Assembly: GCA_910574745.1 (NCBI GenBank)
Contig: CAJTCE010000029.1
Location: 1 to 51,057 of the forward strand
DNA length: 51,057 nucleotides
Direction of reading: 5' to 3'
Origin: Lachnospiraceae bacterium
Lineage (GTDB): Bacteria; Bacillota; Clostridia; Lachnospirales; Lachnospiraceae
This document shows positions 1 to 51,057 of this stretch, piece after piece. Both the position numbers and the translations under genes were made by a program. A model generated the notes under the pieces. The model searched no databases. It was not told the origin of the DNA and saw nothing but the letters and a program-made list of their open reading frames with translations. Position 1 is the stretch's first letter, and each line of letters starts with the position of its first letter.

Positions 1-173
1 GAATGTCAGGGCACAGACCCAGCGAGAACTGATAGGGTAAGCATATGGATATACATCGTCAGAACATTATTTACCAGTAACTACATCCATTTATGGATGA
101 TGATATAAAAATTTAAAAATATATCGGGAGATGTATTGACAAATTTCAAATTTTGAGATAGGAGGTCGAAGCA

Positions 174-1322
174 ATGAACTACAGAGAACTTGGAAAAACC
201 GGATTACAGGTCAGCGAGATCGGACTGGGCTGTGAGGGCTTCAACGAAAAGGACGAGGCTTTTACGGAGGAAATGTTTGCACTGGCATTTGAGCACGGTA
301 TCAATTGTATGGATTTATACAGTCCCAATCCCGATATGCACAAACGGGTAGGTAAGGCGATCAATCCAAAAAGAGCAGAGTTCATCCTGCAGGCGCATCT
401 ATGTACCACATGGAAGGACGGGCAGTATCAGGCCACGAGGAATATAGACGAGGTCAAGGCTTCCTTTGAAACAATGCTTCAAAACCTTGGCACGGACTAC
501 ATAGACGTGGGCATGATTCATTATGTGGATTCCGTAAAGACATGGAAGGATATTGCAGAGGGCGATATTATGAAGTATGCCCTTGAATTGAAGGAGCAGG
601 GGAAAATCCGTCATATCGGTCTTAGCAGCCATAATCCGGAAGCCGCATTAGAGGCGGTAAAAAGCGGTCATATCGAAGTGCTGATGTTTTCCGTCAATCC
701 CTGCTACGATCTGCTGCCGGGAGACGAGGACGTGGAGAAACTCTGGGCGGCGGAAAGCTATGAAAAGCCCTTGTTTAATCTGGATCCCAAGCGGGAGGAA
801 TTGTATGAGACCTGCCAGCGCATGGGTGTGGGCATCACGGTCATGAAAGCCTTTGGAGGCGGGGACCTGCTTTCGGATAAATATTCCCCCGCAGGTAAGG
901 CGATGACCGCCCTGCAATGTATCCACTATGCCCTTACAAGACCGGCTGTCGCTGCTGTTTTAGCCGGCGTGCATTCCAGGGAACAGCTTCAGGCGTCCAT
1001 AGATTATGAATATGCTTCCCAAGAAGAAAAGGATTATGCAAAGGTTTTTGCGGACTTCCCCAGGATCAGCTGGGAGGGATACTGTATGTACTGCGGACAT
1101 TGCGCGCCCTGTCCCAAAGGCATCCAGGTGGCGGCAGTCACAAAGTTTTTAAATCTCTGTAAGGCGCAGGGCGGGGTGCCGGAAACAGTCAGGGAACATT
1201 ATGCCGCACTTTCGGCACACGCAGAAGACTGCATAGAATGCGGCGTCTGTGAGAAAAGGTGTCCGTTTGCAGTATCCGTTCTTGAAAATATGAGGAAGGC
1301 AAAGGAAATCTTTGGGTATTGA
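174..1322 (+). CDS. aldo/keto reductase with C-terminal [4Fe-4S] ferredoxin domain
   Basis: A 382-residue cytoplasmic oxidoreductase. The N-terminus (YRELGKTGLQVSEIGLGCEG) is the typical aldo/keto reductase opening and residues 1-290 form the barrel. The C-terminal 80 residues carry two ferredoxin-type cysteine sets (CMYCGHCAPCP and CIECGVCEKRCP), so electrons may pass through iron-sulfur clusters. The barrel keeps the Asp-Leu-Tyr after the second strand and a His in MIHYVD. The usual catalytic Lys (normally in a TK motif) is replaced in ILQAHLC, so the classical tetrad is incomplete. An AGGAGG site sits about 9 bases before the ATG. It is a single gene followed by a strong terminator and is convergent with the LacI gene. 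The substrate is unknown; the family assignment is firm. Confidence 0.9.
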   Translation: MNYRELGKTGLQVSEIGLGCEGFNEKDEAFTEEMFALAFEHGINCMDLYSPNPDMHKRVGKAINPKRAEFILQAHLCTTWKDGQYQATRNIDEVKASFETMLQNLGTDYIDVGMIHYVDSVKTWKDIAEGDIMKYALELKEQGKIRHIGLSSHNPEAALEAVKSGHIEVLMFSVNPCYDLLPGDEDVEKLWAAESYEKPLFNLDPKREELYETCQRMGVGITVMKAFGGGDLLSDKYSPAGKAMTALQCIHYALTRPAVAAVLAGVHSREQLQASIDYEYASQEEKDYAKVFADFPRISWEGYCMYCGHCAPCPKGIQVAAVTKFLNLCKAQGGVPETVREHYAALSAHAEDCIECGVCEKRCPFAVSVLENMRKAKEIFGY

Positions 1323-1356
1323 TGAGAGAAATATTTAAAAAGGACAGTAGGAAGGC

Positions 1357-1397
1357 AAAAGGAATGTTTGGTGTAAAAGACACCGACATTCCTTTTT
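1357..1397. terminator. bidirectional intrinsic terminator
   Basis: The arms AAAAGGAATGT (1357-1367) and ACATTCCTTTTT (1386-1397) pair. An inner GGTGT/ACACC pair (1370-1374 with 1380-1384) extends the stem. The A-run on the left and T-run on the right let it work on both strands, which fits its place between the convergent aldo/keto reductase and LacI genes. Confidence 0.85.
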
Positions 1398-1466
1398 GAC
1401 TCATCTGGCATGGATGTAATTTGACGGGAGAATACCTCATTTTAGCCGATTCAGCCAGAAAGCTTT

Positions 1467-2486
1467 TTAATTTGTTTTAGGACATGTATCTCGCGGTATA
1501 TAAGGTGTTTCAATGACAACTTCCTGCTTGGGAGTTTCAATGCTTAAAGGAAATTGTGCAGTTAAAAGCCTCAAACAGTTAAATGCCATTTCTTCTATGG
1601 GGATATAGACCACAGACAGAGGGGGGTGGGTAAATTCCTCTGTTTCCCGGTCGCCGTTACCTACACTTATGAGCTTGACCTTATCAGGTACTTCAACGGA
1701 AGCCTCTTTTAATGCATAGAGCACGCCTATCGCTATAGCGTCAGAGGCGCAGAAAATAGCGTCCGGAAGAAAAGAACTGTCTAAGAGCTTTTTTGCGCCT
1801 TCGTAACCGCCTTTGATGGAATTGCCCACTAATATGGTATGAGCCGGTTCCATAGAGAGCCTTTGACTTTCGGCAAGAAAGCTGTCAGTACGCTCTAACA
1901 TACCGGCAAAAACTGATTCGGAGGTAATGACGCAGGTACTGTGGCAGCCATGCTTTTTGAACTCTCCGGCGGCTATTTTTCCTACTGATCTGTTATCAAT
2001 GGTTACTGCGGAATACTTGGGGGAAGGACGGTTATATAAAACTATGGGTTTAAAAAATGTAGCGTTGTCTATGTAGGCGATATCCTTTTCCGATGCATTG
2101 CATACGATGGCGCCATGGAACATATTGAGCATGTTTTCGGTCAATGTCATGTTTAAACAGTCGTTTTTATACTGCCTGATAAAAAATTCGATATCTAGCT
2201 CCGATTCTTCTATGGCTTTTTGAAGCCCGCGAAGAAAACGCACCAGCATAGGGGCGCGGAAATCGGAGGTCCAGAAGACCGCGATGGTATAGGATGCGGG
2301 AGAATCGATTTCGCGCAGACGCTTTGCCACGATATTAGGCTGGTATCCCAATTCATGGGCACAGGAAAATACCTTTTCTATGGTAGATTGTGATATATTT
2401 CTTTTTTTCCCTTCTCCCCTTAAAACGATAGAAACAGTAGAGGGAGAAATGCCCAGCTTTTGGGCTATGTCTTTGATGGTTGCCAT
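1467..2486 (-). CDS. LacI family transcriptional regulator
   Basis: A 339-residue DNA-binding repressor. The N-terminus (MATIKDIAQKLGISPSTVSI) is the LacI helix-turn-helix, followed by the hinge and a periplasmic-binding-protein-like effector domain to the end. I chose the ATG at 2486 because GGAG lies 8 bases before it and the HTH begins at residue 2; an upstream in-frame start at 2516 would add ten non-conserved residues. It is transcribed away from the AtuA/CoA-transferase/ABC operon and shares a 253-base control region with it. By the usual logic of the family it should repress that operon until a ligand related to the imported compound binds. The ligand cannot be named from sequence. Confidence 0.93.
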   Translation of the reverse strand: MATIKDIAQKLGISPSTVSIVLRGEGKKRNISQSTIEKVFSCAHELGYQPNIVAKRLREIDSPASYTIAVFWTSDFRAPMLVRFLRGLQKAIEESELDIEFFIRQYKNDCLNMTLTENMLNMFHGAIVCNASEKDIAYIDNATFFKPIVLYNRPSPKYSAVTIDNRSVGKIAAGEFKKHGCHSTCVITSESVFAGMLERTDSFLAESQRLSMEPAHTILVGNSIKGGYEGAKKLLDSSFLPDAIFCASDAIAIGVLYALKEASVEVPDKVKLISVGNGDRETEEFTHPPLSVVYIPIEEMAFNCLRLLTAQFPLSIETPKQEVVIETPYIPRDTCPKTN

Positions 2487-2607
2487 GTTAAACTCCTTAT
2501 AAAATTTCCTGATCAAAATTATATTGAAAAGATTATAACAGAAAATGATTTTATTTGGGTACTTTTATTTCATTTATTGAAAAAAATCAAAAAAATTTGA
2601 AAAGTAA

Positions 2608-2636
2608 TTGACATATCAGTTCATATGGTATATCAT
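2608..2636 (+). promoter_or_regulatory. sigma-A promoter of the AtuA/ABC operon
   Basis: TTGACA (2608-2613) is a perfect -35. A 17-base spacer separates it from TATCAT (2631-2636), a 5/6 match to the -10. The start of transcription would fall near 2643, inside the repeated AACGTT elements, and about 100 bases before the AtuA start codon. Confidence 0.8.
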
Positions 2637-2637
2637 T

Positions 2638-2661
2638 AGTACAACGTTATAGTACAACGTT
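2638..2661 (+). promoter_or_regulatory. putative LacI-type operator, two direct repeats
   Basis: AGTACAACGTT occurs twice in tandem (2638-2648 and 2651-2661, 13-base period). Each copy contains the self-complementary core AACGTT, which is common at the centre of LacI-family operators. The pair lies directly behind the -10 box, where a bound repressor would block initiation. The divergent LacI gene is the likely binder; this is inference from position and core sequence. Confidence 0.6.
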
Positions 2662-2739
2662 CTACCTGATTAAATTCTTTTACAATTTAAAATGATTGTA
2701 AAATACGGAAATCATAAATAAAAGGAGGAGAGGCGCGGT

Positions 2740-4107
2740 ATGAATAAAGTAAGAATCGGAGGCGGACAGGGATTTTGGGGAGACAGCAACGATGCCGCCA
2801 TCCATATGGTGAAAAAAGGTTCTCTGGACTACATGGCCTGCGACTATCTTGCAGAGTTGACCCTGTCCATTATGGCAAGGCAAAAGCTCAAAAATCCCCA
2901 GAGAGGCTACGCCAACGATTTTATAGGACTGTTTGAATGTGTTGCGCAGGACAGCTATAGGGAGCATATCGGAATCCTGACTAATGCAGGCGGTATGAAT
3001 ATTCCGGGAGCCGTGGAGGCTTGTCGGCAGATATGTCAGGAACAGAAATTAAAAGGATATCGTATCGGATATGTTACAGGGGACGACGTAAAAGATTCAC
3101 TGTCCGGATTGATCAAGGAAGGGATGAAATTTGAAAATCTGGATAACAGGGAACTTAAAATCGAGGATATTCTTCCGTCTGTTGTAAACGCCAATGTTTA
3201 TTACGGACATGAGCCTGTTTTGGAATGTCTTAATGAAAACGCAGATTTGGTTTTGACAGGAAGAGCTACGGACTCCGCGTTGTTTCTGGCTCCTATTATG
3301 AAAAAGCTGGGCTGGGACGCTTTCGACAGCGATAAGCTGGCAAGAGGGATCATGGCGGGACATCTTTTGGAATGCGGAGGGCAGGGATCGGGCGGTAATT
3401 TCCAGTATGACTGGAGAAGCGTGCCTGATATGGACAGGCTGGGCTTTCCCATTGCGGAGGTTACGGACGATTATCTGCATATTACCAAAGCGCCGGATTG
3501 CGGAGGGCTTATAAGCGAACAGACCTGTAAAGAGCAATTTTTATATGAAGTTCATGATCCTGAAAACTATATAACACCGGACGTTACGGTGGATATCAGT
3601 AAGGCAAGGATAACCGGGATAGGAAAGGATTTGGTAGAAATTTCCCATATCAGGGGAAAGAAAAAGCCGGATAAATTAAAATTAAGCATCGGTTACCATG
3701 CAGGCTATAAGGTGGTTACTTATTTAAGCTTTGCCTGGCCGGACGCTTATGAGAAAGCGCAGTATGCCGGAGAAATCATTATGAAGAAAATGAAGCGTAA
3801 GGGATTGAGAGCGGAAGAAATTAGGATTGATTATGTAGGCTTAAACGCCCTGCATTTGGATGTGGCCGAAATCAGCGAAGGACTTTGTAAGAATATGAAT
3901 GAAGTCATTTTGCGTATCGCTATCAGGACGGTATCTAAGGAGGAGGCTTATAAGCTGGTTCCGGAAATCGCTCCGTTACAGCTGAACGGACCTCCGGGAG
4001 CAAGCTTTTTTGGAGGAAGATCCAGAGTTGAAGAAGTGATCGGCTTATGGCCGACTCTGATTGACAGAAGGGCTCTTAATCTGCAGTCTCACATTATAGA
4101 AATATAA
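2740..4107 (+). CDS. AtuA family protein (DUF1446, acyclic terpene utilization)
   Basis: A 455-residue protein of the AtuA/DUF1446 family. The opening KVRIGGGQGFWGDSNDAA and the segment VLTGRATDSALFLAP are characteristic. The family takes its name from the citronellol/geraniol pathway of Pseudomonas, but its reaction is not established to my knowledge. Many homologues carry a C-terminal ferredoxin-fold domain. This one ends with the main domain, and the missing part is the next gene, so the two products probably form one complex. A strong AGGAGG lies about 10 bases upstream. It is the first gene of an operon with a CoA transferase and ABC importer, which suggests action on an acid or acyl-CoA made from the imported compound. 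Confidence 0.85.
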   Translation: MNKVRIGGGQGFWGDSNDAAIHMVKKGSLDYMACDYLAELTLSIMARQKLKNPQRGYANDFIGLFECVAQDSYREHIGILTNAGGMNIPGAVEACRQICQEQKLKGYRIGYVTGDDVKDSLSGLIKEGMKFENLDNRELKIEDILPSVVNANVYYGHEPVLECLNENADLVLTGRATDSALFLAPIMKKLGWDAFDSDKLARGIMAGHLLECGGQGSGGNFQYDWRSVPDMDRLGFPIAEVTDDYLHITKAPDCGGLISEQTCKEQFLYEVHDPENYITPDVTVDISKARITGIGKDLVEISHIRGKKKPDKLKLSIGYHAGYKVVTYLSFAWPDAYEKAQYAGEIIMKKMKRKGLRAEEIRIDYVGLNALHLDVAEISEGLCKNMNEVILRIAIRTVSKEEAYKLVPEIAPLQLNGPPGASFFGGRSRVEEVIGLWPTLIDRRALNLQSHIIEI

Positions 4108-4236
4108 GCAAACGGCAGGATATGAGTCAATCAACCGGATAACCCGCGGGAAACAACGGACAAATGAACGACCGGATGACAGACAGTCAAACAGACAGCA
4201 AATGGTCGACGGATAAAAGAAGGGAAAGGAACGGGC

Positions 4237-4590
4237 ATGAAGGAAATTTATTTAAAGGAAATTGCTCACGGACGGTCAGGAGATAAGGGCGATATCAGCA
4301 ATGTCTGTGTATTTGCCAGAAAAGAAGAGTATTACCCGATTATTAAGGAGCAGGTAACGGAGGAAAAGGTAAAAGAATATTTTAAAGACATGGTAAAAGG
4401 CGCTGTTACCCGTTACGAAGTGGAAAGTTTAAAAGGCTTCAATTTTGTTATGAAGCAGGCTTTAGGAGGCGGCGCTACCCATTCCCTCAGATTGGACAGC
4501 CTTGGCAAGTCTATGGGGTCTGCATTTATGAGAATGAAAATAGAAGTGGCAGATGATTTTGAGGAAGGTGGAAAAGATGGACAGTCATAG
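4237..4590 (+). CDS. AtuA-related ferredoxin-fold protein
   Basis: A 117-residue protein matching the small domain usually found at the C-terminus of AtuA proteins: it opens with the conserved pattern AHGRSGDKGDISN and carries GGGATHSLRLDSLGKS near residues 84-99. Here it is a stand-alone gene 129 bases after AtuA, and its end overlaps the CoA transferase start by 14 bases, implying translational coupling. Function is unknown; it is expected to bind AtuA. Despite the fold name it has no iron-sulfur cysteine motif. The 129-base gap before it is A/G/C-rich and contains short repeated CAGACAG-like strings but no open frame with a start that I would call a gene. Confidence 0.8.
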   Translation: MKEIYLKEIAHGRSGDKGDISNVCVFARKEEYYPIIKEQVTEEKVKEYFKDMVKGAVTRYEVESLKGFNFVMKQALGGGATHSLRLDSLGKSMGSAFMRMKIEVADDFEEGGKDGQS

Positions 4591-5776
4591 AGCGTTGGAA
4601 AATTTGGTAGTACTGGATTTGACCAGAGTTGTTGCAGGACCATATTGCACAATGCTTATGGGAGACTTGGGAGCTACGGTCATTAAGATTGAAAATCCCT
4701 CAGGCGGCGACGATACCAGAAGCTATGCGCCTTACAGGAATGGTTCCAGCATGTATTTTGCCAATATAAACAGGAATAAAAAGAGTATCACTTTAAACCT
4801 GAAAAGTCCTGAAGGTAAAGAGATTTTTAAAAGTCTTGTAAAAAAGGCGGATATCGTAGTAGAAAATTACAGACCGGGAGTCATGGAAAAACTGGGCTTA
4901 GGATATGAGGAATTAAAGAAGCTGAATGAAAAGATTATTTATGGATCCGTTACCGGTTTTGGGGTAAAAGGACCATATTCCAAAAGACCGGGATATGATA
5001 TTTTGTCCCAGGCGATGGGAGGACTTATGAGTATTACAGGACAGCCCGGCGATCCTCCAACAAGAGCAGGCAACGCCATGGGAGATGTTTTGGGAGGATT
5101 GAACCTGACGGTAGGCATCCTGTGCGCCTTGCACGAGCGGATTCGGACGGGGAAAGGAAAGCGTGTGGATATAGCTCTTTTGGACTGTGTTATCGCCAGC
5201 CTTGATTCTGCAACCCAGAGATATTTTTCCGACGGAAAAGTGCCGGAAAGAATCGGAAACAGATATGCCCCCTGCGCCCCTTATGATGTATACTGTGCAA
5301 AGGACGGGAAAATCGTAATCGCATGCGGCAATCAGCATTTATTTGAACTGCTGTGCCAAAAGGTAATGAAACGTCAGGAGCTTTTGTGGGACGACAGATT
5401 CCGTATTATGGAAGAAAGGGTTAAGAACCAGGAAGAACTGAAAGCAATCATAGAAGAGTGGCTGAAAGATTACGGGGTTTTGGAAATGGTAGACATTTTA
5501 CTGGAAAACGGAATTCCGGCCGGACCGATCAATGATTTAAAGGATATAACGGAAGATGAGCATATCGTGAAATACAGAAAAATGTTTGTAGAGGTGGAGC
5601 ATCCGGAAATCGGAAAAATGAAAGTAAACGGATGCGCCGTAAAATTTTTGGATGATGAAGCCTCATCTTTTGAACCGGCGCCTTTGCTGGGAGAAAATAA
5701 TAAAGAGATATTATCCGGTTTTCTCGGAATAGATGAGTACATACTGGATGAATATAAAGAAAAAGGGATTATATAA
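4577..5776 (+). CDS. class III CoA transferase (CaiB/BaiF family)
   Basis: A 399-residue CoA transferase that moves CoA between carboxylic acids in the cytoplasm. The family signatures are visible: VVLDLTRVVAGPYCTMLMGDLGATVIK at the N-terminus (described here in parts), ENYRPGVMEKLGLGYEEL near residues 92-109, and the catalytic Asp expected in GNAMGDVLGG, which is D170 with the start used here. I chose the ATG at 4577, preceded by GAGGAAGG, over an in-frame start at 4553 that adds residues not typical of the family. It sits between AtuA and the importer genes and should activate the acid produced by the pathway. The acyl donor and acceptor are not identifiable. Confidence 0.92.
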   Translation: MDSHRALENLVVLDLTRVVAGPYCTMLMGDLGATVIKIENPSGGDDTRSYAPYRNGSSMYFANINRNKKSITLNLKSPEGKEIFKSLVKKADIVVENYRPGVMEKLGLGYEELKKLNEKIIYGSVTGFGVKGPYSKRPGYDILSQAMGGLMSITGQPGDPPTRAGNAMGDVLGGLNLTVGILCALHERIRTGKGKRVDIALLDCVIASLDSATQRYFSDGKVPERIGNRYAPCAPYDVYCAKDGKIVIACGNQHLFELLCQKVMKRQELLWDDRFRIMEERVKNQEELKAIIEEWLKDYGVLEMVDILLENGIPAGPINDLKDITEDEHIVKYRKMFVEVEHPEIGKMKVNGCAVKFLDDEASSFEPAPLLGENNKEILSGFLGIDEYILDEYKEKGII

Positions 5777-5857
5777 GAAAGGGGGAATCAAAAAAAGGAT
5801 TGGATAATTGTAATGAAAACCAGAAAAATAAGAACAGAAGCAGAAGGAGGCATCAGT

Positions 5858-6880
5858 ATGAAAAAAATTACAGCAATACTTTTATGTATCATTTTAACAA
5901 CAGCTTTATGCGCTTGTGGACAAAAGGAGACGGAAAACAATGCTCCGGTTTCCGACAACGGGGAAACAACAGAGGGACAAGACAAGGAAGAACCTGAAGA
6001 AACTGAAGAAACGGATGAACAAAGCGGCACAGAGAAAGAGGATTATAGCTTTGCAGTCATTGTTCCCACAACCGGAAATGAATATTTTCAGGGAGAAATT
6101 GACGCGTTACAGGCTACCATGGACGAATATGGGTATCCTTTAAATGTGATCAGTTATGATATGAATGCGGATAAACAGGTATCTTCCGTTGAAAATCTTG
6201 TCACAATGAATGTGGATGCAGCGCTTGTATTTCCAATGGATAAAGAATCCATAGATTCCGCCTGCAAAACCGCCATGGATGGAGGCGTAAAGATCATATC
6301 CGGAGGTATAGAGTTAGATAACATGGATGCTTTATATAATACGGATCAGAAAGAAGCCGGAAATACTATTGCGGGAATGGCCTGCGACTATATTAAGGAA
6401 ACCTATGGAGACGAGTCTGTTGAGGTAGCTATGCTTATTAATACATCCAATTCCAATATGGTCACAAGGTGCGACGCCATGAAGGAAACTCTTGAAAAAG
6501 AGTGTCCCAATGCTGTTTTAGTGAAAGAGATTGAAGCTGTGGATACGGAAACCGGTATGAATGCCGCAGAAAACGTTATTCAGGCAAATCCTGATGTAAA
6601 GGTATTCATCTGCGTAAACGATACGGTGGCGTTAGGCGTTGTAGAAGCCTACAAAGCTGCCAATATCAGTGATATAGCCGTGTTTGGCTCCGATGGAACC
6701 AGTGAAGGAATAAAGAAGATCGCCAACGGGGATTCCTTAAAAGGCACCATAGCATTTGGCTCTTTAACTTTAGGAGATTATCTTTTAAAGCTGGCAAAGG
6801 GAGAAGAGGTGGAAGAATTGATTTCCCCGCCGATCATCCGTATCACGGAAGAAAATGTAGCGGACTATGTGACGGAATAA
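5858..6880 (+). CDS. sugar-type ABC transporter substrate-binding lipoprotein
   Basis: A 340-residue secreted lipoprotein. The start at 5858 follows AAGGAGG and gives a lipoprotein signal peptide with the lipobox LCAC (Cys20). An acidic Glu/Thr-rich linker (about residues 25-55) precedes a periplasmic-binding-protein domain of the ribose/LacI type (SFAVIVPTTGNEYFQGEI...). It captures the substrate outside the cell and delivers it to the RbsA/RbsC-like pair encoded next. The family usually binds sugars or polyols, but members also bind autoinducer-2 and nucleosides, so the ligand stays open. Confidence 0.93.
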   Translation: MKKITAILLCIILTTALCACGQKETENNAPVSDNGETTEGQDKEEPEETEETDEQSGTEKEDYSFAVIVPTTGNEYFQGEIDALQATMDEYGYPLNVISYDMNADKQVSSVENLVTMNVDAALVFPMDKESIDSACKTAMDGGVKIISGGIELDNMDALYNTDQKEAGNTIAGMACDYIKETYGDESVEVAMLINTSNSNMVTRCDAMKETLEKECPNAVLVKEIEAVDTETGMNAAENVIQANPDVKVFICVNDTVALGVVEAYKAANISDIAVFGSDGTSEGIKKIANGDSLKGTIAFGSLTLGDYLLKLAKGEEVEELISPPIIRITEENVADYVTE

Positions 6881-6911
6881 GGATATCGGATAAAGAAACG
6901 GAGGATTTTTT

Positions 6912-8390
6912 GTGAATACGGACATTGTTTTATCAGTTGAGAATCTGACTAAATATTATCCGGGCGTTGTAGCGTTAGATCATGTATCCTTTGATATAAA
7001 AAGGGGCGAAGTTCATGCCCTGCTTGGGGAGAATGGAGCCGGTAAATCGACCTTGATCAAGGCGGTTGCCGGCGCCATAGAGCCGGATGAGGGAACCATT
7101 CGTATCGGGAAGGACAGTTATGGAAAAATTTCCCCCAGGGAGTCCAGAGAACATAATATCGAAGTCATCTTTCAGGAGTTTAATCTGGTTCCCACGTTGA
7201 CGGTGGCCGAAAACATTCTTCTCGGGGATAAACGGGGAAAGCTTGTTAATTTTAAGGAAATGAGGCGAGTTGCAAAAGAACTGCTCGGCTCTCTGGGAAT
7301 TAAAATAGATCCTGACAGGCTTGTGAGGGAACTGACCCCGGCCCAGCAGGAGCTGGTTGAAATATCAAAAGCGATTGCAAAGGATGTGAAGCTGCTTATT
7401 ATGGATGAGCCCACGGCGCCCCTTACGATGCATGAGACGGAATTGCTTTTTAAAATCATAGAAAAATTGAAAAAAGACGGAGTCACGATTATTTATATTT
7501 CCCATCGGATGGAAGAAATTTTCAAAATCTGCGACAGAGTGACCGTTATGAGAGACGGAAAATATATTCGAACCCTGGATATTTCAAAAACAGACAGAGA
7601 GGAATTGATTCAGCTTATGGTAGGACGTAAGCTGGAGACCGACTATCCGGTCAGGGATTGTATAAAGGATGAAACGGTTTTAGAAGTTGAGAATTTAGCG
7701 GGAAACGGCGTTTCGGACATCAGTTTTTCCCTGAAAAAAGGAGAAATATTGGGAATTGCCGGTTTGGTAGGAAGCGGAAGGACTGAAATCATCAGGGTGC
7801 TTTACGGAGCGGAACCGGCGGATCATGGAAGCATAAGGGTAAACGGAAAAGCGGTTCATATCAAAAAGGTTACTGATGCCATTCGTTTGGGCTTTGGGCT
7901 GATTCCTGAGGACAGAAAGGCCCAGGGATTGTTTTTGAACATGGATATAAAATGGAATATTGTGTTTAACAGCATCCGTTCTATTTCAAAGCACGGAGTG
8001 GTAAACGAGGGAAGGGAAAAAGAGCTTGCAGATGCTTATTGCACAAAGTTAAGGATCAAGACCCCTTCCCTGAATCAGAAAACGGTAAACCTGTCGGGAG
8101 GAAACCAGCAGAAGGTTGTCTTGGCCAAGACTCTTGCCCAAAATGCCGGGATTGTTATTTTTGATGAGCCTACCCGGGGCATTGATGTGGGAGCAAAGCA
8201 GGAGATTTATCTTTTGATGAACGAAATGGTGGAAGACGGAAAATCCATTATCATGATTTCTTCGGATATGGAAGAACTGCTTGGAATGAGCGACAGAATT
8301 GTGGTTTTATCCGAGGGAAAGCAGGCGGGAACTGTAGAGAAGGAAAAATTTAGTCAGGAATACATTCTTAATCTGGCTTCGGGAGAATAG
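6912..8390 (+). CDS. sugar-type ABC transporter ATP-binding protein (two NBDs, RbsA-like)
   Basis: A 492-residue duplicated ATPase that powers the importer. The first half has Walker A GENGAGKST (residues 38-46) and Walker B LLIMDEPT. The second half has the degenerate P-loop GLVGSGRTE typical of RbsA/MglA proteins, the signature LSGGNQQKV and Walker B IVIFDEPTRG. Such asymmetry is normal for this family. The start is GTG at 6912, about 8 bases after GGAGG. It lies 31 bases after the binding-protein gene and just before the permease. Confidence 0.95.
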   Translation: MNTDIVLSVENLTKYYPGVVALDHVSFDIKRGEVHALLGENGAGKSTLIKAVAGAIEPDEGTIRIGKDSYGKISPRESREHNIEVIFQEFNLVPTLTVAENILLGDKRGKLVNFKEMRRVAKELLGSLGIKIDPDRLVRELTPAQQELVEISKAIAKDVKLLIMDEPTAPLTMHETELLFKIIEKLKKDGVTIIYISHRMEEIFKICDRVTVMRDGKYIRTLDISKTDREELIQLMVGRKLETDYPVRDCIKDETVLEVENLAGNGVSDISFSLKKGEILGIAGLVGSGRTEIIRVLYGAEPADHGSIRVNGKAVHIKKVTDAIRLGFGLIPEDRKAQGLFLNMDIKWNIVFNSIRSISKHGVVNEGREKELADAYCTKLRIKTPSLNQKTVNLSGGNQQKVVLAKTLAQNAGIVIFDEPTRGIDVGAKQEIYLLMNEMVEDGKSIIMISSDMEELLGMSDRIVVLSEGKQAGTVEKEKFSQEYILNLASGE

Positions 8391-8406
8391 AAAGAGGAGA
8401 GTGCGG

Positions 8407-9357
8407 ATGCGGGTAATATCATTTTATAAAAAATGGGGGATTTATCTATTTCTTTTAGTGGAAATTATTATTTTCACATTGTTGACCGATAACTTTTTTT
8501 CATGGAATAATATCATGAACATTATAAGGCAGTCGGCAATGTTGGGAATTGTGGTAGTCGGAGTGAGTTTTGTCATGATCTGCGGAGGGTGTGATCTGTC
8601 TGTAGGAGGGCAGATGGCGGTAAACGGCATTGTTGCCGCACTATTAATGATCAGGTTTGGATTCCACCCTTTTTTAGCTTCGTTAATTTCCATAGGACTG
8701 GGTGTTATCATGGGTATTGTTAACGGTGTGATCGTGGTTAAATTAAAAATCCAGCCGCTGGTGGTTACATTGGGAACCATGACCATTTTGCAGGCGATTG
8801 CCTATATTGTTACAGGAGGAAAGCCTATTTACGGTCTTCCTGAGAGCTTCAGTATGCTGGGACAAGGATACATAGGTCCCATACCGGTACCGGTCGTTCT
8901 TTTTGTCATCATAGCGTTGATTGCAAGCTTTGTTTTGAGAAAAACTTATTTCGGAAGATACATTTATGCTACGGGAGGCAATGAAGAGACGGCGAGGCTT
9001 GCAGGCGTAAATGTAAGGCTTCTTCAGGTAACTGTTTATGCCATCTGCGGCTTTGTTACGGCTATCTCATCCCTGATCATGCTTTCCAGAGTCAATTCGG
9101 CTCAGGCAGGCGCAGGCGCAACCTATGCCTTTGATTGTATGACAGCAGCGGTTTTGGGCGGCGTAAGCTTTTCGGGAGGAGAAGGAAAAGTCAGCGGTGC
9201 GGTTATCGGCGTTATTATCATAGCGGTTTTAGGAAATGCCTTGGTGTTAATGAACGTCAACGAATATTATCAAAATGTGTTTAAAGGAATTTTGCTGATC
9301 TTTGCAGTAGCTTTGGATAATCTGCAGATTAAGGACAAAAAACCTGCTTCGGAATAA
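8407..9357 (+). CDS. sugar-type ABC transporter permease (RbsC-like)
   Basis: A 316-residue polytopic membrane protein of the branched-chain/ribose permease family, with about eight to ten hydrophobic segments. Family landmarks are GGCDLSVGGQMAVNG near residue 62, FGRYIYATGGNEETARLAGV near residues 182-201 and GGVSFSGGEGKVSGA toward the C-terminus. I chose the ATG at 8407 because AGAGGAG ends 7 bases before it, while the in-frame GTG at 8401 is too close to that site. It is the membrane channel for the binding protein and ATPase encoded upstream. Confidence 0.94.
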   Translation: MRVISFYKKWGIYLFLLVEIIIFTLLTDNFFSWNNIMNIIRQSAMLGIVVVGVSFVMICGGCDLSVGGQMAVNGIVAALLMIRFGFHPFLASLISIGLGVIMGIVNGVIVVKLKIQPLVVTLGTMTILQAIAYIVTGGKPIYGLPESFSMLGQGYIGPIPVPVVLFVIIALIASFVLRKTYFGRYIYATGGNEETARLAGVNVRLLQVTVYAICGFVTAISSLIMLSRVNSAQAGAGATYAFDCMTAAVLGGVSFSGGEGKVSGAVIGVIIIAVLGNALVLMNVNEYYQNVFKGILLIFAVALDNLQIKDKKPASE

Positions 9358-9371
9358 AGGAGGCTTATGGA

Positions 9372-10169
9372 ATGTTATATACGTGTAACGGACATTCGGC
9401 AATTTTAAAATCCTATATTACCTACTATGTTATTATTCCTTCTCATTACAAAGAGGATACCCTGGGAGTTCCTCTTGACGAGATATATCCTTTTAAAAGG
9501 AGACCGCTTCCTGTGCTGTATCTGTTTCACGGAGGCGTTGCGGATGCGTCCTGCTGGCTGCGGTATACAAATATAGAGGCTTTGGCAGAAGAATTGGATA
9601 TAGCCGTGGTCATGCCAAATGTGGGAAACAGCTATTATACGGATATGGTTCACGGACCGGCTTACTATATGTTTGTATCGGAAGAACTGCCGAGGATGGT
9701 ACATTCTGTATTTCCCCTGTCAGATAAAAGAGAGGACAATTTTACGGCTGGATTATCTATGGGCGGTTACGGGGCGTTAAAGGTGGCCCTCCGCAATCCT
9801 GAAAGATATAAGGGAGTTGTTTCCCTCTCGGGAGTTGTGGATATTATGGATCTTTTAACATGCGGTTTGTATGAGGATCTGCTGGACCTGGATTCAATCT
9901 TTGGCAGCGATAGGGAAAAGGTCAGGGGAAGCGAGGAAGACCTGTATTCTCTTGCAAAGGGACTTGTTGACGGGAATAAGAAGATTCCTGATATTTATCT
10001 TGCGGTAGGATGTAAGGACTACTTTGCCAAATCAAATGAGGAATATGCAGGTTTTTTAGGGAAACTTGGAATAGACTGCTGCTTTGAGTTAGGCGAGGGC
10101 AATCATGACTGGGATTTTTGGAATCCGCATTTAAGGCGGGGGTTAAAGTGGCTGCTAAAAAAGGGGTAG
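9372..10169 (+). CDS. esterase family protein (alpha/beta hydrolase, esterase D-like)
   Basis: A 265-residue hydrolase without a signal peptide. It shows an oxyanion region LYLFHGGVADAS near residue 51, the nucleophile elbow GLSMGGYG with Ser129, an acid in a YLAVGCKDYF context and the His of EGNHDWDFW. This set matches the putative-esterase family that includes S-formylglutathione hydrolase and tributyrin-type esterases. An AGGAGG overlaps the end of the permease gene, so translation is tightly linked. In this operon it probably cleaves an ester bond in the imported compound. It is a general fold, so substrate prediction is weak. Confidence 0.9.
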   Translation: MLYTCNGHSAILKSYITYYVIIPSHYKEDTLGVPLDEIYPFKRRPLPVLYLFHGGVADASCWLRYTNIEALAEELDIAVVMPNVGNSYYTDMVHGPAYYMFVSEELPRMVHSVFPLSDKREDNFTAGLSMGGYGALKVALRNPERYKGVVSLSGVVDIMDLLTCGLYEDLLDLDSIFGSDREKVRGSEEDLYSLAKGLVDGNKKIPDIYLAVGCKDYFAKSNEEYAGFLGKLGIDCCFELGEGNHDWDFWNPHLRRGLKWLLKKG

Positions 10170-10175
10170 GGATTT

Positions 10176-11924
10176 ATGGACAGATGCAGGGAACTGCTTA
10201 ATGAACTGAATAAAGAGGCTTCCGGCATAAGGCCGAAAAAATATGGGATTGAAAAAAAAGAGACATTTATGGTACCTATGGAAGACGGAAAAAAGCTATA
10301 TACCAGAATCTTTTTTCCAAAGGGAGTAAAAAAGGGAATCCTTACCTTTCAAAGGTCATGCTATGAATTTCAGATTCCGATTTTTGAATGGATGGCGGCT
10401 GAAATGGCCCAAAGAGGTTATATTTCGGGATATCAGCTGTGCAGAGGGATCGGTGCCTCTGAGGGCGAGTGGGAGCCTTTTACCAATGAAAGAAGCGATG
10501 GGCTCGCTACGCTGAAATGGCTGCAGGAACAGGACTTTGCGGAACAGATAGGCCTATACGGTCTTTCCTACGGGGGGTATGCCTGGTGGCTTACCGCTGA
10601 CAGGCTTCCTTCCAAGGTAAAAACAATAGTGATCGCCCAGGCCGGCATTGACAGATACCATTCTATTTATGAAGGCGGGTGCTTCAGGCACGATGTTTAT
10701 ACGGCGTGGGCCATCGAAAACGCAGGCTTTTCTTTAAAAGAGCATTATCCCGCATGTTGTCAGTACAGGCCTTTTCTGGAAATGGATGAGGCCTTGCTTG
10801 GAAAAAAGCTGCCATGGTTTCGGGAATGGCTTTCTCATCCTGACGAGGAGGATACGTACTGGAAAGAGGGAGTCTGGGGCTTTTTAAAAGAAGTGGCGGA
10901 AAAAATCACGGTTCCTGTCTGTCTTTTAGGAGGGTGGTACGATCATCATCTGGAGGGGATGTTTTATGCCTGGAATCATCTAAAGGATGATGTAAAAGCG
11001 GAAAGTTCCTTTTTGATCGGACCCTGGATACACGGTCTGCACAATGGTATAGATGCTTATGACATAAAGAATCATGAGCATGACAGTTGCTTTGGGTTTA
11101 ATGAAGCATTCCGGCATATGGACAGTTTTTTTTACGGCCTTAAGCCGGGAGACGGAAAAAAGCCGGTAAAAGGTTTGCAGGGGTATATCATAGGGGAGGA
11201 CCGCTGGATAAAAGAAAAAGAGATCCGTGTCCGGGACAAAGTAAAAATACAATTAAAGTATCTGGACTACCGTACAAATGGGAAGGAGACGCCTGATTTT
11301 GACGTAGAGAAATGTGCAGCAGAGAAAGAAGAGACGATTACGGATGGCTGTTCATTCATTCATGATCCCAATCGTCCCATAGATGCCATGGGAGGGGAGT
11401 CCATGCTTTATGCACCTCTATCGGTAAAAGGAGTTCGTAAACAGCTTTTAGGGACTATTGCAGAAAAAGATGAACGAATCGTTTCTTTTTATTCAGATGT
11501 CTTGAAACAGAAATTGATGGTTGCCGGAAGCATCCGGGTAGTTTTAGACGTATCATCCGATGCTCCTGACACGGCTATTGTAGTGAAGCTTATGGAAGAA
11601 TTTGAAGATGGAACGGCCTATAACATAAGGGGCGGAGCTTCTACGTTCAGCTATAGAAATGGGGCAAAAAAGCGAATGGATGATTATGCTCCCGGAGAGG
11701 TGGTGTTTTTGAAATTCGATTTGTGGCCGATTATGTGGAGCTTTAAAAAAGGATCCCGTATAAGGCTCGATGTTTCTTCCAGTCATTTTCCGGAATATCA
11801 TGTGCATACCAATACAAAAGGCCCATTTGCAATGCAGGATAAAGCAAGGATAGCGATAAACCGGATAGACAAAGAAAACGTTTATCTGCTGCTTCCTGTG
11901 GGAGAGCTGACAGGAGAGGATTAA
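10176..11924 (+). CDS. CocE/NonD family hydrolase (X-Pro dipeptidyl-peptidase S15 type)
   Basis: A 582-residue alpha/beta hydrolase with the CocE/S15 plan: an N-terminal catalytic domain and a C-terminal jelly-roll domain (about residues 400-580, including the typical VVKLMEEFEDGTAYNIRGG strand and RIRLDVSSSHFPEYHVHTN). The catalytic triad is visible as Ser131 (GLSYGG), Asp256 (GGWYDHH) and His286 (WIHGLH). No signal peptide is present, so it works in the cytoplasm. Family members hydrolyse esters such as cocaine, or acylated amino compounds. It is the last gene of the operon, 6 bases after the esterase gene, giving the pathway two different hydrolases. Confidence 0.92.
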   Translation: MDRCRELLNELNKEASGIRPKKYGIEKKETFMVPMEDGKKLYTRIFFPKGVKKGILTFQRSCYEFQIPIFEWMAAEMAQRGYISGYQLCRGIGASEGEWEPFTNERSDGLATLKWLQEQDFAEQIGLYGLSYGGYAWWLTADRLPSKVKTIVIAQAGIDRYHSIYEGGCFRHDVYTAWAIENAGFSLKEHYPACCQYRPFLEMDEALLGKKLPWFREWLSHPDEEDTYWKEGVWGFLKEVAEKITVPVCLLGGWYDHHLEGMFYAWNHLKDDVKAESSFLIGPWIHGLHNGIDAYDIKNHEHDSCFGFNEAFRHMDSFFYGLKPGDGKKPVKGLQGYIIGEDRWIKEKEIRVRDKVKIQLKYLDYRTNGKETPDFDVEKCAAEKEETITDGCSFIHDPNRPIDAMGGESMLYAPLSVKGVRKQLLGTIAEKDERIVSFYSDVLKQKLMVAGSIRVVLDVSSDAPDTAIVVKLMEEFEDGTAYNIRGGASTFSYRNGAKKRMDDYAPGEVVFLKFDLWPIMWSFKKGSRIRLDVSSSHFPEYHVHTNTKGPFAMQDKARIAINRIDKENVYLLLPVGELTGED

Positions 11925-11957
11925 AGCTGCTTTTTGGGATAAGGGAATCTTTCACAA

Positions 11958-12746
11958 TCAGCCGTAAATATCCTTCCTGTTATAGTAAAGGAATGCCAGA
12001 GAGATGCCTGAAAATGCATAGATCATGCCGGGAATGATATAGGATAACTCTAAGGCAGCTTCCGATAAAATGCCTGCGGAATCCGCATAGGAAAAGGGCG
12101 TTATATATTTCAGGAATTCAGCCTGCTCGCTGATATTGGCAATCAGGTTCAGAAAATAAAATATGGCGGCAAGACCTAAACCTATGCCAAGGCTTCCTCT
12201 GCGCATAAAAGCGGAAATACCAAAGCAGACGGCGCTGATTTCAAGCTGTAATAGAAAATAGGCAAGATGGAGAAGAGCGAACTCTTTTAGGGGAAGTTCT
12301 TCTCCGATTGCCGTAAAGGAAATAACAGATATCAGAATGATAAGAGCATTCATAATAAGAAGCTCTGTGATAATGGCAGCCAGCTTTTCAAAAACGACGC
12401 GGCTGCGGCTTACGGGATGGGTCAGCAGAAATTCCGCCGTATGGTTTTTCTCTTCATTCGCCAGAGCGGATATACCCAAAAGTCCTGCAAAAAATGCACC
12501 TCCCAGACCTAAAATATTACCGCATTCAATGCCGTAAAAGCCCATAACATTTCCAAAACTGATTTTGTCCATGCCAAAGGCGGCGGTAAAGCTGCCCATG
12601 GAAGAAAACATATCGCTGACGGAATCCATTTCTCCTTTCATTTCGGGAAACATCAGCATGCAGATGAAAACCATGAAGCCGATGGATAAGGTCCAGATCA
12701 GAAGAGAAAGTTTTCCGCGTTTCAATTCTTGTTTTAATATAGTCAT
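11958..12746 (-). CDS. ABC-2 type transporter permease
   Basis: A 262-residue membrane protein with an N-terminal anchor (LLIWTLSIGFMVFICMLMF), a hydrophilic segment and then five further hydrophobic segments, the plan of ABC-2 exporter permeases. It contains the cytoplasmic stretch LANEEKNHTAEFLLTHPVSR, frequent in this subfamily. GGAAAGG lies about 9 bases before the ATG. It is the last gene of the TetR-ATPase-permease operon and would form the channel of an exporter whose cargo (drug, lipid or peptide) cannot be read from sequence. Confidence 0.9.
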   Translation of the reverse strand: MTILKQELKRGKLSLLIWTLSIGFMVFICMLMFPEMKGEMDSVSDMFSSMGSFTAAFGMDKISFGNVMGFYGIECGNILGLGGAFFAGLLGISALANEEKNHTAEFLLTHPVSRSRVVFEKLAAIITELLIMNALIILISVISFTAIGEELPLKEFALLHLAYFLLQLEISAVCFGISAFMRRGSLGIGLGLAAIFYFLNLIANISEQAEFLKYITPFSYADSAGILSEAALELSYIIPGMIYAFSGISLAFLYYNRKDIYG

Positions 12747-12869
12747 AGTGTATTTTACCTTTCCTTATATTGAATATATTTTTTCTTTTGCAGATGTTAC
12801 TCTATGGAGTGAAAGTACTCCGGAAGAAGTATGTGTCTTCGTCATAATTGCAAAATGATTTAAGGGGTC

Positions 12870-13757
12870 TTATTGTTCGCAATCATGGGCGGACATATAA
12901 AAATGCATAAAGATCTCTTCCAAATCCGGTTCTGTAATGGTTAAGTCCGTTAAAGGCAGTTTGGAAAGCTCTGAGAGCAGTTCTTTTATATCGCCCTGAA
13001 ACAAAAAACTTACGGAATTATCTCCCGGTACGGTATGCTTAATCCCGTTCAGTTGTGGCACGGCAGTAGTGCCGCCTAGGGTAATCCGTCTGGCATTTGT
13101 GCGCGAGGATAGGGCTTCCATTGTGTCTTGGGCAATGAGCTTTCCTTCCCGGATAATGGCTGCGCGGCTGCAATAGCGGGCGATTTCCGATAAAACATGG
13201 GAGGACAGAAAAATAGTTGCTCCGTCCTTATGCCGTTCCTTTAAAAGGGTAAAAAATTCCTTTTGCATTAAAGGGTCCAGACCGCTTGTAGGCTCATCCA
13301 GAATATATAACCTGGGGGAATGCTGCAGGGCGCAGACAATGCTGACCTTTTTGCGGTTACCCAAGGATAACTCATCCACCCTTTTCTTAACGTCCAGCTG
13401 TAAGCGTTCACAAAGCTCCTTCGCCTGTGCGCTGCAATCTTTTTTGTGCAGGGAAGCCGATGTGCGTATGATGTCTCCAACCCGCATACCGCTGTAAAAC
13501 ATGGCCTCTGAGGGCATATATCCGATTTGGGAAAGAATGGGGTCCTTTTCTCTTACGATATCCCTGTCAAAAATCTGGGCGCTGCCGGAAGTAGGCTTGA
13601 TAAGACCTAAAAGAGTCCGGATGGTAGTGCTTTTCCCGGCGCCGTTGGGACCGATAAACCCAAAGATTTCCCCTTCGGGAACAGAGAGGTTTAAACCAAT
13701 GATGCCGCGGGACTTCCCGTAATGTTTGGTCAAATTGTGAGTGCTTATGATATTCAT
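12870..13757 (-). CDS. ABC transporter ATP-binding protein (ABC-2 exporter)
   Basis: A 295-residue ATPase. Walker A is GPNGAGKST (near residues 38-46), the signature is LSLGNRKKV and Walker B is LYILDEPTSG, followed by a His in the SSHVLSE switch. A C-terminal extension of about 80 residues is usual for drug/antibiotic-type ABC-2 exporters. The start at 13757 has GGAG 8 bases upstream and overlaps the TetR stop codon as ATGA, so the two are coupled. A start at 13775 is possible in frame but lies inside the TetR gene. Confidence 0.95.
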   Translation of the reverse strand: MNIISTHNLTKHYGKSRGIIGLNLSVPEGEIFGFIGPNGAGKSTTIRTLLGLIKPTSGSAQIFDRDIVREKDPILSQIGYMPSEAMFYSGMRVGDIIRTSASLHKKDCSAQAKELCERLQLDVKKRVDELSLGNRKKVSIVCALQHSPRLYILDEPTSGLDPLMQKEFFTLLKERHKDGATIFLSSHVLSEIARYCSRAAIIREGKLIAQDTMEALSSRTNARRITLGGTTAVPQLNGIKHTVPGDNSVSFLFQGDIKELLSELSKLPLTDLTITEPDLEEIFMHFYMSAHDCEQ

Positions 13758-14371
13758 AAATATTCTCCTTTGCAATATGCCGTTTTCCAGAGTTCTATAA
13801 CTTTGGAGAAGTCTTTTTTCAGTTTATCCGCATCGATGGAACCGTTTTTATATGCGTCCATCATATAGCCTTCCGCCGTCCAGTACATTTCCCGGACCAT
13901 AGTCTCAAAATCAATTTCCGGGCGGAAGATATCCGGATCAATAAGCCCCAGGGCAGAAGCGGAATAGAGGCTGCGCTTTTTATCATAATTGTCATGAATG
14001 GCTTTATAGATTTCGGGTTCTGTTTCATAGAAGGCTTTCACGGTAAAAATGGTCAAATCGGGATAACATTCTATGATCTTGCATTTCGCATAAAGCCCCC
14101 GCTTAAGCATTTCAAAAAAGTCAGAGGTATCGTAGGCGCCGTATTCCTTAAGATAAGCCTGTGTGAGGCGGGAAACCTCTTCCCAGAGAAACAGATACAG
14201 CTCCATTTTGTTGCGGAAATAATGAAACAGCAGGGATTTGCTGATGCCTGCCTCCGCTGCGATTTCGTTCATGGGGCTTTTCTTATAGGTGTTTTGGGAA
14301 AATACCCGGTATCCCGCGTTGATGATGCGGATTTGCTTTTCCTTGGGCAGGTCGTAAAATTTTTCATTCAT
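13754..14371 (-). CDS. TetR/AcrR family transcriptional regulator
   Basis: A 205-residue repressor with an N-terminal TetR helix-turn-helix (NEIAAEAGISKSLLFHYFRN, about residues 40-59) and a C-terminal ligand-binding domain. I chose the ATG at 14371, where the conserved part MNEKFYDLPKEKQIRIINAG begins and GGGAG lies 12 bases before it; the frame stays open to 14581 but that extension has no family features. It is the first gene of the exporter operon and most likely represses its own operon, releasing it when the exporter's substrate binds. Confidence 0.92.
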   Translation of the reverse strand: MNEKFYDLPKEKQIRIINAGYRVFSQNTYKKSPMNEIAAEAGISKSLLFHYFRNKMELYLFLWEEVSRLTQAYLKEYGAYDTSDFFEMLKRGLYAKCKIIECYPDLTIFTVKAFYETEPEIYKAIHDNYDKKRSLYSASALGLIDPDIFRPEIDFETMVREMYWTAEGYMMDAYKNGSIDADKLKKDFSKVIELWKTAYCKGEYL

Positions 14372-14672
14372 AAATGTAGAATCTCCCTGATGCGTAAACG
14401 GATTATTTGGCAGACGTTTCAATCTGTTCATATGTGTTATAGTTTTTACATATTTTATTTGCATTATAAGTCCGTTGACCGTTTTTGAGAAGGGGTAAAA
14501 CAATCTATACTGTGTGTTGAGGTGTTTGGTAATATAATGGGAAATATTGCCGAAAAGTTGCAGTACTGTTATAATTTTCAAGCCCTGTGGATTTGTTTTA
14601 AAATAGATTGATGGGGCTTTTTCAATTGCTGAAATTGTGATACAATGAGCGTTAGCGAGAAAGGAGATTCCT
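14372..14672. other. intergenic control region between the exporter operon and yqeG
   Basis: About 300 bases without a supported gene. On the minus strand TTCTCA (14486-14491) and TATAAT (14463-14468) are 17 bases apart and could be the promoter of the TetR operon, with the start of transcription roughly 90 bases before the TetR ATG. On the plus side a TACAAT (14641-14646) close to the yqeG ribosome binding site lacks a good -35. I see no other conserved element. Confidence 0.45.
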
Positions 14673-15200
14673 ATGTTTGAATGCTTTTATCCCGATATAT
14701 GGCTGGATTCCACTTATGAAATTGATTTTGAAAAAATGAGAAAAAACGGCATCCGGGCTTTGATCTTTGACATAGACAATACGCTGGTTCCCCATGGAGC
14801 GCCGGCGGATGACAGGGCCATTGCGTTATTCAGAAGACTTCATGAATTGGGCTTTTCCATGATGCTGCTATCCAACAACAAGGAGCCAAGGGTAAAATCC
14901 TTTTGCGATGCGCTGGAAGGAGCGGCTTATATCTATAAAGCGGGAAAGCCGGGGAGAAAAGGCTATGAGAAAGCCATGGAGCAGATGAACTCCGGCAGGA
15001 AAACGACCGTATTCATCGGCGACCAGCTTTTTACCGATGTATGGGGAGCGAAACGCTGCGGAATCTACAGCATTCTGGTAAAGCCTATTGACAAAAAAGA
15101 GGAAATCCAGATTGTATTAAAACGCTATCTGGAAAAAATCGTTCTGTTTTTCTATAAACGTAAGCTTAAGAAACAGAGCAGATATTTAAGAGTCAAATAA
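14673..15200 (+). CDS. yqeG: YqeG family HAD-IIIA-type phosphatase
   Basis: A 175-residue cytoplasmic phosphatase-like protein. The HAD motif I is ALIFDIDNTLVPHG (around residues 29-42), with the nucleophile and acid/base Asp pair in DID. Motif II is MLLSNNKE and the late motif is TVFIGDQLFTDVWGAKR. Length and sequence agree with YqeG, a conserved Firmicutes protein whose substrate is not settled. AGAAAGGAG lies about 7 bases before the ATG. It precedes the shikimate genes by 124 bases, a common arrangement in Clostridia. Confidence 0.93.
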   Translation: MFECFYPDIWLDSTYEIDFEKMRKNGIRALIFDIDNTLVPHGAPADDRAIALFRRLHELGFSMMLLSNNKEPRVKSFCDALEGAAYIYKAGKPGRKGYEKAMEQMNSGRKTTVFIGDQLFTDVWGAKRCGIYSILVKPIDKKEEIQIVLKRYLEKIVLFFYKRKLKKQSRYLRVK

Positions 15201-15324
15201 CGTGAAGAATGGTTGAAATTTGAAAGCATGATATTGTGAGTAAAAGCAGCTTGTCATGTTCAGATATGTATTGATTGAAATGGCAGAACGAAAAGAGGCT
15301 GTATGACATACAGGAGGAAACACA

Positions 15325-16200
15325 GTGATACAAATTAACGGCAAAACAAAAACCTGCGGACTGATCGGCTGTCCGGTGGAGCATACCTTATCCCCTTTGA
15401 TACATAACACCCTTTCAGAACATATGGGACAAAATATGGTCTATGTTCCCTTTCATGTGGAGCGTGAAAATGTGGAGGCGGCAGTAAAGGGCGCGCATGC
15501 CCTTTCCATTGGCGGTCTGAACGTAACGGTTCCACATAAAAGCGCAGTCATTCCTTATTTAAAGGAAATCGACTCTCTGGCGGCAAAAATCGGGGCGGTC
15601 AATACCCTTGTTCCCGTAGAGGGCGGATATAAGGGGTATAATACGGATATGACAGGCCTGCAGCGCGCCATGGAAAGCGAGGGAATTGTCATTTCCGGTA
15701 AGGAAACGATTCTTTTGGGAGCGGGCGGCGCTTCCCGTGCGGTTGCCTTTATGCTGGCTGCAAAAGGGGCTAAAAAGGTGTATATGCTGAACCGTTCGCC
15801 GGATAAGGCGCAGATGGTGGCCGACGAGGTTAATAAAGCAATGGGCTGTGAGAAAGTAACTGCCATGCCCATTGACGGGTACAAAAAACTGGCCGGCAAA
15901 AAGTATCTCTGCATCCAGGGAACCAGCGTGGGGCTTTATCCCGATTGCGGGAAGGCGGTTATTGAGGATGAGGCGTTTTACAATCTGGTGGAAGTGGCGG
16001 TGGATCTGATTTACAAGCCTGCAAAGACAAAATTTATGAGCCTTTGCGAGGCGGCGGGCGCTAAAGCCTATAACGGCCTTAAAATGCTGCTTTATCAAGG
16101 CATTATCGCCTATGAATTATGGAATGATGTGCAGGTTTCCGATGAGCTTGCCGGAAAAATTTATGAAATGATGAAGGAAGAGACGAAGATTGAAGAATAA
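15325..16200 (+). CDS. aroE: shikimate dehydrogenase
   Basis: A 291-residue NADP-dependent enzyme reducing 3-dehydroshikimate to shikimate in aromatic amino acid synthesis. It shows the substrate site SPLIHN, the catalytic Lys in NVTVPHK, NTDMTG, and the nucleotide-binding loop LLGAGGASRAV near residue 131. The start is GTG at 15325, behind AGGAGG at a 7-8 base distance. Its end overlaps aroK by 11 bases. aroE, aroK and aroQ form one translationally coupled unit. Confidence 0.96.
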   Translation: MIQINGKTKTCGLIGCPVEHTLSPLIHNTLSEHMGQNMVYVPFHVERENVEAAVKGAHALSIGGLNVTVPHKSAVIPYLKEIDSLAAKIGAVNTLVPVEGGYKGYNTDMTGLQRAMESEGIVISGKETILLGAGGASRAVAFMLAAKGAKKVYMLNRSPDKAQMVADEVNKAMGCEKVTAMPIDGYKKLAGKKYLCIQGTSVGLYPDCGKAVIEDEAFYNLVEVAVDLIYKPAKTKFMSLCEAAGAKAYNGLKMLLYQGIIAYELWNDVQVSDELAGKIYEMMKEETKIEE

Positions 16201-16711
16201 CATTATTTTAATCGGATATATGGGCTGCGGGAAAACAAGTCTGGGGAAAAAGCTTTCTTATAAAGAAAGAATTGCCCTTTTGGATACGGATAAGATGATC
16301 GAGCAGAAGCAGGGCATGACAGTATCGGAAATCTTTGATGAAAAAGGAGAAGGGGCTTTCCGCGTGATGGAGACGGAGTGCCTGAAGGAAATCATGGGAT
16401 ATTCCGAAAAGTATGTCATCTCCGTAGGCGGAGGACTTCCCGTGAAGGAGGAAAACCGGGAATTGCTGAAAGAACTGGGCAGCGTTGTTTATTTACGGGC
16501 AAAACCGGATACCATTTTTGAGCGGTTAAAAAACGATACAAGCAGACCCCTTTTAAGAGGAGATGATCCCAAAGGGAAAATAGAAAGCATGATAAAGCAG
16601 AGAGGTCCCGTCTATGAACTGGCTGCCGATTGCATCGTAGATGTGGATGAAAAAGGCTATGAGGTTATTATCGGGGAAATTTTAGAAGCGCTGAAAGGAA
16701 GCGGAAAATGA
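16190..16711 (+). CDS. aroK: shikimate kinase
   Basis: A 173-residue kinase that phosphorylates shikimate. Walker A is GYMGCGKTSLGK at residues 9-20, the shikimate site includes the Asp of LLDTD and the GGGLP loop, and the lid carries the Arg in DTSRPLL. The start is TTG at 16190, inside the end of aroE, with AAGGAAGAG upstream. The TTG start and 11-base overlap imply that translation depends on aroE. Confidence 0.95.
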   Translation: MKNNIILIGYMGCGKTSLGKKLSYKERIALLDTDKMIEQKQGMTVSEIFDEKGEGAFRVMETECLKEIMGYSEKYVISVGGGLPVKEENRELLKELGSVVYLRAKPDTIFERLKNDTSRPLLRGDDPKGKIESMIKQRGPVYELAADCIVDVDEKGYEVIIGEILEALKGSGK

Positions 16712-17160
16712 AAATATTAGTCATTAACGGTCCCAATATTAATTTTTTGGGAATCAGGGAAAAAGGTATTTACGGCACGACGGATTATAACGGTCTTTTG
16801 GAAATGATCGGGAAGAAAGGAAAGGAATGCGGGTGTACCATAGAGGTGTTCCAAAGTAATCATGAGGGCGCTATCATCGACAGAATCCAGGATGCTTATT
16901 TTGACGGGACGGAAGGCATTGTGATTAACCCCGGGGCGTATACCCATTACAGCTATGCCATCCGGGACGCCCTTGCCAGTGTAACCCTGCCGAAGGTGGA
17001 GATTCATATATCGGATATTACTGCAAGAGAGGAATTCCGCAAACATTCCGTTACGAAGGATGCCTGTGACAAGCAGATATACGGGCACGGACTGGAAGGC
17101 TATCTGGAAGCGGTGGATTTTCTGACAGAGCAGAAAGAGAACAAAAAAGAAGCCCGATAA
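16708..17160 (+). CDS. aroQ: 3-dehydroquinate dehydratase, type II
   Basis: A 150-residue enzyme dehydrating 3-dehydroquinate. The opening VINGPNINFLGIREKGIYG contains the conserved Asn and the catalytic Tyr of the type II family, followed by QSNHEGAIID, the NPGAYTHYS loop, and EIHISDITAREEFRKHSV with its substrate-binding residues. The start overlaps the aroK stop as ATGA. It ends the shikimate unit; 134 bases separate it from efp. Confidence 0.96.
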   Translation: MKILVINGPNINFLGIREKGIYGTTDYNGLLEMIGKKGKECGCTIEVFQSNHEGAIIDRIQDAYFDGTEGIVINPGAYTHYSYAIRDALASVTLPKVEIHISDITAREEFRKHSVTKDACDKQIYGHGLEGYLEAVDFLTEQKENKKEAR

Positions 17161-17294
17161 TAGGGCGGATAATGAATATAAAGCCTGAATAGGCCGGAAT
17201 ACTGCAAAAAGTAAAAAAACAGTTGAAAATTGAAACTTTTTATTATAAACTAGTTAAGGAATTATAACGTGAAAATTTTAGGAGGAGTAAAATC

Positions 17295-17852
17295 ATGATT
17301 TCTGCAGGTGATTTCAGAAATGGTATTACTATTGAATTAGATAATAATATCTACCAGATTATTGAGTTCCAGCATGTTAAACCGGGAAAGGGTGCGGCAT
17401 TTGTAAGAACCAAGTTAAAAAATATCAAGAGCGGCGGTGTTGTTGAGAAGACCTTCCGTCCCACTGAAAAATGCCCCCAGGCACGTATTGATAGAAAAGA
17501 TATGCAGTATTTATATGCGGATGGCGACTTATACAACTTTATGGACACAGAAACCTTTGAGCAGATTGCGTTAAATCAGGAGGAAATCGGGGATGCCATG
17601 AAGTTTGTAAAAGAAAACGAAATGGTAAAAATGTGCTCCCACAACGGAAGCGTATTTGCAGTTGAGCCCCCTCTGTTTGTAGAACTGGAGATTACAGAGA
17701 CAGAGCCCGGTTTTAAAGGCGATACGGCTACAGGCGCTACAAAGCCTGCAATCGTTGAGACAGGCGCACAGGTTTTAGTTCCTTTGTTTGTAAACCAGGG
17801 GGACAAGATCAAAATCGATACCAGAACAGGCGAATATTTATCCCGCGTATAA
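17295..17852 (+). CDS. efp: elongation factor P
   Basis: A 185-residue translation factor that rescues ribosomes stalled at proline runs. Three beta-barrel domains are expected. The tip loop [10 protein letters not shown] puts the modifiable residue at Lys32, the same position used in Bacillus. The C-terminus [17 protein letters not shown] is typical. AGGAGG lies 9 bases before the ATG. It has its own terminator directly behind it. The 134 bases upstream are A/T-rich; TTGAAA (17223-17228) and TAAACT (17246-17251) could be a weak promoter. Confidence 0.97.
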
Positions 17853-17893
17853 TAGGGATTTTATTTGGCAGTATATCTAAAATCAAAAGCTTT

Positions 17894-17925
17894 AGGCAAT
17901 AGACACGGAGTCTGTTGCCTTTTTT
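17894..17925 (+). terminator. intrinsic terminator of efp
   Basis: AGGCAATAGAC (17894-17904) pairs with GTCTGTTGCCT (17910-17920) through an 11-base stem with one G-T wobble and a five-base loop, followed by five more Ts. Confidence 0.9.
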
Positions 17926-18075
17926 GTGTGTACGCAAAGGTCAACCTTCCGTTGTCTGCGGCAGAAATGCCGAATTCGGATTCAAGGCCGGAATCACATC
18001 TAAGATCATTGTAAGTAAAATTTAAAATCAAATCCAACATCAAATCAAAACATCAAATCGAAAGGAAAAAATCAT

Positions 18076-19014
18076 ATGAAAGAAATAAGTTTTAACGAAT
18101 TTGTGGAACAGCTCAGAGAAGCATTATATCAGAGGGTGGACAAAGACACTAAGATCGATGTTCATGAAACCACTAAAAATAACGGAATTACGTACCATGG
18201 CCTTATCATCATGAAAAAAGGATGCAATATTTTTCCCAATATCCGATTGGAGGGCTTTTACGCCTCCTTTAAGGAAAGAATTTCCACCCTTGGGGAAATC
18301 GCAGATGAAATTATGGATATTTTTGAAAGCGAGTGTGGAAAGAATAATCTTGAATTGAATTTTTTTACGGATTTCCAAAGGGCGAAGGAGCAGATCATGT
18401 TTAAGATCATAAACTACGAAGGCAACAGAAAGAGACTGGAAAATCTGCCGCATATTAAATTCCTGGATTTGGCGCTGACCTTCTATTACAGCGTGGAGCA
18501 GGAGGAAATTCCCGGGGTAAAGGCATCCATTCAGATAGAAAAAAGCCATCTGGAATTATGGGGAATTGATGAAGGAGCCCTCTATGACCTTGCCATGAAA
18601 AATACGGTAAAGAAAATGCCTGCATCCTGTCGGACGATTTTTGACATTATTTTAAATATTCTGGAAGAGGACGGAATTACGCCGGGTAAAAAAGCGATAG
18701 ATGATTTTAAGGAAAAGTCCGGCGAGGTGCCGATGTATGTTTTGACCAACCCAAAAAACTATTTTGGAGCGGCGGTTCTTTACTATCCGGGAGTATTAAA
18801 AAATATCGGAAGAGCCTTTGAATCGGATTTAATCGTGCTGCCCAGCAGCATTCATGAAGTGATTCTGCTGCCTGCAAAAAAGTGGACGGATTATGACAGC
18901 CTGAATGAAATGATAGAAGATATTAATAAAAACCATGTAGCCAAGGAGGAGGTGCTTTCCAATCATTTCTATTATTATGATTTGGAAAGGGATGAACTTA
19001 GAACGCCGGACTAA
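18076..19014 (+). CDS. DUF5688 family protein
   Basis: A 312-residue cytoplasmic protein of a family common in Lachnospiraceae and neighbours (DUF5688). No catalytic motif is recognisable. The sequence alternates charged helices, and the C-terminal third (residues 215-290: VPMYVLTNPKNYFGAAVLYY, and VLPSSIHEVILLPA) is the best conserved part as I remember it. The start has GAAAGGAA about 8 bases upstream. It stands alone between efp and tRNA-Arg. Its function is unknown. A short GC hairpin follows at about 19051, without a T-run. Confidence 0.75.
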   Translation: MKEISFNEFVEQLREALYQRVDKDTKIDVHETTKNNGITYHGLIIMKKGCNIFPNIRLEGFYASFKERISTLGEIADEIMDIFESECGKNNLELNFFTDFQRAKEQIMFKIINYEGNRKRLENLPHIKFLDLALTFYYSVEQEEIPGVKASIQIEKSHLELWGIDEGALYDLAMKNTVKKMPASCRTIFDIILNILEEDGITPGKKAIDDFKEKSGEVPMYVLTNPKNYFGAAVLYYPGVLKNIGRAFESDLIVLPSSIHEVILLPAKKWTDYDSLNEMIEDINKNHVAKEEVLSNHFYYYDLERDELRTPD

Positions 19015-19168
19015 AAAACGGTAGGTATACCGGAGGAGATTTCGGAAAAAAAGGCGCTTAAAGCGGCGCCCAAAAGCAAAAAATAGGAAGAAAATGTAAA
19101 AAAATGTAGAAAAAACACCCCGGCTGAACGGAAATTAATGGATTTTTTGTGAAAAAAATATATCTAAC

Positions 19169-19197
19169 TTGTCAAAGAATCTGTTTTATGCTATGAT
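19169..19197 (+). promoter_or_regulatory. promoter of tRNA-Arg
   Basis: TTGTCA (19169-19174), a 17-base spacer and TATGAT (19192-19197) form a good sigma-A promoter. Transcription would begin roughly 25 bases before the tRNA and probably continues into the SH3-domain gene, which starts 30 bases after the tRNA. Confidence 0.75.
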
Positions 19198-19228
19198 ATA
19201 CGAGTTGTAACATTTTTGTAATATATTT

Positions 19229-19300
19229 GTACCCGTAGTTTAATGGATAAAACAGCTGATTCCGGTTCAGCCGATGGGGGTTCGATTCCTCTCGGGTACA
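19229..19300 (+). tRNA. tRNA-Arg (anticodon CCG)
   Basis: A complete cloverleaf can be drawn. The acceptor arm is GTACCCG (19229-19235) with CGGGTAC (19293-19299) and discriminator A. The D arm contains GTTT...AAAC. The anticodon stem GCTGA/TCAGC encloses the seven-base loop TTCCGGT with anticodon CCG at 19262-19264. The T loop is TTCGATT on a five-pair stem with two G-U pairs. CCA is not encoded. It reads the Arg codon CGG. Confidence 0.95.
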
Positions 19301-19329
19301 TCTTAGGAAGAAAAGAAAGGATTAGAGAA

Positions 19330-20595
19330 ATGAGCGACATGACGAATAAGCCGACAGAAGGGGCAGGGCTTCTTGAGCGGATAAAAACAGATGAAAAAAT
19401 GCAATACGGGGTCATCGGCGGCGCTCTTGCTATTGCTCTGATTATCATTATCATAGTTTGTGTTTCCTGTTCCAAAAAGGATGATAACGAGGAAGGAATT
19501 TCTGACAATACGGTTTCCACAGCTGATTCCGGCAGTGAGGATACGTCACAGCCGGCAGTAGCCGATGAGGGCGGTCTGGTGCCTACATCCGATGAAGCGG
19601 TAATGCAGCTGATCAATTCTTATTACGGAGCGTTGGCAGTAGGAGATTCCGCTGCAGTTTCCGCATTGAAATCTAATGTGACCGACGAAGAGAAGATTAA
19701 GCTGGAAAAAAGAGCGGAATTAATGGAGTCTATTGACAATATACAGGTTTATACAAGACCGGGACCGGTTGACGGCACCTATGTTGCTTTTGTTTACTAT
19801 GAGATGAAGTTTATCGACATTGAAACAAGGTCTCCCGGACTTACCACTATTTATATCTGCAAAAATGAAGACGGCAGTCTTTATATCAATAACGGGGAGT
19901 GGGATGAAGCAACCACCGCTTATATTGAACAGATTGCAAGTGAAGAGGCGATTGCGGATTATTTCAAGTCGGTTCAGGTTGCTTACAATGAGGCGGTCGG
20001 TAAGGATGTGGCTCTGGCTCTCCGTATGGAGCAGCTTCCCCAGATTCTGGATGACGCAGTTCGTGAAAGACAGGAACAGGCGGCAGGTGCAGAGCAGCCG
20101 GCAGACCAGGCTGCTGCTACGCCAGTTAATGAGACGGTTGTTGCCACCACAAAGGTTAATGTACGCGCTTCTGACAGTGAAAACGCCGACAAACTCGGAC
20201 AGGTTGAATCCGGCGCCACTATGACAAGATATGAAACAAGAGAAAACGGCTGGAGCAAGATTGACTATAACGGACAGGAAGGCTATATAAAATCCGAGTT
20301 CCTTCAGGTTCAGGGCACCAATGAGCCTGCGCCTGTTGAAAATACGGCACCTGAACAGGAAGAGGAAGAGCCCGTACAGGCAGCCAGCGCCAGCGGAAAT
20401 GGCGGAAAAGTAACTGCAACAAGCAGCGTCAGGGTTCGTTCAACAACAAACGATTCATCTACTGACAACATTCTTGGAACGCTGTTTCCGGGGGAAAGCT
20501 GCGATTTGATCATGGAGCAGGCCGACGGTTGGTGTAAGATCAAATATAACGGGGAAACCGCTTATGTTAAGACAGAATTTGTAGAGATAAATTAA
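19330..20595 (+). CDS. membrane-anchored protein with two bacterial SH3 domains
   Basis: A 421-residue protein with a short cytoplasmic N-terminus, one transmembrane segment (VIGGALAIALIIIIIVCVSC, about residues 28-47), a Ser/Asp-rich linker, an extracellular helical domain (about residues 90-260) and two SH3-type repeats at the end (TTKVNVRASDSENADKLGQV and TSSVRVRSTTNDSS...), separated by a Glu/Pro-rich linker. Such SH3 domains bind peptidoglycan, so it likely sits at the cell wall. The frame is open back into the tRNA, but the start at 19330 (AAAGG about 10 bases before it) avoids that overlap; ATG 19339 is an alternative. The tRNA promoter probably serves it. Confidence 0.85.
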   Translation: MSDMTNKPTEGAGLLERIKTDEKMQYGVIGGALAIALIIIIIVCVSCSKKDDNEEGISDNTVSTADSGSEDTSQPAVADEGGLVPTSDEAVMQLINSYYGALAVGDSAAVSALKSNVTDEEKIKLEKRAELMESIDNIQVYTRPGPVDGTYVAFVYYEMKFIDIETRSPGLTTIYICKNEDGSLYINNGEWDEATTAYIEQIASEEAIADYFKSVQVAYNEAVGKDVALALRMEQLPQILDDAVRERQEQAAGAEQPADQAAATPVNETVVATTKVNVRASDSENADKLGQVESGATMTRYETRENGWSKIDYNGQEGYIKSEFLQVQGTNEPAPVENTAPEQEEEEPVQAASASGNGGKVTATSSVRVRSTTNDSSTDNILGTLFPGESCDLIMEQADGWCKIKYNGETAYVKTEFVEIN

Positions 20596-20610
20596 AGGAC
20601 AAAATATGGG

Positions 20611-20667
20611 AGCTGTTGCGGACAGGAAAGCATTTCTAAACTTTTCCGTCTGCGGCAGCTTTCTTTT
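20611..20667 (+). terminator. intrinsic terminator after the SH3-domain gene
   Basis: A 20-base arm at 20611-20630 (begins AGCTGTTGCGGAC) pairs with 20641-20660 (ends TGCGGCAGCT) with a few mismatches and wobbles, loop of ten, followed by TTCTTTT. Confidence 0.85.
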
Positions 20668-20691
20668 AAAATGAAGTAAGGAGGAATTTTT

Positions 20692-21675
20692 ATGGCAAAA
20701 TTAAAAGTGGGTATTTTAGGCGCAGGAAGGATTGCCGCTATCATGGCGGACACCGTTTCCAAAATGAAGACGGCGGAATGCTACGCCGTAGCTTCTAGAA
20801 GCATGGAAAAGGCGTTGGAGTTTGCGTCTCTCCATAATGTGACAAAGCCCTTTGGCAGTTATGAGGAAATGCTGCAGGATAAGGATTTGGAGCTGGTTTA
20901 TATAGCAACGCCGCATCCGTTTCATTTTGAACAGGCGAAAATGTGTATTGACGCAGGAAAGCCGGTTCTTGTAGAGAAGCCCTTTTGCGTCAATGCAAAG
21001 GAAGCGGAAGAATTATTAGCCTATGCAAAGGAAAAGAATGTTTTTATTTCGGAGGCTATGTGGATTCGTTATATGCCTATGTATGAAACCATTTTAAAGC
21101 TTTTAAAGAGCGGCATAATCGGGGAACCAAGAATGATCACAGGTAATCTGGCTTATCCCATGCTTCATAAGGAACGCTTGCTAAAACCCGAATTGGCGGG
21201 CGGAGCTCTTTTGGATGTGGGAATCTATCCTCTGAATTTTGCGGATATGGTAAGTGAAGTTCCCATAAAGGACATCCGGTCTGCGGCGGTAATGACGGCC
21301 GACGGCGTGGATGCCCATGACAGTATTACCATCCGGTATGAGGACGGCAGCATGGCGGTTTTAAACACATCCATGCAGACGGTCAGTGACAGAAAGGGAA
21401 TTATCCAGGGCACAAAGGGCGTCATGATCATTGAGAATATCAATAATTTTGAATCCGTGGCGGTGTATGATCAGAACTATAAAAGGATTTCCTTTAAAAA
21501 GGCTCCTAAGCAGATCAGCGGCTATGAGTATGAAATAGAGGCATGCAAAAAGGCGCTGAAACGCAAAAAGAAGGAGTGCGACCAGATGCCCCATGAAGTC
21601 ATTATGAAGATGATGAAGCAGATGGATCTTATCAGGGAACAGATCGGCCTTATCTATCCTTTTGAGAAGGAATAG
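20692..21675 (+). CDS. Gfo/Idh/MocA family oxidoreductase
   Basis: A 327-residue NAD(P)-dependent dehydrogenase. The Rossmann motif GILGAGRIAAIMA starts at residue 8, VEKPFCVNAKEAEELL carries the conserved EKP catalytic Lys near residue 98, and the C-terminal half is the beta-sheet domain with GGALLDVGIYPLNF. The family oxidises or reduces sugars, inositols or dihydrodiols; no partner gene narrows this down. AAGGAGG lies 8 bases before the ATG. It stands alone between two terminators/promoters. Confidence 0.92.
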   Translation: MAKLKVGILGAGRIAAIMADTVSKMKTAECYAVASRSMEKALEFASLHNVTKPFGSYEEMLQDKDLELVYIATPHPFHFEQAKMCIDAGKPVLVEKPFCVNAKEAEELLAYAKEKNVFISEAMWIRYMPMYETILKLLKSGIIGEPRMITGNLAYPMLHKERLLKPELAGGALLDVGIYPLNFADMVSEVPIKDIRSAAVMTADGVDAHDSITIRYEDGSMAVLNTSMQTVSDRKGIIQGTKGVMIIENINNFESVAVYDQNYKRISFKKAPKQISGYEYEIEACKKALKRKKKECDQMPHEVIMKMMKQMDLIREQIGLIYPFEKE

Positions 21676-21788
21676 GTCGAACGCATCGTACAAAAGTACT
21701 GTAATTATCCTTTTTTGGAAGAGTTTCCTGCGTTTTTTGGTAAAATTGTATAAAATTTTATGTAAAATTTTTGGGGATTCTTTAATAA

Positions 21789-23216
<1,428 letters not shown>

Positions 23217-23238
23217 GATAAACGGATTTAAAATTAAG

Positions 23239-23284
23239 AAATCCTGTGAATGAGTTAAAAATACTTGTTTACAGGATTTTTTTG
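23239..23284 (+). terminator. intrinsic terminator of gdhA
   Basis: AAATCCTGT (23239-23247) pairs with ACAGGATTT (23271-23279), followed by a T-run to 23283. The inner GTGAA/TTTAC bases partly extend the stem. Confidence 0.85.
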
Positions 23285-23401
23285 ATTACAGGCGATGAAG
23301 CTTAAATATGTATTCTGCCGCAACAGACAGCGGTTCTTTTATACAGAGGCGCCAAACTTGTTTCAACAAGTTTGATCTACCAATGATGAAAGGAGAACAT
23401 T

Positions 23402-23753
23402 ATGGTAAAAAACCATGAAAAGCTGGTTCATGATGTTGTTGAACTGGCGGTCGGAAAAAACAAAGCCATGCAGGACAGACTGTTCTTTGGTTTCAGAGAC
23501 GGTATTGTCTTTTCTTCCGGTTTTTGTAGCATATTCGGATGTAAAGCATTTTACCGAAAAGACGGTTTGTCTGATTAGAACAGATAGAAGTGTGGATGAT
23601 ATGGCTGCAGGGCTTTTGGCGGCGCTGCGGGATAAATGTATAGGTATATGGGCAGATATGCATCAAATAACAGATTGTGGCAGTATAAAAAATATGATAG
23701 TATTATATTACCATTTAATGGGAAAGAACAGCTGGGCGACTGACGGAAAATAA
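23402..23753 (+). pseudogene. small conserved-looking gene split by a frameshift at a T run
   Basis: A reading frame starts at ATG 23402, behind GAAAGGAG, and encodes MVKNHEKLVHDVVELAVGKN and more, ending at TAG 23578 after 58 codons. The next frame carries coding-like sequence to 23753 (KTVCLIRTDRSVDDMAAGLL near its middle). The two join smoothly if one T is removed from the five-T run at 23521-23525, giving a protein of about 117 residues (...GIVFSSGFVAYSDVKHF...). I do not recognise the family. It could be a sequencing error, a true frameshift or a slippery-site gene. It lies just before the chemoreceptor gene. Confidence 0.5.
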
Positions 23754-23809
23754 ATAACTGTCAGAGGAAAATAAGATAAAAGAGGAAATAATACCGGGGG
23801 ATGATAAAC

Positions 23810-25354
23810 ATGGAGAGAAAAGTACTTACAGCATTGGATGATTATATTAACAAAGTATATGCGATTGTACTGCTTGCAGTAACGGGAGCCTGTCAGGCGG
23901 CGGGAATATTATATACCCTTGAGAAGATTTTAGGACTTTTTCCCACAGTGCCTTGGATCATGCTTATTATTTTTGATATTACTTGTCTTATCTATCTTGG
24001 AAGCGCTGTTATTCTGGTAAAAACGGGATATTCGGATAGCATGGTTAAAGCGGCAAGATTAAAACAGGCAAAGGTTTTTCTTGTCATTATCATGTATATA
24101 CAGTTTAATTTTATCCTCTATATGATTCCTTCTACGGAATTCTGGGCTTTTGCTTTTCTGTTTACGGTAGCCACGGCGTTTTTTCTGGATCATAAGATGG
24201 TAATTGTGACCGGCGCAGGCCTGACCCTGTCTCTGGCTGTATCATGGATAATCAAACCGGATGTATTGATGCCTGTTAAAAACGAGTTACTGATACCCAA
24301 CATGGTAAACCGGATTGTATGCGTTGTGCTGTCCCTTCTGTTTATCTGGCTGTTTACATGGCTGGTGGAACGGTTTCTCGTGCATGCCAAGAAGGATGAA
24401 ATGGAGAAAAACAATGAACGCGTCCAGAATATGCTGCGCTCCGTAGCAGCGTTGTCGGAAAAGCTGGGAGGAACGGGAAACGCTTTGTCGGATATTTCCC
24501 AGAATGAAAGCTCATCGGCAGAAGAACTGGCGGCTACAAGCGAGAACCTGCTTACCGGCAATAATGAACTTGGTAAAAAGAGCGATGACAGTATTGAAAA
24601 TCTCAATGAATTGCAGCAGTGGGAAAAGGTGGTCAGCGAACAGGTCGGCAGAGTGGAAAACAGCTCTAAGGAGCTGCTGGATAAATCAAGAGATAACGAA
24701 AACAGGCTGCAATCCTTAAAGGAAATTACAAATGCGGTTTCCGAATCCATGGAAAACACAAACCGGGTTGCAGAAAAACTTTCAGAGGCGGTAAAGGAAA
24801 TTGATGTTGCATTAAATGTCATTGACGAGATATCTTCATCAACCAGTCTTTTAGCATTGAATGCGTCCATTGAAGCGGCTCGTGCCGGAGAAGCGGGAAG
24901 AGGGTTTGCCGTTGTTGCCCAGTCGGTAGGCGGGCTTGCCAAAGACACCCAGGAATCCTTAGAACAGGTTGGCGAAGTCATCGGCAAGATTCAGCAGAAT
25001 GTGAGTGAGATGACGGCAATTGTAAATGATAATTCAGAGAAGCTTTCGAAACAAAATGAGTATTTCGGGGAGGTATTTGTGGGAATCCAGGAAATGATAG
25101 AGATTCTCAGGGTTTCTATTGAAGATATTGCCACCATGGGAGAGGCCCATGACAAACAGTCGGTTGTTATCAGTAATACAGTGGAAATCAACAAAGCTAT
25201 TGCGGAAAGCATTAAAGAAGAGAATGCGGAGTTTGCCAATATTAACCGTATGGTTGAAAATAATGCAAATGATGTGGAACAGATGACCGTGCAGATTGGC
25301 GTTTTAAATCATATGGTGGAAGAAATGAACCGTCTGCTTTCCCAAGAAGATTAG
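23810..25354 (+). CDS. methyl-accepting chemotaxis protein with polytopic membrane sensor
   Basis: A 514-residue chemoreceptor. Residues 15-190 contain about six hydrophobic segments with only short loops, so there is no extracellular sensing domain; no HAMP domain is obvious. Residues 200-514 are a long coiled-coil signalling domain with the hairpin tip [20 protein letters not shown] that contacts CheA/CheW. The GGGGG at 23796-23800 is too close to the in-frame ATG 23801, so ATG 23810 is preferred. No che or flagellar genes are nearby. The signal sensed is unknown. Confidence 0.88.
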
Positions 25355-25421
25355 GAAGAATCGGAAGAAATCAGCCGGGATAAAGAAAAAACAAATATTT
25401 TAATGGGGAAACGGATGGATT

Positions 25422-28058
25422 ATGAAAAAAATCGTAGTGGGTATTCTTGCCCATGTAGACGCAGGGAAAACAACATTATCGGAGGCGCTGCTGTATCGGG
25501 GCGGCACAATCAGAAAGCAGGGGAGAGTGGACCATCAGGACGCCTACCTGGATAATTTCAGCTTAGAGAGGCAGAGGGGGATTACCATTTTTTCAAAGCA
25601 GGCAAAGGCTGTTTTCGGGGAAATGGAAATGACCCTTTTGGACACTCCCGGACACGTGGATTTCTCCATGGAAATGGAGAGGACGCTTCAGGTGCTGGAT
25701 TATGCGGTTTTAGTGATCAGCGGAACAGACGGCGTTCAGGCTCATACGGAGACTTTATGGAAATTGTTGGAAGAATATCATATTCCAACTTTTTTGTTTG
25801 TCAATAAAACAGACCTTCTGGGAGAGGCGTTTACAGAGGAAAAACGGGCAAGTATGATGAAAAGCTTTAAAGAAAGGCTGGATTCCTCCGTAGTGGATTT
25901 TACCAGAGAGGAACATATGATGGAAGAAGCCGCCATGTGCGGGGAAGACGCCATGGAGGAGTTTTTGGAGGAGGGAAGCCTTTCCAAAGAAAACATTGGC
26001 CTGTTAGTTGCAGAGAGGAATCTGTTTCCCTGCTTTTTCGGATCGGCATTGAAATTACATGGTGTGGATGAATTTATAAAAGGGATGGCGGATTACTGCT
26101 GTGAATTGGCTTATCCCGAAGCGTTCGGGGCAAGGGTATACAAAATCTCCAGGGATGAACAGGGGAAACGTCTGACTCACTTAAAGCTTACAGGCGGCAG
26201 TCTGAAGGTAAAAGGTCTTTTAAACGGGGAAAAGGTTGACCAGATACGCATTTATTCCGGCAGCAGGTATGAAGCCGTGGATGAAGCCGCTGCAGGCGGT
26301 ATCTATGCTGTGACAGGACCGGCAAAAACCTATCCGGGACAGGGAGTGGGAATAGAGGAGGAAGCGGCAAAGCCGGTATTATCCCCGGTCATGACCTATC
26401 AGGTGGTGCTGCCTGAGCATACGGACCCGGCGGTGGTACTGCCAAGGCTGAGGGAGCTGGAAGAGGAGGACCCCGGACTTCATGTGGTATGGAATGAAAG
26501 TCTTAAAGAAATCCATGTACAGATCATGGGAAAGGTACAGCTGGAGATCTTAAAGGATATGATCAGAGAGCGGTTCGGTATAGAGGCGGACTTTGGTATG
26601 GGAAGCATTGTATATAAAGAAACCATTGCTTCTGCTGTAGAGGGCGTAGGTCATTTTGAACCCCTGCGCCATTATGCCGAGGTTCATTTGCTCCTGGAGC
26701 CTTTGCCGGAGGGAAGCGGCCTGATTTTTGACAGCAGCGTAAGCGAGGACGAGCTGGATTTAAACTGGCAGAGGCTGATTCTGACCCACCTTGGGGAGAG
26801 AGAGCATCCGGGTGTGCTGACAGGCTCCGCCATAACGGATATGAGAATTACCCTGGCAGGCGGCAGGGCACACTTAAAGCATACGGAGGGCGGCGATTTC
26901 AGACAGGCTACCTATCGCGCCGTAAGACAGGGGCTGAAAAGCGGAGAAAGTATTTTGTTGGAGCCTTTTTATGACTTTGAACTGGAAGTTCCCGGGGAGC
27001 AGGTCGGCAGGGCTATGAGCGACATCCGGAGAATGCAGGGATTCTTTGAGCCGCCGGAAACTTTGGGAGATACCTCTCTTTTAAAGGGCAGGGTTCCTGT
27101 GGCGTCATCGATTGACTATATGAGTGAGGTCAATGCCTATACCAAGGGTAGGGGAAGACTGAAGCTGCATTTTAGCGGTTACGGGCCTTGCCATAATGCG
27201 GAAGAAGTGATAGAGCGGACCGGCTATGATAGTGAGGAGGATGTGGAGAATCCGACAGGTTCCGTATTCTGTTCCCATGGAAGTGGATTTTATGTAAACT
27301 GGAATGAAGTGCCGGATTATATGCATATGGCGTCCTGTATGTTGGGAAATAATAGTATGCAGGCGGATGCAAGGAAGTCGGAGGACGGTCAAAACCGGAG
27401 GAAAGCCGAAGGCGGGAATGAAAAAGCGGGCGGAGAATTCGGAAAAGAAAAAAAGAAAAGGGAATGGAGCGGATACGCCGACAAAGAGCTGGAAGCAATC
27501 ATGCTGCGGGAATTCGGTCCGGTAAGGAGAAGAGAATACGGCAGCAGGAACACCAGATATATTGCCGGTGGTAAAAGCGTCGATGCGGGGGAATACTATA
27601 AAAAACACAAGGATAAAAACACAAAGCCTGCCGAAAATTATCTGTTAGTGGACGGTTATAATATTATTTTTGCATGGGAGGAGTTAAAGGATCTGGCAAA
27701 GGCCAATCTGGATGCCGCAAGGGGAAGGCTTATGGATATCCTCTGCGATTATCAGGGCTTTACCAAATGCCATCTGATTCTGGTATTTGATGCTTACAAA
27801 GTAAAAGGCAATCCGGGGGAAGTGGGGAAATATCACAACATCCATGTGGTATATACCAAAGAGGCGGAGACAGCGGATATGTATATTGAGAAGGCCACAA
27901 AAGAAATTGCGCCAAACCACAGGGTAAGGGTGGCAACCTCGGACGGGCTGGAGCAGCTGATCATTATGGGCCATGGCGCCATGAGAGTGTCGGCGGCGGA
28001 ATTTTACAGAGAGGTTATGGATGTAAAGGAAAAGGTAAGGGAAATCATAGAAAGGTAG
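25422..28058 (+). CDS. TetM/EF-G-like ribosomal GTPase fused to a Rae1/YacP-type NYN nuclease domain
   Basis: An 878-residue fusion. Residues 1-640 form a translation GTPase of the TetM/TetO/EF-G group: P-loop AHVDAGKTT (10-18), RGITIFSK (switch I), DTPGH from Asp74, NKTD at 128-131, then EF-G-like domains II-V. A Lys/Glu-rich linker follows (about 645-735). From residue 739 comes an NYN domain resembling Bacillus Rae1 (YacP), a ribosome-dependent mRNA endonuclease: YLLVDGYNIIFAW, LVFDAYKVKG, TKEAETADMYIEK and VRVATSDGLEQ. The GTPase part suggests A-site binding; the nuclease part suggests cleaving mRNA there. Automated annotation would probably call it a tetracycline resistance protein, but chromosomal housekeeping context makes that uncertain. 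Confidence 0.88.
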   Translation: MKKIVVGILAHVDAGKTTLSEALLYRGGTIRKQGRVDHQDAYLDNFSLERQRGITIFSKQAKAVFGEMEMTLLDTPGHVDFSMEMERTLQVLDYAVLVISGTDGVQAHTETLWKLLEEYHIPTFLFVNKTDLLGEAFTEEKRASMMKSFKERLDSSVVDFTREEHMMEEAAMCGEDAMEEFLEEGSLSKENIGLLVAERNLFPCFFGSALKLHGVDEFIKGMADYCCELAYPEAFGARVYKISRDEQGKRLTHLKLTGGSLKVKGLLNGEKVDQIRIYSGSRYEAVDEAAAGGIYAVTGPAKTYPGQGVGIEEEAAKPVLSPVMTYQVVLPEHTDPAVVLPRLRELEEEDPGLHVVWNESLKEIHVQIMGKVQLEILKDMIRERFGIEADFGMGSIVYKETIASAVEGVGHFEPLRHYAEVHLLLEPLPEGSGLIFDSSVSEDELDLNWQRLILTHLGEREHPGVLTGSAITDMRITLAGGRAHLKHTEGGDFRQATYRAVRQGLKSGESILLEPFYDFELEVPGEQVGRAMSDIRRMQGFFEPPETLGDTSLLKGRVPVASSIDYMSEVNAYTKGRGRLKLHFSGYGPCHNAEEVIERTGYDSEEDVENPTGSVFCSHGSGFYVNWNEVPDYMHMASCMLGNNSMQADARKSEDGQNRRKAEGGNEKAGGEFGKEKKKREWSGYADKELEAIMLREFGPVRRREYGSRNTRYIAGGKSVDAGEYYKKHKDKNTKPAENYLLVDGYNIIFAWEELKDLAKANLDAARGRLMDILCDYQGFTKCHLILVFDAYKVKGNPGEVGKYHNIHVVYTKEAETADMYIEKATKEIAPNHRVRVATSDGLEQLIIMGHGAMRVSAAEFYREVMDVKEKVREIIER

Positions 28059-28188
28059 TTGCAAAACAAAAAGGTATAAGAAAACCGGCAAATATGGAAG
28101 AACTGTAAAAACCCCGTAAAATTGCGGGAAGCCGTAATAGCCTTGAAGGCAATCAGAATCCATATGGGTAAAGAAAGGAAACTGGAAC

Positions 28189-29976
28189 ATGAAATTAATG
28201 AAAAGAGAAGAGCAGAAAAAGGAAGATACCTGGGCGTTGGAGGATTTATATATCAATGATGATGCATGGAAAAGCGACGGCATCAGGCTGCAGTTTGCCA
28301 TAGATGAGATAAAGGAATATGACGGGAAACTGCAGGATAGCGCAGGCAAACTGTTAGAATGTCTTAAGGCCTATGCGGACGTAAACTGTCTGTTGGAGAC
28401 CTATTATGTCTATGCCAATGAGCGTTATCATCAGGATACGGCAAATTCCTATTACCAGGGGTTTGCGGGAGAAGCGGAGATTAAAATGAATCTTTTGCAG
28501 GCGGCGGTTTCCTATATGGTGCCCCAGATACTGGCAATCCCTAAGGAAAAGCTGGATGAATTTTATAAAGAAGAACCGGAACTTTTAGAATATCGTTTGT
28601 TTATTGAAAACATCCAGAGGCAGAAGGAGCATACGCTGGATGAGAAAGGGGAAGCAATGTTAGCGGCGGCCAATGAAGTGGCCAAGGGAGCTTCCAACAT
28701 TTATTCCATGTTCAATAATGCGGATGTCAGGTTTGCGGATATCAGGGATGAAAAGGGAGAAACGGTATCGCTAACCCAGGGGCGTTTTGTTACCTTTATG
28801 GAAAATCAGGACCGCAGGGTCAGAAAGGAAGCCTTTACTTCCCTCTATGCCACCTATAAGCAGAATATCAATACCGTGGCTGCCATGTTTGATGCCAATG
28901 CAAGGGCGTCGGCCTTTTTTGCCAAAGAAAGGCTTTATGACAGCGCACTGGAAGCGGCATTGGATGATTCGGAAATCCCAGTGGAAGTTTATCATAAGCT
29001 CATTGAAACGGTACATGATAATCTGGATGCCATGCACGATTACGTGGCTCTCAGAAAGAAGCTTCTTTGCGTGGAAGAACTGCATATGTATGACGTCTAC
29101 GTCCCCATGGTAAGCGGAGTGGAAAAGAAGTATACCTTTGAAGAGGCCAAAGCCCTTGTGTTAGAAGGTCTTGCCCCCTTGGGAGAGGATTATCTGGAAC
29201 TGCTTAGGGAAGGCTTTGCTAACCGGTGGATTGATATTTATGAAAATGAAGGGAAGCGCACGGGAGCCTACTCTTGGGGAGCCTATGGCGTACATCCTTA
29301 TGTATTGTTAAATTTTCAGGGTACTCTGAATCATGTGTTTACCCTGGCTCATGAGATGGGGCACGCCCTTCATTCCCATTATTCGGATGCCAATCAGCCG
29401 TATTTGTATGCCGGATATAAGATTTTCGTGGCGGAGGTGGCGTCTACCTGTAATGAGGCCTTGTTGATTCATTATTTGCTGGAGAAAACAGAGGACGAAA
29501 AAGAGAAGGCATATTTGATCAACTATTTTCTGGAACAGTTCAAGGGAACTCTGTTCCGTCAGACCATGTTTGCGGAGTTTGAAATGATGACTCATGACAT
29601 GGTAAAGGAGGGGAAAGCCCTTACGGCAGATGTGCTTTGCGATACCTACCGCAGGTTAAACGGGATTTATTTCGGACCGGACATGGTAATAGATGAGGAA
29701 ATTGCCTATGAGTGGGCAAGGATTCCCCACTTTTATACGCCCTTTTACGTGTATCAGTATGCTACGGGTTTTGCTGCGGCAATTGCCATCAGCAGCCGGA
29801 TTTTGAAAGGGGAAGAGGGGGCGGTCCGGGATTATAAGCGGTTTTTAAGCGGAGGCAGCAGTATGAGTCCCATAGAACTTTTGAAGCTCTGCAAAGTGGA
29901 TATGACAAAGAGCGGGCCGGTAGAAGAGGCTTTAAATGTATTTAAGGAATATTTAAACAGGATGAAGGAAGTCTGA
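28189..29976 (+). CDS. pepF: oligoendopeptidase F
   Basis: A 595-residue cytoplasmic zinc metallopeptidase of family M3 that cuts short peptides. The zinc site is AHEMGHALHS with His388, Glu389 and His392, and the third ligand Glu is expected in VAEVASTCNE about 27 residues later. N-terminal half is helical (M3 N-terminal domain), as in other PepF proteins of about 600 residues. GAAAGGAAA precedes the ATG. It follows the GTPase-nuclease gene by 130 bases and may be independent. Confidence 0.95.
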   Translation: MKLMKREEQKKEDTWALEDLYINDDAWKSDGIRLQFAIDEIKEYDGKLQDSAGKLLECLKAYADVNCLLETYYVYANERYHQDTANSYYQGFAGEAEIKMNLLQAAVSYMVPQILAIPKEKLDEFYKEEPELLEYRLFIENIQRQKEHTLDEKGEAMLAAANEVAKGASNIYSMFNNADVRFADIRDEKGETVSLTQGRFVTFMENQDRRVRKEAFTSLYATYKQNINTVAAMFDANARASAFFAKERLYDSALEAALDDSEIPVEVYHKLIETVHDNLDAMHDYVALRKKLLCVEELHMYDVYVPMVSGVEKKYTFEEAKALVLEGLAPLGEDYLELLREGFANRWIDIYENEGKRTGAYSWGAYGVHPYVLLNFQGTLNHVFTLAHEMGHALHSHYSDANQPYLYAGYKIFVAEVASTCNEALLIHYLLEKTEDEKEKAYLINYFLEQFKGTLFRQTMFAEFEMMTHDMVKEGKALTADVLCDTYRRLNGIYFGPDMVIDEEIAYEWARIPHFYTPFYVYQYATGFAAAIAISSRILKGEEGAVRDYKRFLSGGSSMSPIELLKLCKVDMTKSGPVEEALNVFKEYLNRMKEV

Positions 29977-30348
29977 AAAGGAAAAAGAGGTCTTAAACAG
30001 AAATAACCCTCAGGACCGGTCAGTGAATGCAAGGAGTATGCGGATATTATGAATAATGAAAAAAGATGGCAGGATAGAAACGTGTAGAACATGGTTGAGC
30101 AATATAATACTAAATTGATTGCGGTTCGTAGGGAAAAGTGGAAAAATCAATATAAGACAAGTCAAAAAAGTGTTATATTGTACTTTTTTTGATACAATAC
30201 AAAAACCCTATACACATTTGAAATCCAATGTGCTAATATATCGTAGCGGTTCAGATAAACCGTTCATAGATTTAAGGCAGCATGGCTGCCTGTCCGTCGG
30301 GGGCTTTGTGATTCCCCGGCAAAATCTTAGTAGAGGAGGCATTGGATT
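29977..30348 (+). other. intergenic region with AT-rich inverted repeat and MATE leader
   Basis: No gene is supported in these 372 bases. AAAAAAGT (30163-30170 area) and ACTTTTTT (30182-30189 area) form an AT-only inverted repeat that may end pepF transcription. A TACAAT (30193-30198) could be a -10 box, without a clear -35. The right half folds into the RNA leader described separately. Confidence 0.4.
30245..30327 (+). ncRNA. structured RNA leader (three-way junction) before a MATE transporter
   Basis: Four helices can be drawn by eye. A separate 5' hairpin AGCGGTT/AACCGTT (30245-30251 with 30258-30264). A closing helix AGATTT/AAATCT (30268-30273 with 30322-30327). Inside it, AGGCAGC/GCTGCCT (30275-30281 with 30285-30291, three-base loop) and GTCGGGG/CCCCGGC (30296-30302 with 30314-30320). 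The ribosome binding site GAGGAGG begins six bases after the closing helix. The shape suggests a cis-regulatory element such as a riboswitch, but it does not match a class I know. Pairing is seen; function is inferred. Confidence 0.45.
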
Positions 30349-31776
30349 ATGACAAAAGATTTGACAAAGGGTTCTCCCATGAAGCTGATCCTGGGATTTG
30401 GAGTTCCCTTACTATTCGGATTATTGTTTCAGCAGTTTTACAATATGGTGGATACCATTATTGTGGGAAAAATGCTGGGTGTGGATGCTTTGGCGGCAGT
30501 GGGTTCCACCGGTTCCGTGAATTTTATGATCCTGGGATTTTGTATTGGGCTGTGCAATGGTTTTGCCATTCCCATTGCCCAGAAATTCGGTGCAAAGGAT
30601 GACCACGGTCTTAGAAAGTTTGTGGCAGGCTGCGCATGGGTGTCTGTGATCTTTGCGCTGGTCATAACCGTGGCCGTAGGATTTCTCTGCAAGGATATTC
30701 TGGTCTGGATGCGTACGCCGGACAATATTATGGCAGATGCTTATTCCTACATATTCGTTATATTTATGGGAATTCCGGCAACAATTTTATATAACATGGT
30801 TTCCGGCATTATCAGATCCTTAGGCGACAGCATCATGCCTTTAGTATTCCTGATAATATCCTCTCTGGCAAATATTGTGTTAGACGTAATTTTTATTTTA
30901 CAGTTCGGAGTTTTAGGAGCGGCGCTTGCCACAGTGATCGCCCAGGGGGCATCGGGAATCATAAGCCTTGTTTATCTGGTAAAGAAATATGATATTTTGA
31001 GGATGACCAAAGAAGAGAAGCGGTTTGATATAGACTGCATCAGGACTCTTTGCGGCATGGGCGTACCTATGGGATTACAGTATTCCATTACCGCCATAGG
31101 AAGCGTTATCCTGCAGTCTGCGGTCAATACACTTGGGTCCGATGCGGTGGCGGCTGTTACTGCGGCAAGTAAGATCTGCATGTTTTTATGCTGCCCCTTT
31201 GATGCGATGGGCTCTACCATGGCGACTTACGGCGGGCAGAATATCGGAGCGGGATTTTTAAACAGAATCCATGAGGGAGTCAAAGCATGTTCCAAGCTGG
31301 GCGTAGTTTATTCCCTGATCTGTCTTGGAGTAGTGCTGGTTTTTGGAAAGGAATTGTCCCTGTTGTTTGTTTCCGCTGATGAGACGGCAATTATCGGAAG
31401 GATTCACTATTTTATGGTAGTGAATGTGGTTTTCTACATTCCGCTGGCCTTTGTGAATATTGTGAGATTTATGATACAGGGTTTAGGCTATCCCAATTTT
31501 GCCATTCTTGCAGGGGTTTGTGAAATGGCGGCAAGGGGGATTATGGGATTTGTTTTTGTTCCTCTTTTCGGATTTGCCGCTGCGGGCTTTGCATCTCCGG
31601 CAGCGTGGATATGTGCCGACTGCTTCTTGATCCCGGCGTATTTCCACGTTATGAAAAAGCTGAGGAAGCAGCTGGAAAATAATGAAAATGCCATGAATCC
31701 GGCTAATATAGCCTGTGAAGAGGAGAAAGCCGAAGGAAAATGGCATTGGTCAAGGAAGAAGAAACTCTTACATTAG
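30349..31776 (+). CDS. MATE family efflux transporter
   Basis: A 475-residue integral membrane protein with twelve predicted hydrophobic segments in two homologous halves. It opens with the typical KGSPMKLILGFGVPLLFGLL and FYNMVDTIIVGKMLGVDALAAVGSTG, and the second half begins near residue 240 (GMGVPMGLQYSITAIGSVIL). MATE proteins export cationic drugs or metabolites using a Na+ or H+ gradient. A highly charged C-terminal tail (about 25 residues) follows. GAGGAGG lies 9 bases before the ATG, directly behind a folded leader that may control access. Asparaginase follows after 12 bases, so they may be cotranscribed. Confidence 0.94.
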   Translation: MTKDLTKGSPMKLILGFGVPLLFGLLFQQFYNMVDTIIVGKMLGVDALAAVGSTGSVNFMILGFCIGLCNGFAIPIAQKFGAKDDHGLRKFVAGCAWVSVIFALVITVAVGFLCKDILVWMRTPDNIMADAYSYIFVIFMGIPATILYNMVSGIIRSLGDSIMPLVFLIISSLANIVLDVIFILQFGVLGAALATVIAQGASGIISLVYLVKKYDILRMTKEEKRFDIDCIRTLCGMGVPMGLQYSITAIGSVILQSAVNTLGSDAVAAVTAASKICMFLCCPFDAMGSTMATYGGQNIGAGFLNRIHEGVKACSKLGVVYSLICLGVVLVFGKELSLLFVSADETAIIGRIHYFMVVNVVFYIPLAFVNIVRFMIQGLGYPNFAILAGVCEMAARGIMGFVFVPLFGFAAAGFASPAAWICADCFLIPAYFHVMKKLRKQLENNENAMNPANIACEEEKAEGKWHWSRKKKLLH

Positions 31777-31788
31777 AGGAGAGATTAA

Positions 31789-32889
31789 ATGAAGGAATCA
31801 AGGATATTGGTAGTATTTACGGGAGGAACCATTGGAAGCGCACCGGCGGCGGGAGCGCTGCGTCCGGCAGGAGAAGGAGCGAGAAAGCTTTTACTTACGC
31901 ATTTTGCCGATGAAAAGCAGAGGATATTTGAGGAACGTTTTCAACGGAAGCTTTTCTTTGATACTGTCTGTCCTTATGAAATTTTAAGTGAAAATTTAAA
32001 CGGAGATCATCTGGAAAAATTAGAGGCGTGCATATTGGAAAGGGGCGCGGAAAATTACGAAGGAATTATTGTCACTACGGGGACCGATACCCTTGCGTAT
32101 TCTTCCGCAGCCTTAGGATATGCCTTCGGGGAGTTGTCTGTGCCTATGGTAACGGTATCCGCCAATTATCCCCTGTCCGATGAAAGGAGCAACGGCTTTT
32201 CAAATTTTGAAGGGGCGCTGCTTTTGATTCTTTCAGGAGGGCATAAGGGAGTGTTTTGTTCTTATGACAACGGCGATAATCATTTCATTCACTATGCCAC
32301 CAGGCTCCTTCCCCAGATGAATTACAGCCATCGGGTGGAAAGCGTTATGGGGAAGGTCTATGGCAGGATTACGGGGATGTCTTTAGAAAGAACAGATTTA
32401 GGACGGGAAGATCAGGCAAAGGAGCGGCAAAAAGGGAACAGGGAAGAACCTTGGGGGGATAAAAGGGAAATAAAGCGGGAAGAGGAGAATAAAGAAGAGG
32501 ACGTTGTTTTATCCTGCAAAAATCTGGCGAAGCAAAAGGTCCTTTTTATCAGACCCTATCCTGGAATCGTGTATGAGGCGCCCGGGGATTACGCCTGTGT
32601 TTTGCTGGACACTTATCATTCCGGCACGTTGCCGGTAATGGAAAGAGGATTTCAGAATTTTTTAACAAAAATGCAAAAAAAGAAAATTCCCGTATTTGCA
32701 GCGGGAGTTCCTAGAGGCCTTGTCTATGAAACGGTAGAGCTTATGAAAAAATCAGGCGTAGTCATATTACCGCCGGCATCCCCGGCCGCCATGTATATGA
32801 AGCTTTGGATGGCTTTAGAAAGCGGGCCGGATTTGGCTGGACTGATAGAAACGGTCTTTCAAAATAGAGGCCATGATCTGGATTTTTAA
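31789..32889 (+). CDS. asparaginase
   Basis: A 366-residue amidohydrolase that converts asparagine to aspartate. The catalytic threonines are visible: TGGTIGS at residues 11-17, and TTGTDTLAYSSAAL with Thr99-Asp100. No signal peptide, so it is the cytoplasmic type. Between the N- and C-terminal domains (about residues 203-240) lies a low-complexity stretch of Lys, Glu and Arg that is not usual for the family; it separates TGMSLERTDL from KVLFIRPYPG. GAGGAGAG precedes the ATG, 12 bases after the MATE gene. Confidence 0.88.
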   Translation: MKESRILVVFTGGTIGSAPAAGALRPAGEGARKLLLTHFADEKQRIFEERFQRKLFFDTVCPYEILSENLNGDHLEKLEACILERGAENYEGIIVTTGTDTLAYSSAALGYAFGELSVPMVTVSANYPLSDERSNGFSNFEGALLLILSGGHKGVFCSYDNGDNHFIHYATRLLPQMNYSHRVESVMGKVYGRITGMSLERTDLGREDQAKERQKGNREEPWGDKREIKREEENKEEDVVLSCKNLAKQKVLFIRPYPGIVYEAPGDYACVLLDTYHSGTLPVMERGFQNFLTKMQKKKIPVFAAGVPRGLVYETVELMKKSGVVILPPASPAAMYMKLWMALESGPDLAGLIETVFQNRGHDLDF

Positions 32890-32955
32890 ATAAATATGCC
32901 CCGGATATTTTTATATGTTTTTGGAGAGAACTGATCAAGGTTTCCCAGGGGTAAA

Positions 32956-33044
32956 TCAGTCAATGAATCCCTGAAACAGGATCCGGCTGTCCATCAGTCC
33001 ATCAGTCAATGGATTCCTTAAACATGATCTGGCTGTCCATCAGT
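32956..33044. repeat. tandem duplication of the 3' end of the LacI gene
   Basis: Two 43-base copies (32956-32998 and 33002-33044) match at 38 positions and are 46 bases apart. The right copy is the last 13 codons plus stop of the minus-strand LacI gene (LMDSQIMFKESID). The left copy, just past the stop, would read LMDSRILFQGFID and stop, in a different frame. This is a local duplication of the gene end, old enough to have diverged. Confidence 0.85.
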
Positions 33045-34018
33045 ATATCCTTGGGCGGTATTTTGCCGGAAGTAAAATACTGGAATAAAACGTTAATGGA
33101 CTGGTATCCCTGATCCCTGGGAGCCTGGGTTATGGCGGCGTTGATGCGTCCGCTTTTCAGGCCCTGTCTGGTTTCATCCGCAAAATCATAAAAAACTGCT
33201 TTAAGGGGACGGTCAATGGAATCCAATACGGAAACCCCCATTTTGGCGTCGCCGCAGAAAAGAATGGAACCCACATCCTTATGCTTTGTCAATTCTTTTA
33301 TCATTAAATCATAGTTGCTTTCTTTATTGTTTGATAGCTCCACTATTTTTTCAAGCCTAAGAGGACAGGGATTGGAATGAAAATAATCCATACATCCCTC
33401 TTTTCTGGCATTATTCCCCAGCATGACGGTAGAAGGGAAGAACGCCATGGCATGACCTTCATCATGGGCGATAAGGTTGAGTAGCATGGCTCCGATCCGG
33501 CCGGAACGGAAATAGTCGCAGTGTATGGAAGAAAAGCAGGAGACCCGGTTTAAATATGTATTTAAAAAGACCACGGGGAAATTTTCTTTTCCCAGCTGCC
33601 GTATCTTTTTGCTGACATCGGTGGAATTAATTGGTACGATGACTATGGCATTGGCCCCTTCCGCAATTGCCTGTTCAATATTGGCAAGCTGCATGGAAGC
33701 GTCGAAATCTTTACAGGGATAAATCTGGACAGACATGCCGTAATCCCTGATTTCCCGTTCTGCCTTCCGGATTCCTTTTATGATCTCGTCAAAAAAGTCA
33801 TTTCCGGTAATATGGAGTATTACGGCAATTTTGTGCTTGCGGGATCTGTTGACTAAGCCGGAAGCGATCTTATTGGGATGATAATCCATTTCCTTGGCCA
33901 GTTCTTTGATTTTTTCAGCCACCTGGGGATTGACTCTGCCCCGGTTTTTCAGCGCACGGTCAACGGTGCCAATAGACACGCCTGCGGCTGCTGCAATATC
34001 TTTTAATGTTGTCGGCAT
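33002..34018 (-). CDS. LacI family transcriptional regulator of the sulfatase operon
   Basis: A 338-residue repressor. The LacI helix-turn-helix is LKDIAAAAGVSIGTVDRALK at residues 4-23, followed by the hinge helix and a sugar-binding-protein-like effector domain (IAVILHITGNDFFDEIIKGI). I chose ATG 34018, 4 bases behind GAGGTGG; an in-frame start at 34063 lies inside a terminator-like hairpin. It is divergent from the organosulfate operon, and an 18-bp palindrome between them is its likely operator. The inducer may be the imported sulfate ester or its desulfated product. Confidence 0.93.
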   Translation of the reverse strand: MPTTLKDIAAAAGVSIGTVDRALKNRGRVNPQVAEKIKELAKEMDYHPNKIASGLVNRSRKHKIAVILHITGNDFFDEIIKGIRKAEREIRDYGMSVQIYPCKDFDASMQLANIEQAIAEGANAIVIVPINSTDVSKKIRQLGKENFPVVFLNTYLNRVSCFSSIHCDYFRSGRIGAMLLNLIAHDEGHAMAFFPSTVMLGNNARKEGCMDYFHSNPCPLRLEKIVELSNNKESNYDLMIKELTKHKDVGSILFCGDAKMGVSVLDSIDRPLKAVFYDFADETRQGLKSGRINAAITQAPRDQGYQSINVLFQYFTSGKIPPKDILMDSQIMFKESID

Positions 34019-34033
34019 AGCTACCACCTCGAT

Positions 34034-34070
34034 AAAAACCTTGTGTAATTTAGTATTGCACAAGGTTTTT
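34034..34070 (-). promoter_or_regulatory. terminator-like hairpin in the leader of the LacI gene
   Basis: A perfect 12-base inverted repeat: AAAAACCTTGTG (34034-34045) and CACAAGGTTTTT (34059-34070), with a 13-base loop. Read on the minus strand it ends in TTTTT just before the GAGGTGG ribosome binding site, so it could act as an attenuator of the regulator gene or as a barrier against transcription in either direction. Confidence 0.6.
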
Positions 34071-34176
34071 CATATTACAAGAACAATGTATTGTATAATA
34101 CATACAAAAAAAATAATAATAAATTATTGAAAATAGACAAATCGCCTGGTTTTTCGAAAAAAAGTAAGGAATATCG

Positions 34177-34234
34177 TTGACATTTTTGCAGGAATGATGT
34201 AAATATAAGTTACCGATGCGTTAACGTTAACGCA
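34177..34234 (+). promoter_or_regulatory. promoter and palindromic operator of the organosulfate operon
   Basis: TTGACA (34177-34182) is a perfect -35; 17 bases later TAAATA (34200-34205) is a weak -10. Immediately behind it lies TGCGTTAACGTTAACGCA (34217-34234), an 18-bp perfect palindrome with the AACGTT centre typical of LacI-family operators. A repressor there would overlap the start of transcription. The first gene begins 52 bases later. Confidence 0.75.
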
Positions 34235-34286
34235 AAGGCGGCAGACATAATACATACACACATTTTAAGATTGGGAGGTAGCCAAT

Positions 34287-35417
34287 ATGAAGAAAAAAAT
34301 TTTAGCGATTATGTTGTCTTTGACCATGGTAATGGGACTGGTAGCGTGCGGCTCCAAGGATTCTGCGGATACGCAAACTCCTGCGGATTCGTCCAATACG
34401 GAAGAGGCAAAGGAGCCTGAGGAAAGCAGCCAGGAAGAGGAGACAAAAACAGAGGAAAAAAAGGAATATGAGGTTTTAAATGTAGGAACCATGGCGCTGA
34501 CTATGGGAATTCCGGTTCTTTATGCACAGGAGCAGGGATATTTTGAGGATGCGGGATTAAACGTCAATATAGAAATATTTGCGACAGGCGCGCCGATCAA
34601 TGAGGCTATTGCGGCAGAACAGATCGACATTGCCGTATCCGGATTCGCATCGGTTTATTCACTGGCAAACGCGGACTGCACATGGCTGGCAGATGTAAAT
34701 ACAACCGGCGGTATGGGACTGTATGCGCGTACCGATTCTGATATTGCAAAATGTCCGGAAGAAAACGGAATGATCGGCAGTGCAGAAACATTAAAGGGAT
34801 TAAAAATTCTCGGCCCCCTTGGTACTGCCGTACAGTATATGACAGAGACTTATGCGGAAAGCTATGGATTAGAGCCTGCGGATTTGGATGAAGTAAATAT
34901 GGAATACGCTTCGGCATATCAGGCGTTTACAACCGGCGAGGGCGACATCATGGCGGCAAATCCTCCCTATTCCTATTCTCTGGAAAACGATGGATATGTA
35001 AGACTTTGTACCTTTGAGGACGCTACGGGAGTTAATATGTGCGACGGATGCTTTGCACGCAATAAGGTAGTGGAAGAAAGACCGGAAGAGGTTCAGCTGT
35101 TTATCAACTGCCTGATCAAAGCAATGGATGATCTGCAGGATGATGAATTGAGAGCAGAGTATACCAGAAAAATTTATGACGAAAATGCCATTTCCTGCTC
35201 CGATGAAGATCTTGCCCATGAGATTGAAGACAGGGATTATGTAGGTACAGAATTTATGTCCGCTCCCGATTACGTTCTCGGAGAGGCGTGGGTAGCCATC
35301 ACGGATTTCCTTGTAAGCGCTGAAAAGATCACAGCGGATAATGCACCCAATGTAGCGGCGTCAATTAATTCCCAGTATGTATCCAATGCTACGGGAGTTG
35401 ATATTAAGGAAAAGTAG
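34287..35417 (+). CDS. ABC transporter substrate-binding lipoprotein (NitT/TauT type)
   Basis: A 376-residue lipoprotein with signal peptide and lipobox LVAC (Cys21), then an acidic Glu/Ser/Thr linker (about residues 25-60), then a SsuA/TauA/THI5-type binding domain that opens with VLNVGTMALTMGIPVLYAQE and contains GYFEDAGLNVNIEIFATGAP. This family binds nitrate, taurine, alkanesulfonates, aromatic sulfonates or pyrimidines. GGGAGG lies 9 bases before the ATG. As the first gene before two permeases, two ATPases and a sulfatase, it most likely binds a sulfated small molecule. Confidence 0.92.
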   Translation: MKKKILAIMLSLTMVMGLVACGSKDSADTQTPADSSNTEEAKEPEESSQEEETKTEEKKEYEVLNVGTMALTMGIPVLYAQEQGYFEDAGLNVNIEIFATGAPINEAIAAEQIDIAVSGFASVYSLANADCTWLADVNTTGGMGLYARTDSDIAKCPEENGMIGSAETLKGLKILGPLGTAVQYMTETYAESYGLEPADLDEVNMEYASAYQAFTTGEGDIMAANPPYSYSLENDGYVRLCTFEDATGVNMCDGCFARNKVVEERPEEVQLFINCLIKAMDDLQDDELRAEYTRKIYDENAISCSDEDLAHEIEDRDYVGTEFMSAPDYVLGEAWVAITDFLVSAEKITADNAPNVAASINSQYVSNATGVDIKEK

Positions 35418-35438
35418 AGAGTTTGAAAACGGAGTGAG

Positions 35439-36230
35439 ATGAAAATGAAAAAGAAGAAAGATTATATTTGGATCTTATCGATTTTGTCAATCGTCATATT
35501 TGCAGGCATCTGGTGGTTTTGCTGTGATGTATTAAAGCTGACCAATTCATCTACATTACCGGGACCGGCAACGGTAGTCAATACATTTATAAAGAAATTA
35601 AGCAGCTCGGCGCCTGACGGCGCCACGCTGCCGGCCCATATTTTTTCATCCCTGAAAATATCCTTGGGTGGCTGGGCGTTAGGAGTGATCATAGGTACGC
35701 CTCTTGGAATATTTATGGCGTGGTACAAAAAGGTTGATTTATTCGTAAGACCCATTTTTGATTTACTTCGTCCGATTCCGGGACTGGCGTGGATTCCCTT
35801 GATGATCATTTTGTTCGGAATAGGCATCACACCCAAGATTGCAACCGTTTTTTTGTCCGCTTTTGTTCCCTGCGTGTTGAATTCCTATACGGGAATCAGA
35901 CAGACCAAGGATGTACATTTGTGGGTAGGACAGACCTTTGGAGCGGATGATACCCAGATGCTTGTACACATAGCCATTCCCACGGCGCTTCCCATGATCA
36001 TGACCGGCGTCCGCGTGGCTTTGGGAGCGGCCTGGACCTGTATTGTTGCGGCGGAAATGCTGGCGTCAACGAAAGGTTTGGGATATATGATCCAGCAGGC
36101 CAGGGGCATATACAGACCGGATATCATTATCTGCGGCATGATTGCCATTGGCGCCATCGGGGCGGTGTTTTCAGGAATCCTTTCTTTAATAGAAAATGCC
36201 ATTGTGAAAGGAGTGCGTAGGGATGGTTAA
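35439..36230 (+). CDS. ABC transporter permease (SsuC/TauC type), first of two
   Basis: A 263-residue membrane protein with six hydrophobic segments. The cytoplasmic coupling loop is visible as GAAWTCIVAAEMLASTKGLG near residues 194-213, and LRPIPGLAWIPLMIILFGIG near residue 108 is a family hallmark. GGAG lies 4 bases before ATG 35439 and 10 bases before the in-frame ATG 35445, so either could be used. It overlaps the second permease gene by 8 bases. The two permeases probably form a heterodimer. Confidence 0.92.
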   Translation: MKMKKKKDYIWILSILSIVIFAGIWWFCCDVLKLTNSSTLPGPATVVNTFIKKLSSSAPDGATLPAHIFSSLKISLGGWALGVIIGTPLGIFMAWYKKVDLFVRPIFDLLRPIPGLAWIPLMIILFGIGITPKIATVFLSAFVPCVLNSYTGIRQTKDVHLWVGQTFGADDTQMLVHIAIPTALPMIMTGVRVALGAAWTCIVAAEMLASTKGLGYMIQQARGIYRPDIIICGMIAIGAIGAVFSGILSLIENAIVKGVRRDG

Positions 36231-37017
36231 AAAATTTAATGCAAAAGCGAAAAATTATGAAAAAACAATCTGCGCCATGATTGCCATTGCCGTTTTCCTT
36301 TGCGTTTGGCAGATTGTAGTGAGCTTTACAAAGGCCGGGATGGTCTTGGCGGGTCCCATAGAAACATTGAAAATGTTTTTTGTTTCCATCGTAAAACCCG
36401 TGGGAACCCATACCATCGAAGGACATATTGTCTGGAGCTTAAGCCGCGTTTTAGTAGGATTTGTGATCGGTTCTTTTGCGGGCATCGTTCTTGGAATCCT
36501 GATGGGCTGGTTTAAACCGGTTTCCGCATTGTTCCGCCCGATTTTTGAGATTTTAAGACCCATTCCGCCCATTGCATGGATACCGTTATCCATTGTATGG
36601 TTCGGTTTGGGGGAGGCTTCCAAATATTTCCTGATCATGTATTCGGCTTTTTGCGCAGTAACCATGAACGCCTATTCCGGCGTCAGAAGCGTGGATCCGG
36701 AGCTTATGGGTGCCGCAAAAATGCTGGGAGCAAATAACAGGCAGGTGTTTACCACCATTGTCCTTCCCTCGTGCGTACCGCAGATTTTTGCAGGACTTCA
36801 GATTGCCGTAGGAACATCCTGGGCAACGGTTGTAGCCGCCGAAATGGTACGTTCCCAGGAAGGCGTGGGCTGGGTCATTATCAAAGGCCAGGACAGCAAC
36901 AGCACGGTGCAGATTCTTGTGGGAATCGTTGCAATTGGCATTGTGGGATATATTCTGGCAGTATCCATGAGGGCCATTGAGGCAAGACTTTGCAGATGGA
37001 GCGTGAGAGGCAAATGA
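36223..37017 (+). CDS. ABC transporter permease (SsuC/TauC type), second of two
   Basis: A 264-residue membrane protein, homologous to the preceding permease in layout: LRPIPPIAWIPLSIVWFGLG and the coupling loop GTSWATVVAAEMVRSQEGVG are at matching places. Most importers of this class use two copies of one permease, so a second diverged copy points to an asymmetric channel. GGAG lies upstream inside the previous gene, and the stop overlaps the ATPase start as ATGA. Confidence 0.92.
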   Translation: MVKKFNAKAKNYEKTICAMIAIAVFLCVWQIVVSFTKAGMVLAGPIETLKMFFVSIVKPVGTHTIEGHIVWSLSRVLVGFVIGSFAGIVLGILMGWFKPVSALFRPIFEILRPIPPIAWIPLSIVWFGLGEASKYFLIMYSAFCAVTMNAYSGVRSVDPELMGAAKMLGANNRQVFTTIVLPSCVPQIFAGLQIAVGTSWATVVAAEMVRSQEGVGWVIIKGQDSNSTVQILVGIVAIGIVGYILAVSMRAIEARLCRWSVRGK

Positions 37018-37769
37018 GTAAAGAGATAATCATATGTGAAAATTTAAATAAAACCTTTGAAACATCCAGAGGCAGTGTTCCTGTCATTGACAATGTGTCT
37101 TTGACGGTGCTTAAAAATGAGCTGCTTGTGCTTTTCGGACCTGGACAATGCGGTAAATCTACAATGATCAATTGTATGGCGGGTTTGGAGCCTGCTACCG
37201 GAGGAAGTGTTTTGGTGGGCGGGCAGAAGGTTGTAAAGCCCGGACCGGACAGAGGCGTAGTATATCAGCGTATGGCGTTGTTTCCTTGGCTTACGGTAAT
37301 GGGGAACGTGGAATACGGCCCCAAGGTCAGAGGCGTGCCCAAGAAAGAAAGAAGGGAAAGGGCTCAGCACTATATCGAGCTGGTAGGCTTAAAAGGATTT
37401 GAAAATTCCTATCCGAACCAGCTTTCGGGAGGTATGCAGCAGCGTGTGGGAATCGCCCGCGCTTACTGTAATGAGCCGGACGTGCTTTTTATGGATGAGC
37501 CCTTTGGACATCTGGATGCCCAGACCCGTTATCTGATGCAGGAAGATCTGATGAAGATATGGGAAAAGGAAAAAAGAACCATTGTTTTTGTAACAAACAA
37601 TATAGAGGAAGCAATTTATCTTGCAGACAGGATTGTTGTGATGACCAATTGTCCTACGACAATTAAAAAGGAATATGAAATCCGCCTTCCCAGACCCCGG
37701 AATTATGTTGACACTGAATTCTTAAAATTGAGAGAAGAAATCAGCGCGGTCGTTGATAAGGCATTATAA
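37014..37769 (+). CDS. ABC transporter ATP-binding protein, first of two (lacks H-loop His)
   Basis: A 251-residue ATPase of the SsuB/TauB type. Walker A is GPGQCGKST (42-50), the signature LSGGM (137-141) is intact, and Walker B ends in DE (161-162). The switch motif reads VTNNIEEA, so the usual catalytic His is Asn195. With the partner ATPase, which has the His but a broken signature, one ATP site keeps all canonical parts and the other combines both defects. ATG 37014 is used because GAGAGG precedes it and the start overlaps the permease stop; an in-frame ATG at 36990 would add eight residues. Confidence 0.93.
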   Translation: MSKEIIICENLNKTFETSRGSVPVIDNVSLTVLKNELLVLFGPGQCGKSTMINCMAGLEPATGGSVLVGGQKVVKPGPDRGVVYQRMALFPWLTVMGNVEYGPKVRGVPKKERRERAQHYIELVGLKGFENSYPNQLSGGMQQRVGIARAYCNEPDVLFMDEPFGHLDAQTRYLMQEDLMKIWEKEKRTIVFVTNNIEEAIYLADRIVVMTNCPTTIKKEYEIRLPRPRNYVDTEFLKLREEISAVVDKAL

Positions 37770-37780
37770 GGAGGCCCAGG

Positions 37781-38527
37781 ATGGAAAATAAAGATATTAT
37801 TTTACATGTAGATCATATGACAAAATGCTTCGGGGATTTAAAGGTATTGAACGATGTTTCCTTTGATGTCCATAAAGGCGAATTTTTGTGTATTGTAGGC
37901 CCTACCGGATGTGGGAAGACCACATTTTTAAACTGTATTACGGGATTGTATGATCTGACGGACGGACAGATTCTGGTTCATGGAGAGCCTGTCAATACAA
38001 AAAAACATAATATTGCTTATATTTTTCAGGAATACTCCACCATGTCCTGGCTTACGGTAGAGGAAAACGTGGCGTTTGGACTCAAGATGAAAAAGATGCC
38101 GAAGGATGTGATCAAAAAGGAAGTGGCGGAAGTACTGGAAATGGTAGGCCTGACAAAGTACAAGGACTATTATCCCGTCGAATTATCTACCAGTATGCTT
38201 CAAAGGGTCGTGATCGCCCGTGCGTTTGCGGTTAAACCGGATATTCTTTTGATGGATGAGCCTTACGGCCAGCTGGATGTGGAGCTGCGGTTCCGTTTAG
38301 AGGATGAATTGATCAAATTGTGGAAAAGACTGGGCACTACGGTAATCTTCATTACACATAACATAGAAGAAGCCGTCTATTTAAGCGAAAATATTCTGGT
38401 TCTGACCAATAAGCCCACAAGTATTAAGGAGCGGCTTAAGAACGACCTGCCAAGACCGAGAAATGTGGTAGAGCCAAGCTTTATTGATATGAGAAATAAA
38501 GTGACGGAATTGATTAAATGGTGGTAA
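37781..38527 (+). CDS. ABC transporter ATP-binding protein, second of two (degenerate signature)
   Basis: A 248-residue ATPase of the SsuB/TauB type. Walker A GPTGCGKTT (40-48), Walker B with DE (159-160) and the switch His193 (ITHNIEEA) are canonical. The signature, normally LSGGM, reads LSTSM (135-139). It therefore complements the first ATPase: its own Walker site faces the partner's intact signature, while its faulty signature faces the partner's His-less site. AAGGAGG lies 9 bases before the ATG, and 11 bases separate the genes. The last codons overlap the sulfatase ribosome binding site. Confidence 0.93.
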   Translation: MENKDIILHVDHMTKCFGDLKVLNDVSFDVHKGEFLCIVGPTGCGKTTFLNCITGLYDLTDGQILVHGEPVNTKKHNIAYIFQEYSTMSWLTVEENVAFGLKMKKMPKDVIKKEVAEVLEMVGLTKYKDYYPVELSTSMLQRVVIARAFAVKPDILLMDEPYGQLDVELRFRLEDELIKLWKRLGTTVIFITHNIEEAVYLSENILVLTNKPTSIKERLKNDLPRPRNVVEPSFIDMRNKVTELIKWW

Positions 38528-38538
38528 GGAGGAAAAAG

Positions 38539-40425
38539 ATGAAGGCAGTCATGTTAATGTTTGATTCCCTGAACCGGGAAATGCTGAAGCCTTACGGATG
38601 TGATTGGACGAAAACCCCTAATTTTCAGAGACTTGCAGAAAAAAGCGTGAGATTTAACCAATGTTATGCGGGCAGTCTCCCCTGTATGCCGGCAAGAAGG
38701 GAGCTGCAGACAGGAAGATATAATTTCCTGCATCGCAGCTGGGGACCTATAGAGCCTTTTGACGATTCCATGCCGGAGCTTTTAAAAAGAAACGATGTTT
38801 ATACCCATCTGATATCCGATCACGTACATTATTGGGAAGACGGAGGCGCAACCTATCATTACCGCTACAACTCATGGGAGAATATCAGAGGCCAGGAGGG
38901 GGATAAATGGAAATGCCTTCCCGAGCTTTTAGAGCCCTGCGATGAAACTAAGCTGCAGAATAAGGACGGTCTGTATTTTCATGCAACCAAGGATCTGCAA
39001 AGACATGATGCGGTAAACAGGCAATTTATGAAAAGAGAAGAGGATACCGCGCTTTCAAAAACCATTGAGGGCGGTCTGGAGTTTATCGATGCAAACTGTA
39101 AATGCGACAGATGGTTTTTACAGATAGAATGCTTTGATCCTCACGAACCCTTTACCTGTCCTGAAAGCTACCAGGAGCTTTATCCCGATGATTATGAAGG
39201 ACCCCTTAAGGATTGGCCGCCCTATCATCATGTGACGGAGGATGAAAAGACCAGGAAGCATTATAAAAATCAATATGCGGCTCTTTTGAGCATGTGCGAC
39301 AAATATTTAGGAAAGCTTTTGGATAAATTTGACGAGTTAGACTTATGGAAGGATACCATGCTCATTGTAAACACGGATCATGGTTATCTTTTGGGGGAGC
39401 ATGGCTGGTGGAGCAAGATCGTCATGCCGTGCTATGATGAAATCGTACATACGCCACTCTTTATCCATGACCCCAGATTCCAAAAAGACGGGGAAGTAAG
39501 GGAAGAAATCGTGCAGACGATCGATCTGCCCGCCACTCTTCTTGAGTTTTTCGGCGTTCCGTGTCCTTCGGATATGCAGGGAAAGCCTATACGGAAGGTT
39601 ATAGAGGAGGATAAACCGATCCGCGATTATGCGCTGTTTGGAATCCATGGAGCTCATGTCAGCGTATTTGACGGCAAATATGTTTATATGAAGGCGCCGG
39701 TATCGGAAAGGAACAACCAGCCTTTATTTGAATATACCACAATGCCCATGCATATGCGCAATTTGTTTTCCGTAGAGGAGCTTAAAAAAGCACAGGCGGT
39801 TTCAGGCGATACTTTCGGCTTTACAAAGGGATGTCCTGTATGGAAAATTCCCAAAGGGAACGGAAACGGTTCTAAAGACTTCAGCAATCTGCTCATTAAC
39901 GGAAGAGACAGCGAGGAAGCAAAGCATATTGACAATAACAGCATGGTAAACGCAGCAAATTTCGGGGATAAGCTATTTGACATGGAAAATGACCCCCATC
40001 AGGAAAATGAGCTTCATGACGTCAAAATAGAAGCGGCCATGGCGAATATTCTGCAAAGGGCGATGTTAGAAAATGATTGTCCGATAGAGCAGTTTGAAAG
40101 AATCGGAATAACGAAAGACCGTAAGATTACCGAAGAGGATATTGAGCTTTTGTATGAAATGGAAAAGAAATATGCAGAGCCGGATATTCTTCCCCTGCAT
40201 CCGTGGACAAAAGGGGCGGTTAATATTTACCATGCCCTGATGAAGTTCATTCCCAAAGAGGATAAGGAAAGAGTAATTGATAAGCTAAAGGAAGAGATAC
40301 CCCGTCATTTATGCGACGGACAGGTGGTGCCGGATTCCATATGGCAGCTGATTCCCTTAGTCATAGCGGAAGAATTTGTGGATATGGTGCAGTATTTTGT
40401 GGGGCTTTCGGGAAGAACCTCGTAA
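38539..40425 (+). CDS. cytoplasmic Cys-type sulfatase
   Basis: A 628-residue arylsulfatase-family (S1 type) hydrolase that cleaves sulfate esters. The active-site signature is SLPCMPARRELQTGR: Cys49 should be oxidised to formylglycine, with Pro51 and Arg53 completing CxPxR. Metal ligands are expected at Asp9 and at Asp280-His281 (NTDHGYLLGEHG). After the catalytic domain (about 1-450) comes a helical C-terminal extension of some 170 residues. There is no signal peptide, so it acts inside the cell. ATG 38539 is 6 bases behind AAGGAGG. Importer upstream and exporter plus maturase downstream support a sulfate ester as substrate; a phosphonate monoester is a less likely option. Confidence 0.92.
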   Translation: MKAVMLMFDSLNREMLKPYGCDWTKTPNFQRLAEKSVRFNQCYAGSLPCMPARRELQTGRYNFLHRSWGPIEPFDDSMPELLKRNDVYTHLISDHVHYWEDGGATYHYRYNSWENIRGQEGDKWKCLPELLEPCDETKLQNKDGLYFHATKDLQRHDAVNRQFMKREEDTALSKTIEGGLEFIDANCKCDRWFLQIECFDPHEPFTCPESYQELYPDDYEGPLKDWPPYHHVTEDEKTRKHYKNQYAALLSMCDKYLGKLLDKFDELDLWKDTMLIVNTDHGYLLGEHGWWSKIVMPCYDEIVHTPLFIHDPRFQKDGEVREEIVQTIDLPATLLEFFGVPCPSDMQGKPIRKVIEEDKPIRDYALFGIHGAHVSVFDGKYVYMKAPVSERNNQPLFEYTTMPMHMRNLFSVEELKKAQAVSGDTFGFTKGCPVWKIPKGNGNGSKDFSNLLINGRDSEEAKHIDNNSMVNAANFGDKLFDMENDPHQENELHDVKIEAAMANILQRAMLENDCPIEQFERIGITKDRKITEEDIELLYEMEKKYAEPDILPLHPWTKGAVNIYHALMKFIPKEDKERVIDKLKEEIPRHLCDGQVVPDSIWQLIPLVIAEEFVDMVQYFVGLSGRTS

Positions 40426-40474
40426 GGTTTCTTTTTATAGAAAACGCTGACCAAGGGCCGGAGGGATGAAAGCC

Positions 40475-41263
40475 ATGATATATATGTTATTTTTAACTGT
40501 CTGCTTTTTAGCCTCGGCGATAGGGGCAATCTGCGGAATCGGAGGAGGCGTTATCATCAAGCCTGTTCTGGATGCTTTTGGGATATTGGGAGTGCCTTCT
40601 ATCAGCTTTCTGTCAGGCTGCACGGTTCTGGCCATGACTACTTATTCGGTGGGAAAGAGCAGGCTTGGTAAGAAAAGCGGATTTGAAGCAAAAACGGGAA
40701 TCCCCCTTTCGGCGGGCGCAGTGGCGGGAGGAATTATAGGAAAATGGATATTTTCCTATATTTCTTCTTTCAGCGCCGACAAAGACCGCATAGGGGCGGT
40801 TCAGGCGGGATGCCTTATTGTTGTGACCATAGGCACTTTGATGTATACTTTGTACAAGAACAAGATAAAGACTTATCAGGTAAGAAATGCTTTTTCCTGC
40901 ATGATGATCGGCCTGATATTGGGAATCCTTTCTTCCTTTCTTGGAATAGGAGGGGGTCCCATTAATCTGATCGTTTTATTTTTCTTTTTCTCCATGTCAA
41001 CCAAAACGGCGGCGGAAAATTCCTTATATATTATCTTTTTTTCGCAGTTATCCAGCCTTTTGTCAACACTGGCAGCGGGGAGCGTTCCGGAATTTTCTTT
41101 TGAAATACTGGCGTTTATGGTATCCGGAGGAATACTTGGAGGAATAGCGGGAAGGTTTATTAACAAAAAGATTTCCGAAGCTATGGTAGAGCGATTGTTT
41201 ATCGGGGCAATGTCCGTTATCATATTGATCAATATTTATAATTTGTGGAAATTTACAGCATAA
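40475..41263 (+). CDS. TSUP family anion transporter (TauE/SafE, putative sulfate/sulfite exporter)
   Basis: A 262-residue membrane protein with about eight hydrophobic segments in two halves, each starting with a Gly-rich loop: GAICGIGGGVIIKPVLDAFG near the N-terminus, and SFLGIGGGPINLI in the second half. The TSUP family includes exporters of sulfite, sulfoacetate and related anions. ATG 40475 is 10 bases behind GGAGG; ATG 40466 is in frame but touches that site. Following a sulfatase gene by 49 bases, it is well placed to remove the inorganic sulfate (or sulfite) released inside the cell. Confidence 0.88.
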   Translation: MIYMLFLTVCFLASAIGAICGIGGGVIIKPVLDAFGILGVPSISFLSGCTVLAMTTYSVGKSRLGKKSGFEAKTGIPLSAGAVAGGIIGKWIFSYISSFSADKDRIGAVQAGCLIVVTIGTLMYTLYKNKIKTYQVRNAFSCMMIGLILGILSSFLGIGGGPINLIVLFFFFSMSTKTAAENSLYIIFFSQLSSLLSTLAAGSVPEFSFEILAFMVSGGILGGIAGRFINKKISEAMVERLFIGAMSVIILINIYNLWKFTA

Positions 41264-41328
41264 ATGGAATGGATGAATGAAAGCATGTAAATTGAAAATG
41301 TATAATTAGTAAAGAGGGTGGAAGACAA

Positions 41329-42438
41329 ATGCCTCCTATTCATGTTCTCATGAAGCCTGCATCGGGAGCCTGCAATATGTCCTGCGACTATTGCTTTTAC
41401 TGTGATGAGGCAGCCAAGAGAAAACAGGAATTTTTTGGATTAATGAGCGAGCCGACCTTAAAGAATGTGATTCGTAAAACAATGCTGCGGGGAGAAGGCT
41501 TTGTTTCCTATGCCTATCAGGGAGGAGAGCCTACCCTGAGAGGGTTGGATTTTTTTAAGAAGGCTTTAGAGTACCAAAGACAATATAATAAAAACGGAAT
41601 TGCGGTTCATAATGCCCTCCAGACCAACGGATATTTTCTGGATGAGGAATGGTGCCGTTTTTTTAAAGAAAATCATTTTCTCATAGGGATATCCGTAGAC
41701 GGAATAAAGGAAACACACGATTGCTGCAGACATGATAAAAATGGCGGCGGCACTTACGACAGGGTCGTGAAAAACATAAAAATGCTGGATCAGTATGGAG
41801 TTGATTACAATATCCTTACGGTAGTCAACAAGGCGGTGGCAGAAAACATCACGGGAATTTACGAAGCCTATGGAAAGAAGCGATGGATGTACCAGCAGTA
41901 TATCGCATGTCTGGACCCGTTAGGAGAAGCTCACGGCAAAAATGTCTATGCTTTGCTGCCAAAGCAGTATGGGGAATTTCTGATCAGATTGTTTCATTTG
42001 TGGTATGACGATTGGAAACGGGGAAGACAGCCCTATATCCGCCAGTTTGATAATTTTATAGGAATATTGAAAGGCATCAGTCCGGAATCATGTGAACAAA
42101 GGGGAATATGCGGGCTTCAAAATGTTGTGGAAGCGGACGGAAGCGTGTATCCCTGTGATTTTTATATGACCGATGAATACCGGCTGGGAAATTATAATGA
42201 AAACCGTCAGGATGAGATTGATAAGAAACGAGAAGAAATCGGGTTTATAGAAAGGTCCGGGAAGCTTTCTAAAGAATGTACGGGCTGCGCTTACTATAGT
42301 CTTTGCCGGGGCGGCTGCCAGAGGAACCGGGATTTTCAGGAAAAAACCGGATATTTCCAAAACTATTTTTGCGAAAGCTACCGGATGTTTTTTGACGCCT
42401 GTCTGGAAAAGATGAAAGAAGTTGCCGCTGGGATGTAA
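41329..42438 (+). CDS. anaerobic sulfatase-maturating enzyme (radical SAM, SPASM)
   Basis: A 369-residue radical SAM enzyme that oxidises the sulfatase active-site Cys to formylglycine without oxygen. The SAM cluster is bound by Cys15, Cys19 and Cys22 (CNMSCDYC), YQGGEPTLRG is the SAM-site GGE motif, and the C-terminal SPASM part holds two more clusters (CGLQNVVEADGSVYPCDFY and CTGCAYYSLCRGGC). The sequence closely follows the Clostridium perfringens enzyme, including the Asp of YPCDFY thought to take the proton. GAGGGTGG lies upstream. Being last in the operon it matures the sulfatase encoded three genes... two genes upstream. Confidence 0.95.
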   Translation: MPPIHVLMKPASGACNMSCDYCFYCDEAAKRKQEFFGLMSEPTLKNVIRKTMLRGEGFVSYAYQGGEPTLRGLDFFKKALEYQRQYNKNGIAVHNALQTNGYFLDEEWCRFFKENHFLIGISVDGIKETHDCCRHDKNGGGTYDRVVKNIKMLDQYGVDYNILTVVNKAVAENITGIYEAYGKKRWMYQQYIACLDPLGEAHGKNVYALLPKQYGEFLIRLFHLWYDDWKRGRQPYIRQFDNFIGILKGISPESCEQRGICGLQNVVEADGSVYPCDFYMTDEYRLGNYNENRQDEIDKKREEIGFIERSGKLSKECTGCAYYSLCRGGCQRNRDFQEKTGYFQNYFCESYRMFFDACLEKMKEVAAGM

Positions 42439-42629
42439 AAACAAAAAAGAAAACAAAGAAGACGAAAACGAAGAAGATAAAAAACTAAAAACAATTGACT
42501 TGCATTCATAAATGTGATAATCTTCTATAAAAGCATATGTTTCAAGTTTTATTTCTAATTAAAATTCTAAGATTTTTCTAAGCCCGTTGGGGCATCGAAA
42601 CGACTCGTGCTTTTATTCCAAACAAACAA
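42439..42629 (+). other. intergenic segment with orphan promoter-like sequence
   Basis: After an A-rich stretch, TTGACT (42495-42500) is followed by TGT plus GATAAT (42516-42521), a 15-base spacer with an extended -10. Downstream, GCCC-GTTG-GGGC (42582-42593) is a small hairpin and a T-rich string follows near 42612. It may drive the truncated gene and DUF3781, or a short RNA; neither can be decided by eye. Confidence 0.3.
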
Positions 42630-43031
42630 TTGAATAAGGCGGGAGGTTTCGGAAGCGAGGATATTCGGCTTCAAAGAGAATTAAAAAAGCTGGTGCCGGA
42701 ATATCCCTTACATATTTTGGATCTGAATGAGGTAATAGATTACTCTAAATTTCAGACGGAGCTTCGAACGGTATTTGAACTGTACCGCTGTAGAAATGAT
42801 AAGAGGAAATTTAGGGAATATGTGGAGGAACATGATATGGATGTAGGCAGTGCAATTTGGGATATTAGAGAAGAGGGAGTGCAGGAAGGACTCAGCCAGG
42901 GAATCAGGGCTTTAGTAGAAACTTTTAAAGAATTTGGCTGCACAAAGGAAGAAGCAGTTGCAAAGCTGATGGAAAAGTGCGCATTATCACAGAGTGAGGC
43001 GGAGAAATATGCAGAAGAGTACGGATATTGA
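42582..43031 (+). pseudogene. 5'-truncated Rpn-type (PD-(D/E)XK nuclease/transposase family) gene
   Basis: The open frame runs from just after a stop at 42579-42581 to 43031 with no ATG; TTG 42630 is the only possible start. The product's end (DVGSAIWDIREEGVQEGLSQ, then VETFKEFGCTKEEAVAKLME) looks like the C-terminal helical region of Rpn recombination-promoting nuclease/transposase proteins, which are around 300 residues long. The N-terminal nuclease domain is missing. The end overlaps the DUF3781 gene. The family call rests on the C-terminus only. Confidence 0.55.
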
Positions 43032-43269
43032 ATTGTTAAAAAATCTGGATAAATTACATACCACGGAATTAGGCGTATTGCGAATCAAAAGAAACTTGGC
43101 TTTAGATACAGATGATGTAATCTTATGGTGCAAAACGAAAATTGATTCAGATAATGCCGTCATTGCCAGAAAAGGGAAAAACTGGTACGTAAATATAGAC
43201 GGCTGTATCATAACGGTAAATGCCCATAGCTATACTATCATTACGGCACATAAGGAGAAAGAGTTATAG
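43009..43269 (+). CDS. DUF3781 domain protein
   Basis: An 86-residue protein matching DUF3781 over its whole length (ELLKNLDKLHTTELGVLRIK, then RKGKNWYVNIDGCIITVNAH). It is a small cytoplasmic protein of unknown function common in Firmicutes. ATG 43009 follows a GGCGGAG; an in-frame start at 42994 is possible but adds residues not seen in the family. It overlaps the 3' end of the truncated Rpn-type gene in another frame. It appears intact although its neighbours are broken. Confidence 0.75.
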   Translation: MQKSTDIELLKNLDKLHTTELGVLRIKRNLALDTDDVILWCKTKIDSDNAVIARKGKNWYVNIDGCIITVNAHSYTIITAHKEKEL

Positions 43270-43338
43270 CCAAAGGGATTTTCAGCCGGCATGCGTCATG
43301 CTTTCATTGAAATAGATAACCGAATCATATATAGTTTT

Positions 43339-45075
43339 TCACGATAAATGATGATTTATGTGAGAGGATATAAGACCGGGTTCTTTTTGGGAAATGTAAG
43401 ATTCCAGACTGTTCTTGTCAATCAGCGCGGGAACAACTCCTTCTCTCGAAATGCAAAATCCTGCGGCATATGTTGCAATGCGGATAGCTTCTTTTAGGGT
43501 ATAGCCGTAAAGCAAATAAGAAGCCAAGGCACTGGCAAAGGCGTCACTGGCTCCGGTAGCATCAACAGAAGTGAATGATGCGGCAGGAAAAGTATCTTCC
43601 CATTCTCTGGTTTTCACATAGCTGCCTCGTTCTCCACGTGTAACAATGACTGTCTCCACACCATACTCCAACAGTAAGTTGGCGCGTTCTTCCAGTGTGG
43701 CTTTCTCGGGAAACAGTACTTGCAGCTCGTCTTCATTGGGAATAATAATGTCTACATAAGTGAATAATTCTTCCGGAAAGCGGCTGCATGCGGAAGGTTT
43801 TAGTATCGTTTTTGCATGATGCTTTTGAGCAATACGGCAGGCTTCCAGTACAGCTTCAATAGGAATTTCCGATTGAATCAGACAGTATCCTGTATTCTGA
43901 AACAGATGCTCGCTTTTACGGATGTCGTCGGCAGTACAAATATTGTTTGCACCTGCCAGAATGGAAATCATAGAATGTCCGCCGGATTCAACAAAGATAT
44001 AGGCTTTTCCGGTATTTGCATTAAAACAGCGTTTGACGCCAAAAGAGTCTACACCGGATTCGTTCAGTGTGCGGTAAATGGTATCCGAATCCAAATCAGA
44101 ACCCACATTGCCGATTAAGGCAACATGATGCTCCAGCTTAGAAGCGCCGATGGCCTGATTGATCCCTTTGCCGCCCGGATATACGGAGGAAGTGGAAGCA
44201 GTAACGGTTTTGCCGGTATCAGGCATTTGTGAGACATTAAGATAGATATCTAAGTTAATGTTTCCCACAACCAAAATTTTAGGGGCGTTTAATTTGCTGG
44301 GAATACTAATGGTTGTTTCGTTATCCAGTTTGAATTCCTGTGAAAAGGGAGAAACCGGAGATTCGGGAACGTCAATAAGGGAAATTAATTTTTGGCAAAG
44401 ATATGCGCCAAAATCCCCGTTTAACACGGTATATGTGGAAATTTCGGGTATAGAGGGAGCTTCCGACATATCATTTTTTAGGGAAATCAAAGAAAAATCT
44501 TCCGGAATATTGTAGTGAAGGGAATTCATCAATTGATAAAATTCCCAAGCTTTCAAATAGTGGGAAGAAACGATTCCGCTTATTTGCTGCGTATTGATCT
44601 TATAAATTAAAGAATCATTTAATTCTTGAAAGATAAGAGTTTCATCCAATGGAAGCTGATTATCAAACAGACATTTCTGATATCCTGATAAAAATGCATC
44701 TTTTCGCCTTCCGTCTGTCAAAAGACAGGCGATTTTTGTGTGTTTACAGGAAATAAGCCCCTGTGTAATCTGGTATCCGAAGGTTTCGTAAGGAAGTTGG
44801 ATGGAATCTGTTCCTCCGTAAGGACCGATTGCAATGAAAGGGATATTGGCATTTTCTATGTGGTGGGTGTGGGAGAGACTTTGCTCATTGAGAGGTTCCC
44901 ATATAATGCCGTCTACATGATTGCAACACAGAGAGGTAATGTTCTTTAATTCCTGTTCGGGAGTAGAACAAGTGTTGCAGATCAGTGTGTTGTATCCATT
45001 GGCTTGTGCGGTTTTTATAATGCCGTCCAGTGTACTATTTGAATCCTCCTTCTTACCATTGTCGGAGCCGATCTG
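43339..45075 (-). pseudogene. LacI-type regulator/ribokinase fusion lacking its DNA-binding domain
   Basis: An uninterrupted frame from 45075 to the stop at 43339 (578 codons) without an ATG near its start; the in-frame stop TGA at 45076-45078 precedes it. The first 270 residues resemble a LacI effector domain (DGIIKTAQANGYNTLICNTC, then NHVDGIIWEPL). The rest is a full PfkB/ribokinase: LVVGNINLDIYL, GGKGINQAIG and DATGASDAF with the catalytic Asp. The helix-turn-helix and first strand are gone, replaced by a remnant of another gene. A TTG at 44721 could still start a product with part of the regulator domain plus the kinase. Sugar kinase activity may survive. Confidence 0.7.
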
Positions 45076-45085
45076 TCATTTTTAT

Positions 45086-45225
45086 TTATTGTCTTGCTTT
45101 AACTAATTCAATAGCTTCTTTTCAGGATATATGTTCAATAGATAATTCCAGCATACATAAAGGTTTCCACTCTTTATCAATTCTAATGATAATTCCTGTC
45201 TTTTTCTGCGTAATTCTCTAAACAT
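45086..45225 (-). pseudogene. remnant of a pyridoxamine 5'-phosphate oxidase-family gene
   Basis: An ATG at 45225 behind GGAG starts MFRELRRKRQELSLE, the usual beginning of PPOX-family flavoproteins in Clostridia. About 60 bases later another frame reads LELSIEHIS-stop-KEAIELVKARQ, the usual end of the same family, finishing at TAA 45086. The roughly 110 residues between are deleted. It is nonfunctional and lies between the beheaded regulator-kinase and the frameshifted MATE gene. Confidence 0.6.
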
Positions 45226-45248
45226 ATTTTTCGACTCTCCTGATGCAT

Positions 45249-46564
45249 TTAATTTTTGCCTTTTTTGCAGGTTCTTTTATATAATATCATTCCAATTACG
45301 AAAACCGTAAATTCCGTAATTGGGTAAGATAGCCATACTCCTGTCATTCCTAAAATATAAGAAAGAAAAAAAGTCATTGGAATAACAATAAAAAATCCTC
45401 TTGATAAAGAAACAATCTGTGCCGGTAATGCTTTTTCGGTTGATGTAAAATGCACGGATAGAATAATGTTAAAGCCAACAAAGGGAATAGCGATAAAATA
45501 TAGTATAAGTCCGGCCGCAGCAATTTGTTGTAATTGAGCGTTTCGTTCGCTGTTAAATATTTCTACGATTGGATTAGCAATCAATAAAAATGTGAAATAA
45601 ATGCAACTTGAAAGGATCAACATGGTTGCGATCGCATATTTTAATATTCTTTTGATTTCTTCATTTTTTCCATATCCATAAGCCCGGCTGGTAAGAGGCT
45701 GTATTCCTTGTGCGATTCCTGTGTAAATAGATGTAACTACAAGTGACAGATTGGCAACGATACCATAAGCGGCTACACCGATATTTCCCCGCAATCGAAG
45801 AATGATATAATTAAACACGATCATTACAATCCCGGAAGCAATTTCCGTAATGAAAGAGGGAATACCCAGCAAAATAGTATTTCGGGTCAATTCGCGAGAG
45901 GGTTTTGTTTTCAATAAATGAAAATTATTTTGTTTTCCAATCCAATGCTTTGACATAATGCACATGCTGATTATGGGGGCAAGACCAGTTGCCAGCACAG
46001 CGCCTAATATGCCCATTTGCAATGGGAATATAAGTATATAGTCCAATATAACATTTGATAAACTGCCTATCAGCATAGCTGCCATAGCAAGTCTTGGATT
46101 GCAGTCGTTTCTTACAAAGCAAATTAGAACATCATTCATCATAAAAAACGGGGCAAAAAGTAAAATAATTTGTAAATAAGTTTTTGTCATGCTAAATACT
46201 TCATTATCAGCGCGCAATAAATGGGTCAGATTTTCAGACAAAAAAGCGCCCATAAGCATGAACGATATAGATAAGATGACAGTAAGATATATTACGTTTG
46301 TAAATGTTCTGTTTGCATTTTGGTATTTTTTTTGTCCTCTGAAAATAGAATATTTTATTGCGCCCCCATCCCTAACATTAGGCCGCTTCCGTGAATAAAG
46401 CTGTATATAGGAATAGCTAAATTAAGTGCAGTTAGACCGTTTGCTCCCAAACCGTTAGACACAAAAAAAGTATCAGCAAGAATATAGCAGGATAAACCCA
46501 GCATACCCGATATATTTAGAGCTACATATTGATAAAATTCTTTGAATAGTTCTTTTGATTTCAT
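45249..46564 (-). pseudogene. MATE family efflux transporter broken by one frameshift
   Basis: Two frames make one MATE protein of about 440 residues. The first (46564 to 46355) has MKSKELFKEFYQYVALNISG and ends in GLMLGMGAQ. The second carries the rest to 45249, with the FMLMGAFLSENLTHLLRADN region and the second half from about 45900. Adding one base to the five-C run at 46363-46367 joins them as GMGGAIKYSIF, which fits the family. The long second frame is otherwise intact, so the break is recent or is a base-calling error. GAGAGG lies just before ATG 46564. Confidence 0.8.
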
Positions 46565-47122
46565 CTGTTTACCTCTCTATACAAAAAAACATCAAACTCT
46601 CTATCTTCAAAGACCTAATGATAGAAAGTCTGACGCTTAATCTTTTTACCCGGTGGCAAAAAGCTACGTTTAATCTTTAAACTCTACACTGTATATCAAA
46701 AAAGTTATGTTTCATTTTTCAACTTTTACATTGTATATCAAAAGGGCCCAAAAAGCAATATCTTTATTACTTCATCAATAATGCTTTATTAATAATGATT
46801 CATTGTAAGAAAAAGTCTTCGGCAAATTATAACGGGGCGGTTGCATTTTGTGAATATTTGTTTATATGGATATAACAGCAAAAAAGTTGACAGAGAGTAA
46901 CCATTGGAATGAAAACTGAAAAATGAAAACCTTTCTTTATAAGGCTTTCTATGGTAGGATATGTTATGGTAAAAATTTGCAATTTACTTTATCTGTCGCA
47001 AAGCTTATGATTCTCTGGCCGCATATACGGGATGGAAGTTTTTGAAGAGCCGGCAATGCCTGAAAATGCAGGCAAAAGACATGATTTTTAAAATTCAGTT
47101 TTATACATCAAAATATAACTGA
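46565..47122. other. AT-rich intergenic region upstream of the broken MATE gene
   Basis: 558 bases with no supported gene on either strand. It includes the 17-bp direct repeats described separately (46685-46743), within about 180 bases of the MATE start. The stretch 46800-47100 has scattered stops in all frames and no recognisable motif. Confidence 0.5.
46685..46743 (-). repeat. pair of 17-bp direct repeats, possible regulator sites
   Basis: TACACTGTATATCAAAA (46685-46701) and TACATTGTATATCAAAA (46727-46743) differ at one base and are 42 bases apart, about four helical turns. They are upstream of the broken MATE gene. The first shares the eight bases ACTGTATA with the palindrome in the MerR-type promoter at 49392-49422. 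Confidence 0.6.
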
Positions 47123-47411
47123 TCTTATGAGTCTGTTGAAATAAATTGTGATTTTAAGATAGGGTGCAGAAGGTTTGATAAATGCTGTAATGTATTGAGC
47201 ATTACCGGCTGTTATTCTTTCCGGACGGAAAACGGATACTGGTACGACATATCCGATGAAGAGAGGTTAGAAAAGGTACTGACGGAGCTGAAGGAAAGAA
47301 TATGCCCTGTCAAAAACCGGTAAGTTTGAGGATAGTTATGAAAAAGGCATAGAATATTCAGCGAATCCTGAATTACAGGAATCCTACCACATAAAGCATT
47401 TTGGGAATTAA
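47123..47411 (+). pseudogene. unidentified gene remnant in two frames
   Basis: A frame open from 47123 to a stop at 47321 reads coding-like sequence (YSFRTENGYWYDISDEERLE, then KVLTELKERI). From 47319 the next frame continues coding-like (GKFEDSYEKGIEYSANPELQ) to a stop at 47409-47411. Neither has a proper start. They look like the C-terminal part of one protein split by a frameshift near 47320. I do not recognise the family. Confidence 0.4.
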
Positions 47412-47443
47412 AAAAAGTTATATCATGAGGTAATGAATGAAAA

Positions 47444-48217
47444 ATGACAGGGATTTATTTTAGCGGAACAGGAAATTCAAGATGGGCATTGGAGGTCTTT
47501 TTACGGGAATACGAAGGAAAAGTACAGATGTTTTCCATTGAAGACGAGAATGCCCTTAGAGAAATAGAAAAGCAAAAGGAGATTGTTTTCAGTTACCCTG
47601 TGCAATACAGTAATCTGCCTAAAATGGTCAGGGATTATATTGTATCTCATCAGGAACTGTGGAAAGGGAAACACATTTTCATTATTGCCACCATGGGCAT
47701 GTTTTCAGGGGACGGCGCAGGCGTCATGGGCAGGCTGTTGGAGGAGTACGGCGCGAAGATAACAGGCGGTCTGCATTTGCGGATGCCGGACAGCATTTGT
47801 GATGAAAAGGCGCTCAAGAAGTCATTGGAGGAAAACAAAAAACTGGTTGCAGATGCAGAAAAAAAGATTAAAACTGTGGTAAAGAGTGTAAAATCAGGAA
47901 ATCCGCCTAAGGAGGGCTTGGGTTTTTGGAGTCATTTAGCCGGATTATTGGGACAGCGGCTATGGTTTTCCCGTATGACGTCAGGGTATTCCGACAAAGT
48001 AAAGATAGATGGGCAGAAATGTATAGGCTGCGGAAAATGCGTGAAATTATGTCCTATGAACAATCTTGAGCTGCAAGACGGCAATGCCGCAACAAAGAAT
48101 CAATGTACCATGTGTTACAGATGTGTGAATCGTTGTCCCGTGCAGGCAATTACTTTGTTGGGAAAGAATGTGATTAAGCAGGGTACCATAGAAGACTATA
48201 CAACAGAAGGCAGATAA
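47444..48217 (+). CDS. EFR1-type flavodoxin/ferredoxin fusion protein
   Basis: A 257-residue electron-transfer protein. The N-terminus GIYFSGTGNSRWAL is a flavodoxin FMN-phosphate loop. The C-terminus has two [4Fe-4S] motifs, CIGCGKCVKLCP and CTMCYRCVNRCP. This layout is that of the EFR1 family found in many anaerobes, whose partners are unknown. ATGAGGTAATG upstream gives a modest ribosome binding site. Its stop is one base before the ATG of the broken methyltransferase, so the two were probably once an operon. Confidence 0.9.
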   Translation: MTGIYFSGTGNSRWALEVFLREYEGKVQMFSIEDENALREIEKQKEIVFSYPVQYSNLPKMVRDYIVSHQELWKGKHIFIIATMGMFSGDGAGVMGRLLEEYGAKITGGLHLRMPDSICDEKALKKSLEENKKLVADAEKKIKTVVKSVKSGNPPKEGLGFWSHLAGLLGQRLWFSRMTSGYSDKVKIDGQKCIGCGKCVKLCPMNNLELQDGNAATKNQCTMCYRCVNRCPVQAITLLGKNVIKQGTIEDYTTEGR

Positions 48218-48218
48218 A

Positions 48219-48519
48219 ATGGCGGAAAAAGAAGCTCCAGTTTGGGAAGAGGCGTATCAGAATCTGGATAATATAACCTTTTTTCGATGAACCAAACGGT
48301 ACGATAAAGGAATTTGAAAATCTGCTTCATAAAGAGTCAGAGATTTTAGAAGCCGATTGTGGAGAAGGGCAGAATGTGTTATATCTGGCAAAACAGGGCT
48401 GTCAAAATATTGATGCCTTTGACTTGTCGGAAAACGGCATCCAAAAGCTGAAAAAGCTTTGCGGCATTCATTCCTATGAGTATTATCCGGATGAAGAGCA
48501 GATAGGTATTTCAATCTGA
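48219..48519 (+). pseudogene. SAM-dependent methyltransferase remnant, frameshifted and truncated
   Basis: ATG 48219 starts MAEKEAPVWEEAYQNLDNIT and ends at TGA 48288-48290, after a six-T run (48279-48284). In the next frame the protein continues: DEPNGTIKEFENLL, then the SAM motif EADCGEGQNVLYLAKQG (normally EAGCGEGQN) and DAFDLSENGIQKLKKL. After that the sequence jumps to HSYEYYPDEEQ and stops, so most of the catalytic domain is lost. Its end overlaps the MerR gene on the other strand. Confidence 0.7.
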
Positions 48520-49310
48520 ACAATATAATCCTCCCTGCGGTCTGTTACGTTTTCGTTGATGATCATTTCATAGGAAAATCCGAAAAGCTTTAGGTCGTGT
48601 TTTCCTGCATAATCAAAGATTTCTTTATATTTTTGGGATATTTTATCCCACTCCCCTTTATAAAATGTCCGGATGTACTTTCCGCAGGGTTGTATATGCA
48701 GCCCTGTTTTTTGTATGGGGAAGGGAATCTCGATAAACAGCTTGGAATAGTCCTCGAAGTTTCCGTTATACAGGCTTTCAATGGATATCATCGTTCCGTA
48801 AGAAGCGTCGTGAAGACGACGAAGCTGGTATTTTTGCGTTTCGGCGATAATCATTTCCACCTCTTTGTCATAAGAAATCTCACGGTCTATATCCACCGTT
48901 ACCAGGCAGCGTTCTTCTTTATGAACAATTTTGATACATGACAAATCCGTTGCCAGTAGGTTTTCCATATTTTGATGATAATTGCATAAGGTCTGTCTGA
49001 CTGCCTTTAAATGGGCTATTTTTGCGTCCAGTCCGGCTATTTTTTCCTCAAAAAGAGCTTTGAGGCTTTCAGCGGAGCGATTTTTCATAAAGGCTTGAAT
49101 CTCATCTATTGACACATCCAATTCCCGCAGCAAAAGAATTGTTTCCAGCAAGGAACTTTGATGATAGTTGTAGAACCGGTATCCGTTTTCGGGATTGATG
49201 GCGGCGGGCTTGAACAGTCCGATTTCATCGTACCACATCAAGGTTTTTTTGTTAATGCCGTGAAGCGTTGCAAACTGACCGATTGTAAGTAATTTATCTG
49301 TTTTTTCCAT
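48483..49310 (-). CDS. MerR family transcriptional regulator (BmrR-like)
   Basis: A 275-residue activator. The N-terminal winged helix is LLTIGQFATLHGINKKTLMW with GLFKPAAINPENGYRFY, followed by a long dimerisation helix (about residues 80-115) and a C-terminal GyrI-like drug-binding domain. ATG 49310 is 6 bases behind GGAGG; the frame also has a TTG at 49322, less likely. It is divergent from a MATE transporter whose promoter has the MerR pattern, so it probably senses a toxic compound and activates its export. Confidence 0.93.
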   Translation of the reverse strand: MEKTDKLLTIGQFATLHGINKKTLMWYDEIGLFKPAAINPENGYRFYNYHQSSLLETILLLRELDVSIDEIQAFMKNRSAESLKALFEEKIAGLDAKIAHLKAVRQTLCNYHQNMENLLATDLSCIKIVHKEERCLVTVDIDREISYDKEVEMIIAETQKYQLRRLHDASYGTMISIESLYNGNFEDYSKLFIEIPFPIQKTGLHIQPCGKYIRTFYKGEWDKISQKYKEIFDYAGKHDLKLFGFSYEMIINENVTDRREDYIVQIEIPICSSSG

Positions 49311-49391
49311 TTCTGCCTCCAAGGGTTAATAGGATATTTGCTTTTCATCATTAAGCTGACTTTAAAAGTATTTCTATTTTTCATTTTCTGC

Positions 49392-49422
49392 TTGACCGTA
49401 CAGTTACTGTATAGTTTATGGT
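49392..49422 (+). promoter_or_regulatory. MerR-type promoter of the MATE gene
   Basis: TTGACC (49392-49397) and TATGGT (49417-49422) are separated by 19 bases, the long spacing that MerR regulators correct by bending DNA. Inside the spacer lies TACAGTTACTGTA (49399-49411), a perfect palindrome around a central T. The MATE start is 42 bases downstream and the MerR gene is divergent. Confidence 0.75.
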
Positions 49423-49463
49423 ACTATACACAGAAAACAAATGCAAGACATACGGAGGAAAAT

Positions 49464-50795
49464 ATGGAAGCTCAAAATGTATATTTAAAACCTGTCACTC
49501 TGAGAAATGTTTTTAAATTTGCTGTTCCCACCATCGCCATGACGGTATTCATGTCCTTCTATACGATGGTTGACGGGTTGTTTGTATCGAATCTGATTGG
49601 AACGGACGCCTTGTCCGCAATTAATCTGACTGCACCGGTCATTCAACTTGTTTGCGCTGTTTCCACCATGCTTGCTACCGGAGGAAGCGCGGTAATCATG
49701 AAAAAGATGGGAGAGCAGAGGATAGAGGAAGCAAGGGAGGATTTTACTTTTCTGATTCTTGTCAATGCGGTAGTGGGAATCGTGATGTGCGCACTTGGAT
49801 ATCTGACCATGGATTCTATTTTCGGAGGAATGAACTTATCCCCCGATGTAAAGCGCTATTGCGTAGAATATCTAAGCCGCTATCTGATATTCACAGTTCC
49901 CATTTTGCTAATGAATAATTTTACTCTTTACATGATTGCCAGTGAAAAAGCGACTCTTTCTCTTATATGTTCTGTGGCGGGCGGTGTTTTGAACATGATT
50001 CTTGATTATGTGTTCATTGCAGGCTTTCATATGGGAATCAGTGGCGCGGCAGTTGCTACGGGGCTTGGGTATTCCGTAACGGCAGTGGCAGGACTGGTAG
50101 TCTTTGCCCGGAAAAACAACCTTCTTCATTTCAGGAAGCCGGTATGCCGGTTTAAAGTTCTGGCAAATGCCGCCACAAACGGATGCTCTGAAATGGCAAC
50201 GGCTCTCGTTACGGGAATCATTACCATGATGTTTAACTGGACAATGCTGCACTATGTGGGGGAGGACGGCGTTGCGGCGGTAACCATCATCATGTATGTG
50301 CTGATGTTTGTAAGCTCTTTGCATACCGGTTATTCTTACGGGGTGGCGCCTATGATCAGTTTTTATTATGGGGAAAAGAACCGGGATAAATTGAAAAAGC
50401 TCATTGCTATCAGCATAAAAGTCATTTCGGTCATTTCGGTTATGATGATGGCGGCATCCTTTATACTCACAAAACCGCTGGTATCCGTCTTTGCCCGTCC
50501 GGAAAATTCGGTGTATGACCTTGCGGTAACGGGAAACCGAATCTGTACCGGTGCTTTGTTATTTATCGGTTTTAATATTTTTGCCAGTGGCATGTTTACG
50601 GCGTTATCCAACGGAGTAGTTTCCGCAGTTCTTGCTTTTTCAAGATCCTTTGTGTTTATGCTGATCACTATGCTTGTTCTTCCGGCTATCCTTGGGGTAG
50701 AAGGAATCTGGCTGGCAACGCCTGTGGCGGAGCTGATGGCTCTGGTCTTGTCGACGGTTATGTTTTTGAAGTACAGGAAAAGATACCGGTATTAG
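49464..50795 (+). CDS. MATE family efflux transporter
   Basis: A 443-residue membrane protein with twelve predicted segments. It starts with the family's FKFAVPTIAMTVFMSFYTMV and DGLFVSNLIGTDALSAINLT; the second half begins near residue 230 with GCSEMATALVTGIITMMFNW. I chose ATG 49464 behind ACGGAGG; the frame is open 126 bases further up, but that part overlaps the MerR-type promoter. It probably exports drugs or metabolites and is induced by the divergent MerR protein. Confidence 0.93.
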   Translation: MEAQNVYLKPVTLRNVFKFAVPTIAMTVFMSFYTMVDGLFVSNLIGTDALSAINLTAPVIQLVCAVSTMLATGGSAVIMKKMGEQRIEEAREDFTFLILVNAVVGIVMCALGYLTMDSIFGGMNLSPDVKRYCVEYLSRYLIFTVPILLMNNFTLYMIASEKATLSLICSVAGGVLNMILDYVFIAGFHMGISGAAVATGLGYSVTAVAGLVVFARKNNLLHFRKPVCRFKVLANAATNGCSEMATALVTGIITMMFNWTMLHYVGEDGVAAVTIIMYVLMFVSSLHTGYSYGVAPMISFYYGEKNRDKLKKLIAISIKVISVISVMMMAASFILTKPLVSVFARPENSVYDLAVTGNRICTGALLFIGFNIFASGMFTALSNGVVSAVLAFSRSFVFMLITMLVLPAILGVEGIWLATPVAELMALVLSTVMFLKYRKRYRY

Positions 50796-51057
50796 GAAAT
50801 ACAGATAAGGAAACAGAAAATGATGCAAAAAATGTGCACAAATGATGCGTGGCGGAGCAGAACAGGAGAAAAGCGGACCGGGTCAAAAAGGAGGACACGC
50901 CGGAAAATGTGCCTGAATAAAATTAATAACTAAGACTTCCCATACCTAAAATGGACTTCGTACCTTGAAAATTCAATATTTCAGCTAACAAAATGCGATT
51001 TATGCAATGGTTGCCCGCGAATCAAGTGCATTTTGCAGATATTGTGGCAGTCTGGAT
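50796..51057. other. right-end intergenic sequence
   Basis: 262 bases to the window edge. I see no open frame with a credible start, no terminator and no repeat in it. A gene may begin beyond the edge. Confidence 0.4.

What the first reader, a model, noticed from the sequence alone, without database searches (positions are those of the whole stretch)
33002..42438. Self-contained organosulfate import, cytoplasmic desulfation and anion export operon
Seen: divergent LacI regulator, lipoprotein, two permeases, two ATPases, a sulfatase without signal peptide, a TSUP/TauE exporter and the sulfatase-maturating radical SAM enzyme in one co-directional run with short gaps or overlaps. Known: Cys-type sulfatases need the maturase in anaerobes, NitT/TauT importers bind small anions including sulfonates, and TSUP proteins export sulfite-like anions. 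Inferred: an intact sulfate ester is imported, desulfated inside and the sulfate expelled. Characterised gut sulfatases are often exported, so an intracellular importer-linked system would be unusual. There are no enzymes for the carbon skeleton, so the organic part may be the nutrient, a signal or waste.
Basis: partly seen in the sequence, partly recalled or inferred. Interest (0 to 1): 0.8.

Follow-up and report, generated by a model that had tools for sequence, protein, structure and literature searches.

The report
Uptake-linked intracellular sulfatase operon
This bacterium, from a group common in the gut, carries a compact, self-regulated set of genes that appears to pull a small sulfate-bearing molecule into the cell, clip off the sulfate inside and push the sulfate back out, a route already known in outline but here built from a new combination of parts.

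Summary
In detail: nine genes at 33002-42438, a divergent LacI regulator and eight co-directional genes with gaps of -28 to +65 bases. The sulfatase is Cys-type and cytosolic by sequence; nine putative catalytic residues are invariant in 56 homologues. It is the genome's only sulfatase, beside the only maturase over its cut-off. Importer plus sulfatase recurs in seven related loci. A 16-base palindrome before the binding-protein gene has one site per genome, suggesting a one-operon regulon. The sulfatase family pairs with seven importer classes, with at least 13 switches on its tree. A TauE or chromate-type transporter lies within 5 kb of 13 of 55 members. No ATP-sulfurylase was found in 8 of 8 genomes, so sulfate is probably waste and the organic part the gain. 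TSUP and maturase are optional, near the operon in 2 and 4 of 7 loci. The substrate is unknown. Verdict: new variant of a known kind.

The parts
33002..34063 (-). LacI-family regulator, divergent; probable local repressor
   Evidence: PF00356 LacI 50.3 bits and PF13407 Peripla_BP_4 106.6 bits; no NCBIfam equivalog over its cut-off among the 25 listed
34177..34205 (+). promoter TTGACA-17-TAAATA, by eye; not listed by the consensus scan, whose second hexamer must end in T
   Evidence: sequence; a TTGACA-like hexamer with a 17-base spacer is seen by eye in L010, L011, L013, L014, L015, L018
34218..34233 (.). candidate operator, palindrome GCGTTAACGTTAACGC
   Evidence: identical in L010, L013, L014, L015, 1 mismatch in L011 and L018, 3 in L012; at up to 1 mismatch one site in each of 7 of 9 genomes, none in the other 2; 19-base form in 2 of 397 family genomes, both at this operon, reversed control in 1 of 397
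34287..35417 (+). lipoprotein substrate-binding protein, NMT1/SsuA-like
   Evidence: PF09084 61.4 bits; lipobox LVAC at residues 18-21 (N-terminus printed, read by eye); SsuA_fam 59.8 bits against a cut-off of 163.5
35439..36230 (+). ABC permease 1 (NitT/TauT type)
   Evidence: PF00528 99.1 bits; TauC-like 161 bits, below the 342 cut-off
36223..37017 (+). ABC permease 2 (NitT/TauT type)
   Evidence: PF00528 90 bits
36990..37769 (+). ABC ATPase 1
   Evidence: PF00005 98.8 bits
37781..38527 (+). ABC ATPase 2
   Evidence: PF00005 110 bits
38539..40425 (+). cytosolic Cys-type S1 sulfatase (frame open from 38518; likely start ATG 38539)
40466..41263 (+). TauE/TSUP anion transporter, putative sulfate exit
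   Evidence: PF01925 101.5 bits; 8 hydrophobic segments; 55-66% identical to the TSUPs of 7 other sulfatase loci, 27% to the genome's other TSUP
41329..42438 (+). anaerobic sulfatase-maturating radical SAM/SPASM enzyme (anSME)
   Evidence: TIGR03942 373.1 bits, cut-off 349.45; full-length match to anSME 4k37, E 1.3e-99

Best explanation
It is an import-first organosulfate-use operon. The lipoprotein binds a small sulfated molecule outside the cell, and a NitT/TauT-type ABC importer with two different permeases and two different ATPases brings it in intact. The neighbouring anSME converts Cys56 of the sulfatase to formylglycine, and the sulfatase hydrolyses the sulfate ester in the cytosol. The freed sulfate is not assimilated by any route I could find and leaves through the TSUP protein. 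The desulfated organic part stays inside as the useful product. LacI represses the operon from one palindrome just downstream of the promoter until substrate or product binds. Shown: gene content, sulfatase with intact active-site residues and no hydrophobic N-terminus, adjacent maturase that is the only one over cut-off, single conserved palindrome, conserved importer-sulfatase pairing, repeated pairing of this sulfatase family with importers and, less often, anion transporters. Inferred: sulfate ester as substrate, direction of TSUP transport, repression by LacI, organic part as the gain. My guess for the substrate is a sulfated sugar or small glycoside (about 0.5) over an aryl or alkyl sulfate (about 0.35).
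For: Conserved block in 7 related loci including a Gemmiger (Oscillospiraceae). Only sulfatase and only anSME over cut-off in the genome; 9 of 9 relatives searched carry an anSME over cut-off somewhere. Nine putative catalytic residues invariant in 56 of 56, no hydrophobic N-terminus in any. The D16/C56/H104/D287/H288 set agrees, by my alignment, with Asp14, Cys54, His104, Asp296, His297 described for choline sulfatase (PMC5870055 passages). Palindrome unique per genome in 7 of 9 genomes, and found in 2 of 397 family genomes, both at this operon. Across 55 family members, 40 have an importer, 13 a TSUP (7) or chromate-type transporter (6), 15 an anSME, 43 at least one of these within 5 kb. Importer class changes at least 13 times over 40 labelled tree tips; the NitT type needs 3 changes. 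TSUP belongs to a group found mostly at sulfatase loci. No ATP-sulfurylase in 8 of 8 genomes.
Against: TSUP lies near the operon in only 2 of 7 loci with a full-length sulfatase (window, L014), and in L014 a divergent LysR gene intervenes; anSME in 4 of 7. In L014 (R. inulinivorans) the LacI and second permease each match in two overlapping pieces, so these genes may be broken or misassembled there. CUT1 importers are not commoner near the sulfatases than far (13 hits in 506 kb, 8 in 296 kb); TSUP is 8 against 3, the far hits partly in longer operons. 12 of 55 members have none of importer, exporter or anSME within 5 kb, some at contig ends. Two TSUPs of sulfatase loci are only 32-35% identical to the window's, and one 55% relative (L087) lies on a contig with no listed sulfatase. 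The metal-site pattern is shared with phosphonate monoester hydrolases, so a sulfate ester is not proven. R. inulinivorans has a strong PF01507 hit (119 bits, with ferredoxin domains). No carbon-skeleton gene is in the operon. The SBP model was poor (pLDDT 56), so nothing was learned about its ligand.
Confidence: 0.7

Rival explanations
1. Sulfur scavenging: the organosulfate is taken up for its sulfur, as in the Pseudomonas ats system, and the TSUP carries something else.
For: Same combination of sulfonate-type ABC importer plus sulfatase as the ats cluster described for Pseudomonas sp. UW4 (PMC3596284 passages). R. inulinivorans has one strong PAPS_reduct protein (119 bits).
Against: ATP-sulfurylase was found in none of 8 genomes (the search rang in 5 of 14 control genomes). 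In the own genome the two PF01507 hits are a DUF3440 protein and a short weak-scoring protein. LacI control, not CysB/LysR; the palindrome has no other site in the genome at up to 1 mismatch. CysN and sulfite reductase were not searched.
Confidence: 0.1
2. The enzyme is a phosphonate monoester or phosphodiester hydrolase of the same superfamily, and the transporter handles a phosphonate.
For: Metal-site pattern D...D-H as in PMH and choline sulfatase. PehA is the best NCBIfam hit (117.5 bits) though far below its cut-off of 900. PMHs also carry the modified Cys (PMC5870055 passages).
Confidence: 0.08
3. Detoxification or signalling: the cell desulfates a host or dietary conjugate (aryl or steroid sulfate) without using the organic part; the desulfated part diffuses out.
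For: No catabolic genes in the operon and no second palindrome site at up to 1 mismatch, so nothing else in the genome appears to be under this regulator.
Against: A costly ABC importer for a toxin is hard to explain. Sister and more distant members of the sulfatase family sit with GPH symporters, GH3, PTS-GAT and TctABC genes, which look nutritional.
Confidence: 0.1

Closest known systems
Bifidobacterium breve UCC2003 glycosulfatase cluster (Bbr_0851-0853; GlcNAc-6-sulfate)
   Same: Transporter gene, sulfatase gene and an 'arylsulfatase regulator (Fe-S oxidoreductase)' atsB gene side by side (gene table in PMC6045583, passages); a review states that the sulfatases are intracellular, serve GlcNAc-6-S and rely on cross-feeding (PMC7326374, passage)
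   Different: There the transporter is annotated as a glucose/fructose transport protein, not a NitT/TauT-type ABC importer; the passages name no TSUP; substrate known there, unknown here. The primary paper (Egan 2016) was not held
Pseudomonas ats cluster (atsACBR-sftR-atsK-sftP)
   Same: Sulfatase next to an ABC importer whose binding protein is of the aliphatic-sulfonate type (PMC3596284 passage)
   Different: LysR regulator; also an alkylsulfatase and a TonB receptor. That it serves sulfur starvation, and lacks a radical SAM maturase and TSUP, is recalled, not checked
Choline sulfatase (BetC) of Sinorhizobium meliloti
   Same: Class I sulfatase with a D/D/H metal site and C-X-P-X-R motif (PMC5870055 passages); NCBIfam hit 106.5 bits
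   Different: Score far below the equivalog cut-off of 433; no choline-use genes in the operon here
Bacteroides sulfatases for glycosaminoglycans
   Same: S1 sulfatase fold, anSME-dependent (PMC9067506 passages); BT4656 is the best phmmer hit in the PDB
   Different: In the B. [quoted passage not shown] here the importer-sulfatase unit implies import first

Membership tests
S1 Cys-type sulfatase | C/S-x-P-x-R maturation motif | tested here: met
   CMPAR in the window; C, P and R in 56 of 56 homologues
S1 Cys-type sulfatase | sulfatase fold with metal site and catalytic residues | tested here: met
S1 Cys-type sulfatase | hydrolyses a sulfate ester | not testable with these tools
   no assay
Choline sulfatase (TIGR03417) | score over curated cut-off | tested here: not met
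   106.5 against 433.45 bits
PehA phosphoric/sulfuric ester hydrolase (NF045661) | score over curated cut-off | tested here: not met
   117.5 against 900 bits
Anaerobic sulfatase-maturating enzyme (TIGR03942) | score over curated cut-off | tested here: met
   373.1 against 349.45 bits; 372.7
Aliphatic sulfonate binding protein SsuA (TIGR01728) | score over curated cut-off | tested here: not met
   59.8 against 163.5 bits: related, not a member
NitT/TauT-type ABC importer (wider group) | NMT1-type binding protein, BPD_transp_1 permease, ABC ATPase together | tested here: met
   Pfam hits over cut-off for all five genes
TSUP/TauE transporter | PF01925 over cut-off | tested here: met
   101.5 against 32.6 bits
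TSUP/TauE transporter | exports sulfite or sulfate | not testable with these tools
   only clustering with sulfatases was tested
Pseudomonas-type sulfur-scavenging ats system | sulfate feeds assimilation | tested here: inconclusive
   ATP-sulfurylase found in 0 of 8 genomes; own PF01507 hits do not look like CysD/CysH, but R. inulinivorans has a 119-bit hit; CysN and sulfite reductase not searched

The most novel reading that the evidence does not exclude
Lachnospirales share a general 'import first, desulfate inside, expel sulfate' strategy built on one family of cytosolic sulfatases. Its importer is exchanged freely among NitT/TauT, CUT1, CUT2 and Opp ABC systems, GPH symporters, TctABC and PTS-GAT systems, and its sulfate exit alternates between TSUP and paired chromate-type transporters. 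Such bacteria would be hidden consumers of host and dietary organosulfates and local suppliers of free sulfate to sulfate reducers.
Probability: 0.4. Interest if true: 0.65.

Novelty: new variant of a known kind. Interest (0 to 1): 0.5.

Why it matters
Organosulfates (mucin sugars, bile, steroid and phenol conjugates) are abundant in the gut (general knowledge), and in the Bacteroides GAG pathways read about here it is desulfated monomers that enter the cytoplasm. If this reading holds, Lachnospirales desulfate after uptake, with sulfatases that share one active site and swappable importers. The importers then become handles for predicting which organosulfate each species takes. Free sulfate expelled by these cells could feed sulfide-forming neighbours. 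In this genome, one sulfatase with one maturase makes a clean genetic test case.

Tried and rejected
Substrate from the SBP: the AlphaFold model was poor (pLDDT 56.1, 8 rows) and no structure search was made with it. Its closest PDB relatives by profile were a putative exported protein (3qsl), SsuA (3uif), TauA (6ssy) and THI5 (4h6d), all distant. Substrate from the sulfatase: PDB matches spread over glycan, aryl and choline sulfatases and PMHs within a few Z units, so no specificity is claimed; residues 103-164 are modelled below pLDDT 50. The part after about residue 542 is barely tested. TSUP had no PDB sequence relative at E up to 1.

Psychrobacter slf operon as a parallel was rejected: a different sulfatase class with a signal peptide (passages). 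Recent gain judged by base composition: operon GC 0.443 against 0.432 for the rest of the window, no signal. None of 8 congeners has a match to the sulfatase at E up to 0.001, so gain or loss stays open. A consensus scan for promoters and terminators found no excess (27 against 22.6 and 11 against 10.6 expected).

Mended count: the neighbourhood script used a wrong representative for the chromate-type transporter (a sulfatase that ends where that gene begins), which gave 17 exporter loci. It was corrected and rerun, which gives 13 of 55 (TSUP 7, chromate-type 6); importer (40), anSME (15) and 'any' (43) did not change. For that reason the probability of the novel case was lowered from 0.45 to 0.4. 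One search was repeated inside with the same result.

Literature: nine searches. I saw no description of this operon or of this sulfatase family in those listings, but one search returned nothing and most subscription papers are not held. Papers were seen as listings or passages only; none was read whole.

Rows dropped: the tree and neighbourhood count use 55 rows besides the window. Three of the 48 matches were not fetched. The importer labels cover 40 tips (39 rows with a single importer class, plus the window).
Full report
What is there. The nine genes exist as described. Eight run on the + strand with gaps of 21, -8, -28, 11, -10, 40 and 65 bases; the LacI gene is divergent. The sulfatase probably starts at ATG 38539 rather than 38518: an AGGAGG lies just upstream and that Met is aligned in at least 55 of 56 homologues. 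The window lies in a 4.35 Mb draft genome of 106 contigs, 99.6% complete. Its family is probably Lachnospiraceae: G347, listed as same family, appears to be the genome behind the named L013 (Lachnospiraceae). The closest operons are in Mediterraneibacter, Roseburia inulinivorans and other Lachnospiraceae, and in a Gemmiger (Oscillospiraceae). None of 8 other genomes of its genus has a match to the sulfatase.

The maturase. It scores over the anSME cut-off (373.1 against 349.45) and aligns end to end with the solved anSME 4k37 (E 1.3e-99). It is the only anSME over cut-off in the genome; the one other hit is far below (110.4 bits). All 9 relatives searched have an anSME over cut-off somewhere, which may explain why some operons lack one nearby.

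The regulator site. The palindrome GCGTTAACGTTAACGC at 34218-34233 lies just downstream of a TTGACA-17-TAAATA promoter seen by eye. It is identical in L010, L013, L014 and L015, has one mismatch in L011 and L018, and three in L012, whose LacI is only 38% identical. Allowing one mismatch, it occurs once in each of 7 genomes and in neither G429 nor G434 (the L012 and L017 hosts); the reversed control gave none in these 9. Its 19-base form was found in 2 of 397 family genomes, both at this operon, while the reversed control matched in 1 of the 397. The same two are the only ones of the 397 with a sulfatase match over 70% identical. I read this as a one-operon regulon. Repression itself is inferred.

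Conservation. SBP, two permeases, two ATPases and sulfatase are kept in the same order in L010-L015 and L018; L017 is cut by its contig, and L018 within the sulfatase. In L014 the LacI and second-permease matches are each in two pieces. In the 7 loci with a full-length sulfatase (window, L010-L015) TSUP is nearby in 2 (window, L014) and anSME in 4 (window, L011, L012, L014). L010 has only about 1 kb downstream. L013 has instead a LysR gene and a chromate-type transporter pair. So importer plus sulfatase is the core, and exporter and maturase are add-ons.

The wider family. Homologues with E up to 1e-60 occur in 31 of 397 family genomes, the own one included. Among 55 members with neighbourhoods, within 5 kb, 40 have an importer, 13 a TSUP (7) or chromate-type transporter pair (6), 15 an anSME and 43 at least one of these; no member has both kinds of exporter (which corrects). 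Importers are GPH (12), NitT (9), CUT1 (6), TctA (6), PTS-GAT (3), CUT2 (3) and Opp (2); one member has two. One representative each of GPH, PTS-GAT, TctA, TctC, CUT2 and OppC, and five chromate-type genes, were confirmed by Pfam. The two CUT1 representatives are BPD_transp_1 permeases whose finer naming is by eye. Near against far hits (506 and 296 kb): chromate-type 12 and 0, GPH 13 and 1, NitT 18 and 2, TctA 6 and 0, CUT2 6 and 0, anSME 15 and 2, TSUP 8 and 3, CUT1 13 and 8. CUT1 is thus not enriched, and TSUP only weakly by this measure. On the tree, 40 labelled tips need at least 13 changes of importer class, and NitT against the rest needs 3. A count over 9 whole genomes gives anSME within 5 kb of a sulfatase in 9 of 11 cases (0.27 expected) and TSUP in 5 of 21 (0.51 expected). 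These genomes were chosen for holding the sulfatase, and two of the five TSUP cases (own and R. inulinivorans) are at this operon, so the figure is optimistic; one of the others is a sulfatase-TSUP-anSME triple in Citrobacter.

The exporter. The window TSUP is 55-66% identical to the TSUPs of 7 other sulfatase loci (L014, L033, L045, L095, L103, L121, L134), 32-35% to those of two more (L024, L109), and 27% to the other TSUP of its own genome. One 55% relative (L087) is not on a contig with a listed sulfatase. TauE of Cupriavidus is called a sulfite exporter in the title of a paper cited by PMC8873060 (passages); that this subgroup carries sulfate is inference.

Fate of the sulfate. No ATP-sulfurylase was found in 8 of 8 genomes (the search rang in 5 of 14 controls). 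PF01507 matched in 5 of 8 genomes. In the own genome the hits are a DUF3440 protein and a weak short one, so no CysD or CysH is apparent; in R. inulinivorans one 580-residue protein with ferredoxin domains scores 119 bits. CysN and sulfite reductase were not searched. This makes sulfur scavenging unlikely here and leaves the organic part as the gain.

Substrate. Unknown. For a sugar-like substrate: LacI control, and GPH, GH3, PTS-GAT and CUT2 partners of relatives, the sister clade of five being GPH-linked in 4 (weak support, 87/52). For an aryl or alkyl sulfate: the NitT/TauT importer and the ats precedent.

Comparison with the known. In B. breve UCC2003 a transporter gene, a sulfatase gene and an arylsulfatase-regulator/Fe-S gene lie at Bbr_0851-0853 (PMC6045583, passages), and a review states that the sulfatases are intracellular and serve GlcNAc-6-S (PMC7326374, passage). 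Pseudomonas sp. UW4 has atsACBR (PMC3596284, passage). The kind is therefore known. What differs here is the NitT/TauT importer with two different permeases and ATPases in an anaerobe with anSME, the TSUP in the unit, the single-site LacI control, and a sulfatase family with exchangeable importers. In the nine literature searches I saw no description of these points.

Noticed in passing
L092, L094, L101: Three relatives place the sulfatase beside a PTS EIIC-GAT permease (ascorbate/galactitol type) and an IIB; IIC, IIB and a IIA were confirmed by Pfam in L094 only. A substrate phosphorylated and then desulfated, such as a sulfated sugar or ascorbate-2-sulfate, would be a sharp hypothesis.
   Followed up: partly
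L013 6292-8487; L092, L094, L113, L126, L131: Paired chromate-type transporters sit within 5 kb of the sulfatase in these six loci, three of them with a LysR gene beside the pair (L013, L113, L126); none of the six has a TSUP within 5 kb: a possible alternative sulfate exit.
   Followed up: partly
L016 host genome G433:C11:364722-367897: In Citrobacter freundii a different sulfatase, a TSUP and an anSME lie next to each other.
   Followed up: partly
window 4553-11924: CoA-transferase III, then a CUT2-type ABC importer (Peripla_BP_4, ABC ATPase, BPD_transp_2), an esterase and an S15 peptidase/hydrolase in one run.
   Followed up: no
window 43339-44721 (-): PfkB kinase whose listed frame carries about 140 extra N-terminal residues with no Pfam hit that look by eye like the end of a LacI-type binding domain.
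   Followed up: no
window 30349-31776, 45249-46259, 49338-50795: Three MatE transporters within 21 kb.
   Followed up: no
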